Positions 1 through 64,000 of a stretch of DNA of 64,000 nucleotides are shown here, piece by piece. The DNA is from Capillidium heterosporum (lineage: Eukaryota > Entomophthoromycota > Entomophthoromycetes > Entomophthorales > Capillidiaceae). The stretch covers positions 2,294,001 through 2,358,000 of the forward strand of contig WBMQ01000001.1 of NCBI GenBank assembly GCA_016630905.1. The letters run 5' to 3'. The number at the start of each line of letters is the position of its first letter. Within the stretch, counting starts at the first letter, position 1. The notes beneath the pieces are model-generated. The model saw only the letters and a list, made by a program, of their open reading frames with translations. It was not told where the DNA came from and did no database searches. A program made the position numbers and the translations under genes.

Positions 1-758
1 GATAACCAGGTTCAAAAGTCGAGATCGCTTCAGCTTGAAGAAGGATTTGCGAGTGAATAAAGGTGAGAAGGGGTTAAAGTAGGTAAAGTATGCTTCAATG
101 GCATCGTAATATAGTTGTGGGGTACCGTATTCATCAATTGGTCCAGGGATGGCAAATTCATATGGGCTTTTGATGGCTACAAACCGAGGTATACTTATGG
201 TCTTGGTGTATAGGATAGTGGCGTAGTTCAACATGTTGCGAATCTGCTGGATCCCTTTGATGTTTTTGCAATCAAACTGGAGATGTAGGACCATGACGTA
301 GGCTACAGATAAGGGGTTTTTGTAGAGGCTCTTTATCAAATCGTACTCGGGCAAAACGTAATTGGGGACGGAGATTACTCTATACTAAACTTAATACATC
401 GAATTATATATAAAGAGTTCACTTACTTTGGAACTTTAACAACTGGTGCATTTAGCATTGGGTTTGTAACTCCTTTGAAAGGCCCTGACTGCTTCGCTTT
501 ATTCAAAACTACATTACGCTGTCTCCTCAAAGTTCGCAGGTAAGTACAGGAGCTGTTGGTCTCGATACAGATTCTACATACTGGGAGGTGCATTGAACAT
601 TTCAATTTCTTGACATGGCATCGATCGCACGCCTTGGTACTGAGGAGGAAGTTGGCTTTGACTTCGTCGTAGCAAAAATCGCCAGGGTTCAAGTTTTTGA
701 AAAGGTCGAGTTTCATTATGTTGGTAATATTATTCAATAGAATGGTAGATGATGCCAC
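1..758 (-). CDS. Zn2Cys6 fungal transcription factor (3' end outside window)
   Basis: Likely a nuclear sequence-specific DNA-binding regulator. Exon 1 (758 down to 427) carries a zinc binuclear cluster, CDRCHVKKLKC followed by C-x2-C-x6-C spacing (CRICIETNSSC), the fungal GAL4-type signature. A GTAAGT donor at 426 and an acceptor ending at 380 remove a 47-nt intron. Exon 2 then stays open to the window edge and includes the segment YFTYFNPFSPLFTRKSFF, which resembles the start of the conserved middle region of fungal zinc-cluster regulators (a Y-F..-NP-.-P-..-FF pattern). The protein is therefore incomplete here; about 236 residues are visible. The ATG at 758 is the first in frame. The targets cannot be told from the sequence. 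The fungal cluster is clear; the family within it is not. Confidence 0.85.
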
Positions 759-3697
759 CTTTATATGCTTGAGCTTATGAACACTACTAATCCTTTGAAA
801 TTGTAGATTTCATGTATCACGGGTTCGGTACGTAAATTACCTTTTTAGAACTAGAAAAAGATCGCGATATGTCTTCTCGCTCCAGCTAAAAATAGGCAAT
901 GTATTAAATTTCTTTGTTTAACTGATTGGACTTTGTTTGCCTGTAAAATGGGTATATTTGTTGGCAAAATATGGTAAGCTGAAGCAAAGGAGGTCTAACA
1001 ATCTCTCTAATATATTAAATAAACTGGCTTGGATATGTTAAAGATGGTACCTATATGACTTTAAATGCAACAAAGACGATTGTATAATTTAGACTAAAGC
1101 TTGATTAGTTTGACCGTGATAGATAGATTTTGATGGCGTTACAGGTATTTTCTACCAATATATTGGGTGGACTTGGGAGGCTAATTCTAACGTTCCGAAA
1201 TATAAAATTAGTTTTAACAAGTAAATTTGTAGAGAGTCTTTCTTGGATTTTTGAACAGCAGCATCAAGTTGAACTCTATCTTATAGGACCACCTTACAAG
1301 ATCCGTGATTGAAGAACTTCGTTTATACTCGGGAGTTTGAAGAAATCCGAGCAGAAAAGCCAAGTTAGGTAACTTCAAGCAAACTAATATAAATATCTAA
1401 ATGCAATTGCTGATTCGGGGTAAAGGTCTAGCCTTCACGAGCCCAAATACATGCAGTTTAGGAATCAACCCAATAATGTAGCTCTGCTAGAAGGCAAGAG
1501 TCGGAATGACTGTACCAGGTGTTCAAGTGATCTTATTGAATAGGCACCACTTTTCTTGCGATGTTAATCTATACCTTTTAGGTAAGATGAGTTTAGCAAC
1601 CTGCTAATGTTGCTTTGAAAGTATCTCTAAATGGGCCGAGTCTGTTATATACTACTTGGTTCAGCAAATCCAGCCATTTCATTACTAAATTAGGAATTAA
1701 ATCGATATTCGTTATCATTCAAGTCCAAAATTATCTATCTAAAAAGCCTAACTCAACATATAAATTTATGAACTATTTTGTACAAGGTTTATATTGGTAA
1801 AATGCTGATTAAGTTAAACACAATTCAAAGTACATTATATAGCTTTGTATGTAAATCGATTGTTGTTTCTTTATACTTATGCTTATTTGCCAATACTATC
1901 CTTTTTTTTTCTATTTATGAAGCATTATGTTGTATTTAAATAAGCTTTAACACCTGTTTTATGAGTCCATATCTTGAAAAAATATAATAGATTAGGAAGC
2001 TTAGCATACTGCTTTAATATGGATAATATTAGCTTGGAAATTACATAATAAACTTGCTATAAATATCTAACTCGGCTACTGTGATAAAAGGTGTGAACTA
2101 AGGGTGTATAAAGTATATTATTTATAATTTTTGATATTCGGTGATAATTGAAAATCATAAAAGTATAGCTTTATATGGCCTTACTTAAATAGAATATGAT
2201 ATCAAATATTGCTCTGGCCTCTTTATAATATTCATAGTTATGGTTTACAAAGCTAATACAATGCTCTGCGGGAGTCTTATAGAGAATCTATTGTTCAAAA
2301 TATACTATTTAGAATTAGATTACAATTAACTAAAACTTGCTACAATTACAAACATTAGCATTAAGAACAATGTATCTATATCACAATTGATACCAACAAT
2401 ACTTGAAGCGTACTATATATAGTTATAGAACTAATGAAATTTAGAACATGTTTACGATTATGTAAACTAAAGTATTGAATTGGCCTCCTGGAACATGGCT
2501 AGAGAGATAGCCGAAGGTGTCCAAGAACATTTGTAACTACCACACCCAGATTTATAATACGGTAATTGGACACAAACATACGATCGCTTAGAAATACAGC
2601 GTCCGATGGTATATACGACCAGGCAATCTTGGACTTTTATGCCAGGGAAATTGCTGCTTAAAGTATATTGAAACTAATCGGACTATAGCTTTAGTGTCAA
2701 AAAGTGTTGGATTTATAATTGTTATCGATCGTGACCTTATTAATGTTGTGGGAAAATCAATATAATCTATTCAAGGAAATCACATACAAGTCATGCCACT
2801 GTAAACCGGTTTGTAAGGATACTTTGATAGCAATTTAAAATAGCTGAAACCCTATTTACCCTAATTATAATGAAAAGGAAGTAAAGGAGTTGGTCATATA
2901 ATTTTAGGCACAACTATATATGGCATTGGTGGTTGACGTGGACGCGAGGCGTCCGATTGAAAGCCTACCTATTATATCGAAATGCTAATATTTAAGGTCC
3001 ATTTAAGCGCTGGTGGGGTGGGTATTGGTAAGCAGATCAAGATTAGCCAAGGCTAGAATTGTCATTTCCGTTTCCAGCTTTGAAATCCATTACCCGTTCT
3101 AACACCCTATACGATTAGAAATTCTTTTGCTTTGCCAAACTCAAGCATCAAGCATCATCAAATCTCGTTGATGGTTTTACCGCGCTTAGGTACCAACAAT
3201 TGGTTGGAGAATTTCCATATTGAGATGAAATCATAGCTCTATCTAATTTAACGAGTTAAATATAGCACCAAATTAGGTAAACCAGTTCCGCAAATTTAAA
3301 TTAACTGGGAACTTGAAGGTTCGGCACACGTGTTCCGAGCTTGAAGCTTCCCAAAGGGGAGACTAGATCCACTACCCTACCCAACTGTCATAAATTGGTG
3401 AAAGCGGAGGGGATGGGTATCTATGCAAATTAAGGAGCTGAGCTGCAAATAAGTCTTATAAAAGACTGGTTCATAGAATGACCCGCATAACGAAGAAACT
3501 ATATAAATTGAGGAAATTCTCAAAGCCAGTTCACCTTGATCAAAATTTATTTAGCCTCAACTTCGAGCTCCCCTTCATTCCTTGTACTCATCGCATTATT
3601 AGAAAACCCAACAACATCAGCCATCGACTAATTAATTACTAAAAACTTGCAAGCAATTGGATCGCGAAGGAGAAAGTTTAACAGCAGTAACAGCGCC
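759..3697. other. Long intergenic region with a promoter near its right end
   Basis: About 2.9 kb of AT-rich DNA. The only open frames are short ones without homology that I recognise (for example 1130-1312 and 1615-1800), and I judge them chance. TATA-like stretches lie at about 3457-3465 (TATAAAAGA) and 3500-3508 (TATATAAAT), upstream of the phosphodiesterase gene at 3698. Confidence 0.5.
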
Positions 3698-5355
3698 ATG
3701 GCAGAAAATTTACAAAGTAGCAGTAACCATACGAGCTCGGACGTCACTCTACCAATAGTCGACAAGACCAACTACAACACCTACAACTACAGCTCTATCA
3801 ATGAAAAGAGTTCCGATGACTTGAACAAGGACCAGGTTTGCAATATCTTTCAACTATAAGCTAATGTTTTTAGGAATCTGCTAATTCGAACCGAGGATTC
3901 ATAGTCAATACGGTATTGATCACCATCTTATGCTCCATGTTCATCGTTTCTATGCATGCTATCATCCTTGGCTTCATCAACCAACTCAACAATTCATCAC
4001 CCTACTTGACTCAAGACATAGGCTTGAAAGGGGAGCAAAAGCCAACTTTAATCTTAATCTCGCTGGATGGGTTTAGGGCTGACTACATGCAGCGGAAGGA
4101 AGCCAAAAATTTAAACAAGTTGCGTGACAGCGGGTTCAAGACCAGTCATATGATCCCCAGTTTCCCGGTACTTATTATCTTACTCAATTTTTACTGATAT
4201 ATACTATATTTTATTAGACCATCACCTTCCCCAACCACTATACATTAGTAACTGGACTCTACCCCGAGTCGCACGGGATCGTCGGTAATACCTTCTTCGA
4301 CAACAATTTGAACAAGACCTTTACATATACTGATCGCAAGATGAACGACGAACCTAAGTGGTGGGGTGGCGAACCGGTAACTTTACTTTAAACTCTCAAA
4401 TTTAACATAGCTTTTATTATTAAAAGATCTGGACTACCGCCCAACTGCAAGATCTGCGTACAGCCGTACACATGTGGCCGGGATCCGAGGTCACCCACGC
4501 TGGTATTAAACCCAACTACCTGCAACCCTTTACCAAGGCGTTCAGCCTCGATCAAAAGGTAGATCAGCTGTTAGGCTGGTTGGATTTGCCTTTAGATAAA
4601 CGTCCCAACTTGATCGCTGCCTACTTCTACGACGTCGATACGGCTGGCCACGACCACGGCCCTAACCATCCCTTAACTTACCAAGCTATCGCCAACGTCG
4701 ATACCGCCATAGGTAATTTGGTAGCCGGTATAAAGCAGCGCAATTTGGACCAGGAAGTCGACCTCGTCATTGTTAGTGATCACGGTATGGCTGAAGCCGA
4801 TGTTCAAAACGTCATCTACCTGGACGACATCATCGATATGAACAAGATCCAAGCCCATCACATCTTCCCCTTTGCTGGCTTGATCCCCAAGTTTGAGAAG
4901 GATATCGAACTACTGTACAATCAGCTTAAAATGGCTGCCGATCGATCCAACGGGTTATGGCAAGTCTATTTACGCCGAGATGTACCTCAGCGATTCCACT
5001 ACAGCCAGTCGCAACGTATTCCACCCATCATGTGTATCCAAAAATCGGTAAGTTTTGGATTCCTATCCAAAGATATATAATTAATTGTATTGATTTTTAG
5101 GGCTGGGCCTTCCAGACGCGTAATTTCCATCCCACTATCGAGCAATACAAGGATATTCGAGGGTTACACGGTTATGACAACTTGGACCCTCAGATGCAAG
5201 CTCTGTTTTTAGCTACTGGTCCCCACTTTCCCAAGAAGGAGATCGAGCCTTTTAGAAACGTCGAACTTTATGGTTTACTAGCTAAAGCTTTGGGGCTAAC
5301 CAAGTTGGCCGAAAACAACGGTACGGAAAGCTTCCGTAATAGATTGTTGGGATGA
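3698..5355 (+). CDS. Type II membrane ENPP-type nucleotide pyrophosphatase/phosphodiesterase
   Basis: Predicted to cleave phosphodiester or pyrophosphate bonds of extracellular or vacuolar nucleotides with a threonine nucleophile and two metal ions (family knowledge). Exons read as 3698-3835, 3874-4167, 4218-4376, 4427-5047 and 5101-5355, giving about 488 residues. A single membrane span lies near residues 57-80, so the catalytic part is lumenal or extracellular. Metal and catalytic residues visible: Asp in [11 protein letters not shown], Thr as the first residue of TITFPNHYT just after an intron, WPGSE, Asp and His in [16 protein letters not shown], and the late His in GLHGYDN. The start is the ATG at 3698 in a good context (GCCATGG); the upstream in-frame TTG is unlikely in a eukaryote. 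AATAAA follows near 5487. Its paralogue lies at 23117-24825 on the other strand. Confidence 0.9.
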
Positions 5356-6345
5356 GTGATCGACTAATTTGTAGCAAGAGTTTATTTTGAAAGCGCTTTT
5401 ATTGGAAGTTAAGCGTCATCCTATCCCACTCTATACCTTCATTGGTTTTCCCTTTTGTACAGCGTGTAATTGAATTTTTTTGAATTAATAAACTTTCCCA
5501 TGTATTTTTTATATGTGTGTTGAGCTTTTATTAGAAGATTTGAGATATTTAGCTGCATATCTACGAAATCCAAATTTATTTCATTTTCAAGGGCCTATAT
5601 CTAAATCACTTATCCAATCGGTATATCAATATAATCAAGGAATTTATAACAATCTTACTCAGATATAGAACTGAGATATCAAGATCAAGGGTAAAAGTTG
5701 GTAAAAAGGTTGATGTAGCTAGGTGTACTATTAAAGTAGTAAACTTGATGCTCCAGCTAACCAAGGGGATTCAAGTAGAGTCAGGCTAATAAACCTAGGT
5801 TCAGTGAATTGAAGTTTGGTACTTTCGACAAAATTGAAGCTCAATTAAAGATATCGACCTATAGCTTATATATTTTTAAAATTGTCAAAACTAAATAGAA
5901 ATTCAATAAGACTTGCTTGACTATTTACTCTAACTTACTCATCAATTTATACTGCAATATTGAGCTCCAACCAACCTATAGAAATTCAAGGCTTCCATCA
6001 TCCATTGTGATATAGGTTAGTTCAAGCTATGGAAAAGTATTCTTCATCCCCTAAAGGTGCTAGACCAAATATCAAGCTCAAGACAATTGTAAACTCAATA
6101 AAAGCCATTACATAGCTAGTTGGCATATTTTAAACAAGTTAAATGTAGATAGAAACATTCAAATCTAATATAGATTTTAACAGATTTCCTTTTCCTTAGC
6201 ATAATAACTTGCCAGCTAGTTTAATAGAAGCCCATCATATAAAGAAACTTTAGAGAGATAGGATTGTTAATAATCAAATGTTTCTCTTTATATAAAGAAT
6301 CAAAAAGTTAAACAACATTCAAAAAATCACAAAAGTGGAAGGGTA
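5356..6345. other. Intergenic region, poly(A) signal at left
   Basis: AT-rich. AATAAA near 5487 probably ends the phosphodiesterase transcript. I see nothing else that can be supported. Confidence 0.4.
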
Positions 6346-6626
6346 CTACAGTTTATTTAACCTTGCGCTATCTAGTAGGCATTCTTTAGGTAGATCCACT
6401 GGCTTAGCATTCTCTTCCTTCTTAGGAGCTTCCGGCTTTTTTTTAGGTTTAGCTTTAGGAATTGTAGGTTTAGGAATTTTGATCTCAAGTATTTTGATTG
6501 AGTTTGGCTGGAAGCTTAGATATTTTAATTTTAGGTGGTGAATCATTGATGTTTAACTTTGAGTTGGAGCTGGATAAATCGGCTGCCGAAATTACTAAGG
6601 AGAGAGCATAAAATGCGTTTTACCAT
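6346..6626 (-). pseudogene. Decayed Lys/Pro-rich secreted protein gene (K/P family copy 1)
   Basis: Relic of the small secreted family found intact at 7650 and 9307. The ATG at 6626 opens a frame that soon stops. In the next frame lies a signal-peptide-like stretch (FYALSLVISAADLSSSNSK), then LNINDSPP, matching LNFNESPP of the 7650-8069 gene. A further frame change leads to a Lys/Pro-rich tail (EIKIPKPTIPKAKPKKKPEA). At least two frame breaks separate these parts, and no canonical intron explains them. It sits on the same strand as the other family members, with a similar CTATTTATA box upstream near 6667. It could be a spliced gene that I have misread, but two breaks in one small gene favour decay. 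Confidence 0.55.
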
Positions 6627-7649
6627 TTCTATTTATTTACTTTTTCAAAGTTGCTGAGAAAGTGGCACTATTTATACAAACTTGCAATATTGTTAAGTAT
6701 GAACATCGCTTTAAGATCAACAGACTTTACAAATTGACAAGGAATCGAAGTGGTAAAGTCTACTTCAAATTCAGAGTTAAACTTATTATGGCTTGCTGAA
6801 ATTTGCTATGGAACTTTACAGTGGCAATAATTATACTATCCAGCGATTTAAATTGGATGTGCTGTTATCGTTTTTGACCTACATAAGTTAAATTTCCGCT
6901 AAAAGTAAGAGTAAGAGATGATTTATGAAAGTGAAAGTGCTTGCTACCCAAGTTTAATTTCACATAGTTAGTTAACGTAAATTTTACAATGGGCGGGGTA
7001 TGGGAGGTGGTTGCAATTCTTGGTAGATGGAGTATCCAAATCCCCTACGTTTAAACTTAAACTACTCATTAGCCTTTACCAAGTTCGCTTTTTCGCTAAA
7101 TATCTTTATTTTAGCAGATCTTACTTTCTAGATGCTAAGGCCTGGTTGTTCACTTTTGACAAATGTTACAGCTTTAGTTAGGAAACTGATTATGTTGGGC
7201 TCTCAATAGGATGGATTTGCTTTGTTAATTTTTGGAAAGGTGATGGTACTACTTGCTCAAAAGCTTATGTGAAGGCTGGTCCAAGTATAGGGCGTTCTAT
7301 TTGGTTCTAATACCTATACCAGTTGAGTTAATGGCTCCATATATGCTTTGATATGATATCAATACGATAGCTCCTATTCAAAAGAATAGTTAAAGTCACT
7401 TTGGTAAAATGCCATGAAGATAAGTTAGTCCAAGCTATACTTGAATAGCCATATTTTTACAAGGTACTCGACATGTAACCAAATGTAAGGCTTAGATCTG
7501 TTAAAGGAAAGCTGGCCAAAGTTGTGTGGTTTTGCACATACTATTTTGAAAAATAAAAGCAGCGACAAGTTGAAAGTTGGGAAATTAAAAAATTGCGTAG
7601 TTTATTGAAGTTTATACTACCTAATACACCGTACTTAAACAAAAGTTTG
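6627..7649. other. Intergenic region
   Basis: AT-rich. Apart from a TATA-like box (CTATTTATA on the plus strand, near 6667) that fits a minus-strand promoter for the relic to its left, I see nothing I can name. Confidence 0.4.
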
Positions 7650-8069
7650 TTAAGCTTTGGGTGCTTCAGCAGGTTTAGGAGCTTCAGCAGGTTTAGCGGC
7701 ATCGGCAGGTTTCTTGTCCTCCTTGGCTTTGGGATCAGCCTTTGGTTTTTTGGGAGCAGCAGGCGCCTTAGGTGGTTTGGGTTCTTTAGGCTTGGGTATT
7801 TTGGGCACTTTAGGTAGTTTGGGTACTTTAGGTAGTTTTGGTACTTCAGGTAGTTTTGGTACTTTAGGTAGTTTGGGTACTTTAGGTAATTTAGGTACTT
7901 TGGGTAAAGGCTGAGGTTTAGGTGGTTTAGGTTTGGCGGCATCCTCAGGATTGGGTGGCGACTCGTTGAAATTCAACTCAGAATTGGATGCGCCTTTGAA
8001 GAAGTTTGGTAAGCCGGCTACCAGGGTTAAAGTGAATAGGGAGCTAAAGATCAAGTATTTGAAATGCAT
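7650..8069 (-). CDS. Secreted Lys/Pro-rich hexapeptide-repeat protein (K/P family copy 2)
   Basis: Small secreted protein of about 139 residues with no enzyme signature. The N-terminus MHFKYLIFSSLFTLTLVAG is a clear signal peptide. An acidic linker (NFNESPPNPEDAAK) follows, then roughly eight copies of P-K-[VL]-P-[KE]-L/V and a tail rich in Lys, Pro, Ala and Asp ending in AEAPKPAEAPKA. The composition suggests an extended, strongly basic wall- or surface-associated protein, but no function can be assigned. I chose the ATG at 8069 rather than 8087: the TATA box (8104-8116) is only about 17 nt from 8087, and the family member at 9307 starts at the equivalent place. Open frames in other phases across the repeat are by-products of the repeat. 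Confidence 0.8.
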   Translation of the reverse strand: MHFKYLIFSSLFTLTLVAGLPNFFKGASNSELNFNESPPNPEDAAKPKPPKPQPLPKVPKLPKVPKLPKVPKLPEVPKLPKVPKLPKVPKIPKPKEPKPPKAPAAPKKPKADPKAKEDKKPADAAKPAEAPKPAEAPKA

Positions 8070-9306
8070 ATTTTCTATTCTTTTCATCAGATTCAGATAC
8101 AGCGCTATTTATATAAATTTGGAATAATGTCGGATACGAATATTGCCTTGTGATTTAGTTAGCTTTGGAAATTGATTGGAGACAAGAGTGACAATAACCT
8201 GCACCAGACAAATATTTTAGTGGGATATTGGTGTAAGACATCCTTATACTTTATTTTTTGATTTAGTTTGAGTTGGCTTGACGAGCTTTGCTTTCAATTA
8301 TGTATTTTCAGCTAAATCGGTAAGTTTAAACCAATAATCTATGTCATTTGGCTAGTAACCGTAAGCAATTGCAAAATTTTATTTTAGGTGTTATATTGGA
8401 AGTGCAGTCAAGTCACTTCGATTTTGCAGCTGCATTAAACTATCTGGATTTTGCAGCAAAATCAAAGAGCTATCTGCATATTTAGAAAACAACTCTCAAC
8501 CAAAAGGATGTAAGGCTAGAAAAGTTAAGGGAAGATCGTCTACCCGCCTAAAGTAAAATTATAGTTTAGATAGACCAGCTGTCCTATGAATAACCCAACT
8601 AAGCATTTGATCGAAAGAATATCCCTCCATCAAGAATTATAGTTTTGTAGAGGCAAATAACTTGATGAAAGCTTACATCCTTTCCATCAACTTGCTGGGG
8701 TAGAGTTTAAGCTGGATGTTGGGTTGAATAGAGTATATACAGTTGAAGTTCACATTTATAAGGCGAACTCCAAAGTACTTTTAACCTTTCCACCGCCTTA
8801 TAGAAATAGTATCTCCAAACTTCATAGCAGTGCCTTTACATTATTCTTTGGAAAATATTTAGCAAAATGGATAGCTGAAAATTCAATTTTTTAATATTTA
8901 GATGAATATACTAAAATTGGTTTATAAACGAGGTGTAGGCTAGAATTGGTCATTTCAGAATTCGAAAGTTTACTTCTATGTCCTTCTCAAGAAAACTCGG
9001 TTCAAGCTTTCAAATTTGAATAAAATCTGTGCATCTGATAACTGTAGAGATTTACTTCACAGTAGGAACCATACTATAGTTCTATGTGATTACTACATAT
9101 ATATTTGTAGTAAATAAATACTATCTAGATCTATATAAAATAATCTCATGCCATCGCTTAACTTCAAATAAAAAGTAAAAGTAAAAGTAGGCAGGCCAAA
9201 CTACTATTTAACAAAAATAATTTAATATTACAATCTATATTTTATTTAAATTTAGACCAGCTAGCACAAAGTGGATTACAATTATCTTATTAGCACTGCG
9301 AGCTTA
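8070..9306. other. Promoter of K/P copy 2 and intergenic DNA
   Basis: Holds the TATA box (8104-8116, read on the minus strand) and the shared element at 8227-8240. The rest up to the end of the next gene shows nothing recognisable. Confidence 0.45.
8227..8240 (-). promoter_or_regulatory. Conserved upstream element of K/P family, copy A
   Basis: Plus-strand text ATTGGTGTAAGACA, 158 nt upstream of the ATG of the 7650-8069 gene. The same element occurs at 9663-9676 and 11061-11074 at nearly the same distance from the starts of two other family members. Protein partner unknown. Confidence 0.55.
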
Positions 9307-9507
9307 TTAACTACCTTTATGAACCTTGGGTATCCTCACCTTAGGTATCTTCACTTTGGGTATCTTCACCTTAGGTATCTTTACCCCAGGTATCTTAATT
9401 TTATTCAAGTTCAACTCCAAATCGCTAGAAGTATCCAGATTGGCAGGTAGTCCAGCTATCAAGGCAACGGTGAGGAGAGTGATAAGGGTCAAGTATCTGA
9501 ATAACAT
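9307..9507 (-). CDS. Secreted IPKVK-repeat protein (K/P family copy 3)
   Basis: A 66-residue secreted protein. The signal peptide MLFRYLTLITLLTVALIAG is followed by LPANLDTSSDLELNLNKI and then five tandem copies of a five-residue unit, I-P-[GK]-V-[KR], ending HKGS. It lacks the Ala/Asp-rich tail of its neighbour at 7650. The TATA-like CTATTTATA (plus strand) lies at 9543-9551, about 40 nt upstream of the ATG. The coding and flanking sequence closely resemble the pseudogene at 10774-10910, including the 3' block around TTTAAATTTAG...CTAGC, so the two arose by local duplication. Function unknown; most likely a structural or host-facing secreted peptide. Confidence 0.75.
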   Translation of the reverse strand: MLFRYLTLITLLTVALIAGLPANLDTSSDLELNLNKIKIPGVKIPKVKIPKVKIPKVRIPKVHKGS

Positions 9508-10773
9508 TCTTGATATATTTTTAACACCAAAGGTGGTTTTCGCTATTTATAGGCATCTTCCATAATGTTTGATAGTTAGATTTTAGCTTGAGATAAGTAA
9601 GTCTTGATATTTATTAGAAACTTTGAATGCTGTTGATGGTATGACTTACATTCTTACAGGATATTGGTATAAAACATTTGGCTCCTACTTTGAGCTGAAA
9701 CGATACCTACTACTTTTAGATCAAGTTAGCTAATTTCGGTTAAAGTTGTAGATTCTCATCCAATTGAAATACAAGTAGAAAAACAAATTAGGAATATTAC
9801 AAAATGTATTTGGATGTTGGATTTGAAGTTCAGTGATGAACTTTTCATTTTGCAGCCAAAGTATAAATCCCGAACCAAGCTGCAAAATTGGAAGATCATT
9901 CGTCTGCAAAATTGGAATGACATTTCAAAGTCAAAGATCCAAAAATGAAGTATTTTCAGAAAGGTAGCGTCTTATCAAAGTAAATTCACCATTTATATAA
10001 ACCTTTAATCCTAAAAACCCATTTGAAAATACCCTGTGATAAGGTAAAATACTTTTTCATCAAAGCTAATTTGGATTTTGCAATTACGTATAGTTTAAAA
10101 GGTTATACTCGTCTATAACAAATGGTTTGCAAAATAAGGTTTAGACTCAAATAGTTGGACTAAAAGCTCTGTACAGATAGAGTGAATGTTGAAAGGATGA
10201 ATTTTAAAATTTTTGAATTGAATTTTCTTAGGTTTGACCCTCACAGTTGCTTTAACTTCCAATCTATAACGCAGTCCTTTACACTCATATTTCGGACCAT
10301 TCTTACCAAAGTAGACGTTTTCAAGTGCTTATCTTTATATGTAAGTGATAGTAGTAGAGACCAGTATAACTTCAGAGTACTATAGTTGAAAGTTAAGGAA
10401 TACATAAAATCAACCGTGCTCTAACCTACCCTTTAGTAAAAGTAGTATTAAAATATAGTTAACTGAGAGGCCTACACTTCTTTACCTATCCTTATGGCTG
10501 TAAGTTGACTCTTAAAATTTAAATGCAGGTTTTTTAATATACAAACTACATCAAAATTTATTTGACTTAATATAAAACTATGGATATATCGAAATGCAAT
10601 CTAACTTATTTAGTCCACTATTTTCCAATAAATGTAATGTAAATTAGGTTAGCAAATAAGCAACTGCATATCAAAAAACCATTATTAGAATCCATACTTT
10701 ATTTAAATTTAGGCTAGCTAGCGCAAAGTGAATACCAAACTACCTCACTAATGTTAGAGAGTTTATTAGTGAC
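9508..10773. other. Promoter of K/P copy 3 and intergenic DNA
   Basis: Contains the TATA box at 9543-9551 and the shared element at 9663-9676. Near 10696-10730 it holds a block matching the 3' flank of the 9307 gene, an outer limit of the duplicated unit. The small open frame at 10182-10385 looks like chance. Confidence 0.4.
9663..9676 (-). promoter_or_regulatory. Conserved upstream element of K/P family, copy B
   Basis: ATTGGTATAAAACA on the plus strand, 156 nt upstream of the ATG at 9507. It matches copies A and C in sequence and spacing. Confidence 0.55.
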
Positions 10774-10910
10774 CTAGGCTGACTCCCTGGATGATTGCTT
10801 TCCTTTGTGGCTCACATTCAGCTCCAAGTTATCAAAGGTATCCAAGTTGGAAGGCAGTTCAGCTACCAAAATAATGGCAGAAAGGGTGCTAGCAGCTAAT
10901 TTACTAACAT
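10774..10910 (-). pseudogene. Frameshifted K/P family copy 4
   Basis: Degenerate sister of the 9307 gene. The ATG at 10910 keeps the start context (AAGAATGTTA) but reaches TAG after four codons. One frame over, the reading continues through a signal-like segment (STLSAIILVAELPSNLDT) and LELNVSHKGK, aligning with LELNLNK...HKGS of copy 3 and ending at TAG 10774. The IPKVK repeats are gone. One indel just after the start and loss of the repeat explain the difference. The upstream TATA and shared element remain. Confidence 0.65.
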
Positions 10911-11785
10911 TCTTCTTGGTATACTTTGCTGTTGGATCAATTGGATTTAACTATTTATAAGTATCTTTTATAAAATTTAGCAAAGTAGATGTTGGTTTGA
11001 GATAAGTAAATTTTAGTATTGATTGGTGAATTTGAGTATTGTTGACGAATACTGATCAGCATTGGTATGAGACATTAGTGCAGGATATCAGATAGTTGGC
11101 TGCAATTTCGTTTGCATTTGGCTATAAAGTTGGTAAATATGAATTCCAAGTAAATTTGCCGTTAAAAGCGATGTATATTGCAATTGTTTATGAGTGCTAA
11201 ATTGGTTTCTAATTGAATTTATTGGAATCAATTGTAGAGGCTTGGAACGAATTATAGTAGTAACGCTTTAAGGTCTGCTTAATTCCTATTGAGTAGATTA
11301 CTGCAGTCCAAATTCTAGGTCTTACAGTCGAAATCAACGTTTAGAACGATGCGCAGCCAGTCCATATCCTAAATAGTTTTGGCTTATAATCTTGCATTAC
11401 CATCTCACCAATCCAAGTGTCAAATTTGGAATTTCTATTTGATCTAAATATTTTTCCCGATTTTTCCACAATACATTGTTCAAAATTATTACAAGTATTT
11501 CTTTTAAACTTCATTATAAGAACTTCCTTCAACATTCCCAACCAAGCTTTTAATCTGGAAAAGTCGGAAAATCTGCACTTCAAATCTATCAAATTGCAAC
11601 TTGCACCCAAAATTCTGGGATTGAAAAAAGCCGATTCTTCCGTAGAATTTGGATGACGTTTATCCAACTTTAGAACAAAATCATTATAAAAGGGACAAGA
11701 AATCCCAACACCAACTTAACAAAACAATTCAACAAACCCAACTACATTTACTTCAGCTCTAATAAAAATCTAACTAAACTTAAAA
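10911..11785. other. Shared element and methyltransferase promoter
   Basis: Left part is the upstream region of the K/P pseudogene. The overlapping opposite-strand open frames at 11341-11667 carry no motif I know and are not called. A TATA box, TTATAAAAGGG, lies at about 11684-11694, roughly 95 nt before the methyltransferase ATG. Confidence 0.45.
11061..11074 (-). promoter_or_regulatory. Conserved upstream element of K/P family, copy C
   Basis: ATTGGTATGAGACA on the plus strand, 151 nt upstream of the dead start codon at 10910. The upstream element has outlived the reading frame. Confidence 0.5.
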
Positions 11786-12743
11786 ATGTTGGACAGTCAA
11801 GCTATTTACGATCTCGAGTTCAAAGGCAACCAAGCTACCATTGGCTACTTAACTTCCACTATCCAGCAATATCAATCTGCCAAGATTCAAAGCAGTTCCC
11901 CACTCAGGATCTTAGAAGTAGGATGTGGTAGAGGTGTCATCTCCTTAGCTATCTTCCAAGAATTAAGCAAAGTTACCAACAACCTTTCCTACTTCAGTAT
12001 CGATCCCGACAGTTCTGTAATCGAAGATGCTAAGGTCATCAAATCTAAGATAGGTATTGAATCCGATAACATCAGCTTCAAGGCCATCAGCTACTTTGAT
12101 TTAAATTTGGATGAGGTAGGCAAGTTTGACGTTGTGTTGTTTACCAAATCGTTCCATCACGTTGAACCTATCGATAAGGTAATAGTTTTATTATTTTAAA
12201 AGCTTATATTAACAATATACTTAGGCAGCTGAACTATGCAAATCCTTAGTAGTTAATGACGGACTAGTAATCGCTGAAGAGTTAACTTGGTTCCCCATTC
12301 AAGATTCCTCTATGCTGTTCCTCTTGAAAAACTTTGACCGTTTCATCACCAACTTTCCAAACTACAACAAAGTACACGATAGATTCAAACCTATCTACGA
12401 GGGTTACCTCCAGTTCAAAGACAACAAAGCTACCATCGATTTCTTAAAAAAGAGTTGGATGGAAACCTTCAGTAAGCATACCTTTATGAACTCAAGTACC
12501 AAATCCAACGTGCTGAAGGTGTTCCAAGATGCTTTTATTGAAAAGGAGAGTGGGTTTAAATTGGAGCAGGTCAAAGGAACTACCTCATACATCAATTTAG
12601 GATCAATTGTAATTGATCGTAAGAAGTTGGTATATGATGAGAAGTTCTTTGAATTGGTGGATTTATGGTTGAAAGAAGAGTTGCCCAAGTTGGAAAGTAA
12701 CGAATTCACCCAGTTAGGCTACTATGTAGTTATTCATAAGTGA
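11786..12743 (+). CDS. Class I SAM-dependent methyltransferase
   Basis: Two exons, 11786-12178 and 12225-12743, joined over a 46-nt phase-0 intron, encode about 303 residues. SAM-binding motif I is ILEVGCGRGVISLAI near residue 50. An acidic loop (SIDPDSS) is motif II, and FDVVLFTKSFHHVEP is the motif IV region typical of class I small-molecule methyltransferases (methyltransferase-11/12 type). The C-terminal half has no recognisable substrate domain. No signal peptide or membrane span, so probably cytosolic. No biosynthetic cluster surrounds it, so the substrate is unknown. The start is supported by the TATA box about 95 nt upstream and by the first in-frame ATG. Confidence 0.85.
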
Positions 12744-14734
12744 TTAAATACATTTTGGGATATGATATATCTATTCCATGTTTTCTAGAATTTAAATATA
12801 TGTTTTTTTATATGTAATAATTTTTAATTTGTACTTTTATACATATTACAATTTTTAAATCTATTGATTATAATATATAGTGTACTTTAGGCTTGTTTTG
12901 ATCCTTAAATTTCATATTTTCTATCATTTCTTTGATCAAAGTCAAGCTAAGTTAGATTTGGCAACTTTTAGTTTTTATGAGTAATAAAACTCTAATACCT
13001 TATCTTGAATAAATGCCTCGCCTAAACCTCCTTGCAGTTACTCTATCAATTTAAAAAAGATCTAAAATGAAGTATCTTCTGTAGAAAAGGCGAACATCAG
13101 TTATATTTACAATCTATAACCTGGAGTACTTTAAGGATTATATCTATTAGAGTACCATCTTTTAACTTGAAAGTAGCTCGATCATTTAAAACTCGACTAG
13201 AAGTTTGCATTTAAGACGGAAAGAGCTTACGTTACGATCTTTTACCAACAGAGAATTAACCTTAAATCATCTGTTTTCTGCTCAAGTTTCCCATCGATTT
13301 GAATCCTAATAGATGTGGCATTTACTTGAATGTCTTCCTTGACATTGATTACATCAACATAGATCATAGGCTTATATCAGCTTCATAAATAGTAAATTTT
13401 GAAGAAAGCACTATTCGATGCAACATCCAAGTCGATAATTGAGAATAGGTACGTCCAGGCTGTCATAAGTGAAATTTATATTCAAGTCAAGCATACTGGT
13501 CGAACTTGTAAAAATATTTGAAGATTTGGTTGTAAAATGTGCAAAAACTCCTTCAATCCTTTTCTTAACAAACTCACATGATTGGTTTAATTTTCAAAAA
13601 GTTTGGTCAAACTTTTACCCACTATAAAAGCTTTTCAATTCAATTTTCAAACTTTATCTTTATCAACATAAATTTATAGCTACAACCTAAAGGTAATGTA
13701 GATTTCCTTATTCCATTCTTTTTAAAATGATGACTTTAATCATGTAAAACTAGTCCCAACTTTAATATATATTTGGTGTCAGTGCTGTTAACAACTGTAT
13801 TCACACTGTCTGACCTTTTTCTTTTATTGAAATGTATTTGATGAGTAAAAACTAATGGGTATTTTATTAGGTTATAGGGACTTTGAAATAGTTCGATATT
13901 AAAATTGGTAAATGTAATGTTATGATTTTAAATTTATATTGTGTCAATTTATTGTCTTTAAGGACCTACATGTTTGAGTTTTATGTTTAGATGGCTAATA
14001 TTTCAATATTTTTTGCAAGTGTCTTTGATGTAAAACTAGTCATTTGTTATTTATTTGCTTTAGACTATAAGTATTATATTACTATATATTTAATACCATT
14101 TCTATCTATACCTTAAGTTTAATACAGGAATGGCGTTTTGTGCATACTTGAAATTACTGCATACACATTCATTTATAAGCTAATATATCAACAATAGTGA
14201 ACCACAATTGGAAACTAGACCGTTACAATCAAAAGCTTAGCATATAGTAGTATTTTAATCTCAGATATAGCATACTATCTCAAAGCTATATCATTCAATT
14301 TATATACGTAGTTTTAAGATTTATATTGTATATAGACGGGTTTCTACTTTGCTTTTGCTATACTTATAGCTACTCTGCAAACTTTTGCGGTGGAGCTTGT
14401 AAAATAGCAGTTGGTTTTTTAAATTATAGTAGTAGCCAATAGAATTAGGAGTGCTGCGGATGACTAGAAAGGTGCTAAAGTAGCTGTGAAGCTTGTTTGA
14501 ATGGGTTGTACTTTTCCAAAAAATCAATGCAGCTTTAGTTTGAAATATAAATTCCACAAAATGAAGTACCGTATGAATGAAATATCGCTCCACCGTAAAT
14601 ATATTGTACTACTAACATTTACTAATTTATACAAGAGTTCTACTCGGTGTTGAAATTCTCAAAGTTCTTTGGCCATACTCTTACGATTAAAGTTAAGCCA
14701 GCCGAGGTAGCTTACTTTTCTTATCTTTATTTAT
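12744..14734. other. Intergenic region
   Basis: About 2 kb, very AT-rich. The frame at 14321-14593 (-) has no recognisable motif and is ignored. Nothing else supportable. Confidence 0.4.
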
Positions 14735-17122
14735 ATGTTTAAGGTCATATTTCTGATATCAAATGAATCGACGAATCTTACATCGCTTATCAGCCTTGAT
14801 GGAATGTTTTTCATTGATGTTAAACCGAGTGAAAATGGTATGATAGAAGATAAAAGGTTCTTTGGGAATCTTCAGGTATACTGCTTCGCTACTTAATCTA
14901 ACTTTTAAGGACCTTTTATCGACCTTCAAGCAGTTTGAAAACAAGGAGGTCCAGCCCAACTCATTCTGGCTAGAACCCAACCTCAACCTCAGTTCCGGAA
15001 ATAAGGAGATATTAAATTTCGGATTCAGCTACCCCAACGGGAAATTTACCGAATATAAGATGGGCAACCAACCAACTTTGAGAGATATTAGCTATCTCAA
15101 CGATGAGGAAGTCAATTCATGGTCCTTGGGAAACGAAACAATTGATGAGATTTGCAAGTATCTTAAACCCAAAAGTAACTTGATACTTTCGTTCCGAAAG
15201 CGCACTTTGCTCGTATGCAACCAGGATTCTATAGAAGAGGCTTATAGCGGTAATAATGAGAATATTTTAGTTCTAATTAATTTTAGGTGTATCGGACAAG
15301 GATGGAGAGGTACATCCTTCCACAGTTCAGCTACATAGTCCTCCATCTCAAAGCACCTATCTATCAAGTCCAGCAAGAAGGAATGTGTTACTTTGATCCA
15401 AAGATATTCAAGGTTAGTTTATTAATATTATGGTAGAATAACATATGTAGGAAATATCCTCCGTCAGTAACGACCTCAATATACCATTTTCATTCATGTT
15501 CAATCCTCGATCCCAGTACATTTTTGCATCTTTTGTTTGCTAACTTTGATAGCAAAACTACTTTAGTTATTAGCGACAGTGCATTCCTTTGTGAGTTCGT
15601 TTACCCGGCACGTGAGATGAAAGGCTATATCAAGACATTTATAGATTCGACTCATATATCCGAAGAAAGCAACATATTCAAGGAGAATTACACAAACCTT
15701 ACACGAGCTCTCGATCCACAAGTCAGTATACCTCGAATTGGAACAGAAGGTATTACTAAAGATCTATCTACAAACATCTATTTCGGAAAGTACAACGACA
15801 CCGAAAACAATGCCTTACCTGTAGGTGATAAAAAGGGAGCCTTTACTTTTGTGGAGTACGTGGCCGATGAGATATCTTTTGATTTTGATAATATCAGTAT
15901 CAACCATGACTTTGATGACCCATCGACCTACAACAAAGGTATCTTTTACGCCAAAGTTATTACTCATTTTTTAGAAACTTTGATTAAGGACGTGAACAGT
16001 GCAGGTATGTTTAATATGAAATTTATTCTATCGTTACTTATGACATTGCTTAGTCATCGATGAAGTTGAGGATGAAAATGATGAAAATGTAAATGAAGAT
16101 GATAACATAAACTCCTCCCCCGAACAACGTGTCTTTAGTTTCGAAAACCCAAACAAGCTGCCGCTGGTAACTTATTTCAAATCACGACAACTAACTTTGA
16201 CTATAGACCGCAACAAATAACCTCAATTCTGGAGTACCTAGTGATCCACCATCAAGTCAACGAACTCTACTGGAGCTCACCCAGCCTGGTAGTCCAGACC
16301 TCCCAGACAGTTCACATGATTCCAAGTACTCTAGAAATAGGTCACTTACCATTTCGCAGTTTGACGACTGTAAATATATTTTAGCTAATTGATCTAAACC
16401 CAATGTTAGATTGTGACTTTGACTTTAATGTGGAGTCACAAGTAGCCAAGAAGCCATTCAGAGGGATCAATTCTCCGCATTCACAGACATTCGATGGTAT
16501 CTATTTATTATGTAAAATTACTCACTTTAACTTATTTTTGTTTTTAGTACAACCTTTGCCGTTCGACGATGAGCCAAGCTACTCCCAAGATAAACCTATA
16601 CAACTTTTTAGTAGCCAGCAGAGTGAGGTAACATAAATCCTAATTCAAACATTAAGTTTAGGTTAGGCCACCGATGTCATTGATGGCAGTGAAAGCTTCT
16701 ACGATGCAATATCCATCCGACCCAACCAGAAGCAGAACTCCTTTGACAGCATGTCCTTCGAACCCATTGAAAAGCAGCAGCAGCAACTTCCCTTTTACTC
16801 CAATACAAAACAACCTTCCCAAACGTTTACCTTCAATGGAGAAGGTAGCAGTACCTCGACAGCCGTCAACCCAGTAGATCCTCCTACTTTAAAGCGATCG
16901 GCTAAAGATTTCAGTTATGGTAAAACGTGGGGCAGCCCAGTTACCAATATAAATATGCCCTTCTACGATATGCTGGAAGGAGATGGTATCTACGAGTTTG
17001 CAAGTGTCATGTTTTCTGAGGAGCGTTTGAATTCCATTAATCTGTTGGATTCAGTAGATCGGAACTACATAAGGAAGATGAAGAAGCACCGTCAAGATGT
17101 GCTAGATAGCTTGAAGAAATGA
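14735..17122 (+). CDS. rad9: RAD9-like subunit of the 9-1-1 DNA damage checkpoint clamp
   Basis: Rad9 with Rad1 and Hus1 forms a PCNA-like ring on damaged DNA. I read ten exons: 14735-14875, 14910-15212, 15287-15412, 15451-15515, 15553-16004, 16054-16166, 16207-16369, 16410-16496, 16548-16627, 16667-17122, about 661 residues in one frame. Family resemblance is by pattern: DLLSTFKQFE (clamp helix), the strand LILSFRKRTLL, then FDPKIFKEISSVSNDLNIPF, which matches the Rad9 'F-..-KEF-..-L-.-FAE-.-LNLP' segment, and DSAFLCEFVYPA, matching the strand before the end of the clamp. After about residue 300 comes a long acidic, Ser/Gln-rich tail ending SLKK, as in other Rad9 tails that are phosphorylated to recruit TopBP1/Cut5. 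The first intron (34 nt) and the N-terminal exon are the least certain parts; the N-terminal clamp half looks shortened. Confidence 0.72.
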
Positions 17123-17399
17123 TGGGTATTCGGGAATTGCTTGGTCGAGTGTATTTAAGTTGGTGGAATATGCAAATTATTGGAATTAAATATTTATTAT
17201 AAGTTTTTAAATATTTGATGTACTTTAACATAATAAATATGCTCTAAATGTAATATAATGTTGAATCGTACACTACTCTTGGCTTGTTTTTATTTTCAAT
17301 TCTATTATAAATTTGTTGATAATTTTCTCAACTATGCTTATATAAATTTGAGCTTGAAAATTGCCACATTCTAAATCCAAAATCCAAACAGAGAACTAT
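17123..17399. other. 3' flank of RAD9 gene
   Basis: AATAAAT-like signals near 17232 probably end the transcript. Nothing else seen. Confidence 0.35.
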
Positions 17400-18600
17400 T
17401 CTTTAAAACTAAAAGTATCTAATTCTGGTTCCAAGATGGTAATAAAGGGCAGCAGTAGAAGGAAAAAGTAGACTTAGCTTCCAGCTTCCAAGTCCCAGCC
17501 CAATCGAAAACTAACACTTGAAACCAACTCAAACCTGACGATGCCGATAACAACTTAGGCAACCTACATCGCCAGGGTAAAACTTATAAACCCAAAATGG
17601 CTAACCTCAAGCACGATGTTATCAGCAAGGAGTGATGTAGTTAATTGATGGCAAGTAGCAACAGGGAAAATCAGAAAAATACTTTTTAACTTTATTTCGA
17701 AAATTTAGTATATTTCAAAAAGGGATACAAATCTAACATTATTTTCATAGAGAAAGTCCATCAAACTACTAGCTGTACCCAATCTTCATCTTTAAATATA
17801 GTACCATTTATGTAAAAAATTCGTCTTTAGCTACCCAACTCCAACTGAAAGCAACTTTTCAATCAAAATGACGACGCTTCAGTTGGTGGCACATTATAAG
17901 GTAGCTATAGGGAGCGACAGATGTCCTGCTGATCCAAGTCTTCCCAAAATACAGCTATAACAAAACATCCCAGCAGAAATGTAGAGCGCACTCCAACGCT
18001 TATTACCAAGGAATTATCTTATAATATCCATATAATTAAACTCAAGCTATTTAAAACACTGCTAAAAACTACTACTCCCACTATTTCAAAACTTTCAAAT
18101 ATAATTATACACGCCTACCAAGTGAAATATCCTTAGCCAACTACGAGCAGCTTTGCCAAACTAGAAACCAGATGGATACGTTTTATTTTAATCTTATCAC
18201 TAAACTTACTTTACATTTAGCTTCGAACCGAGCTTGTAACTGGCTTTCTTTCAACCACTATTCCAATCCAGAGCAGTGATCCAGCTCTTCTTGATTCAAC
18301 AGGTATTTGAAAGGCCCATCACATTGTAAGTTATTTTACTACGTCGACGTCGAAGATCCAGCTGATATTATCAACAGCCTGTAGTTGTAACCAGATATTA
18401 ACCTCACATCCTTGTTTAAATCTTTTCCAATCGATTCAACGTTCCCAACAGTAATCACTTAAAGCAAGTGTTGTTCGAAAAGTTGCGCGATTTGCAGAGA
18501 AAACACGCCCATTTATAGAAACTACTCTTCAAAAATTAAAGTGGATTTTAAGAGGCAAGTCAATTTACTAAGAAAAGTTTGAGTTGGGGTTTAAGGTTGC
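17400..18600 (+). pseudogene. Unidentified decayed coding sequence
   Basis: This stretch is visibly less AT-rich than its flanks and carries several stop-broken, codon-like segments on the plus strand. Examples are DDADNNLGNLHRQGKTYKPK near 17535-17595, NYEQLCQTRNQMDTFYFNLI near 18139-18198 with open sequence on both sides, and KLFYYVDVEDPADIINSL near 18328-18381. Stops and frame changes interrupt them and I could not build a spliced gene. I do not recognise the family. A host gene or an old mobile element are both possible. Confidence 0.4.
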
Positions 18601-19016
18601 TTGGAAATAATTTGGCTAGTGTTGTAAAGTTTCTAATTTTTTCGATTGAAACGGGTTATATAAATATATATATCATTTGTATATTTTTTCTATTTAAACT
18701 TTTATATGGTAGATGTCGCTACTGAATCTAGATTTCAAAATTGATACCTGTTGTAAACAATAGAATGGCATTTAATATGCATATATTGATTAGGTTTTTG
18801 TAAATTAAACTATTTATACCAGCTTTTCATAAATGACTTACATCCATTTCCTTGTAAATTTATCAAGGCTCAACCATAAAATTTATAGAATTTCCAACTG
18901 CATCTTATATCTATTTAATTAAATCACTTGATATAAATGACTTACAAGCAAAATTTGAAAATATAGCTATGGTTTATTAATTAACTTGACATCAAAGTTT
19001 AACTATATCCAACACC
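18601..19016. other. Intergenic region
   Basis: AT-rich spacer between the decayed region and the 3' end of the trypsin gene. Nothing recognisable. Confidence 0.35.
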
Positions 19017-19805
19017 CTAACCTCTTCTACACTTCTTCCAAGTTGTTTTGATCCAATCCAAGTATCCATCAACACTGGTATAAACACTAGGGATCTTCAA
19101 CTTAGCATCACAAGATTCCTCACCATACGAAGTGATGCCTACCTGCACGAATTTCTTATCAACTTTAACGAATACAGGGCTACCCGAATCCCCCGAACAA
19201 CTTTCCTTTTTACCATCGGTAGGTCTCATACATATTTGTCTACCCTCTTTCAAACCACCATCGTACTTCAAGTTACAAGTCTTCAAATCTACGAAGCTAA
19301 GTTGGGAGGACCTTAACACAGGGCTATTGTCAGTCGAATTCAACTTAAAATTGCCCCAACCAGCGATCTGCAACTTCTTACTATCCAATTTCAAATTTCT
19401 GTCGTCCAGTTCAATAAAACTAACCGCTATATCTTGAGAGATCGGTTTAGCTAGCTTGTAAATAGCGACATCGTTCTCCAATTTACCGCCTTGGTCAAAA
19501 TTAGGATGGTTGGTATAGGACTTGATAGCTATCTTTACACCGCTTTCCATATCATCACTTTTGGTCAAGTTGAACCGATGGATTAAGGCATATTGTTGGA
19601 TGTTGGGTAAGGTGCAGTGGGCTGCAGTTAAAATTGTAGACCTGTCGAGTAAAGCTCCACCGCAATTCAATCCTGATTCAGTAACTAAAGCTACTAAAAA
19701 TTTAAATTGGAACGGGTTGGTTACAGTACCGTCGATTATCCGCCTTTGACTTTGGATTGGTGTTGAAAGGAGGAGGATGCTAGCTAATAAACTGTAGATC
19801 TTCAT
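19017..19805 (-). CDS. Secreted trypsin-like serine protease (S1A)
   Basis: An intronless 262-residue chymotrypsin-fold protease. The signal peptide is residues 1 to about 18 (MKIYSLLASILLLSTPIQS). A very short pro-segment ends at Arg22 and the mature chain would start at IIDG, so activation by tryptic cleavage is expected. The triad is intact: His63 in LTAAHC, Asp112 in NDVAIYKL, Ser207 in CSGDSGSPV. Paired cysteines fit the fold. Two things are unusual: Glu201 (ESCSGDSG) occupies the position of the specificity Asp189 of classical trypsins, and the usual GDSGGP is GDSGSP. Basic-residue cleavage is still plausible but altered. A TATATATAG box at about 19876-19884 (plus text) lies some 70 nt upstream. 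In such fungi these enzymes digest host or saprotrophic protein. Confidence 0.92.
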   Translation of the reverse strand: MKIYSLLASILLLSTPIQSQRRIIDGTVTNPFQFKFLVALVTESGLNCGGALLDRSTILTAAHCTLPNIQQYALIHRFNLTKSDDMESGVKIAIKSYTNHPNFDQGGKLENDVAIYKLAKPISQDIAVSFIELDDRNLKLDSKKLQIAGWGNFKLNSTDNSPVLRSSQLSFVDLKTCNLKYDGGLKEGRQICMRPTDGKKESCSGDSGSPVFVKVDKKFVQVGITSYGEESCDAKLKIPSVYTSVDGYLDWIKTTWKKCRRG

Positions 19806-20216
19806 TTCGTTATGCTGTTGGTAGAAAATTGAGATTCGAAAGCAAAGTTGATAAGGAAGGATTCCTTTGGCTTATATATAGTTTTTGGGAACAACCAATG
19901 GAACAAATGTTTTCAAATATGGAAGGAAAATTCCAAGTTTTTAGCCGCTAATTATTTAAGCAGCTCCATTAGCAAGCACCATGAACCACTAAATAACATT
20001 TTGTGAAGGAGGTGGCTTGGCAAATGCTACAGCCTAGGTTCGATTGAGATATCTCATCTTATAGCGAATGATGGAATAGCTTGTTTGAAGAATAGGGATA
20101 TCGTAGTTTCGAGCAATTTCTATTTAGTATATATAGTATTCAATCATTATAAAATATGTAGGGTATTTATAAATATAATTAAAAATTATTTTGATATTCG
20201 AAAATCTTTATTATAA
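19806..20216. other. Divergent intergenic region
   Basis: Between the trypsin start (-) and the Cys/His-rich gene (+). Contains the trypsin TATA box near 19880 and TATA-like repeats near 20132-20170. Nothing else. Confidence 0.4.
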
Positions 20217-20856
20217 ATGCTTACATTATATATGTGTATATTGTTTTTCGAAACCTGTATGTTTGAACTTGTGAAGTTCAAAGTCTTGATGAAACAAAAG
20301 ATACTTCTGGAGCTAACTCAATCAACATTACCTCAATATAAAAAGGATTCCTGTAGAGATGTAGGATATTGTGTTGCATCTTTGTATGGAATTCTTTCCA
20401 ATAGAGCCCATATCGGAGGAGTTGGTCTCAAGGAGAAAATTTTAAAAATAGCACAAAACTACAGTATAAATCTCAAATCCGGCAAGTATCTTTACCCCTT
20501 TGAAACAGCAGGTAAAGAAGCTGTGTAGCGACTCTGAGTCTGGCATGTGTTTAAACTGCAACATCATAGCCTGCTGTAGCAATTCTTGCGCCAATTACAA
20601 AGTAGACGGTCTGAAACACTACTCCCAGCATAATATCAGCTGCCAACTACCCGTCAGCTTATACTTTAAATCAAAATATCCTGGCTATGACTTACGGGAA
20701 ATACTTTCGCATCCATCTACTTTGATAAGTTTTGATCCTCCAAAATAGTATATGTATATACCTCTGGTTTACTTTACTAACGTGCATTTTAGTTCCGATA
20801 TACAGCTTGCCTTGAACGAATTCAAATATCATAAGATGTACAATCAGTTTTTATAA
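20217..20856 (+). pseudogene. Cys/His-rich (UBP- or MYND-like zinc finger) protein gene with a frame break
   Basis: The first frame (ATG 20217, alternative 20289) runs through QKILLELTQSTLPQYKKDS and IGGVGLKEKILKIA to KYLYPFETAGK. One base beyond, near 20518-20525, a second frame continues with a Cys/His-rich block, CLNCNIIACC...C, then HYSQHNISC, spaced somewhat like a UBP or MYND zinc-binding module. That frame meets TAG at 20747. A clean intron (donor GTATAT at 20748, branch CTAAC, acceptor ending 20792) avoids the stop and adds YSDIQLALNEFKYHKMYNQF to TAA 20856, so the 3' half is probably real coding sequence. No possible intron bridges the middle break. I cannot name the family with confidence. 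Either a one-base sequence error or a broken gene. Confidence 0.45.
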
Positions 20857-21510
20857 CGGAAGTTTTACCATCAATTCTAACAAACATCCGAAGACTAGGC
20901 GTAGGTTATTTAAAGTACAGGTAATATTTATTAATGAGGTTGAAGTTGCAGCTATTTCAAGACTTTCAAGTAAATAAATGTGTTTGTGTATATAATACTA
21001 TCTATTTTATTTTATCTTCTGCACTGTCCCTACTGGTACGCATACCTTTAGCAAGTGTATAATAAAGGCATTACTAATCGAACAGTTTCCCAAATTGATG
21101 CTTGCTATATATTTAATCTTAAAGTATACTGTATTCTATAATCCCTATAAATCGCCGATAAGTTTTTCTTATAAACATGACTTATAAAATTCGTTGGTTG
21201 TTGGGATCCTATTTTAATAATCAACTATTATCGTGTGATTTGATGGAAGCTACCTCAAATAACTTTACTGTTCATAATTAATAAGCTTATTTTAACAAAT
21301 ATATGGAATTTATGATATATGTATAGTCCTTACTTTTCCATTTAATATTGAACAGTTTACCATTCCATTTCCATCAAGGCATTTGATAGGTCATCCTACG
21401 TCATTGAGGCCACCATCATTCAGCTATAGAAATCGTCAGCAGCTTTATCTAATCAACTAAACTTTGATTTCCACCACCCATAAATTAAACTTAGCTCTAT
21501 CCGTAACAAC
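20857..21510. other. Intergenic region / VDAC promoter
   Basis: AT-rich on the left; CT-rich stretches just before the VDAC ATG (about 21380-21500). No other gene seen. Confidence 0.4.
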
Positions 21511-22600
21511 ATGCCAGTCCACTACAGCGACATCAACAAGCCAGTAAATGATCTCTTTTCTAAAGATTTCCCCGTCGCAACTACTAAACTTGAGGTTAAA
21601 AGTTTCGCTCCCAATGGTGTCGTAAGTTCTATTTTCCTTACCCTTTTTAATTTATTTTCCGTCTAGTCCTTCACCGTGTTAGGTAACCAGACGCCTAAAT
21701 CTGGTGCCATCAATTCCGAAGTTAAACTCCAGTTCAACGACGTCAAAAATGGTAAGTTGACCTTTTGAACTTTTTTGACATAAAATTTAGGCTTGAAGGT
21801 AACCGAATCGTGGACCAGTGCCGATGTCTTGGGCTTGAAGGTCGAGTTATCCAATAAAGTGGTTGATAACTTGAATGTCGAAGTTGACAGTACCCTTGTC
21901 CCCTCTACCAAGTACCATTCAATCGATTAACAAAGCTAACTATTTTTAGCGCTTTCACCACCAAGGTCGTAGTTGGCCACAAGACGCACCAGCACCACTC
22001 CCGTATCTTCGCTGACCTACTCAACGGTCCCGTATTCAACATCGATTCCATCGTCACGTAAACTTTTGACCTGGCTTTAAGCTAACTTTATCAGTAAAGA
22101 TGGCTTCATCTTGGGTGGTGAGACCGGGTACAACGTCAAGACCGGTGCTGTCATTAAATACAACGCCACTTTCGGCTACGCTAGTCCTGAGTTTGCTCTT
22201 ACTTTGCAGAGGTATTTTTTACTCTACCAAATACTAATTTTAGCAAAACAGTAACAAGAATGTCAACAACTTTACGGCCAGTTTCATCCACCGCCTTTCT
22301 TTAACTACTGAAGCCGGTGCCCGTGTCCATTACAACACTCAATCTGAGAAACCAGTTGCCATCGAAGTTGGTGCTAGACACATCTTAGACAAGCATACCG
22401 CCGTCAAAGTAATATATATAGTTTTTTATATTGCTTACACTAATTTTTAGGCTAAAGTTGACTCTGCTGGTCAGCTCGGTCTGAGCTTCACCCAGGTACT
22501 GAGACCTGGAATTAAGGCTATCATCGGTGCTTCCATAGATACTTCCCACCTCTCCCAGGATGCCCACAAGTTCGGCTTCAGTTTCGTTGTTGAGAACTGA
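21511..22600 (+). CDS. por1: Mitochondrial porin, voltage-dependent anion channel (VDAC)
   Basis: Forms the 19-strand beta-barrel that lets metabolites and nucleotides cross the outer mitochondrial membrane. Seven exons (21511-21621, 21667-21751, 21791-21911, 21950-22057, 22095-22211, 22252-22408, 22451-22600) join in frame to about 282 residues, the normal VDAC length. Diagnostic features: N-terminal helix MPVHYSDINKPVNDLFSKDF, the eukaryotic-porin GLK motif in GLKVTESW, alternating-hydrophobicity strands throughout, and the C-terminal strand ending in FSFVVEN, a typical beta-signal for outer-membrane insertion. All introns are under 55 nt, most with CTAAY before the acceptor. For the exon at 22252 the second AG (AAAACAG) rather than TTTTAG keeps the frame. 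Usually a constitutively expressed housekeeping gene. Confidence 0.93.
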
Positions 22601-23116
22601 GTATAAAGAATTGGCAGCCCTTACTAAACTTAGTACAGTATATCGTAACATTTACTTTTATTTTGTATTCTGTTATTTAACGTTTCTATGTAATATTTAT
22701 AAAGTAAAAGCAGCTTAAAACACCATAGCCTTTCATATTACTTACAATATACACTAAAAATTTAGTTTTATAAGATAAATACGACTCAAGAAATATATTA
22801 TTAAGAATATCACAATATTTTTAGATATTAAATCTGCCTTATAGAAATATTAAGCAAATATACTAGAAATTATACATCTCATATTTAAAAATAATTAAAC
22901 ATAAAATACAATAGATAGAGATATAGGCCAATAAATATTTATTGGTGTACAATAAACATGCAATGTTTACTTACACCAAAAAGTTTTAAATTACAATGTA
23001 GCATTTTCTCGGATATAAAGATGCCAAACCCGCAAAACCAACAAGACACTACTTCATCGCAGCTTTCAAATGTCAAATTTACAACCAGCTATCACAACTG
23101 CCCAAATTCATCAATC
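22601..23116. other. Convergent intergenic region
   Basis: Between the VDAC stop and the stop of the second phosphodiesterase. AT-rich 3' flanks only. Confidence 0.45.
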
Positions 23117-24825
23117 CTAACCAGTAAAATTCAACTGCTTTAGCAAAATTCCCGTGCCGTTGTTAGGGTTGGCTTTAATGCCCATAATTTTGGACATCAA
23201 TTCGTACACCTCAACGTTTGCCACTGGTTCAACAACCCTTCCATCATTAGGTAAATCGGGTCCAACCCCCAAAAGGATGGCCTGCATCGATTCATCAAAG
23301 TTGGAGTAGCCGTGGCGGCCTGGTATGGGATCCAATTTGGTAAGGTGGTCGTAATGTTGGCGATAAGCGAAACTCCATCCCTTTACATTGTTAGCACCTT
23401 AAAATTAAAAAAATATACCTCAGGTGGAATACATAGGACCGGTGGCACATCAAAATTTTTACCATAGTGGTATTTTTGAGGTATATCGTTTTTGTGAAAG
23501 CATTCGAACGTGACATTATTCTGCTTTTTGAAACCTTGGCTGAACTTCTTAAGGCTGGTCAGAATCTTAGCGACATGATTTGGGTCGAAAGGAGTCATAC
23601 CAGCGTACGGTAAGATATGTACCGACTCAATTTCCTTCATGGTAACATAGTCGTCGATGTAAATGGACTTATTACGTGGTGTAGAGACCATACCATGATC
23701 ACTGACGATCAAAATGTTGGTAAAAGCTTCCAAATGACTTTCTTGCAGTCCCTTCCTCAACTTACCAATAGCTCTATCGATCAACCTGATGGCCAAGTTT
23801 ACGGGAGTTGATTTGGGACCAAAGGCATGGCCAGCCGAATCAGTGGTTGATATGTAAGCCATTAAAAAGTCGGGGCTATTTTCGTATTGTTTAATCCAAT
23901 TGAGCAGTTGACTAGTAACCTTGGATGGCGTTACTCGACTACGATAGGGCATGAGATGGGTCAATTTGCTATCGAGACGTGGAGCTTCACTACCGGGCCA
24001 CATAGCTACTGAGACTTTGAGACCTAGACGTTGTGCAGTAGCCCAGATCTAAAAATATATCAGTATGCTTAAATTAAATATACATACTGGTTCCCAAGCC
24101 CAGAACTTAGGACTCAAATTGGATTGAGTGTCCCTGTAAGAGAACGATTGGTTTAAACTGTGAGAGTAAAAGGTATTTCCAATGATACCGTGCACATCAG
24201 GGTAAACGCCGGTTGCTAGCGTGTAGTGATTGGGAAAAGTAATCACCTGCAATATTAAAAACATATGTTAAACTTAACATTGTATACAAATGCTTACAGG
24301 AAAACTTGGGATGAGATGTTGTGCCTTGAATCCTGACTTTGCTTTATTAAAAGAAAATGTTAAACTTTTACATATAAAAAGGTGAAACTACCTATTTCAT
24401 TTAAGTGTGGGGTTATGTTGCGGTTGAGGTACTCAGGTTTAAATCCATCGAGGCTAATAACTATCAGTTTGTTTCTTTGTTTAATGTTGGATCTCTGCAA
24501 CTCGTAGTTGATTCGATTATTGTTGACGATGAGGGCGAGTAAAAACAATGAAAACAGCATTGTAAACACTTGTAAAAATATCTTTAAGGAACAGGCACTG
24601 CCTTCTTCTTCCTATAAAAATACTACTTAAGCTATTTTATTATTGAAAATAATAGGCTACCTCTTTAAATTTATCCACAACTTCATTGGAAGTTCCTAGT
24701 AAAGGCACACTACTTAAATTGTTGCTGCTTATCAATCTGTCTCTATCTTCATCGTCATTTAGTAAATTGCGGTTTATAGTTTGGTTCAATTCAATTATCT
24801 CGCTATAGCTATGTTCTTCTGTCAT
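23117..24825 (-). CDS. ENPP-type phosphodiesterase paralogue, nucleophile Thr replaced by Val
   Basis: Second member of the family at 3698-5355. Six exons on the minus strand (24825-24661, 24611-24392, 24341-24298, 24246-24088, 24048-23419, 23380-23117) join to about 493 residues. Type II topology: the acidic cytosolic tail MTEEHSYSEIIELNQ is followed by a span near residues 66-84. Metal ligands are present: ISLDGFKPEYL, TTDSAGHAFGP, SDHGM, GRHGYSN. At the junction of exons 3 and 4, however, the sequence reads [12 protein letters not shown], where the paralogue and known ENPPs have Thr as the first residue. Val144 therefore replaces the catalytic nucleophile. No other acceptor restores Thr. 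Introns at SFP|, GEP/WEP| and before GW are shared with the paralogue. Probably a pseudoenzyme or binding protein. Confidence 0.85.
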
Positions 24826-26250
24826 TGTAAATTATTTGATTAGTTTAACGTCTTCAAATTGGGGTTGAAAATGCTGATTATATATCGATTTTTGTTGGAT
24901 TTTACAAAGGAAAGGTGTGTTGATTCCAAATACTTGGTAAAGATGGAAATCAAGAGTATCTTCAATTGGTTGCTCCGAAAGTAGAAATCAATTTATTGGA
25001 TGCTGGATGTTCCATTTTATATGGATATATATATAGTAGAGAGTTTAATTGAAATGAGGTTATAAAATAGAACATATAATATATTACGATTCTTCCATAT
25101 ATAGTTTCTTGGAACGGAGTATCCTACTAGAAAAGTCAGAGAAATGCTGTGATCGAGTCAATACAATACTATCGAGACCACTTCCTTTCAAAGCTACCAG
25201 CTATTAAAGTTTAACTATGATATATGAAGCTCCATAGCAACTATTTATTGAAGTCAATTATTCATTGTGTAGTTATAAATACTACTGAAAAGGGAAATAT
25301 ATATTAAATTATGAATGTGTCATAAGTTGAATGCTATTTATATATAGCAATATATACTCCGTATTACTACCTGAATCTTTTTATTTGGAAATTAAGTATA
25401 GTATCATTAATTGACGTAGATTAATGGGCTACCACTTTAGACTAATGGAGCTTTATATAGAAATGGATACAGAGGAGCTGAGATTAGGGAGAATGGGTTG
25501 ACCTAGGTTGAGTTTGATAGGACTTAGAGTTACATTTACCACCATTAAAGATTGATTTATTAAAGTCATATTGAAGTGAAGCAAAGTAGAATGGATTACA
25601 TGTATCTTATCAAGCTATAAAAGTTTGCTATTCGAATCAATCGAAATTTGATCCGATAGATGAAGGCAGGTTGTACCTACTACTATACAATTCGTGATGT
25701 AGCGTAATGTTAGTTTTTTATTTATACTTTGGTTTTCATTGTTGAGATGGAATCTAGAAATATGATTTTTTAGGCTATGCAGTTGCTTTCACTATATCCC
25801 TATTTCAACATATACATTTTAAAGCCACCCAGTTACTGCTAGTTAATTAATAGTAAAAGTCCGTAAATCTGTTATAGTCAGTTAAAAACATTAGCAAATA
25901 AAATGCTTCTATTTCAAAACTTTTACAGTTCACATTTTTACACCCAGTGCATACACTTTAATAAAATTCTAGATGAACTTCAACTTTATACTCCAATAAA
26001 ACTACTGGAAGAATAGATCTACTTGCCAGATATATTAGTCCGTGATAAGGAATCATCTAAGTTAAGTCAATCAAAGTGAAGTGGAAATCCGCCTATCCAT
26101 AAAGGGCTAATGGAATTGGTTGGGACTAGTTCAAATTGTGACTGTTGGGATTTAGCTCCAGGTTCAATTTCCAACCTAAATAAGAGTTAAAATGCAAAAA
26201 CAAACTTAAGGTTCTTACTGTTGAAAGGATACACGTTTAGTCGATAAAAG
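24826..26250. other. Divergent intergenic region
   Basis: About 1.4 kb between the phosphodiesterase start (-) and the coiled-coil gene (+). AT-rich with several TATATA runs (for example near 25023-25035). No further gene seen. Confidence 0.4.
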
Positions 26251-29200
26251 ATGCTGTTCAGCCGCAAGATGGAATCCAACTTTCAACCAGATATCGACCG
26301 TATATCTGCATCCCTAACCGAGGTAAAATTTTTAACCAAAGTAGTATTTTATGATTGCTAAATGAGCTCTTTCAACTTTTTAGGATTTCACGAGCTACTT
26401 GATAGAAAAGTTATTTTCAAAGGAAAGTTTACATGAGGTAGATGAAGTAGTAAAAGTTTTGGAGCACCTCAACAAGAACAGTAAAGTTTTGAAATTCAAC
26501 GCCAGTTTACTGCAATCTTTAAAGAATGACTACCAGGATGACTATGGTTCAACAGTTTCTCCCGTTCAATTCAAAAAGCTAATAGACCAGCACAGCCTCA
26601 AGGTGGAAAGCAAAGTTCAATTTAACAGTGATAGCACTGGTAGTTTTAATAGGCGTGTCAGTATGTTAGATAAATATAGGCTAAGCTGTTTACCCCAGGA
26701 CGACTACCAGCCAAGCATCCAAAACGGTTCAGAATCCCCAAAGTTAGAGCGATCGCCTATACGTCACAGTAAATCGTTGTCTCAAGAAGATTTTAGTCAC
26801 AGAACCCTTGCATCGAGGAATAGATCGGTGTCTATGAACATGCGGGCCTCTTTCTTAGCCTCCAAGAACGAAAGCTCACCTTTGAATTCACCTGGTCTCC
26901 TCAAGAAACAAATAAGTTTTAACGGCAGTCTAAATTATAGGAATAGTCTTTCTATCAACGGTAAGGATAGCGCACTTAACATCCAGTTTATTGACGATGC
27001 AAAGACTGAGGATTTTACGGTAAATTTTTTTTATAAAATAATTTTTAAAATAGAGTTTTTATTGCTTTAGGGTAGTTTCGGTAGTAGCGTCCCCGACCAA
27101 AGGATATTGAACCGAGTGAGTGAGCAACTTAGCAACCGACACTCCAACGAAATATCCAATTTCCAAGCAGCTATAAAGGAGAATAAGGAGAAGATTTACC
27201 AGCTAGAGGAAGTCAACGATCAACTACATACTACTGTAGACAAGTTGAACCACACGATACTCGAACTTACTCAAGCCAAAAACAGCTTAACCCGGACCAA
27301 TAAATTTATAACCGAAGACAACGCAACTTTGAACACCAAGTTGGAAGAACTCCAATCCAAAGTGGTACAACTGAAGCGCAACTACAGCTCCAAGGTCAGC
27401 ACGGAACGTGAACTCAACAATGAGTTGACTGGGCTACGAACTAGGTTGGTTCAGACCGAACAGCAAACCTTTACAATCGACAAGGCACGTCGCAAGCTGC
27501 AACAGGATAAAATAAAGTTGAATCAATTGGTCGTAAGCCTTAAAAAGGATAGAGATCGTGTTCTATTGGAGAGCCAGCAACAGCAGTCGGTACTGATGGA
27601 GAAATTGAACAGCCACTCCGGAAGCGACCTAACTGACATTCACTCCGCTGAAGATATCAACCAGTTCGATTTATCTTCCTCCAAATTCAATTACGACCCA
27701 GTGGACTGGTACATGACCCCAATCGAACCCACTACCCCCAAATCAAGTTTGCATATCAAAGTTAAACGCAAGCAAGGTTCCATCCGCAGTGCCCGTTCTC
27801 CTAAATCCAAGACCAGCAGTATAAAATTGAGTACCAAGTCTAATGGTACTAGTAGGCGCATCAACTTGGCCAGCTGTAGCTCCGACAGTTTAGTGGACAT
27901 CTGCAGGACCTTGAAACCTTTGCTCAACGATGTTTTGAACGCTAAAGCTGAGGAAGATAGTGATAGAACCAAAATAAAAACGGTCATCGAGAAGGTGACG
28001 CAACTAGAACACAAGTTGGAAGGTTCAATCAACACTCTCAGCTCAAGTACGCGATCGAAACTCAACCAAAGCTGGGATTACGACTCGATAAGTCAAGATA
28101 AGGAGAAAACCGATTCATTTCCACACCATATGGTGGATACTAGGTTCAGACGCAAATCTTCAGATACTTCGTCCCCTATACCACTAAGCTTACTGCTGCC
28201 GTTCAAGCCGTCATTCAACGAAAGTGACGGTGATGAACTGTCACCTAAAGCCACTAGTAAGTTCGAACCATTCTGTGCTATTGGTAACTTTGAAGCTTTC
28301 TATGATCAGGGGATTTTCTACGAGCATAAAGATTACATCTTCATGGCTAATGGTGTAAATTCATCGACAGACGAAGTTAGTAAATGTGAGACAAAGTTTT
28401 TGGATAAAAGTACTAGCCCTGCCCTTAGTATTGAGATGATTGAAAAAAGCAGTGAAGTCGAAGTAAAGTTGTTGGATCGAAGCACTAGTCCTGACCTTGG
28501 TATTGAAGGGAAGCATAGTAAGACTCCCAGTGCTAAAGCTGCTTTGGAATGCGACAACGATCTTAATCGCAATACAACTACCAGTCCTTTGCATCAACAA
28601 CTTAATACTGATAGTACAAATTTGAAGGAGGACGCTTTATCAAAAAACCAAGGACAATCTCAGGTTGAAGGCCAATTGCTATCACCCGCTACATCTGTTA
28701 AAAACGAGCATTCGAATGTGAAGAAGGGTAGAGTTTAATTCTTTTAATTTTCTAATCTTTTATGTCACTTTAGATAAACATTCGAAAGCTTCCAGCCCCA
28801 ACCGAGCTTTCCAAATTTTCTCAACCGATACCAGCCTAAACAAAGTAAAACCTGAGTCGCCTTTACCCTACTGTAACGCATCCGTCCAGACCGATCCAAT
28901 CTTCTATCTCAACACTCAAAGCAATGAACGTAAAGGTAACTACTTATATTTCGTAAACTTTATTTTTAATCCCATTCAAAATCTAGAATTAGAATCTATA
29001 GTTGCTCGGCCTAACTTTACCACTACCATACAAAACCTACCAGCGACTTCAGCCAAAACCAACCTTGCCAAATTCAACCGAAAGCATACCTGGTACGCCA
29101 TCCCAACCGAAGCCTCCATACCTACCTGTGCTTTGGCCAATTTCTATCCTACCCAAGCTCATACCTCCATTGAAATCCTTACTGAAATTACTCATCCCCA

Positions 29201-29492
29201 CCAATTTAACAACACTAACAAGCCACATTCCAAAAACAGCCAACGTATTATCAAAAACCTTAATCAATCCGGAATGAAGGTGACTCCAAAAGGACCTAGG
29301 CTTCAAGTTTTAAAAGATAGTTCAAATCGACCTAGTAGTTCAGCTTCCACCACCAGTTCCAACTTCAGCTTCCAACTAGTGGACTCTACAAGCACAGGTC
29401 TAGATCCGGGATTGGGATTGACATATTTGAAATGGTCCAAATTGAATATGGTTTGGGGGGATGATGGTACTGAGGATGAGGTTATTCGATAG
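26251..29492 (+). CDS. Large Ser-rich coiled-coil protein, no known family recognised
   Basis: Five exons (26251-26322, 26384-27019, 27071-28727, 28774-28935, 29002-29492) stay in frame for about 1005 residues. The first 230 residues are Ser-rich with RSxS and SP sites likely to be phosphorylated (ERSPIRHSKSLSQED). A long coiled coil covers roughly residues 255-420 (IKENKEKIYQLEEVNDQL, heptad-like with Leu/Ile at a/d). A basic Ser/Thr-rich segment follows, then a short helical region (SDSLVDICRTLKPLLNDVL) and an acidic Ser/Thr-rich part with a duplicated unit (KFLDKSTSP / KLLDRSTSP). The C-terminus ends GTEDEVIR. No catalytic motif, signal or membrane span. Such architecture fits a cytoskeletal, polarity or spindle-pole scaffold, but that is a guess. 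Confidence 0.8.
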
Positions 29493-31652
29493 AGTTGGGT
29501 TGCGTTTTGAGCTGAGACTAAAGTTGTATATAACTGTATTGGTAGGAAGGTTCTTTAAACCTTGTGCTTAGATCCGCCCTATTTAATTTTTGATACTCAT
29601 AATTTTTAGATAATAATAAACTTATATAGTGTTGTAGTTGTCAGCTGTATATAGCTCTTAAAATAAATTCGTACCTCTGCTTACTTCTAAAATTGCTATT
29701 TGAAATCCATTGCAATTATATCCTATTTCCAAAACTTTATCGTTATTATATCTTTTAAATAGCTTCTTTGCATGTATCTGATCTATGCATAATAGTCTAT
29801 ACGGATCTATAACAAAAATTAGTTGTATTTGAAGTAGCTTGCTGACTTGCCACTTCTCCCTTTCTTACAGGTAAACTTTCGCTCCAATCAAGTAGCTTTA
29901 TAGGAATTATGACGTACATTTCTACACCAGAAAATAGAAAACTTTCAGCTCTCACTTTTGACCCAAACCCATTTTCAAGTTTCAAAGTTCAAGTTGATAG
30001 TCATGTATAAATCAGTTTATGTTAAAAGTCTTGATAGGTAATTTTAGTATATTTTTTATATACAATTTTGATGAAAATTTGCAACTACTTTTAACTAGTT
30101 TAACAAAGCATCTTTAGTTTTAAATTTTAAATTGCAAGTTCGAATCTTTTGCAAATTTAAATTTGTCAAAGTTCAACAAATTCCTTTACTTTACTTTTGT
30201 TAAAGGTGATAGTACTTGTAGTTTGTTATTATGAACTATACATATATTTAATTACTTCAAAAGTTGCGTCCCTTTTACCTTTAAATTTCAGCTATAGAGC
30301 TTTACTAGTAATGATTTTATGGAACAGAGATCTGATGTTTCTTGCTTTGCTTATCTTTTCATCTTACAACAGTATACTAACATCGTATTTACATCTAGGT
30401 AGTTCTATCGGTATGAAGTCTGTAGCATGTAAACATAGATGAGGTAAATTATTTTCCATTTTTATATTCTAGTTTGATGATGACAAATTAGCACATTTAT
30501 GAATTATATAAACTTCTATTTAACATCTTGAGCTATTAGCTTTTTAATTCGTTAACTTTAGTTTAAAGTATTTAACTTCTTACAAGATGCTAAATAATAT
30601 ACTTTGAATGAGTCTTGACGTTTTAATTTTTTAAAGTATAATAGTATTTAAAAGATGGTAGATAGTATAATGATATTTAAAATTTTGTAGTTTTCAACCT
30701 GAATTGTATTCATCTGTTAAATTTAAGATATTTTTCATATACTGATGCTATTTTGTTTAGGTTTGCGGGTTTAAATGTACTACCCTTGATTGATAGCCAA
30801 CTATTTTAGGTTGGAGTTTTTGCAGGTTGTTGAAGCTGTTGCATATAGTGTAAAAGATAACATATATATCAAATTTGCAGGCTATGGGTCATTCAATTGA
30901 ATATTAACTGATCTATTCATCGTGTTATCTCGTTTGCAATTACATTTTAAAAGTTGCGACATCTCATACTACCAAGATGAGTTCCTTGCAGAAACGTAAT
31001 ATCTTCAAAGCCATTCATTTAACCTTTTTGACGTCTTAAATTCAAAAGTGTATACATCAAAATTGCAAATTTACAACACCAGTTTTCAATCTTTTATCTT
31101 GCACTATCTACTTATCTAATTCTAATAAAAAGGCGTTTCTTTGTGTAGTTTTCTGAAACTTTGATAGACTTGTTGTTCAAGATAGACGCTGCATCTATGA
31201 TTAAGAGCAAAGTTATAACCTAAGTGACCTTGGTTAGCTGTAAACCCATATTTTATTAATAGAGTTGATAAAAGTTAAATGTATTTTGAGGTACTAATCT
31301 TAACAAACTTAGAATTTACTCAACTGGCTTATATCTATAGATATATTGCAAAAGTAAAGCCATCTAAAATTCAAAGCTTATACCTTGAAAATATATAGCG
31401 CAGGTCTATCTTCCAATATAACTTAAAAAGATAAATAACATCCTTCAATTTATTAAATGCAATTGTAGAACACCACGTATACAAACTAGACTTTAGTTTC
31501 AAAGTAAAGCCAGCACGATGATGATGCGGGTAACCAATTTCAACTAATTTCAAAAACCACATGCTACAAAAACACCTAAGCATCAAGGATTCACCCTCTA
31601 AAGTGCCAACGATGACAAATCAACGAAATCTTCCACCATCTCATCTTCATTT
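29493..31652. other. Long intergenic region
   Basis: About 2.2 kb of AT-rich DNA. Small open frames (29797-29985, 30197-30442, 31371-31586) show no motif. Nothing supportable. Confidence 0.4.
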
Positions 31653-34600
31653 TCAGCTTTGGGCTCCACCCTCACCACCTTTATCGACGACACTCAACAA
31701 CGCCTGACTGCTTTCGCCACCCTCGCTAATCTTTTCAATCGTAATAGCCTGCTGCATACCTTGTTCCGGTTCAAACCCAACCAACTTCTTAGTGACAGCT
31801 TCAGCGACTCTAGCCCCTTCACTCAACAATCCACCTAACAGTAGTCGAGGTAGATGATTAGCCCGCGCTTTAGCTTCCAAGACTTCTGGCTCAAGGAAGG
31901 TAAACGTCTGCAAGAAGGTCAACTCGAAACCCTTCTCCAAGTCAGGATCCCCCAGGACTAAAGTTTGGAAGGTTGGGTAGTCCAAAGTATGTTCTTTACT
32001 TTCAGTAGTTGTGGGCGTAGCTTCAGTACCCGGTTGAACATCTTCAAAGCTCAACAGGTCTTGGGTAGGGTTCTGGTCAAGGTACTGGATGGCCGCCTTG
32101 AGGAAGCGTCCGGTACCAAATAACCACCCCTCGTCGCTGTCCAAATTTCGAAAGACAAATAAAACCATCGACGAGAATCGAATTAGATCGTCGGTATTCA
32201 ATTTTCCATCCTGATTCATATCGACGGCATCGAAAAACAGTTTAATGCGCGGTTTGGCGTCGGTATTGATGAGTAGATCCAACCCTTTGACCAATTGGTT
32301 CAAAGTGATAGGTTCTTCAGTAGAACCACCCATCAGCTTGAACATACTTTCTATGAGTCGCAACCTAAAACCGGGGTACTGCTGACGCACATCGGTATTG
32401 TTGGCGCGCTCCTCGTTGTTGATACTTACTTCCATCCTTCAGACTGGAGGCGTAGCTTGAAGTCGGGGATCGTGAGCTGATGGGGGTGTCCAGCCGTGCC
32501 CATGTTGTTGTCGAATCTACGAACGCGCTGAAAGCGTCGAAACTCATCCTATGCCCACCATTACTTACACTTTGGTTGGTAGTGCTGGTCGTATTCGTAT
32601 TAGCTCGGTAGAAGAGAGCTGTGTCAAATTTATCGTAGATCTGACTTAGGGCCTGCTTGGAAAACTTGTTGACATCATCCAAATTTCTTAAAGTCGTCTG
32701 CTTGGAGAACAGTTCGATATTGTGGACCACCTTCATCTGCCTAGCTTGGCGTAGCTCCATTACCATGGCATTATCTACCGACTTGAATTCCCGGTAAGCA
32801 ATCGTGATCAGCAACGTGTAGTTGGTAAGTTGCTTGTTCTGTCCCTCACCGGTGTCAACCAGTTGATCCAAGTTGCGGAAGTAGTCTTTTAAAGTTTCTA
32901 CAAAGCTACCATCATCATCAGTCTCCATCAACTTATCCCCGTTGACCTTGAGTACGGCCAGAGCCACTCTAAATAAAACTTGAGGCCCAGTCCATGAAGA
33001 AACAATCTAACACTCGGAGGGCGGTCAGCAGTGGCATAGCGTTGATGAACAAGGTTAGGAACCAGGGCAGGGAGACTAAAGATAGAGTAATTCCCTTGGA
33101 TTTGAGGTGCTGATCCAGAACTGGCATCAACGACGTTACCAAACTTTCAAATACCGACTGGTCCAGCAAAGCCCCATACATACTCGTTGAGTAATAGTTA
33201 GGCAGCATGGAGTCACAAAGAGTCGTTAGGATCCAAAAGGCCTGGGCCTCACTACAGTAGATCAACAAAGCGGAAGCTACGATGTTCATAGCCTGACAGT
33301 AGCCAACCTCTGGATTATGCCAGGCGTAAGCTGAGAGTACCCTACGTAAAGCTCCAATACCGTCGGGCATCCTATAGGCAGCGTATTCGGGTAAACTTCG
33401 GTTCAAATCTTTCTCGATCTCGTCGGTAGATTGAGAGACCTTATCCTTAAATTTATTGACCAGCTCATCGTAGGTCTCCAAGTTTTGAAACCTGCGGTAA
33501 ATGGCTCCACAGCACAGCTCCCAGATCTCCCCTCGTAATCTGCCTGGTACTCCTACCCGAACCAACCTTACAAAGTCAAATCTCCGTACCAATGAGAAGT
33601 TCCAACCATTTTTAGTACAGTAGCTCTGCCAGTGACCTAACTTACGGGCCTCCCTAGACTCACCAAACTCCTCGGGGAAGCCATACTTGAACCCCAACGC
33701 GTTACTTTCGAAGGATTTCAAGTTGCGACAGAAAGACTCGGTAGCCAAAGTGCGCAAGAAAGGCTTGAGGTGCTTGACGACCGACTTTTGAGCTTTGAGC
33801 CGTTCGTTCAATGTCTTGCACCAGTCGTCGAACTGCTGTTGGGACTCCAAGTTGGTAAATATGAAGTAGAAGGTCATGTCATGGTAACTTAGGATGGACA
33901 GTGCACTGGATGGGGGATCTCCTGCTTTAATTACGTGTAGGTTTACTCGCCTTACCAGGTACAGCGGTAAAACCCAGTAACAGGGTGAAAGTAGGCTGGA
34001 TCCGGCGAACGCCAGGAAAGAATTACTCAAAGCTAAACTACCCTTGACTTGGAAGCTGGAATCCTTGGGATGGGTAAACAGAACTTGAGTCTGATCTAAG
34101 AGGATCTCGTCGGAAGGTAGCCTAAACTTGGCTTGGAACTGCTGGTTACGTTTCTGATTGAGTAACGTGGTCTTGAGGTCGACTCCAGTCGGCAATATTT
34201 GGGCGGCTCGGGTCGTCGGGGAGGTGGCTATTTCGGGGATGGTTGAGGTAGCCGTGGACGGGTCGTTGGATTCTAACGCCATACCGGGACAGGGATCTAA
34301 GCTCGAGTTACGTAAAACTCGATCCATAGCGTTTTTCGTCAACTGAGAAAGCAATTCGAACGCCTATCCAAACTACTTTAATAAAATTCACTTTATAAAA
34401 AGTTACTTCATCCCGGTTAAAGAAGTTTCCAAAGTAATGCTATATCCAAATCAATTAGTATTGCTAACAAATATATAGTGGATTACCTTAGTTCCATCTT
34501 TGACGGTAACAGTTACTGGGGATGGTAAAGACAGCGCTGAAGCAGCTGCCGAAACCTTGTTGGCACTGCCATCTTCCTGGAAACTGTTTCCTAAACCTCG

Positions 34601-35479
34601 ATCCAAGTGGGCTATATCCCTCAACTCGATTTGCAATTTGATCTCCAAGCCCAGCATGAAGGAATAGAAGCACAAGTAATTTTCGGAGAGGTAACACCAC
34701 CCCTGGTAGACCATCAGCCGCTTCTGATAGGCACAGGCGTAATCTTTTGGAAATTGTAAGCATATAAAGTTTTGTAGAGCAAATCTTACATGAAACTAAA
34801 GGTTCGGTAGGTGGCATCAAGAAAGTTTGGCGAAGGCCCGGGCTGCAAACCGTGTTTTGGCATCCAAACTATCGTCAACTATATCGCCATCTTGCATTTT
34901 CCAATAAAAATGGTTAGATATATGCGAATGTAAAATATAATTACCAGTAGCAGCTAGGAAGGAGCGTATCCGACTCTTCAAATAATCTAGTCGTTCTTCA
35001 CTGGTCTCTACTTCATTAAATATAGGTACGCAGATCTCTATCAAAAATAAAATTAAAGTTGAGTGGAAACTGAAAACAAAGTAATAAAAAACTTACCATC
35101 CAGCCATTTCCAAGACTTTTCAATTTTGGCTAAAGTTTCATCTACAGCTACCACATAAGTTTCATTGGTTTCGATATCCAGGTACAAAATACGATAAGGA
35201 TCTGGTCGCGTATCCAACCTATTTCATATCAAAAAGAAGTCAGTTAAAATTCAAAATATTATAGAACAAAAAAAGCATTTTAATCTAAATTAACAACTAA
35301 AATTACACTTACATATTCCTTATAGTACCCAAAACCGATTGAAAGATTTTAGAGGTAGGTACGTCCAACCTGGTATGCTGCAACAAAAAGAACTGGTTTC
35401 TAGAAATTTCTTGCCACATAGCTGAACTGGTAGTCGATCCATTGGAACCTTCCGCTTCTTTAGTTGGTAGTATTAACAT
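31653..35479 (-). CDS. GRAM-TBC-EF-hand Rab GTPase-activating protein (TBC1D8/9-like), with frame breaks
   Basis: Would stimulate GTP hydrolysis by a Rab protein in membrane traffic. Exons read 35479-35313, 35218-35097, 35037-34945, 34890-34790, 34743-34487, 34439-34407 and a long one from 34363. The N-terminal LDTRPDPYRILYLD and QGWCYLSENYLCFYSFMLG mark the first GRAM region; VLFTHPKDSSFQVKGSLAL is the second. The TBC domain has both catalytic fingers: Arg in IEKDLNRSLPE (IxxDxxR) and Gln in VGYCQAMN (YxQ). A canonical EF-hand loop, DMNQDGKLNTDD, follows. The frame breaks at about 34820-34826 (one base short; exon 34890-34790 is 101 nt where 102 is needed), at about 32985-32992 (one base extra between FFMD and GPQVLF), and somewhere in 32400-32480, where an intron is hard to fit. 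Conservation on both sides is high, so this is either a young pseudogene or an assembly indel problem. Confidence 0.85.
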
Positions 35480-38378
35480 TATTTGTTGTAAATTCAATTT
35501 TAAATGCCAGTATAAAAGTTGATTGCTCTCGTCTTCGAATTATGTATGTTGTATTCCCTTGAACTAAATTTGCACTTTGGGTGGAACTGGAAAGTAGTAG
35601 AGATCGTTTAGCAATTCAAGCTTTCGTAGTTACTGGCGGAAGTGATCAGAAATTAGGAGTTTCTCAATTTGGAAATAGGTAAGTTTGGATGTGAACCAAT
35701 AGTTTGGAATATCTATTGGATAAAAGGGCCTACTTTCAATAGCCGATTTTATAGGGAAATGGCTTTTTTGTGCAATTTGACAGTTCGAAATGTTAGGTTA
35801 CAAATCAAGAATCTATTTTTTAATAATTTCCAATTAAATAAACCTTAATGAAATTTGAAAGTATGAGTAAGGTACCATTTAATTTGGAATATTTTTGAGA
35901 GCCGATTTTGACCAACGAATCGAACGAAACCATGACAAAAATTGGCAATATTAAATTTTTTATTGACAGAAGCTAGGAGCTAAGAAAAATCTCTGGAAAA
36001 CTGTATTGATATATCATAAGTATTAGGCTCGGTTTTCGATACCCAGTTCTATGCAATAATTCGATTCAATTTCTTTTGTCTCTTATACTTGCTAGTATAT
36101 ATCAATCAAAAACTATTTTCTTGATGCAGGTCTACCCAACAAGTTATCTTGTAGGTAAAATACTTTTAACAGTAACTTGAAGGATAAAAGTGCAAATTTA
36201 TAAAGGTTATAAATGCTACGCCAAAAAGCTGTTATAAAATGTAGGCAAGAATATATATATCATCTGCTAAACTATAATACATCTATTAAGTTGAGCCAAA
36301 TGAAACTCTAACCTCGCCTATAATTCCAACTCGGTGCTCTCATCCGACCTAACTATGCTTGAAAATTCGGAGGAAGGAACACTCATAAAGAAACATTAGT
36401 AAAGCTAAGTTCAAATTTATAAATTTTCTTATTAGTAGTGAATCCTACTAGTATATAGTGCACTGATATAGATTTTATTCCCGAGTCGTACTTTATGGAG
36501 GTAGAATTCTAACTTCATTGTCGAAATCCATGTTACTTTTGCTGTCAGTTGCTACTTTGATAGTCTTACCACATGTGCACCATTACCCAACCTCACCTTG
36601 AAGATTTCAAGTACAACTGTACCGATGGTTAAGGTGCTCAAATTAAAATTTACGAGAGTGGTGAGAACAATATGAATTCTCATGGTGGTAATTTGTTATA
36701 TTTAGATCTGATTACGCCTAATTTAAAATGAATATAAGGTTGTACTCCAAAGCCTTTAAATATGCCTGCTATCGAAAACTGGAACCAAGCAAGATATAGT
36801 CAATATATTAGAAAATCTTTGCCTAGCCTAAAGGACTACTAGGCTGGATCTACTGGCTTGAGATTCTAAATTGAAGAAATAAACCCAACAAATTTAAATA
36901 AATATGCTAGGAACATCCATAAAGACCGATTAGTTGTTTTTAACGTTCGTTTCATTAAACTGAATCTTCCACCGTTGTTGTCAACGTCCATACAGGTGCT
37001 TTAGAGTTAAAGTTAAAAAGATCCAATTCAGTTCTGATTCAAATTCAGTTTAGAAAAGAATTAAAATTCAATATTGGCTTTTATGTTTGGTAGCTATGAT
37101 TTAGTACAGTTTGATATAAATCTTCAAGATGTACAGGTAATTTTACTTTATCTTGTAGGATCACTTGCAACAGCCTCTCAAAATAGGTAGCTGCCTAACC
37201 TTGCAGCCGATATACTTTATCTACAATTGAACTTATCTAATTTATATTCATATTCCCGGTCAAATTTTGGGCTTTGCTATACTAAAATCAATTTTTATTC
37301 ACAAGTTCCAAGTTAGATGGGTCGTAACTCAATAAACTGTAGTAGTGTAAATGGTGTTGGTTATGAATCAAGTTATCTTAATATATAAAAGCAATAAAGT
37401 TTACTGAATTTTGCCAAATATTGGCTTTCATACCACTAACACCTATAAAACTGAAGCTATCTAATATATTACAACATGCTACAACTTTTACTTTATCAAG
37501 CTTTTTGTTATCGGTTGACTTTTGTATAAACTCAATTGAAAAGCAGTGCGAAAAAATACACTAAACGTAACTTTTCTTACTACATCAGCTAAATTTTTGC
37601 TATCAAATGCTCTGTATCACAACAATATTTAACCTCAGTAGCACTCCACCAACCATTAGTAAATTTATACATACATACGATCTCATCAAAAGGCAAAAAT
37701 ATACACCTTCAAATTGGCTTTTACAGCTGCAACTCAAATTCTACAATGAGATTTGAGCTTTACCAACTTATCAAAGCTAAGGTTTACTTTGAACTTGTAC
37801 AGGTATATTAACTGCTCCTACTACTTGCCATTTTGTCATTGATGCAAAAGTTATAGATGGATATAGTATAAATACATACCTTTACAATAGCAGTAGGTTT
37901 ATCACCGTCAGGTTTAAATATCGCTAATTATCTATAGGATTTTGAAATTTCAAAGTATATCTACAGATACATATATCACTCCAGTAAGCATTAATTTGAA
38001 ACGTAAATTTCTTATTTTATAGAAACAAAAATTCTATTGAAGTTTACCAAAAGTTAGCCTTCATCTCATTGATACCATCAACATAAACCTATCTAATATC
38101 ATACAGTAAATTACAATTTTCTATTTTAAACCTTTAAGTTATCAGTCAATAAATAAGTTAAATAGAAAAATATGAAATAATCGACTAGTATCTAAATTTT
38201 CTGAACGCATCAGCTAGATCACTTATCATCGAAGAATCCATGCTAGGCCTACTTTTTATCTGCAGTGATATTCCTCACATACTTAGAAGAATTATTAGTA
38301 CATCTAGTTTTATCGAATATCAACTAATATATGCTTTCTCGAGCTTAGGCCTTCAAAGCATACCTTCGTGGCTATACA
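35480..38378. other. Long intergenic region with possible relics
   Basis: About 2.9 kb. Near 36530 an ATG opens a short signal-peptide-like frame (MLLLLSVATLIVLPHVHHY) that soon stops, and near 37880-37920 the minus strand reads AIFKPDGDKPTAIVK before a GTATGT. These may be fragments of decayed secreted-protein genes, but neither can be assembled. Confidence 0.3.
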
Positions 38379-38495
38379 TTAGATTCCACCATTGGACCCC
38401 AACTTTACTATTGCATCGAAGTTAAGCTTTGTTGCGAGCTGATTCAAGTACAGATAGCCACCGCCAAAAAACTTCACTTTGCCATCGATATAAAG
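38379..38495 (-). pseudogene. Relic coding fragment of unknown family
   Basis: A 38-codon open stretch ending in TAA at 38379. It reads YIDGKVKFFGGGYLYLNQLA then TKLNFDAIVKLGSNGG. The composition and Gly-rich beta-like pattern look like real protein, but no start, signal or partner exon is evident. Family not recognised. Confidence 0.25.
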
Positions 38496-38856
38496 GTTTT
38501 ATATGGCAGTGGAATGGCCTAGGCATATATTTTAACAATAGTAAATTCTACTATCAATGCAACCTACATGTAAATCTAAAGATCTATTACTACTGAAAAA
38601 GATTAAAAATGGATAAATAAGTATAATATCGACTTTTAACAATGAAACTGTATGCTTCGAATGAACTTGGATTGTGACATACCTGTCATTATTGTAAAAG
38701 GTATCGTAGTCAATAGTCCTTATGTTGATATTTTCAATTTGTATAAAAATTTATTAAAATAAGACTATCTCCTAAGACATTCAACTTAAGTGTAAAACCA
38801 AACTTATTTTCTATACTGGAACTATATATTAGTAATACGCCGTATCTTACCATCTT
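38496..38856. other. Intergenic region
   Basis: AT-rich; nothing recognised. Confidence 0.3.
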
Positions 38857-40629
38857 TTAAACTATTATACCAATATTTAAATTGAACAGTGTTACCTTTA
38901 CTATGAAATGGAAATAGTGTTTTCGTAACGCTATAAAATAGAAAGAGTAAATAGGATTATTAAATTTGCCTTTTACATATGAATTTTCGCTTTCAGTTTT
39001 TTGATATAGGTTTAAAGCATTTGCGATAAAGTTTGTGTCTTTGAGGTCGTTGATAGAGTAGGGTGGATGCTGGGCTGATGGTAGGGTAAATGGTGATGAG
39101 AAGTTCAAACTAGTGATATATCTATAGATTTGGTCAAAGATATAGTAAATATAAGCCTTCCATATATGAAAAATATTATTTTTTGCCATATATTTTTATT
39201 GGAATAATAGCCGGTATTGGGACGAAACTATAAGCATATATCATAGACTAATGAAGTTACTAGTAGAATGATATATATTTTCTAATAGAATAAAAAGTTG
39301 ATGAAACTACAAATTAAAAACGTGCTGATACTAGTAGCAAGGTTGAATCTAAGGTAGATTTGTTTGAATAGAGGTGAATCGTTCCCAAATTCACTCTTTG
39401 AGACCGACCAGACAATAGGAATAGTTAGATCCAGTAAGTTGGAGAAAGTGGTACTCCTTAGATTGATTCGAAAACTGTATTTATCATCGATATCGAAAAA
39501 GCACATATAATAATTAGTATTATAATAGATACTTATAAGCAAGCTTCGATACTCCATCAGCCTATCTAAAAATCAAAAATTTTCTTGAACGTGATCTAGG
39601 TTTTCCATCTTGGATACATGAAATGTGAGAGTATGATCGAAAAGAAAGCGGCTGCAGGTGGACTTACCTCGCAAATCAAGCTTCTTAAAATAGTTTATAC
39701 TGTTGAATATAATAGAATGTGAAGTACGATGGCTGTCATCTGAGCAGTGAATCATCAAACTAGTCAAGTTTAGGATCTTAGAAAGCCGTGTAAGATTGGT
39801 GATGGTATCAAAATATGCTCGAAACTCTATCAACTTGGCCTACTTGTATTCGAAGCAAAGAGAGTTGGAATACTTGACGTTTAAATGAAACTTTTTAAAT
39901 TTTGGCCAGTATATCAAATCTGATATATATTCAGTGAACCATGCATCACTTTAGATCGTTTTATCAACATGGGAAAAAGCATTGGAGATATTATTGAATT
40001 TGAAAAGGTGTTTAACAGAAGTATCAAAGGTAATGTCATATATATTCAATTTTTTCATGCTTTGTACATAGCTTTTGATTTGAATAAAGATTTCCACATC
40101 CAAAGTGTTGGTAGTTAAAACTAACTAAAATATAGTTTTGCTAGTAAAATTGATGAATAAAGACTTTTTGCTGCTGTAGGTAGATGTAAATCGTTTTAGT
40201 TTAACAAAGTTCTTGAGAACTCGATCGTCGAGACTTGACTTTCCGTTGAGACGGGTTATAAAATTTTGAAGCGATCAGTATTTTTAAAAATAGGCATTCA
40301 ATAGTTTAGAGAAGTGACTTTTATGTATATCTTCCTTGCAGACTTTGAGGATTACTCTAGAGAGTCTCTAGGAAGTTGAACTGTCTCTTGAAAAAGTAAA
40401 TTTTCTTGATGTTATGCCTGTATTTTTGTATGAGTTGGTTAGCCTCATCAATGAATTCCAAAGATTTGTTAATATTGTAAGAACTATAAATGCATATTAT
40501 TACGAAATATGAAGAGGATTGTGAGTTCCCAGAGCTTTTTATTAAAGTTAGAACGAACCAGCCCTCCATGTTTAAATTAATAAGAACACTATTGAATACT
40601 TCAGGTAGAAAGTTGGACATATTAGTCAT
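38857..40629 (-). pseudogene. Decayed F-box/leucine-rich-repeat protein gene
   Basis: The minus strand starting at 40629 opens with an F-box-like N-terminus, FLPEVFNSVLINLNMEGWFV (pattern LPxEvxxxIxxxL). Leu/Ile/Asn-rich segments follow: LTRLSKILNLTSLMIHCSDD near 39750, NYFKKLDLRG near 39680, and FSNLLDLTIPIVWS near 39430. These are typical LRR pieces. Stops and frame changes separate them (after 40357, around 40140 and 39960, and at 39840), with no consistent splice signals. F-box proteins normally recruit substrates to SCF ubiquitin ligases. Many divergent copies, including dead ones, would be expected of an expanded family. A similar relic lies at 59782-60815. Confidence 0.5.
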
Positions 40630-41319
40630 TATAATAACCTCGGATTTCGTCGGTAGCTGAATTTGTTGGGCTTGATTATGTAATTACACCTTTTCATACC
40701 TTTCCTATCAATTTTATTATAAATTGAAATACGATATTTATTTCCTATTGAATAGCTATTGATGTTACTCAACAATTTTTGACTACTGATCTTATTTTAG
40801 GATAAAAGTTGTAAGAAAGGCTAGCTGACTTTCAAGTCGTTGATAACTATTAGCATATTTAACATCTATTTAGGTTTGAAATGACTTTCTTATAGTAAGC
40901 CTACCAATTAATAAAATTATGAAAACTAACCAAGTTTTGCTGAAGAAAATTCATCAAAGTTGAATCAACTGTACTTTTATATCCGAGATCCAAATTACTT
41001 GAGATTTGAATTGAGGCGTATAGGTTTAATAAATGCATTTCCAAGCTGATCTGTAGTGCTACTGTTCAAATATCTTTCAAATAGACACAGCTGAAATTGA
41101 GTTAGGACTTGAAAATCCTTAGTCGTACTTCAACCTTCTATTAGCTTTAACTAAACACATTTAGCAATCTTTTGAGCCAAAGTAAAATTGATATGATGGA
41201 AGATTACACAAGAAGTATAAATGCTTAAATTGATTAATTATTAGTTTTATTTAGTGTGTTGATTGGAACCGAGTTATAATTTCAAACTCTACTGTATACC
41301 AAACATTTGGAAATCTCAA
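40630..41319. other. Intergenic region
   Basis: AT-rich spacer; nothing recognised. Confidence 0.35.
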
Positions 41320-41682
41320 TCAATGCTCACTACGCTTAAGCATTCTAAGGAGGAGAGAGCGCTAGGTAAAAAACAAGTAAAAGACTCAAAATCTATAGGC
41401 TACTTTCTTAATAAGAGAAGGCATTCGCATAGGTGCAATACCCATCCTAGCCTTAGAATTAAGTGAAGCAAGCAAGTCAGGTCTCTTTATTGGAGCCATC
41501 TGTACCTTGGATAAATTGCTATTTATGATTTGATTTTTGGAGTCAGTTACCAAATTGAGGGCATTTTTGCTAGTGACATCATTACCTAGCTGGGTCTTCA
41601 TAGCTTGCCATGCTGCTCTACCTAAAGCGGCACTCAAGATAAAGTTTATGAGGATGACAATCAGTAGCATATGGAATTTCAT
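41320..41682 (-). CDS. Small secreted protein, micro-exon family copy 1
   Basis: First of five related minus-strand genes. Exon 1 (41682-41404) encodes a signal peptide, MKFHMLLIVILINFILSAALG, then AAWQAMKTQLGNDVTSKNAL, the family core, and a basic Pro/Met-containing tail ending SLIKK. A 42-nt intron (donor GTAGCC, acceptor CTAG ending at 41362) leads to exon 2 (41361-41320), encoding RSLLLRMLKRSEH and a stop. Without splicing the protein would end VAYRF. About 106 residues in all, no cysteine bridge pattern, strongly basic C-terminus. TTTATATAC lies about 70 nt upstream. No known family recognised; a secreted, possibly host- or membrane-directed peptide is a guess. Confidence 0.7.
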
Positions 41683-42854
41683 GCTGGAGGTTAACAGTAG
41701 CTGTAGATGGCACCATTTCTTTTAATTATTTAGAGATTGGATGTTAAAACTTTATATACCTTTGATATCAATGATTTGGAACGTACGAAGCGACGCACAC
41801 TGCATCTGCTCTATAATACAGTTCCCGTTTAGCATGAACAATTTATTGGATAGACTTGATTCAATTGTAGAATTTTTAAGAAAGCCAATGAACATAGAGT
41901 TTGAATCTGCACCAGTTGTTTTGATAGGCTGTACTGGGAAACGTGCTAACTTTTAGCATAAATGATAATATATTTATAGTTTACTTTGTCAAATTAATGG
42001 ACTACTACACTATCATAGTGCAAACTCTGACAAGTAAAAATGTAATTGGTACAACTTGGTTCCTATTCAAATACATTTTGAAAGAAAACGAGAACTCGAT
42101 CAGCACCTAAATTTAGTAATTATAGGTTTTACTTTTTAATTCGAAATTTCAAAGCCTTAGAGCTGCTTTTACTTTAACCGATAGGAACACTTGATGCATC
42201 CATTCCTAAACTATCAGTTTTATTAAATTTGGAGCTCCACCTCTAATCTATAGATAGATATATTTAAGTTATATCTTTTTTGCAATAGAGCTTTTGATCT
42301 TGCTATGCTGAACTAACTGCTAAATACTTTAATTCATTCCGAATAAATAATCCATAATTCCTGTAAACTTTAAAGGATATGGTTATATTAATTTAGAATA
42401 TAGTTTTGGAAAGAATTCAGCTATCCTTAGAATTGGATAAAATTCATTGTAAAGGAATTCATATAAATTTTAGTTAGATGGGTTGCATCCAAATACATAA
42501 AAATTCAAATCTACTCGAGCTCATATGTAAATCAGTTAAACCTAGCTAGTATCTTTTCAAAGAAATATGTACTATTGAACTTTCAATCCGAATAATTAAA
42601 AGTAATTCGAATTTGGGTTATGATCTAAGATTTATTCTAATTACATGCTTCAACCGTATTAGGTAAGTCACTTCAATAAGTCTTCAAAGTAAAAGCATGT
42701 AAACATATATATGTTATAAAGTCAAAGTTAACTTACTACTAAAACATCAGCTTATATATAGTAAATATTTGAAACTTTATCAATTTAAATCGAATCAAGG
42801 CTTTAGGCCAAGCCTAGTCAAATGGAATAGGATACTAGCCTAGTGTCACATCTT
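41683..42854. other. Intergenic region / promoter of copy 1
   Basis: TATA-like TTTATATAC near 41750-41758 and a GGAACGTAC block near 41778. The rest is AT-rich with nothing else seen. Confidence 0.35.
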
Positions 42855-43218
42855 TCATTTTCTATTACGCTTAAACATTCTGAGGAGGAGGGAGCGCTAG
42901 GTAAAACAAAAATTAGTAAAGAATTCAAAATCTATAGTTTACCTTCTTAATACCAGCAGGAGCAGCGGGGTTTCGGATAGAAGTGGTTTGTACTTGCAAA
43001 CTAGGTTTCTTTTTTCCGGTAAGGTCGACATTAGGCCTTGGGGGAATTGGAGCTTGAGGGGTGAGTATCCTATCGGTACCCTCTTTGATATTGTTTATTA
43101 ACTTTGCCATGTTGTTGCTAGTGACACCGTTGATGATCTGCTCTTTGGCGATTTGGCCGACTGTAGAGCTTAGAGCGAAGTTGAAGAGGAGAGCGGTCAG
43201 TAAGATTTGGAACTTCAT
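42855..43218 (-). CDS. Small secreted protein, micro-exon family copy 2
   Basis: Paralogue of the 41320 gene. Exon 1 (43218-42943): signal peptide MKFQILLTALLFNFALSSTVG, core QIAKEQIINGVTSNNMAKLI, then a Pro-rich basic middle (PQAPIPPRPNVD) ending GIKK. Donor GTAAAC, branch-like CTAAT and acceptor CCTAG remove 46 nt. Exon 2 (42896-42855) encodes RSLLLRMFKRNRK. The product is about 105 residues. Exon 2 is nearly identical in sense to that of copy 1, which supports splicing rather than the read-through ending VNYRF. TTTATATAC at about 43278-43286 and the palindromic element at 43321-43332 lie upstream. Confidence 0.75.
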
Positions 43219-44611
43219 GTTGGAGATGTAGGCGGTTTCAACTGAATCTGTACTTTTTGAGGTTTAAATCCAAAGCTCTTTATATACAGTTGCTACTAAC
43301 AATCGGAACAGAAGATATATCCAATATATTGAATAAGCAGCGCTAACTATATAGAGTTCAAGGATTCAATCTAGTTATCTTAGAATTTCGAGCTACAGTG
43401 ATAGCTTCGATAAGATGGAACTGGTGGGTGTGTTAAAGAGATCCTTTGAAAGCCGAACAATTACCTATAAAGGCAATGTTATTAATTTTTCTATTAATGG
43501 CTGGTGTTTACGTTTATGCAAATTATATTTAGTTAAAAGTATATTGAATAGCTCGGTTCCGAATACAGTTGATATTGGAAGGTAACTGGAATCGGAACAT
43601 AATCGGTTTCCAAATTTAGTAAAAGTAATTTTCAGAGTTTGGATTCCAGTTGAATTTGGAAACCATGGCAATGCCTTTACTTTATATAGTATTAATATAC
43701 GATGCACCTATTTCTTAGACCGGCAACCGCATTTCTTCATGTTGTATAGCGGATATATAATTAGATAAGTTTAGCACATATTTATTCCTGCCAAGGTTTT
43801 AGTTACCATTTGACCTTAAATTTATACTTCATCAGTTCCAAAATAAATAGCACATAATCTTTAGTAAAATTGAATAATTGCTGTTGATTTAATTGGGACC
43901 AACGTTGATGCACAACTTTTTCTCAACTCAGTTCTCACAAACTAAAGTTTTCTTCTATAGGTATGTACAGGTTATTTTGAACTTAAATAGTATTTGAAAG
44001 AATCAAAATTTTACCAGTTTTTTCTCTTTCAAATCACTTGAGAGACGTTAGTACCCAATATATGAAGGATAGACTTGCAGAAGAAATCGCATCCTGGCCA
44101 GACCTTGATCCGTTGTTACCTGGTAGCCTTTTCTTGTTCGCTGGGAACAAACATATTATTTGAGAAGATTTGTCCCCCACCTTCTCATTTCAACCTCTAG
44201 GTGCTTTAAAAAGCATATAGAACATATTTATTCCTCACTTTATGCTTTATTCTAAATAAACATCTTGGCTTTAAAAAAACTTTACCAGCTTTCAAAGTTC
44301 ATCCAAAGTTATATAGCAAGCTTCAATTGAATCGACTACAATCCCATAACTTAAATATCCACCCAAGTATTGGATGCAAAGCAATAAGTTTGGTCAAAGC
44401 TTATTGAAACGAATCAATACTACTTGAGCCATCAGCACTATAATCGAAGTCAGCCAAGTTAAGGCACATCAATAAGTTTTTGAAATATTTAGAAGAATAT
44501 ATTTTACTAAATAAATTTTATTAAATATATCAGTTGAATCAAATAAAAACTTCTGATTTTGTTAAGTTTGAATACTAGTTTTTTAGATATTCCTCCAGCT
44601 GGCACCATAAA
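43219..44611. other. Intergenic region
   Basis: Contains the promoter elements described at 43278-43332. The frame at 43465-43707 has no motif. Nothing else recognised. Confidence 0.35.
43305..43332 (-). promoter_or_regulatory. GGAACAG plus palindromic AATATATT element, copy A
   Basis: GGAACAG at 43305-43311 followed by CCAATATATTGA at 43321-43332, 103 nt upstream of the ATG at 43218. Related pairs lie upstream of the 44993 and 49597 starts. Confidence 0.55.
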
Positions 44612-44993
44612 TCACATCTTACTACGCTTAAACGTGTGAAGGGAACGCTAAAATATAAATATATAAGTAAACTTGAACTTAAACTATTTATCTTACTCTC
44701 TTATTGCGAATGGGAAGCTTCAATGGATCGGTGCTTAGACGGGGAACCTTAATCTTACTTTTATCTACCTTGATTTTAGGTCCAGGTTTAGTAACGAGGT
44801 TATGTCTCTTTGGACTATATCTGGGCTTAGGGTTCATCTTGCGCTCGATACCCTTTTTGACATCGGTTACCATCTTTATCATATTGTTGCTAGTGACACC
44901 GTTGATAACCTGCTCTTTCAAAATCTGGCCGACACTGGGGACAGCCAAGTTAAAGTTTAGTAAAAGGGCGAGAAGTATTATTTGCAGTTTCAT
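44612..44993 (-). CDS. Small secreted protein, micro-exon family copy 3
   Basis: Exon 1 (44993-44697): signal peptide MKLQIILLALLLNFNLAVPS, core VGQILKEQVINGVTSNNMIK, then a long basic Lys/Pro/Arg region ending RNKR. A GTAAGA donor and TTTTAG acceptor remove 49 nt. Exon 2 (44647-44612) encodes RSLHTFKRSKM. The product is about 110 residues. The ATG at 44993 is preferred to 45050 because the TATA-like box (about 45064-45074) is only some 15 nt from the latter and the family signal peptide starts at 44993. The core VINGVTSNNM is nearly the same as in copy 2. Confidence 0.75.
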
Positions 44994-46241
44994 TTTAGTG
45001 GTGTTATATTCAGTTAGTTGGGTCAAAATCTGTAGTTGTAATTTTTTCAAGGCTGGATTTACAAGCGTTTAAATAGACAACTGTTGATTATTTGGAACAG
45101 ACAAGGTAATGTCCAATATATTGGATATGTTCAAATATTCATACTTGAATGAGTTCCAACTGTCTGCCTTAGAGTTTCAAGCTGCTTAAATCAATTTTAA
45201 CAGAGTACAACGAAAATTGCAGTAGGGGCTTAAAGCTCAAAGTCAAAAAACAATATATAAATTGACGCCATAAAACTTATATTTCAATTATAGTCGGAAA
45301 ATTGTACCTAAATTAAGGAAAACTTAATTTAAAAACTGTAGCTTGGTTCTCATTCAAGTTTATCTTGGTGAGGAACTGGAACTCAATAAACTACTAGACT
45401 CAATAGATATAAGCTTTGCCTTTAGATTCTAAGCAAAATTTTGTAAAAAGGTAAACATTTTCACTTTACCTAAAGGTTAACGTACTTGACCAAAATTATT
45501 TGAGTTAGGTAGTTTTCATTTTGAAATAGATCTGAAATTTGATTTTATAAATTTCCAGATTTGGTAATTATAGACTTATATATTTGGAATTTAAACATTC
45601 AAAACTTTGAGATAAATTTTAGTAGTAAGTCAAATTTTACACATCTGGACTGTTAGCTACTTTTCCTGCAGTCATATTTCTAGTCTATAGGTAAAAGTAT
45701 TTTGTTTGATGTCTTTTATTCTCAACAATTTTCATACTTTATGTAAAGAAGTCTTTCTAAATCAGCTACAATTTCGCTTAATAACTAGAACTCAAATTAT
45801 AACCAGACTTAGACGACTAGCCAATATTCTCTTATCAAAATTAGAGATTTCTCCTTTTTAGCAGGAATTAAGTGCTCAATTTCGTACTGACTGTTCCTAA
45901 ATCCTTGCACTCCCTAAAGCTAACGATGATCTTCCAGAAGTACCCAATGGATTTTGATACTGGGGCTTAGATGAACACTAATCACCAGTATCTAGAATAT
46001 TGACTACTAAAGACAAGTCATCTATATAAAGCCCATAGTAAACTTAGTAGTAGGTCAAGTAGTTATTAAATAAACGTATTGAACATTTGATATTTCCTTC
46101 TGTTATCGGCATAGTATAGACACCCTGCATAATATAATTGAGAACTAATAATTTGCATCCCTCCAAGACCGAGAGTTACACTGACCTGAACTGAATCAAC
46201 GAATCGAACTGAACCGAATCCTCAAAAAAGATTTACAACCA
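44994..46241. other. Intergenic region
   Basis: Promoter of copy 3 at the left (45064-45125). Between about 45860 and 46240 the text is slightly richer in GC, but I could not read a gene in it. Confidence 0.3.
45094..45125 (-). promoter_or_regulatory. GGAACAG plus perfect palindrome, copy B
   Basis: GGAACAG at 45094-45100 and CCAATATATTGG at 45113-45124, a perfect 12-bp palindrome, 120 nt upstream of the ATG at 44993. Confidence 0.55.
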
Positions 46242-46400
46242 ATGAATTTGACTACATTCCTTAGCCTCATGGCTACGATCGGAGTATTCCTGTCCGCTCA
46301 CCACCTCTGGATCAGACTCCAGGAACAAATTTCTTCCTTGTATAGCCTTCTTGTCAACTTTTTTAGCCTTTATGGAGTACTGGCTACGATGGCATCCTGA
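46242..46400 (+). CDS. Hypothetical small secreted peptide
   Basis: ATG 46242 to TGA 46400, 52 residues. The N-terminus MNLTTFLSLMATIGVFLSAH is a plausible signal peptide, followed by a Leu/Phe-rich segment ending VLATMAS. In another frame just downstream the text reads TGYDGILINPYW followed by GTAAGC, faintly like the start of a secreted-protease domain, so this could be the first part of a broken gene. Evidence is weak; no family recognised. Confidence 0.3.
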   Translation: MNLTTFLSLMATIGVFLSAHHLWIRLQEQISSLYSLLVNFFSLYGVLATMAS

Positions 46401-46963
46401 TTAACCCCTACTGGTAAGCATTCTTGGTAGATATTTCCCAGCATCTTACTATTTCAAATTGCTCCAGATTACATGATTTATTAACTTGCTTCTAATAGGT
46501 ATTCTTTTAATTTGGGAATGAAATTTATACTTTGAAATTTTGGCAAACTATATCGTACATATATCCATCAAGTTATAGTTTTTTTGGCCAAGGCATATTG
46601 ATGAGCCCAAATTAACAGAAAGCAAGGGTGTATCAAAATATACAGTTCAAAATAAATTTTTCTAGTAAAAATCTAAAGTTTATATGTCAACAATTTTACA
46701 AGACTTTTACTAAATATATTAAATGAAATCGAACCAAATTCTCCGAATAATATTGAGTCAAATCAAGCACTGTTACTAGTCTAACTAGATATTCAAATAA
46801 ACCCCTACTATAATCAAAGAATCAGGATAAAGAACGATAAACAAAAATTATATCAATGCCATTAAATCAAAAATCAAAAACTTAGCTTTACTACCTATAA
46901 ACCTGGCTGGAATATCTTTCTGATTTATAGGTTTAACCTCAAATTGATATTGATCGACTTGGG
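46401..46963. other. Intergenic region
   Basis: AT-rich; nothing recognised beyond the possible relic noted at 46365-46410. Confidence 0.3.
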
Positions 46964-47146
46964 TTACCTTTTAGGTCGATTGCTATGCTCAGCTTGATCT
47001 TTGATTTTGGTTGCTGCACGGTTCATAATTTCACTGATGCTGCCGTTACCGAGCTGAGTTTTCATAGCTTATCAGACTACTTGACTTATACTGGAACTCA
47101 AACCAATGTTGAGGAGAAGGGCGACTACCAATAAGTGAAGCTTCAT
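46964..47146 (-). pseudogene. Micro-exon family copy 4, stop-broken
   Basis: ATG 47146 begins an intact-looking signal peptide, MKLHLLVVALLLNIGLSSS, followed by ISQVV and then two adjacent stops, TGA TAA. The frame goes on with AMKTQLGNGSISEIMNRAAT, matching AMKTQLGNDVTSKNAL of copy 1. The two stops sit exactly where copy 1 has Trp-Gln (TGG CAA), so two point changes suffice. The reading ends at TAA 46964, close to a possible donor (AAAAGGTAACC) for the lost micro-exon. Clear pseudogene of the family. Confidence 0.75.
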
Positions 47147-49257
47147 TTTAGAGGATAATGTTAAGTCTAGTTGTGTTTAAATTGACAATTATTAAGTTTG
47201 GATCCAAAATGCCTTTCTATACCTTCTGCTGATACCTAGAGCATGCGAAAAAGTACTCAGTATATCGAATAAATTAAATACAATTTATAAAACTATGAAG
47301 TTGATACAATTAGCCTAGAACTCATAGATGTAACACTGGCTATAGATGAGTTGAAGTAGAAAATATGATAGAAGCGTCTAATGCAGTCAAAAAATTGATG
47401 TTTTATATTTATTACTTGTGTCTACATCTATGTAAACCATATAGAGTTATAAATATAATGTACAACTCAACTCTGATTCAAATTCATCTTAAAAAGGAAG
47501 CAGAACTTGGGTATTATAATCACTAAATTTGAGTTGTGCGCATTTAGGCTGACAATATCATACTGAATTATGCTTTCCTTATAAGGTAGTATTTAGGAAG
47601 TTTCAATAAGTTCTGAAGTTCGTTGAAAAATGTTGGTCTTCATCTTTAGTGAGTGCTTTCAATCTAAAAAATAGAATTTTCACTTTCATACTTGAAACAA
47701 TAGCCTGTAGGTGATAGTGATGCCTTTACTTTACCTGATAATAGCTGCAATGGGTAAAGCTGTGAGAATTTCGTTAGTATTTTAAAAAAAGAATAAAGCA
47801 AGACTAACCTATAAATATAATAGCATCACAGTATAGTCTTAATAAGGTGCTATTTAAAATACAGTTTCATTACGATTCCTTTGCTTTATAAATTTCAAAA
47901 GGAAGGGTTATATTGACTCCTACTGTTGAAATTTCTGACTATATCCCAACGTAAAGCTATTGTCTTTGATAAAGTATGTATATTTTACAAATTTATAGTA
48001 TTCTATCATAGAATTAATCGGTATAATTTTCAATTTTAATACAAAATGTTGTAACAGCTAACTATGGATCTATGCATACTACGCTGAGATATTTCTTGTC
48101 ATCTGGGCTATAAATAAGAAATTTATAAATTTACAAAGATACCCTTACTTTAAAGGTAAGGGTGCTAAATTACTCTTCAATAGTGGTAAGTTAATTGAAC
48201 TTGGTAGCGTTTTTCTAAGCTATATATGTAAAATTTTAGCTTGTAGCTCCAGTCTCAACCAACTTTTTCAGGTAGCCACTAAGGATACTAACAGTTGATA
48301 TGTAAATTGACAAAAGATGTCTACTTAAAAAGCGACATGTGATTAAAAAATGTAGATGAATTAAATTGGCAAGCAACTATATAGCAAAAAATTAATTTGA
48401 TATGCTTGATTCAACTTTTCATTCCACTAGTACTGAATTGAATAGGATACATTTTCAACAAAATATGACAGGTATGGGAATACTAATTGAGAATGTGGAG
48501 TATATGTTTACTAAAATGCAACTCCTTTGAAACTAATAAAAGCTCATTCAAGAGGATTTATCGAACCAAAGTTGAGCTGATCGTATACTTGTGCCTAATT
48601 TAAAATTAAATTTCACTTTTTATAAAGGCTTTTGCTCTAACAAAAGTACCTCAATTGTAACCTATAGAGCTATATGCAACATCCCAAATAGTTCAAATTA
48701 AAGATACTTTAAGACTAAAGATTGGAGGTCTTTCGAAATTCCAACTTGGGGAATTTTTCATAAAAAATATGCTCCATACTTACTTTTAGATGATATGTAT
48801 CGACCTTAATCCAAATTAGTAGACTTAAGTTCTTGAAAGGTTAATTTATAGTATTCTATTATATTCCAACTACGATGCCTACAATCGAATGCAACTATTT
48901 TGGAAAAAGAATATCGTGGGTAGTAAAGGAGAATTTAATCGGCATTCTTTCCAATAAAAATATATAATTTAAAAAGCATCTTCAATACATTTGGAAAATA
49001 ATATGTGGATTTATTTTATCGGCATGGGATCACTACCAATTGGAAAGCTTGTCATAGGTGTATTACCAAATGAAGCCCTAAAGCCTAAGGTGATGTAAAT
49101 GTATTAACTTATCCTGTATATTAAAAGCAAGTATATAAAGGTTATAAATGACAAAATGTATACTAAATCTGAACAATTTATTAATCTCGATCAACCATTA
49201 TTTGAATCAGAAAGTGAAAACAAATTTGCTAACTCTATATACTAAACTTAATCACAC
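47147..49257. other. Long intergenic region
   Basis: About 2.1 kb. A degenerate counterpart of the family promoter (AGTATATCGAATAA near 47260) lies left. A minus-strand fragment near 47710-47760 looks vaguely coding (LSPTGYCFKYE) but cannot be extended. Otherwise AT-rich. Confidence 0.3.
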
Positions 49258-49597
49258 TTACTTTCTGATACTTAGCTTCTATATAACAATTAGTATTTTA
49301 AGAAAATAGCAATTAAAATACCTTCTTGATAGATGGGAAGCTGATCTTATTCTTGAGGAACTTGGGCTTAACTGGTTTAGTATCAGCCTTCTTTTTAAAA
49401 CTCATCTTGGGTACGATAGATCCCAAACTTGGTTTCTTTTCCTCCTTACTCACTGTTTTGGACATGAGATTGATACCCCCATTACTAGTAACTGCGTTGA
49501 TGGCTTGTTCCTTGACTATACCTTTGATCGCTTTGAAGAATTGGGCGCTTGAGGCAAAGCTTAGGAGGAAAACTAAGAAGGTTAAAGAGAAATTCAT
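49258..49597 (-). CDS. Small secreted protein, micro-exon family copy 5
   Basis: Most divergent member. Exon 1 (49597-49322): signal peptide MNFSLTFLVFLLSFASSAQF, core GIVKEQAINAVTSNGGINLM, then Lys/Ser/Pro-rich sequence ending FPSIKK. A 43-nt intron (GTATTT donor, CTAATTG branch, ATATAG acceptor ending 49279) leads to a seven-codon exon 2 (49278-49258) encoding KLSIRK and a stop. The product is about 98 residues. TTTATATAG sits about 60 nt upstream and the palindromic element at 49701-49713. The shared KEQxINxVTSN core and intron position place it in the family. Confidence 0.7.
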
Positions 49598-51059
49598 ATT
49601 TTAGAAAGTTGATTCTGTATATTTTTATATTCAAGAGAGGTGGGGCTTGTGCCTCTTTATATAGAAAATTTTACCAACAGCCAGAACAGTTGTATACAAT
49701 ACAATATATTGGGTAAGTTGGATTGAAGTTCCACCTATTTACATATCGGTTCTACTTAGTTTGGTACTTATCGCTTTATGTACAAGTTAATGGCAACGAT
49801 AAAGATGCTTGATGAAAGCTGCTAGATGAAGCTTGGTATATCAAATTTGAGTTTAGCAAATCGAATTCTTGCTTTTATGTGTATGTTTGGTTTTACTAAT
49901 TATAATGTTGTCATCGACAATCAAGCTTAAAGTAGATATAACAGGCATATAGATTAAAATCAAGGAAGAATTAATGTAGTATATATTGATTTCTATAACC
50001 GGAACAATTCTACAGCCATTCTAGTTTTCTTGTCGTTCTATTAAATATTTAGATTCTATTCGATCGATAAAAAGCTAGCTTTTTATTGATAAATTAGTTT
50101 GGCTAAAGGATAATTATTATAGAACAAAATTAGTATAGTAATTTAAGCATCTCAGTTTGAATTCATTTTAGTTTCCATCAGCCAGAATTCTGCCGTATTT
50201 TCAATTCAAGCCTTACAGATGTGGCAGATTTTTCCGAGATCCGAAAATTGGAATACAGCGTCCTATCAAAAGGTAAATAAAGAATTAGTTAAGGGTAAGT
50301 GGACAGTTCCATCATGGATTTACTAAAGCTGGATTCTACCTAAACGAACCAGTTCAAATGGGCTTAGAACCGAAGTAATATCCTAAAACAAGACTTTATT
50401 TTCTAAACCAGCGATTCTATTGACAATTGAGTTTCATCCCTCAAGAAAAACTGCTAATAAAGCGTTAGTATTTTTATAAAAATTTGGATATTTCAAAACT
50501 CTTTTATATATTTCATTTTCAAAATTTAAGGATATGAGAAGCTGGTCTAAACTGTTGAAATTACCTCTACCAAATGCTAATGTAAGATCCCTTTATTCAT
50601 ATATACTAATCTGCGCAAATATGCCCTACAACTAATTGAATCCAATTTTTAGCTACGTTAAATACAAAGCTATATATGTATCTAAGTCAAAATCACAAAT
50701 GATAATGTAATAACTAAACTGAACTAATCGAGAGATATATGGCAAGGACACCAATTTTGTTAGTTTAGATTTTCAAAAGTTGAGTATACCGTGCTGGTGA
50801 TTGATTTGCAGTTTACATTGTTTTATATATCCATCATCTACCCTTGACAAACAACTTGTATAGTAGGCTATTTTTTATTGTTTAAATTAATGTCTTGTAA
50901 ATTGAATATTACTTTAAAGCATAATAAGTGGGACCATGTACCATTTTTATTATATATATCTTATAAAATGCATATATATAAAATCTAAACTCTTAATGAA
51001 ATCTAGTTATAAGACCAAAGCATCAATTACATCCAAAATACTTACTCAATATCTCCTAA
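49598..51059. other. Intergenic region
   Basis: Promoter of copy 5 at the left. The rest is AT-rich; the plus-strand frame at 50936-51160 partly overlies, antisense, the subtilisin pseudogene and is not a gene. Confidence 0.4.
49683..49713 (-). promoter_or_regulatory. AGAACAG plus near-palindrome, copy C
   Basis: AGAACAG at 49683-49689 and ACAATATATTGGG at 49701-49713, 104 nt upstream of the ATG at 49597. Confidence 0.5.
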
Positions 51060-51830
51060 ACGACATTGTATATCATCAACGGCACTTAGTAGCCAACTTG
51101 GAAATTTTCTTAGCAAGATTTTTGGATTCAACAAGACCTTGTTTCTGCGACAACAAATAAATCAAAGTTTCAACTACATGTGAACTAGCTATAAAATTTC
51201 CTAATGTAACATCAGCACTATATTTTAAACTCTTCCAGGTCGACAAATTATTCTTATTAGTATTGAATATGTAGGTTTACTTCCAAAAATTCAAGAACTA
51301 AAAACTTCATCTAAGGTATTAAGAACACTTATAGTAACTAGCAACTTGGTAGAGGCTGAGGAGCAGTTACAGGCATCAGTAATATCTCTTATCAACAGCT
51401 ATTACCAAATATTAGCTTTTCTGGATGGCTGTATCGACGATCAAAATAAGAGTTCTAGAGTAACCGCCGCCTAAAGATATATTGGCAATACTACTTTTAT
51501 GGACCCTACCTTCAGCCTTTGCAAATTCATACCTTTGATGGCATCCGGATTGAAGTCTTAAAACTTTGACGGTTACTAGTTTAATCCTTTTAGCTTTACC
51601 ATACTTTGGACTGTTAGTAGTACCAGCTACTTGAATATGATGCCCATTGTCATTGACATATTTAGCATCATTGGGGATAGGCTTATACTAAACGGCTTTA
51701 CCTTGGAATTCGACGTGGTCCTTGAATATGATTATAAAATGAGTTAAAATAATTTAGTAATGTTTTTGATCTTGGGGTAGCTTTCCAAAGTGATATCGAG
51801 TATAGTACTTATTAAAGTGCTGATAATGGA
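51060..51830 (-). pseudogene. Subtilisin (proteinase K-like) pseudogene
   Basis: Read on the minus strand from about 51830, this is a decayed copy of the intact subtilisin at 55053. Matching pieces in order: DHVEFQGKAV (intact DHVEFQGRAV), a remnant of the catalytic-His block NGHHIQVAG (intact NGHGTHVAG), KYGKAKRIKLVTVKVLR (intact KYGVAKGVKLVAVKVLR), KAEGRVHKSSIANISLGGGY (intact KAEGRVHKGSVANMSLGGGY), DACNCSSASTKLLVTI, LSTWKSLKYSAD, and KISKLATK near 51085. Part of the segment before KAEGRVHK is deleted, several stops and frame changes occur, and the catalytic-Ser block is GNFIASSHV where the intact gene has GTSMASPHV, so the Ser is lost. It lies in inverted orientation to the intact gene, 3 kb away. 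Confidence 0.85.
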
Positions 51831-52209
51831 GAAAAATTATATAAACCTCATAACTGAATTGAATCAAGAGTAGGGTTTTGTTTATACATGAGAATGCCAT
51901 TATGGTAACTAGGCTATTGCTAATAGATGTGGGCTATGCTTTCTAAAGTAAGAGCAATCTATAAAAATCTATTAAAAAACTAACCTTTGTTTGTAAATTA
52001 AGGCTTTCTAATGCTAACACTGGCATCAACTTAAAGGTAGAAAAATGATTGAAAATCGTATACTATATAAAACATACCTGCTTTTATTACGAACTAATAT
52101 ATAGGGCCCAATGTAGTATAAGTATAGACAGTAACATTAGCCATTTATTTCCAAAAGAAACTACCTATTATAAACATTTATTACAACCCTATTAAAATAC
52201 AACTCAAAC
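51831..52209. other. Intergenic region
   Basis: About 380 nt of AT-rich DNA. It would hold the lost 5' part of the subtilisin pseudogene, but I see no recognisable propeptide or signal sequence. Confidence 0.35.
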
Positions 52210-53298
52210 CTAGTTAATCTTCTTGGTATCGTTGTTGGTTTTCTTAATCTTGGTATCAGTGACAGCTAAAGAGTTATCCAAATCTTCCAAAAGCTTATTG
52301 TGCAACGCCAGTTCGTTACCAATCTCCGTACCTATTAAATGTTGTCGCTGCAAGATCTGACTGAACTGGTCCAACGACTGGTCCTGCATCTCCATCTTGG
52401 CTTTCTGAAGCTGTAGTAAACCTTCACTGTCGAGAGCTCTAGTTTCCTTTGTTTCGGCTGGGATGGCAGCACTGCCAAAGACACGTCTAGATCGAGTTGG
52501 TGTTGGTTGGTTGAGTAGTTGACCACGGTCGGCAGTAGCGTTGCCTGGGGTTGTGGATCTAGAACTACTTGTTGATTCAGTGGGATGTGTACGGTGGATT
52601 AGTTGGTTAAGCAGGCCTTTTTCACTATGTAGATGTTCGAGTAAATCGCGTCTGCGTAAAAGTTCCCCTGAAGTTAAAGTAAGACCACTATTATTGGTTT
52701 GGCCGAGCAACGTCAATGATTTTTCCAAGTTTACGAGCCTAGCATTTAGGCTCAAACTCTGCTTACGCGCTTGAGCTGTGTACTGGTGGGCGGTCGTCAA
52801 GTTACGTTGAGAAAATTCATTCTCGCGTTTAATAAGTATAGCTCGTATCTCGCGCACCAAACTTTGGCAGGACTTCAACTCGATTAACCACCCCTCCGAT
52901 GAAACCTCCATGTTGGTGTCATTTAAAGCGGATCGTGAAGTCGGTACTTGGAGAAATTGGGCAATTAACTCGCTGTCACGCCACCTTGACTCGGAGGTTA
53001 ATAACAAACATCGTAAGTAAGCTTCGAACCCTAGTTTACGGTCTTCAATAAGACCTTCATCACTAAACCCTACACAACTGAACCACGATGTCTTGGGAGG
53101 TAACTCCATCGGTAAAGGTTTGTCCGTCAGCCTACTTAGTTCCTTGTGTAAAGCTTCAAACTCGCTGTACCGCTTCCATATCGCCCAAGCTCGAACTTCC
53201 CCCCGAACTAAAATTTGGTACTTGATGTGTCGACTTGGTACTGCATATATCTCGGCCCCATCTATATCGATACTCTTGATCTTTTCGAATTTGGTCAT
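52210..53298 (-). CDS. vam7: PX-domain Qc-SNARE, Vam7-like
   Basis: An intronless 362-residue protein. Residues about 5-118 form a PX phosphoinositide-binding domain: WKRYSEF (Arg43), the Pro-rich loop LPMELPPKTSW, and IEDRKLGFEAYL (Arg87). A Ser/Thr-rich linker follows. The C-terminal 60 residues form a Qc-SNARE helix (QSLDQFSQILQRQHLIGTEI, then GNELALHNKLLEDLD). There is no transmembrane segment. This is the architecture of yeast Vam7, which is held on vacuolar membranes by PtdIns3P and drives vacuole fusion with Vam3, Vti1 and Nyv1. Unusually, the position of the ionic zero-layer Gln (xxQN in Vam7, syntaxin-8 and SNAP-25) is His333 (ALHN). The start is the first ATG, right before the PX fold. 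Confidence 0.88.
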   Translation of the reverse strand: MTKFEKIKSIDIDGAEIYAVPSRHIKYQILVRGEVRAWAIWKRYSEFEALHKELSRLTDKPLPMELPPKTSWFSCVGFSDEGLIEDRKLGFEAYLRCLLLTSESRWRDSELIAQFLQVPTSRSALNDTNMEVSSEGWLIELKSCQSLVREIRAILIKRENEFSQRNLTTAHQYTAQARKQSLSLNARLVNLEKSLTLLGQTNNSGLTLTSGELLRRRDLLEHLHSEKGLLNQLIHRTHPTESTSSSRSTTPGNATADRGQLLNQPTPTRSRRVFGSAAIPAETKETRALDSEGLLQLQKAKMEMQDQSLDQFSQILQRQHLIGTEIGNELALHNKLLEDLDNSLAVTDTKIKKTNNDTKKIN

Positions 53299-55052
53299 CC
53301 TACTATCGTTGATTCCTTGTTTCGCTTAAATTGGATAAGGATGCTAATGAAAATAAAGTGGTTGAAAAAATAGTTTGTTGGAATTTGAACTCCATTATGA
53401 CGTAATCTATTTATGAAAACACATTTGGATAAAATAGGGCGTCCAAATCAAGAGTTTACATGTAGAAGTATAGTTGAAAATGTATCTCATATAAAACATA
53501 TAGCATGTATCAGTAAGGATATTTGCTCGTACTTTGGTTTTATTTGTACACTAATGAATGTTTGATTTAACACATATGAACTATAGCTTATAATGATTTC
53601 AATAATAGCTATTATCATCTTTAATATGTAGAAAATATAAATCATATTCAATCTGCTCATTTTAAAGGAATAATAGTATTTTATTTAAGTGTAAATATTC
53701 TAAAATTCATCATATACACTTTACTATGTACCGTAGTTGTAACAATATATGAAATAATTTACTTGCCAAAGTATATAGCTATAGTATACTTTGAATTCAC
53801 TCTTTTAAGCTGATTATAAATTTAGTTTTTATCAAAATTTAATTCACCGTAAAAACTTAATACCACTAGCACAAAATAAATGTAAAAGATGGTTTGATGA
53901 TCTAGCTACAGTGCAAATACTAAACCAAAATTTAAAATACAACGGAAATATTAAATAGATCATACAATTTGATAACTAAACTAAAATTGAAATACTTCAA
54001 TTTATATTGAACATTGCTAGTAAAAAATCACTTTACTAATTTCAAAAACTACTGTATCATGTATACCGCTATTTGTATATCAATTACTTGCAAAATATAG
54101 CTAAACTCAGCTGTAGGTTTTTTGAAATTACTACAAATAAAAACTTGCATTAAAATATACCTAAAAGCGACGCTACATGAAAAATGTAATAAAATTAGAA
54201 CATAGCTATAAAACAAAGAAACGCAATAGTTTGTTACTTTGACTTTTTATTTAAAAGAGTGAAAGGTATTCTATAATGACAGGCTTCAACAACAGACTTT
54301 TAGTTTAATTAAACAAATATCGAATAAAAGTTATCAAAGTAAAATTGAACTTGCTGGAGAATTGGATTAACCTTCTATAAATTTGATTTGGAAATAAATG
54401 AAATTGTAGCGTTGTTGATATAAATCTCATTCTCTACCTATACTCATCTACACCTATTTAGAAGGCTGCTTTCTCCAAAATTTGCCAACTTTTAATATCC
54501 TGCAGCTTATATAAAAAGAGAATTTACTAATAATATAAAGCTTTACCTTGTATACACATTACTCTGAAGGTTCTCTTGAATCCAACTATTTCTACCAATT
54601 CAAATGCCTCATTTGCTTATTGAACTAGAACAAGCACTTTAACAAAGTGGAGTTCAACTGTATAAGTCCAAATTATGGTATTTTCAGTAGAATGACGAAA
54701 CTTGACTAATCAGATGGTGTTTCCAACTTTTATCCTAAATTCAAATAAAAGGTCTAAAGTCTGTTCGTAAATAGCAAACGCCTTTAGGTAATAGTATATA
54801 GTATAAAAGGTCGATTATTTGCGATTAGGGTAGTATTGACATGGACAAAATGAAATGGTATTTCTGGTCACAATAGATTTTGCAAAGAAAATGGAAGGGT
54901 GATGCGTTGGAAAAGGTTAAATTATCCCAACATCGTCCAATGAACACCGAGAAATATATATCTCAACTTATTATCAGCTCAAGAAATCTATAAATTACTA
55001 ACCAAGTCCTCGACCTTTGTCAAGTTTCAGTTCAGTTTTATTCAATTCAGTT
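53299..55052. other. Divergent intergenic region
   Basis: About 1.75 kb, very AT-rich. A TATAAAT box at about 54988-54995 precedes the subtilisin ATG by some 60 nt. No other gene seen. Confidence 0.45.
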
Positions 55053-56357
55053 ATGAAGTTGCTATCGATTATTTCAGTTACCAGCGCTTTGATGGGCGCC
55101 ATACTCGGCACCACCCTGGAAAGCCACCTTAAAATCAAAGACACCCACAACATCCACAACATCAAGGACATCCACAATATCATCCCAGACCACTACATCA
55201 TCAAATTCAAGGACCACGTCGATATCCTAAGCATGGAATCCCATTTTACCTTCCTCAACCTAGTAGTCGCTGAAGAGATGCTATTCAAAGGTACCAAGGC
55301 CAAGAAATCCAACTACATCAAGCATGTCTATCATGGTGCTGGTATCTTAGGTTACAGCGGTAGTTTCCAACCCGAAATCATCCAGAAAATCCGCACTTCA
55401 AAAGAAGTAGACTTCATCGAGCACGACAAAGTCATGTCCATCAACGACAACATCCAGCAGAATGGAGCCCCTTGGGGATTAGCCCGTATTAGTCATCGTG
55501 ATTCATTGACCTTTGGTACCTTCAACAAGTACATCCACGACCCACAAGCTGGTACCAACGTCACGGCTTACATCATCGATACTGGGGTCAACGTTGATCA
55601 CGTCGAGTTCCAAGGTAGAGCTGTGTGGGGTAAGACTATTCCTAGTGGAGACGAAGATGCTGACGGTAACGGGCACGGTACTCACGTAGCCGGTACTATA
55701 GGTAGCCAGAAGTATGGTGTAGCTAAAGGAGTCAAGCTAGTAGCTGTCAAAGTCTTAAGATCCAACGGCCAAGGCTCCAATTCGGACGTCATCAAAGGTA
55801 TTGAATGGGCCGCCAATGCTGCCAAGGAGGAAGCCGAGCAAGCTAAAGCTGAAGGTAGGGTCCACAAAGGCAGTGTTGCCAACATGTCACTGGGTGGTGG
55901 TTACTCTCGAATCCTCAATTTGATCGTCGATGCTGCCGTCCAGCAAGGTCTGCATTTTGCCGTAGCTGCTGGTAACGACGATGCCGACGCTTGCAGCTAC
56001 TCCCCAGCCTCTGCCAAATTGGCAGTAACGGTTGGTGCTACTAATATCCTAGATGAACGGGCTTGGTTCTCTAACTGGGGTAAATGTACTGATATCTTCG
56101 CCCCTGGTAAGGATGTTTTGTCGACTTGGAAGGGTTCGAAGTATAGCACGAATACCATCTCGGGCACTTCGATGGCCTCCCCTCACGTCGCCGGTACCTT
56201 GGCTTACCTGCTATCTCAAGAGGACGGCCCCGTTGAACCCGAAAAGCTTACCAAAAAGCTACTCAAGTTGGCTACTAAGAACGCCGTCGACGATGTAGGT
56301 AAGGGTTCTCCCAACTTACTTTTGTACAACTGGAGTTTAAATGATGCTTTGGATTAA
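55053..56357 (+). CDS. Secreted subtilisin-like serine protease (S8A, proteinase K type)
   Basis: An intronless 434-residue preproenzyme. Signal peptide: residues 1 to about 19 (MKLLSIISVTSALMGAILG). An inhibitor-I9 propeptide follows (PDHYIIKFKDH...), preceded by a His/Asn/Ile-rich stretch with repeated HNI units (residues 31-44). The mature domain begins near APWGLARISH. The triad is complete: Asp176 in IIDTGV, His208 in NGHGTHVAG, Ser373 in GTSMASP; the oxyanion Asn is Asn308 in AAGN. A short Lys/Glu/Ala-rich insert (KEEAEQAKAEGRVHK) lengthens a surface loop. The ATG at 55053 is chosen because the upstream in-frame TTG is not a eukaryotic start. Such enzymes degrade extracellular protein, including insect cuticle in entomopathogens. 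A decayed inverted copy is at 51060-51830. Confidence 0.95.
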   Translation: MKLLSIISVTSALMGAILGTTLESHLKIKDTHNIHNIKDIHNIIPDHYIIKFKDHVDILSMESHFTFLNLVVAEEMLFKGTKAKKSNYIKHVYHGAGILGYSGSFQPEIIQKIRTSKEVDFIEHDKVMSINDNIQQNGAPWGLARISHRDSLTFGTFNKYIHDPQAGTNVTAYIIDTGVNVDHVEFQGRAVWGKTIPSGDEDADGNGHGTHVAGTIGSQKYGVAKGVKLVAVKVLRSNGQGSNSDVIKGIEWAANAAKEEAEQAKAEGRVHKGSVANMSLGGGYSRILNLIVDAAVQQGLHFAVAAGNDDADACSYSPASAKLAVTVGATNILDERAWFSNWGKCTDIFAPGKDVLSTWKGSKYSTNTISGTSMASPHVAGTLAYLLSQEDGPVEPEKLTKKLLKLATKNAVDDVGKGSPNLLLYNWSLNDALD

Positions 56358-56968
56358 ATACTTTTTGAATGTAATTTTGACCTGTATTTTCTTTTTTATT
56401 GAGGTTTGATGCATAGCATATCTATGTAAATTCAATTTTATTTAAATAGTATATATTGATGAATATCCTATATCTTAATTACTTGTGCATTTTAAAACTA
56501 TGTCTAATTTTCTAAACTAATAGTTTAGCATACAATCAGATTGCCAGTGGTAGATTCAAGTAGGTAACAAGAGACCTTAAATAAATATTCAAAATATAAA
56601 TATATAATCAAAATACCACTATTTCCATATATTGCCACTAAATAAAGTATATACTGAAGGTTCATTTATGAAGTATCGATCTTGAAATGGCAGTTTATGA
56701 ACTTACTTTGAAGCTTGGGATTGAAATATAACCATAAGTCAAACAAAACAAGGTAGAATATAGGCTATAGAACTCTAGCCAACATTTTATTTTTAGTAGA
56801 AGGTGTAAATAAAAAGTGCCAACTTACTCATGCTACAATTGAAAGGCGATCATCAAATTGGTACCTAGCTATTTAGCTCATTACCACCATAAAACTTACA
56901 GCTGAGGTAAGTATCCACTCAAATTTGTTGTACAAAAAGTTAGAACTCCAAACCTAGTAATATTCCAA
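56358..56968. other. Convergent intergenic region
   Basis: 3' flanks of the subtilisin (+) and the PPR-like gene (-). AATAAA-like sequences near 56580 and 56641. Nothing else. Confidence 0.4.
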
Positions 56969-58685
56969 TTACAAGTTAGCAAAGGCACGGCCCACGATAT
57001 CAGAGCCCAACTCAGTCGAAAAAGCGCCATGAGTATTAAGTTCGCTAACCAATTTATCCTGGCGGCCCAATTCAGCCCACAGCTTCAACCTTAAAGTTCT
57101 ATACTTTTGGTAAGCTTTATCAAAATTCCCACATTCATTTATAGCAACATCCTTCCCTCTTTTTCAATCCAACTACATTCAAACTGCTTTCCAAGAAAGT
57201 CTCTATGGAGTTACGAGCTGCTTCTGATCTAAAGGCATGGGTTTCAATTACCAATTCCAAGATGCGGTTGGCCGCTACTAACTTCCAATAAAGCTTGACG
57301 TCGTCGAAATTGAGTAAAAGTTGGTAGTAACGCAGTGACGGCAAAGGATTGCTAGCTTGCAGCAATTTTTCAACTAGGGATTTGGTGACCTCGACATGCA
57401 GATATTTGGCAGGAATAATGGAAGTGAACCGAGCCATAGAGGGATCAGGGAACGAAGTCGTAGGTAGGAAGGTCAGCTTACGTTGCTTGAGGCGTGTATA
57501 GTAGCCAATCAATTTCAAGCTGAAGTTAGGGTCGTCATGCAGCAGTCGCTGGGCGCAGTTGAGTAAGGCTAGCTGCAGCTTGACCGACTTGAACATACAA
57601 CGGAGGTCAAGGACAAGTCACCAAAGCATCAAGCTGTTGGACATTGGTGATTAGGGCAAATCTCTTAAAAACGTGATGCACCGGTAAGTTGCGTGAGGGG
57701 TCAGTAGAGATAGGAAAAGTTTGGTCTATCAAGGCAAAGAAGGAGTCGATACGCGCGCTGTCACTTTTGTATCGCTGCAATAGATCGAGGATACAGTTGA
57801 AGTAGAGCATGTCGGGGATAGTTTTGGGACGTGTCATCAAGCGATCTAGTAAGTCATAGGCGTCATTTACCTTCCCATCCTTCAAATAGATTATGACTTG
57901 AGTCAGCTGGTGTTCGAATTTTACGTCCAATCCTAGGAAATCGGCTATAAAGTCGACTATTAAAAATAAGGGTTACTATAAATCTGCAAAAGTAAAGTTA
58001 CGTTTTTCGACTACTTGCTTGTGGTCGGGGTCATCCAGCCTCTTGAACAGGTACTTGAACCACAGCTCCAGCTCGTACTGCTGGACGCTCTGTAATGGCA
58101 GCTTGACTACTTGACTATATCTGAATAGAACGTTCAAACTTAAATTGGCATCTAACTTGAACAGTTGGCGTAGACATAAATTTAACAACCTTGCTGGATT
58201 TTTTATGTTGTCTAAGGTAGATAAATGTAATAGCCAGGAGTCGATGTTGTCCATTATCAACTCAGAGTTGTTGCTGGAGTTTGTAACTTGACGAAGTTCT
58301 TCTACTAACTAATGCCTTTTTAGAATAAATGTAGATATAATAGTTTACCTTCCCAGCGATCATTTTCATGGAGATATTTTGTTCTGAATTTTTAAGATCG
58401 GGTTCGACAACTGAAGGCATGGCCACCTTTAATCTGGGTTCAAGGGGTAAATAGAAGTGGCCTTGAAGGGTTTGGTATATCTCGTTGGATAGTGTCTTGC
58501 ATTTAGCTTGGGCTTCCAACTTATTGACTGGACTTTTCACATTGGGTTCAAAAGCTGGAGCTTTGGTGCTGAATTTGTGACTATTTATCAGATCTACAAA
58601 ATAAAGATTTATATATTATTGAAGATTTTAATTTACGTCGGCGTAAGCTTGGTATCGGTAGGGGTAGCGTCCTTATCACATTCAT
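56969..58685 (-). CDS. Mitochondrial PPR-like protein, one frame break near 3' end
   Basis: Exons 58685-58637, 58593-58349, 58308-58002, 57956-57622, then 57572 to 56969. The N-terminus is Arg-rich without acids (MNVIRTLPLPIPSLRRHLIN), a good mitochondrial targeting peptide. The body is all-helical: KDGKVNDAYDLLDRLM...PDMLYFNCILDLL resembles pentatricopeptide repeats, which bind organellar RNA. I read the 57621-57573 intron (GTGACT...CTGCAG) to keep the frame, although its donor is poor. Near 57160-57175, at an A5 run, the frame must shift by one base to reach the coherent C-terminus (INECGNFDKAYQKY ... FANL, stop 56969); no plausible intron does this. So either an indel error or a broken gene that lost its last 70 residues. 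PPR assignment is moderate. Confidence 0.6.
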
Positions 58686-59781
58686 GTTGAAGTTGGTGGC
58701 TCGACTTTTATGTTTGGTTTACTTTTCTATAAATTTTTGGAACAAGGTTGGTGACCAACTTTTATCTGATGAAAGTTTTGCTGGGTGCGTTCTGATAGGC
58801 TACTTTAATTTCGTTGGAAGGAAAGGCTTACTGAATATAGAGTAAATGTAGACAGACAGCCCTTTTGGCTTGATGGCACATTCGTATTGTAGAAATAACC
58901 TGATGTTTATTTACTTATTGTACTAAACTTAAAACAAGCAGTGGCCTGATAAATTCTTAATCAATTTGATTTCGATACTTTCAGATCCATCTATAATTTA
59001 AAATCAAGTTTTTAAGTTTTTTAAATATGTATTAACATGAAGTGTCTTTTCATCTCTTGAACTTACTCTTCACCAGCCGAAGCTAGTCTTATCCAAACTA
59101 CTAGATCTTTAAAATGCGGCTTCTTATATAATTGAGCTACTACATTTCTTAGTGTTGATATATTAAAACCATATAAAAGTAACTTCAGTTATATTTAAGG
59201 CTGTAGTATGTGTAGTTATTTATTTAGTGTAAATTTTTATATAGCAGCGAAAGCTTAAAACTATCTAATTCATTATAAAACCTTTACATCGTAAATCTTA
59301 AAAGATAGAACTAGTAAACTGTTGTTAATCTAGTACAAATTAGGTGAAGATGTTCTATATCCCTTTTATAAAGACGACTGAGAGTTAGAAGCAAGCATCT
59401 CATCCAAACTATTTTTAGTTTACTAAGTATCCAAATTTTTGATCAGGTTCAAAGTTGTTAATAGTTGTTTTAAAATATATATTCTGGCTACATTATCTTT
59501 TGAAAATGAAATATTTGGATAGGTAAAAGTTGTAATAATAAAGTGAATGGGATTATAGTCGTATAAGAAACAAATAACAATTGTTTTGTACATACTTGCA
59601 AATGGGGTGAAGGATACCTAGTTAATTGGCTTTTACCCATCAAATAATATACTAGATTTCCTATAGTCCCAATATTAATTCAAAAACTGTTATACTATGA
59701 GAAATGTGAAGAATACTTGGGAATGAGGGACTATCAATTTTGGACAAGATATTCATATATAAAGAGCTATATGTATAATTG
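58686..59781. other. Intergenic region
   Basis: About 1.1 kb, AT-rich, no recognisable gene. Confidence 0.4.
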
Positions 59782-60815
59782 TTAAGTACCGTCAAAGGCC
59801 AACAAGTTAGGAGCTTGACCTGAAAGCCAATTTTTGAGTTTGAAAGGAGCGTTGACTAAATTCAGCTGAATCAAGGTACTAAGATGAATACCAAAAGCCA
59901 ATGTTTCATTCAGATCGGTATTATGGAAGGCTAAACTATCAAACCTAAAACCTAACTGATGACATTAGTGCAAACTCAACATGAAAGTGAGAATAGCTTT
60001 AGTAAACGTTTTTCAATAGTTGATGACAAATATCTTCAACTTGAACAACTTGCTGACTTGGAAGTCAAAGCCACTAAATCTGTCAAATTGCTTGTACATG
60101 TAGTTGGATCAACCATCCCTGCTTAACACTAAATCTTCCAAATTGGGCAGGGTAATTAGCATGGAACTTACAGATTCCTTGTATTCCCTACTCTTATACT
60201 CCACTTTCAAAGAAGTTGATGTTAAAAATTTGTTAAAGTGTGGTCAACCGGATCACAGAAGGTTACACTGAATTCCTCAAGCTCAGGTCAGCTTTCTGGT
60301 AATGCTATTTGCTATACTAGGCCAAGATGGTTCATCTTAAGTGTAGCCAAATTGAGTCATCACTTGAAGTTGATCAGGTAGCTCATTAATCCATGCTGTT
60401 GGTCTATATGAATGGCTAGGTAGGCAATCAATTCGAAGCTAGCCCATTGATAGTTTAGTTTGGTATTTGAATCGAGGTTGCATAGCTTTAAACTCATCAA
60501 ATTGGGAAGGTTATCGTGAATGGAAGTGAAGAAATTGAGATGCAGGTTGGCAAATCATACCTCCAATCAAGTTAAGTTGGGGTTGTAACAATTGTCTACA
60601 AATTCGGTAGATGTAATGTTGAAGATGAATAGGTGGTGCAGGCTATCCAGGTATTTCACGTATGAAGAAAGATTCAGCACTGGAGGACTGTAAGTGTACA
60701 ATTCTAAAGATTGAAGCTTATTCTTTTCCAAGAGATCGGAACTTACTAATATATCCATAGTCTTTTGAGTAAGTTTGTTCATTCTTAGATGCTTTATTTG
60801 AATGTAGCATTGCAA
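59782..60815 (-). pseudogene. Decayed leucine-rich-repeat (F-box/LRR-type) gene
   Basis: Minus-strand relic. The first frame (60815-60567) reads HLRMNKLTQKTMDILVSSDL and YVKYLDSLHHLFIFN. After a stop and several frame changes, LRR-like text appears again at the far end: TLAFGIHLSTLIQLNLVNAP and LSGQAPNLLAFDGT, ending TAA 59782. Repeated L-x-x-L-x-L and NL spacing indicate LRRs. No convincing F-box is left. Similar in style to the relic at 38857-40629, so probably the same expanded family. Confidence 0.45.
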
Positions 60816-61656
60816 TTATTTGCAAGCTATTTATTAACAGATCGTTGTATACTAAAAAACAACACGGTTTCTATATCTTTTAAAATACTTGCCTGCTATA
60901 AACTTTGCATGTTTAGTTGATTTATTAGGAAATTTATCGCAGATGACTAGAAATAGGCAAAGGTACACCAAGCTGCTAAAAGGCCTGGCCTGGATCAGCA
61001 ACTTGTACAATACTACTAAGTTTAACTAGCTTACTACTTTTCCTTGAACTTCCAAAAGTAGGTCCTCGAGTTTGGTCATCACTTTCTAAATCTTCAAAAG
61101 TAAATTATTGTTGGCTGTATCGTTCATCTATTACTTCTTGGATGTTATGCTAAAGTTAGAATTCAAAGCTGTGAAGATACCAATTTACAGGCATTTGAAA
61201 GGGGATGGAATCTAGTTAAAATGGTATCATTTAGTTTGAAATGACTATATTAACCATCGATTTTTTACTTATGCAATATAGTAGAAACGCACTATAGAAA
61301 TATTTTGATATGAAAAATCTCAAAATGTATATTCTGGTCATCTCTTATAAAACATGGAAATCTAATACAGCACAAATTCTTTAGAAACTATCAAATATCT
61401 GACTTCCAGTTCAAAATATCATTTGTAACGAGTTTCCACTATACTCTTAACTTAAAGCTGCACAATAAACTTATAGCTTCTAGCACCTTTCAATCCTCAT
61501 ATTTCCAACTAAAATGTGCCATCTCCACAAACTTAACCCTAGTTCACGATGACGTTCCAACCCACATTCCCAATTGTGAAACCTAGCTTCCAAAACTTGC
61601 ATAATACTTGAAGAGCTTATCCAACAGAATCCAATTTTCAATAGAATCAATGTTAA
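60816..61656. other. Intergenic region
   Basis: Could contain the lost 5' part of the LRR relic. The minus-strand frame at 61480-61692 has no motif and overlaps the carrier start. Nothing else seen. Confidence 0.35.
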
Positions 61657-62978
61657 ATGATAGAGCGGCGAGCTTCCAACAGAACCAACCAAGTAGTTGC
61701 AGGAGCTGGGGCTGGGTTAGTAGCTAGTATTATAACTTGCCCTCTAGATGTCGTTAAGACGAGGTTGCAGAACCAAGTAGTGCCTAAAGATAAAGTCACG
61801 AATGACGTTGAAGTTTTGAAGGCCAAGCAGAAGTTAAATGAGCTGAAGAAGCAAGAGGCCCAAGCTATTTTGAAGAATGGGAGTAAAAATTTGGATAGTA
61901 GTGAATTGAAGAAGGCTAGGGAGATATTGTATAGGGGTACACTACGTACGTATATTTTCAGCTTTACAAATTTGCTTTCTATTGTTCTAGTTTTGATAAT
62001 TAGCTAGTACTAAATTTATATACTATAGCTTCATTACGTCGTATATGGTTTGAAGAAGGTATATTTGGCTTGTACAGAGGTTTAGCACCTACTATCTTGG
62101 GATACTTACCAACCTGGACCATTTACTTTACTACCTACGACTACATGAAGGCGTTGATAGCGTACAATTTGAGTAAGTTTCTTCAGCTTTACCCTTTTAA
62201 ATGCTCTTTCAATTTATTAGTTTTAAAGCAGCTACTAAATCAACTAATTTATTTAAAATCTAATAGATCAACCGGAAACTTCAGCCGTAGTACAGATGTT
62301 GGGTGCTATGGGGGCAGGGGCTACTAGTACAGTGGCTACCTTCCCCCTTCTGGGTCATCAAAACGAGACTTATGGTACTATATATCAATCATTCGCTTTG
62401 CTAATTTTATATAGACCCAATCTGAGTTCACCAACTACCGGTATAAAGGGACTTTGGACGCCTTCAAACTGATCTACAAAAGTGAAGGCATACTGGGATT
62501 TTACAAGGGGCTTACCCCTTCTCTCATAGGCGTTAGCCACGTAATAGTCCAATTTCCACTCTACGAGCACCTGAAACGCTACTTTGGTAAGCCTTAGATT
62601 ACATCTTCCAAGCGTTTGTTCCTATATCTTTTTTGTTACCCATTTAACTCTTTCCCCTACACTATCTAACCATTACTAGTTGCACAGGATGATGGCAAGT
62701 TACATTTGGACTCCATTATTATCTCCTCCTCCTTATCCAAGATGATAGCCAGCTGCGTCACCTACCCCCACGAAGTCATCCGTACGCGATTACAGAACCA
62801 AAACACAAAGCCTTACAAATATAAAGGCATCTTCGATACAGCCCGCATTATCTTGAAAGAGGAAGGATATAGGGGGTTGTACCGAGGTTTAGTTACGAAC
62901 TTAATTCGTACTGCACCGGCATCTGCCTTGACGTTACTTACCTACGAGTTGATCATTCATAATTTGCCTTCCTGGTAA
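61657..62978 (+). CDS. Mitochondrial carrier, NAD+ transporter (NDT1/YIA6 type), one frame break
   Basis: SLC25-type six-helix carrier of the inner mitochondrial membrane. Exons 61657-61945, 62029-62172, 62267-62374, 62415-62586, 62680-62978. Three carrier signatures are visible: PLDVVKTRLQ, PFWVIKTRLMTQ (the Trp variant of NAD+/pyrimidine/folate carriers) and YPHEVIRTRLQNQ. SSLSKMIASCVTYPHEV and NLIRTAPASALTLLTYE closely resemble yeast Yia6/Yea6, which import NAD+. A Lys/Glu-rich insert (about residues 40-85) widens the first matrix loop. The third exon is 108 nt where 107 would keep the frame: a C5 run at 62343-62347, just before the second signature, must be read as C4. Either a homopolymer error or a disabling frameshift. 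The start is ATG 61657; an upstream ATG is out of frame. Confidence 0.85.
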
Positions 62979-64000
62979 TTTATTTAAGCTGTTGGTAGCT
63001 ACCCGTTCGAGCTAAGTTTTTGTTCAAGGCTTTCAAGTACTGATAGTTTAACTTTTTAGATCTATCTAAAAATGGTATTGATGTTTATAGATTTAAGTTT
63101 ACGGCTACAGCACGCTACTGGTTCAACCTACACTACCATTTAACTCTAGACTCTACAATTTTGAACTTCTGAATCTTCTCCCATTATCTTGCAAATAACA
63201 TTCTTTTGTACATTTTTTAACTAGAGCTAAAATTATATTTGTTCAATAAGGACCAACACATTTTATTAAAGATGAAGCTTTTTATTGTAAAGTGGATTTA
63301 AGCTAATGTAGAATTTTGAACTTTTATATATATAATGTTTTTCTGAAGTATGGATGGGTTCTTAATAAAGCTAGATGTAATTGTTTAGCCAACGCTCTAG
63401 TTTATATTTGATAGCCTAATAGCTTCAACGTTCTAACAAACTATCCCTTTTAATTGGCGACATATACATTTAAACTCTTTAGTTATACATTTCATTCCAA
63501 ATAAAAATTATAGTCGACAATTTTGGGACCATAAATGCAACCTTAGTTTCACAAGTCTATTAATGATAAAATATTGGTAAAGTTAGCTAAACTTGATGTG
63601 CTACAATTTGATATCAATCGCTAACTATAGGACCATCCAATCTAATAACGCATTAAACTTCTATAGCCAAATCTTGAACATAAATAAAGGTAAGGCGTAG
63701 TTTAATACACTTCTATTGAAACAATAGCATTGAAAATCAGCCACCAACTACCATCAACTACACTACAGCTTCTTATCACTACAAATTTTAGTAGTCTAGT
63801 GCTTTAATTTAATTTAAAACTACTCAAAAATAATTTATATAAGCTTAAACAGCATAGCAATTGACACTATAAATAAATATTATGTATAATAAGCCTATAC
63901 TAAAAACAATTTCTCACGCTGTTTAAATAAAAAGAATAAATGGAAGCGGCAACAAGTAACGTCATCACTAAACTATTAAAAGACTTTACTAAAATAATTT
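62979..64000. other. Intergenic region at window end
   Basis: About 1 kb of AT-rich DNA after the carrier stop. No coding potential that I can support. Confidence 0.4.

What the first reader, a model, noticed from the sequence alone, without database searches (positions are those of the whole stretch)
41320..49597. Tandem family of small secreted proteins with a conserved basic C-terminal micro-exon
Five minus-strand genes (41320, 42855, 44612, 46964 dead, 49258) share a signal peptide of the MK[FL]xxLLxxLLxNF type, a core KEQxINGVTSNN and a Lys-rich tail. In the four intact copies the first exon ends in K-K or K-R at a phase-0 donor, and a 42-49 nt intron leads to a tiny exon encoding RSLLLRMFKRNRK, RSLLLRMLKRSEH, RSLHTFKRSKM or KLSIRK. 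The tail is the best conserved part of two copies although it is separated from the core, so it probably matters for function. I know of no described family like this. The tail could be a membrane-active, nucleic-acid-binding or cleaved peptide; this is speculation.
Basis: partly seen in the sequence, partly recalled or inferred. Interest (0 to 1): 0.78.

Follow-up and report, generated by a model that had tools for sequence, protein, structure and literature searches.

The report
Tandem secreted proteins with spliced tails
A fungus probably related to insect-killing moulds carries a small cluster of genes, not found elsewhere in the collections searched, for short positively charged proteins that look secreted, and a tiny last exon adds a short segment that a standard secretory protease might cut out as a free peptide.

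Summary
Four intact minus-strand genes and one dead copy lie in 8.3 kb. Each intact gene has a signal-peptide-like start, a phase-0 intron of 42-49 nt and a 6- to 13-codon last exon. Genome searches found the family only here. No relative was found in a 5.8-billion-protein collection, Pfam or PDB sequences. One neighbouring gene's nearest named match is Massospora cicadina, suggesting Entomophthorales or kin.

Two corrections. First, tail likeness between the closest copies is weak evidence of function: their introns (35 of 42) are as alike as their last exons (33 of 42). Better evidence is the third copy, whose intron has diverged while RSL...FKR remains. Second, three of four spliced products read K-R, 5-7 residues, K-R, as in a kexin-released peptide; in two of them the first K-R exists only after splicing. 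The genome encodes two kexin-like proteases.

Best reading: single-peptide Kex2 precursors in a lineage-restricted family (confidence 0.38). Against it, the fourth copy lacks K-R, and no transcript or peptide data were available.

The parts
41404..41682 (-). g41 exon 1: signal-peptide-like start, core KTQLGNDVTSKN, linker, ends ...LIKK
41362..41403 (-). g41 intron, 42 nt, phase 0; 35 of 42 aligned bases identical to the g42 intron
41320..41361 (-). g41 exon 2, RSLLLRMLKRSEH + stop; K-R completed at the splice junction
42943..43218 (-). g42 exon 1: signal-peptide-like start, core KEQIINGVTSNN, linker, ends ...GIKK
42897..42942 (-). g42 intron, 46 nt, phase 0, holds TTTACTAATT
42855..42896 (-). 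g42 exon 2, RSLLLRMFKRNRK + stop; K-R completed at the splice junction
44697..44993 (-). g44 exon 1: signal-peptide-like start, core KEQVINGVTSNN, linker, ends ...RNKR
44648..44696 (-). g44 intron, 49 nt, phase 0
44612..44647 (-). g44 exon 2, RSLHTFKRSKM + stop
49322..49597 (-). g49 exon 1: signal-peptide-like start, core KEQAINAVTSNG, Lys-rich linker, ends ...SIKK
49279..49321 (-). g49 intron, 43 nt, phase 0, holds ATACTAATTG
49258..49278 (-). g49 exon 2, KLSIRK + stop; no K-R site
46964..47146 (-). dead copy (in-frame stops), similar to g41 and g44
43322..43331 (-). CAATATATTG (palindrome) 113 nt before the g42 ATG; TATATAAAG 68 nt before the ATG
45114..45123 (-). CAATATATTG (palindrome) 130 nt before the g44 ATG
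49702..49711 (-). CAATATATTG (palindrome) 114 nt before the g49 ATG; TATATAAAG 66 nt before the ATG

Best explanation
The genes encode precursors of short secreted peptides in a lineage-restricted family of an Entomophthorales-like fungus. The signal peptide sends the product into the secretory pathway, where a kexin-like protease cuts after K-R on both sides of a short segment (SLLLRMF, SLLLRML or SLHTF once the trailing K-R is trimmed), freeing one peptide per molecule. The conserved KEQxINGVTSNN part and the variable linker would be the pro-region. The last exon carries the peptide, and in g41 and g42 splicing also completes the first K-R, so a transcript that keeps the intron would make a product with neither that site nor the peptide. 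Shown: gene anatomy, K-R placement, tail likeness across a diverged intron, kexin-like genes in the genome. Inferred: secretion, splicing, cleavage and a signalling role. g49, without K-R, would be uncleaved or cut weakly at K-K.
For: Spliced products hold K-R, 5-7 residues, K-R in 3 of 4 genes. Two K-R sites that close within the last 22 residues arise in 0.6%, 0.8% and 2.6% of shuffles of the mature part of g41, g42 and g44; the genes are homologous, so these are not independent tests. The g44 tail stays alike to g41 and g42 (z 6.2, 8.1) although its intron does so little (z 0.7, 2.7). In the g42-g44 tail silent sites differ more than replacement sites (pS 0.60, pN 0.27; 11 codons, 6.7 silent sites). 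A tail pattern written from the three copies matches only those three places in 29.5 Mb (control 0). Two genes with a P domain and an S8 protease domain are in the genome. P4 at the first site is Ile in g41 and g42; Kex2 prefers aliphatic P4 (PMC8528282, passages seen).
Against: g49 has no K-R and no R-R, and its tail resembles none of the others (z 0.4-1.4). The segment differs in length (5 or 7) and sequence between copies. The g41-g42 likeness is explained at least partly by conversion or recent copying. Lys-rich proteins offer many basic pairs. There is one candidate peptide per molecule, unlike repeat precursors. The signal peptide was judged by eye; no predictor was available. The catalytic residues of the kexin-like genes were not checked. 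No transcript or peptide data.
Confidence: 0.38

Rival explanations
1. Ordinary lineage-specific small secreted cationic proteins (effector-like or surface proteins). The tail is simply the C-terminal end of an uncleaved basic protein, and the short last exon is an accident of intron position.
For: All four mature parts (from residue 23) are strongly basic (pI 10.6-11.7, net charge +11 to +20, no cysteine). The linker between core and tail hardly shows constraint (pN 0.50 to 0.57 over the six pairs). g49 lacks K-R but keeps a basic end. The model of g42 exon 1 is one helix over residues 2-52 and then no structure, at low confidence (pLDDT 61, pTM 0.21).
Against: The tail keeps RSL...(F/L)KR in three copies while the linker has diverged, which is more specific than keeping charge.
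Confidence: 0.32
2. The tail has no special role: recent copying or gene conversion keeps parts of neighbouring genes alike.
For: g41-g42 intron identity 35/42 equals exon 2 identity 33/42; silent divergence is low in the tail (pS 0.34 against 0.69 for the whole gene); likeness ends at the stop codon. Other non-coding stretches also keep likeness: 250-600 nt upstream for g41-g42 (z 11.6), g41-g44 (7.7) and g42-g44 (4.5), and the first 250 nt upstream for g42-g44 (7.3). The g42-g44 core also has low silent divergence (pS 0.40).
Against: It accounts poorly for g44, whose tail is kept with little intron likeness.
Confidence: 0.17
3. The genes are not spliced and end a few codons into the supposed intron, so exon 2 is untranslated.
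For: Reading through gives in-frame stops after 2-5 codons (KKVF, KRVR, KKVNYRF, KKVAYRF). The introns (42-49 nt) are shorter than three in a neighbouring carrier gene (about 80-95 nt, boundaries placed by eye). The branch-point-like sequences of g41 and g44 depart from TACTAAY (consensus recalled; sequences).
Against: All four have phase-0 GT...AG; g42 and g49 hold TACTAAT; exon 2 of g42 and g44 keeps R, S, L, F, K and R despite base changes.
Confidence: 0.07
4. The tail is a nuclear-targeting or nucleic-acid-binding signal used inside a host cell.
For: Clusters of K and R.
Against: Not tested; the residue-specific part between the K-R pairs is not needed for such a signal (inference).
Confidence: 0.06

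Closest known systems
KEX2-processed repeat proteins (KEPs) of fungi
   Same: Signal-peptide precursor with short peptides bounded by Kex2 sites; Zoopagomycota had the most per strain (11.56) in one survey (PMC7329392, passages seen).
   Different: KEPs need repeats: at least 3 tandem repeats of 8 or more residues (PMC7329392), or at least four fragments as the first filter of a repeat search (PMC6339444). Here there is one short segment and no repeat seen by eye.
Kex2-processed pro-domain (K2PP) effectors
   Same: Secreted precursors with a K-R site for a kexin (PMC8528282, passages seen).
   Different: There the pro-domain is N-terminal and sites were sought in the first half of the protein; here the paired sites lie at the extreme C-terminus.
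Ascomycete alpha-factor-type pheromone precursors
   Same: Short peptide freed by Kex2 from a secreted precursor (PMC6339444, start of abstract in the listing and passages).
   Different: No repeats here and no Pfam match; no mating genes were looked for.
Schistosome micro-exon genes (recalled, no call supports this row)
   Same: Small secreted products that include tiny exons.
   Different: Those have many internal symmetric micro-exons; here one short terminal exon.

Membership tests
KEX2-processed repeat proteins (KEPs) | ER signal peptide | tested here: inconclusive
   Hydrophobic N-terminus by eye in all four; no predictor was available.
KEX2-processed repeat proteins (KEPs) | Tandem repeats between Kex2 sites (at least 3 of 8 or more residues in PMC7329392) | tested here: not met
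   Cutting at K-R and R-R gives no repeated fragments by eye in g41, g42 or g44 and no cut in g49. No repeat program was run on the proteins. g41 and g44 do give four fragments of two or more residues and so would pass the first filter of PMC6339444; g42 gives three.
Kex2-processed pro-domain (K2PP) effectors | Kex2 site in the first half of the protein, freeing the rest as mature effector | tested here: not met
   K-R sites begin at residues 66, 93, 102 of 106 (g41); 92, 101 of 105 (g42); 62, 98, 106 of 110 (g44); none in g49. The LxxR form of the site was not scanned.
Kex2-released peptide precursors (general) | Paired dibasic sites around a short segment | tested here: met
   3 of 4 spliced products; g49 not.
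Kex2-released peptide precursors (general) | A kexin in the genome | tested here: met
   Two P-domain genes: L061 has full S8 and P domains in one frame; L060 has the P domain and, in a neighbouring frame upstream, part of an S8 domain. Catalytic residues not checked.
Kex2-released peptide precursors (general) | Free peptide in the secretome | not testable with these tools
   Needs peptidomics.
Described Pfam families | Match to a profile | tested here: not met
   0 families for 4 of 4 proteins at E up to 10.

The most novel reading that the evidence does not exclude
Splicing gates peptide release: removing a 42-49 nt intron adds the peptide and, in g41 and g42, completes the kexin site at the exon junction, so intron retention would switch the same gene between a peptide-yielding precursor and a peptide-less secreted protein. 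I know of no such arrangement for fungal secreted peptides (recall; not searched for as such).
Probability: 0.1. Interest if true: 0.7.

Novelty: new member of a known kind. Interest (0 to 1): 0.4.

Why it matters
Orphan tandem families of small secreted proteins are common in fungi (general knowledge), so the family alone is unsurprising. If the tail is a released peptide, it would be a non-repeat kexin precursor that surveys built on repeats would probably miss. It would also give a concrete, testable candidate for a signalling or host-directed peptide in what is probably an insect-associated lineage.

Tried and rejected
Promoter regulon. CAATATATTG lies 113-130 nt before the ATG of g42, g44 and g49 and is rare in the window (4 matches, expected 0.15). 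CAATATATTGGA is over-represented genome-wide (50 matches against 12 for the reversed pattern; a full palindrome counts twice and some sites are copies in duplicated segments). I fetched 44 regions that hold the 47 matches outside the window and looked for a TATA box and a first ATG frame of 40 or more codons within 400 nt. This crude look, blind to introns, showed no set of secreted-protein genes, so shared ancestry of duplicated promoters is the simpler reading. g41 has only a variant (CCAATAAATTG).

Amphipathic membrane-active helix: hydrophobic moments of core and tail do not exceed shuffles in any of 4 genes.

Structure: the exon-1 model is too poor for fold comparison (mean pLDDT 61, pTM 0.21), so no fold search was made.

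Other copies: genome searches with g44, g41 and g49 and tail patterns gave only this cluster. g42 was not used as a genome protein query. Searches by g44 and g41 did not list g49, so diverged copies elsewhere could be missed. A first, badly chosen core pattern matched nothing, this locus included.

Literature: five searches listed no paper that I could recognise, from titles and abstract openings, as describing this family. The protein sequences were not searched for in papers.

The intron-retention ends KKVNYRF and KKVAYRF of g42 and g41 were considered as an alternative product; they lie in the patch where these two introns are alike, and g44 and g49 have nothing similar.
Full report
What is there. 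The window lies on contig 1 of a 29.5-Mb, 44-contig genome. A fifth copy with in-frame stops starts at 47146. All five are on the minus strand between a GRAM/RabGAP-TBC gene (32969-34363) and a PX-domain gene (52210-53325). GC over 36-52 kb is 0.31-0.32 against 0.33-0.43 in the other 4-kb blocks.

Which organism. The PX protein's best named match is Massospora cicadina (48% identity), below an unnamed protein at 52%; the next named one, Calocera viscosa, is at 37%. A fungus of Entomophthorales or a related group is likely, on this one gene; the species was not identified.

Is it a family. g44 finds g42 (E 3.3e-16), g41 (3.7e-4) and the dead copy (0.05); g41 finds the dead copy (1.4e-5), g44 and g42; g49 finds only g41, weakly (E 0.9), and rests on KEQAINAVTSN, orientation and intron position. 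Silent divergence is high over the whole gene in all six pairs (pS 0.60-0.79) and replacement divergence lower (pN 0.36-0.50), which fits purifying selection, least in the linker (pN 0.50-0.57). Site numbers per region are small.

Are there relatives. None was found in the protein collection with the 4-row alignment (2064 candidates, none at E 10 or better) or with g44 alone (3 candidates, none), in Pfam or in PDB sequences. The protein search needs shared 5-residue words and annotated proteins, so small spliced genes in related fungi may be missed.

The tail. For g41 and g42 the intron (35/42) is as alike as exon 2 (33/42), while the later part of exon 1 and the 150 nt after the stop show no excess likeness (z -1.1 and -0.1), apart from the last 18 or so bases of exon 1 (repeat D5). 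Upstream non-coding stretches also keep likeness (250-600 nt upstream: g41-g42 z 11.6, g41-g44 7.7, g42-g44 4.5), so likeness outside coding sequence is patchy along the cluster and does not by itself mark function. For g44 the intron shows little excess likeness to g41 (z 0.7) or g42 (z 2.7), but the tail shows more (z 6.2 and 8.1). So selection on the tail is supported by three copies; the g49 tail resembles none of them (z 0.4-1.4).

The peptide reading. After splicing, g41, g42 and g44 read KKR-SLLLRML-KR-SEH, KKR-SLLLRMF-KR-NRK and KRR-SLHTF-KR-SKM. In g41 and g42 exon 1 ends in K-K and exon 2 begins with R, so the first K-R exists only in the spliced product; in g44 exon 1 already ends in K-R. 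Shuffling the mature part gives such a pair of sites near the end in 0.6-2.6% of cases for these three. The genome has two kexin-like genes: one with full S8 and P domains in one frame (L061), the other with the P domain in one frame and part of an S8 domain in a frame upstream (L060), followed by a hydrophobic stretch and an acidic end that look like a membrane anchor by eye. Against this, g49 has no K-R or R-R, and splicing, secretion and cleavage are all unproven.

Comparison with the known. The family does not meet the definition of KEPs, because no repeats are seen, though g41 and g44 would pass one survey's first filter on fragment number. It is not a K2PP effector as defined, because the paired sites lie at the C-terminus. 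It may work like a Kex2 peptide precursor without belonging to either. Of the papers named I saw passages (PMC6339444, PMC7329392, PMC8528282); of all others only search listings.

Promoters. Three of the four intact genes carry CAATATATTG 113-130 nt upstream (g42, g44, g49), and three (g41, g42, g49) have TATATAAAG 66-76 nt upstream. A genome-wide look at a longer form of the site did not show a regulon.

Verdict. A real tandem family of basic, secreted-looking proteins, found so far only at this locus, with a tail best read as a candidate kexin-released peptide. The family is a new member of a common kind; the splice-completed cleavage site in two copies is the one unusual feature, and it is untested.

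Noticed in passing
window 45742-46458: A dispersed repeat of about 700 bp lies between g44 and the dead copy. The search with 45200-47000 gave 62 matching pieces in the genome, itself included (40 of 300 candidates were scored; others up to 85% identity), several in closely spaced inverted pairs; no clear terminal inverted repeat or target-site duplication was seen.
   Followed up: partly
L032 and L033 (contig C22) and L038-L040 (contig C23): Sites on the 38-kb contig C22 and near the end of C23 have nearly identical short frames beside them, so C22 looks like a copy of that region; the same 62-residue frame occurs in both orientations about 8 kb apart.
   Followed up: no
window 19017-19871 and 55053-56357: Single-frame trypsin-like (S1) and subtilisin-like (S8 with I9 propeptide) genes, both with signal-peptide-like starts by eye, lie in the same window.
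   Followed up: no
window 4424-5080 and 23383-24048: Two separate frames with type I phosphodiesterase / nucleotide pyrophosphatase domains in one window.
   Followed up: no
window 1156-1165: The only CAATATATTG in the window outside the family promoters.
   Followed up: no
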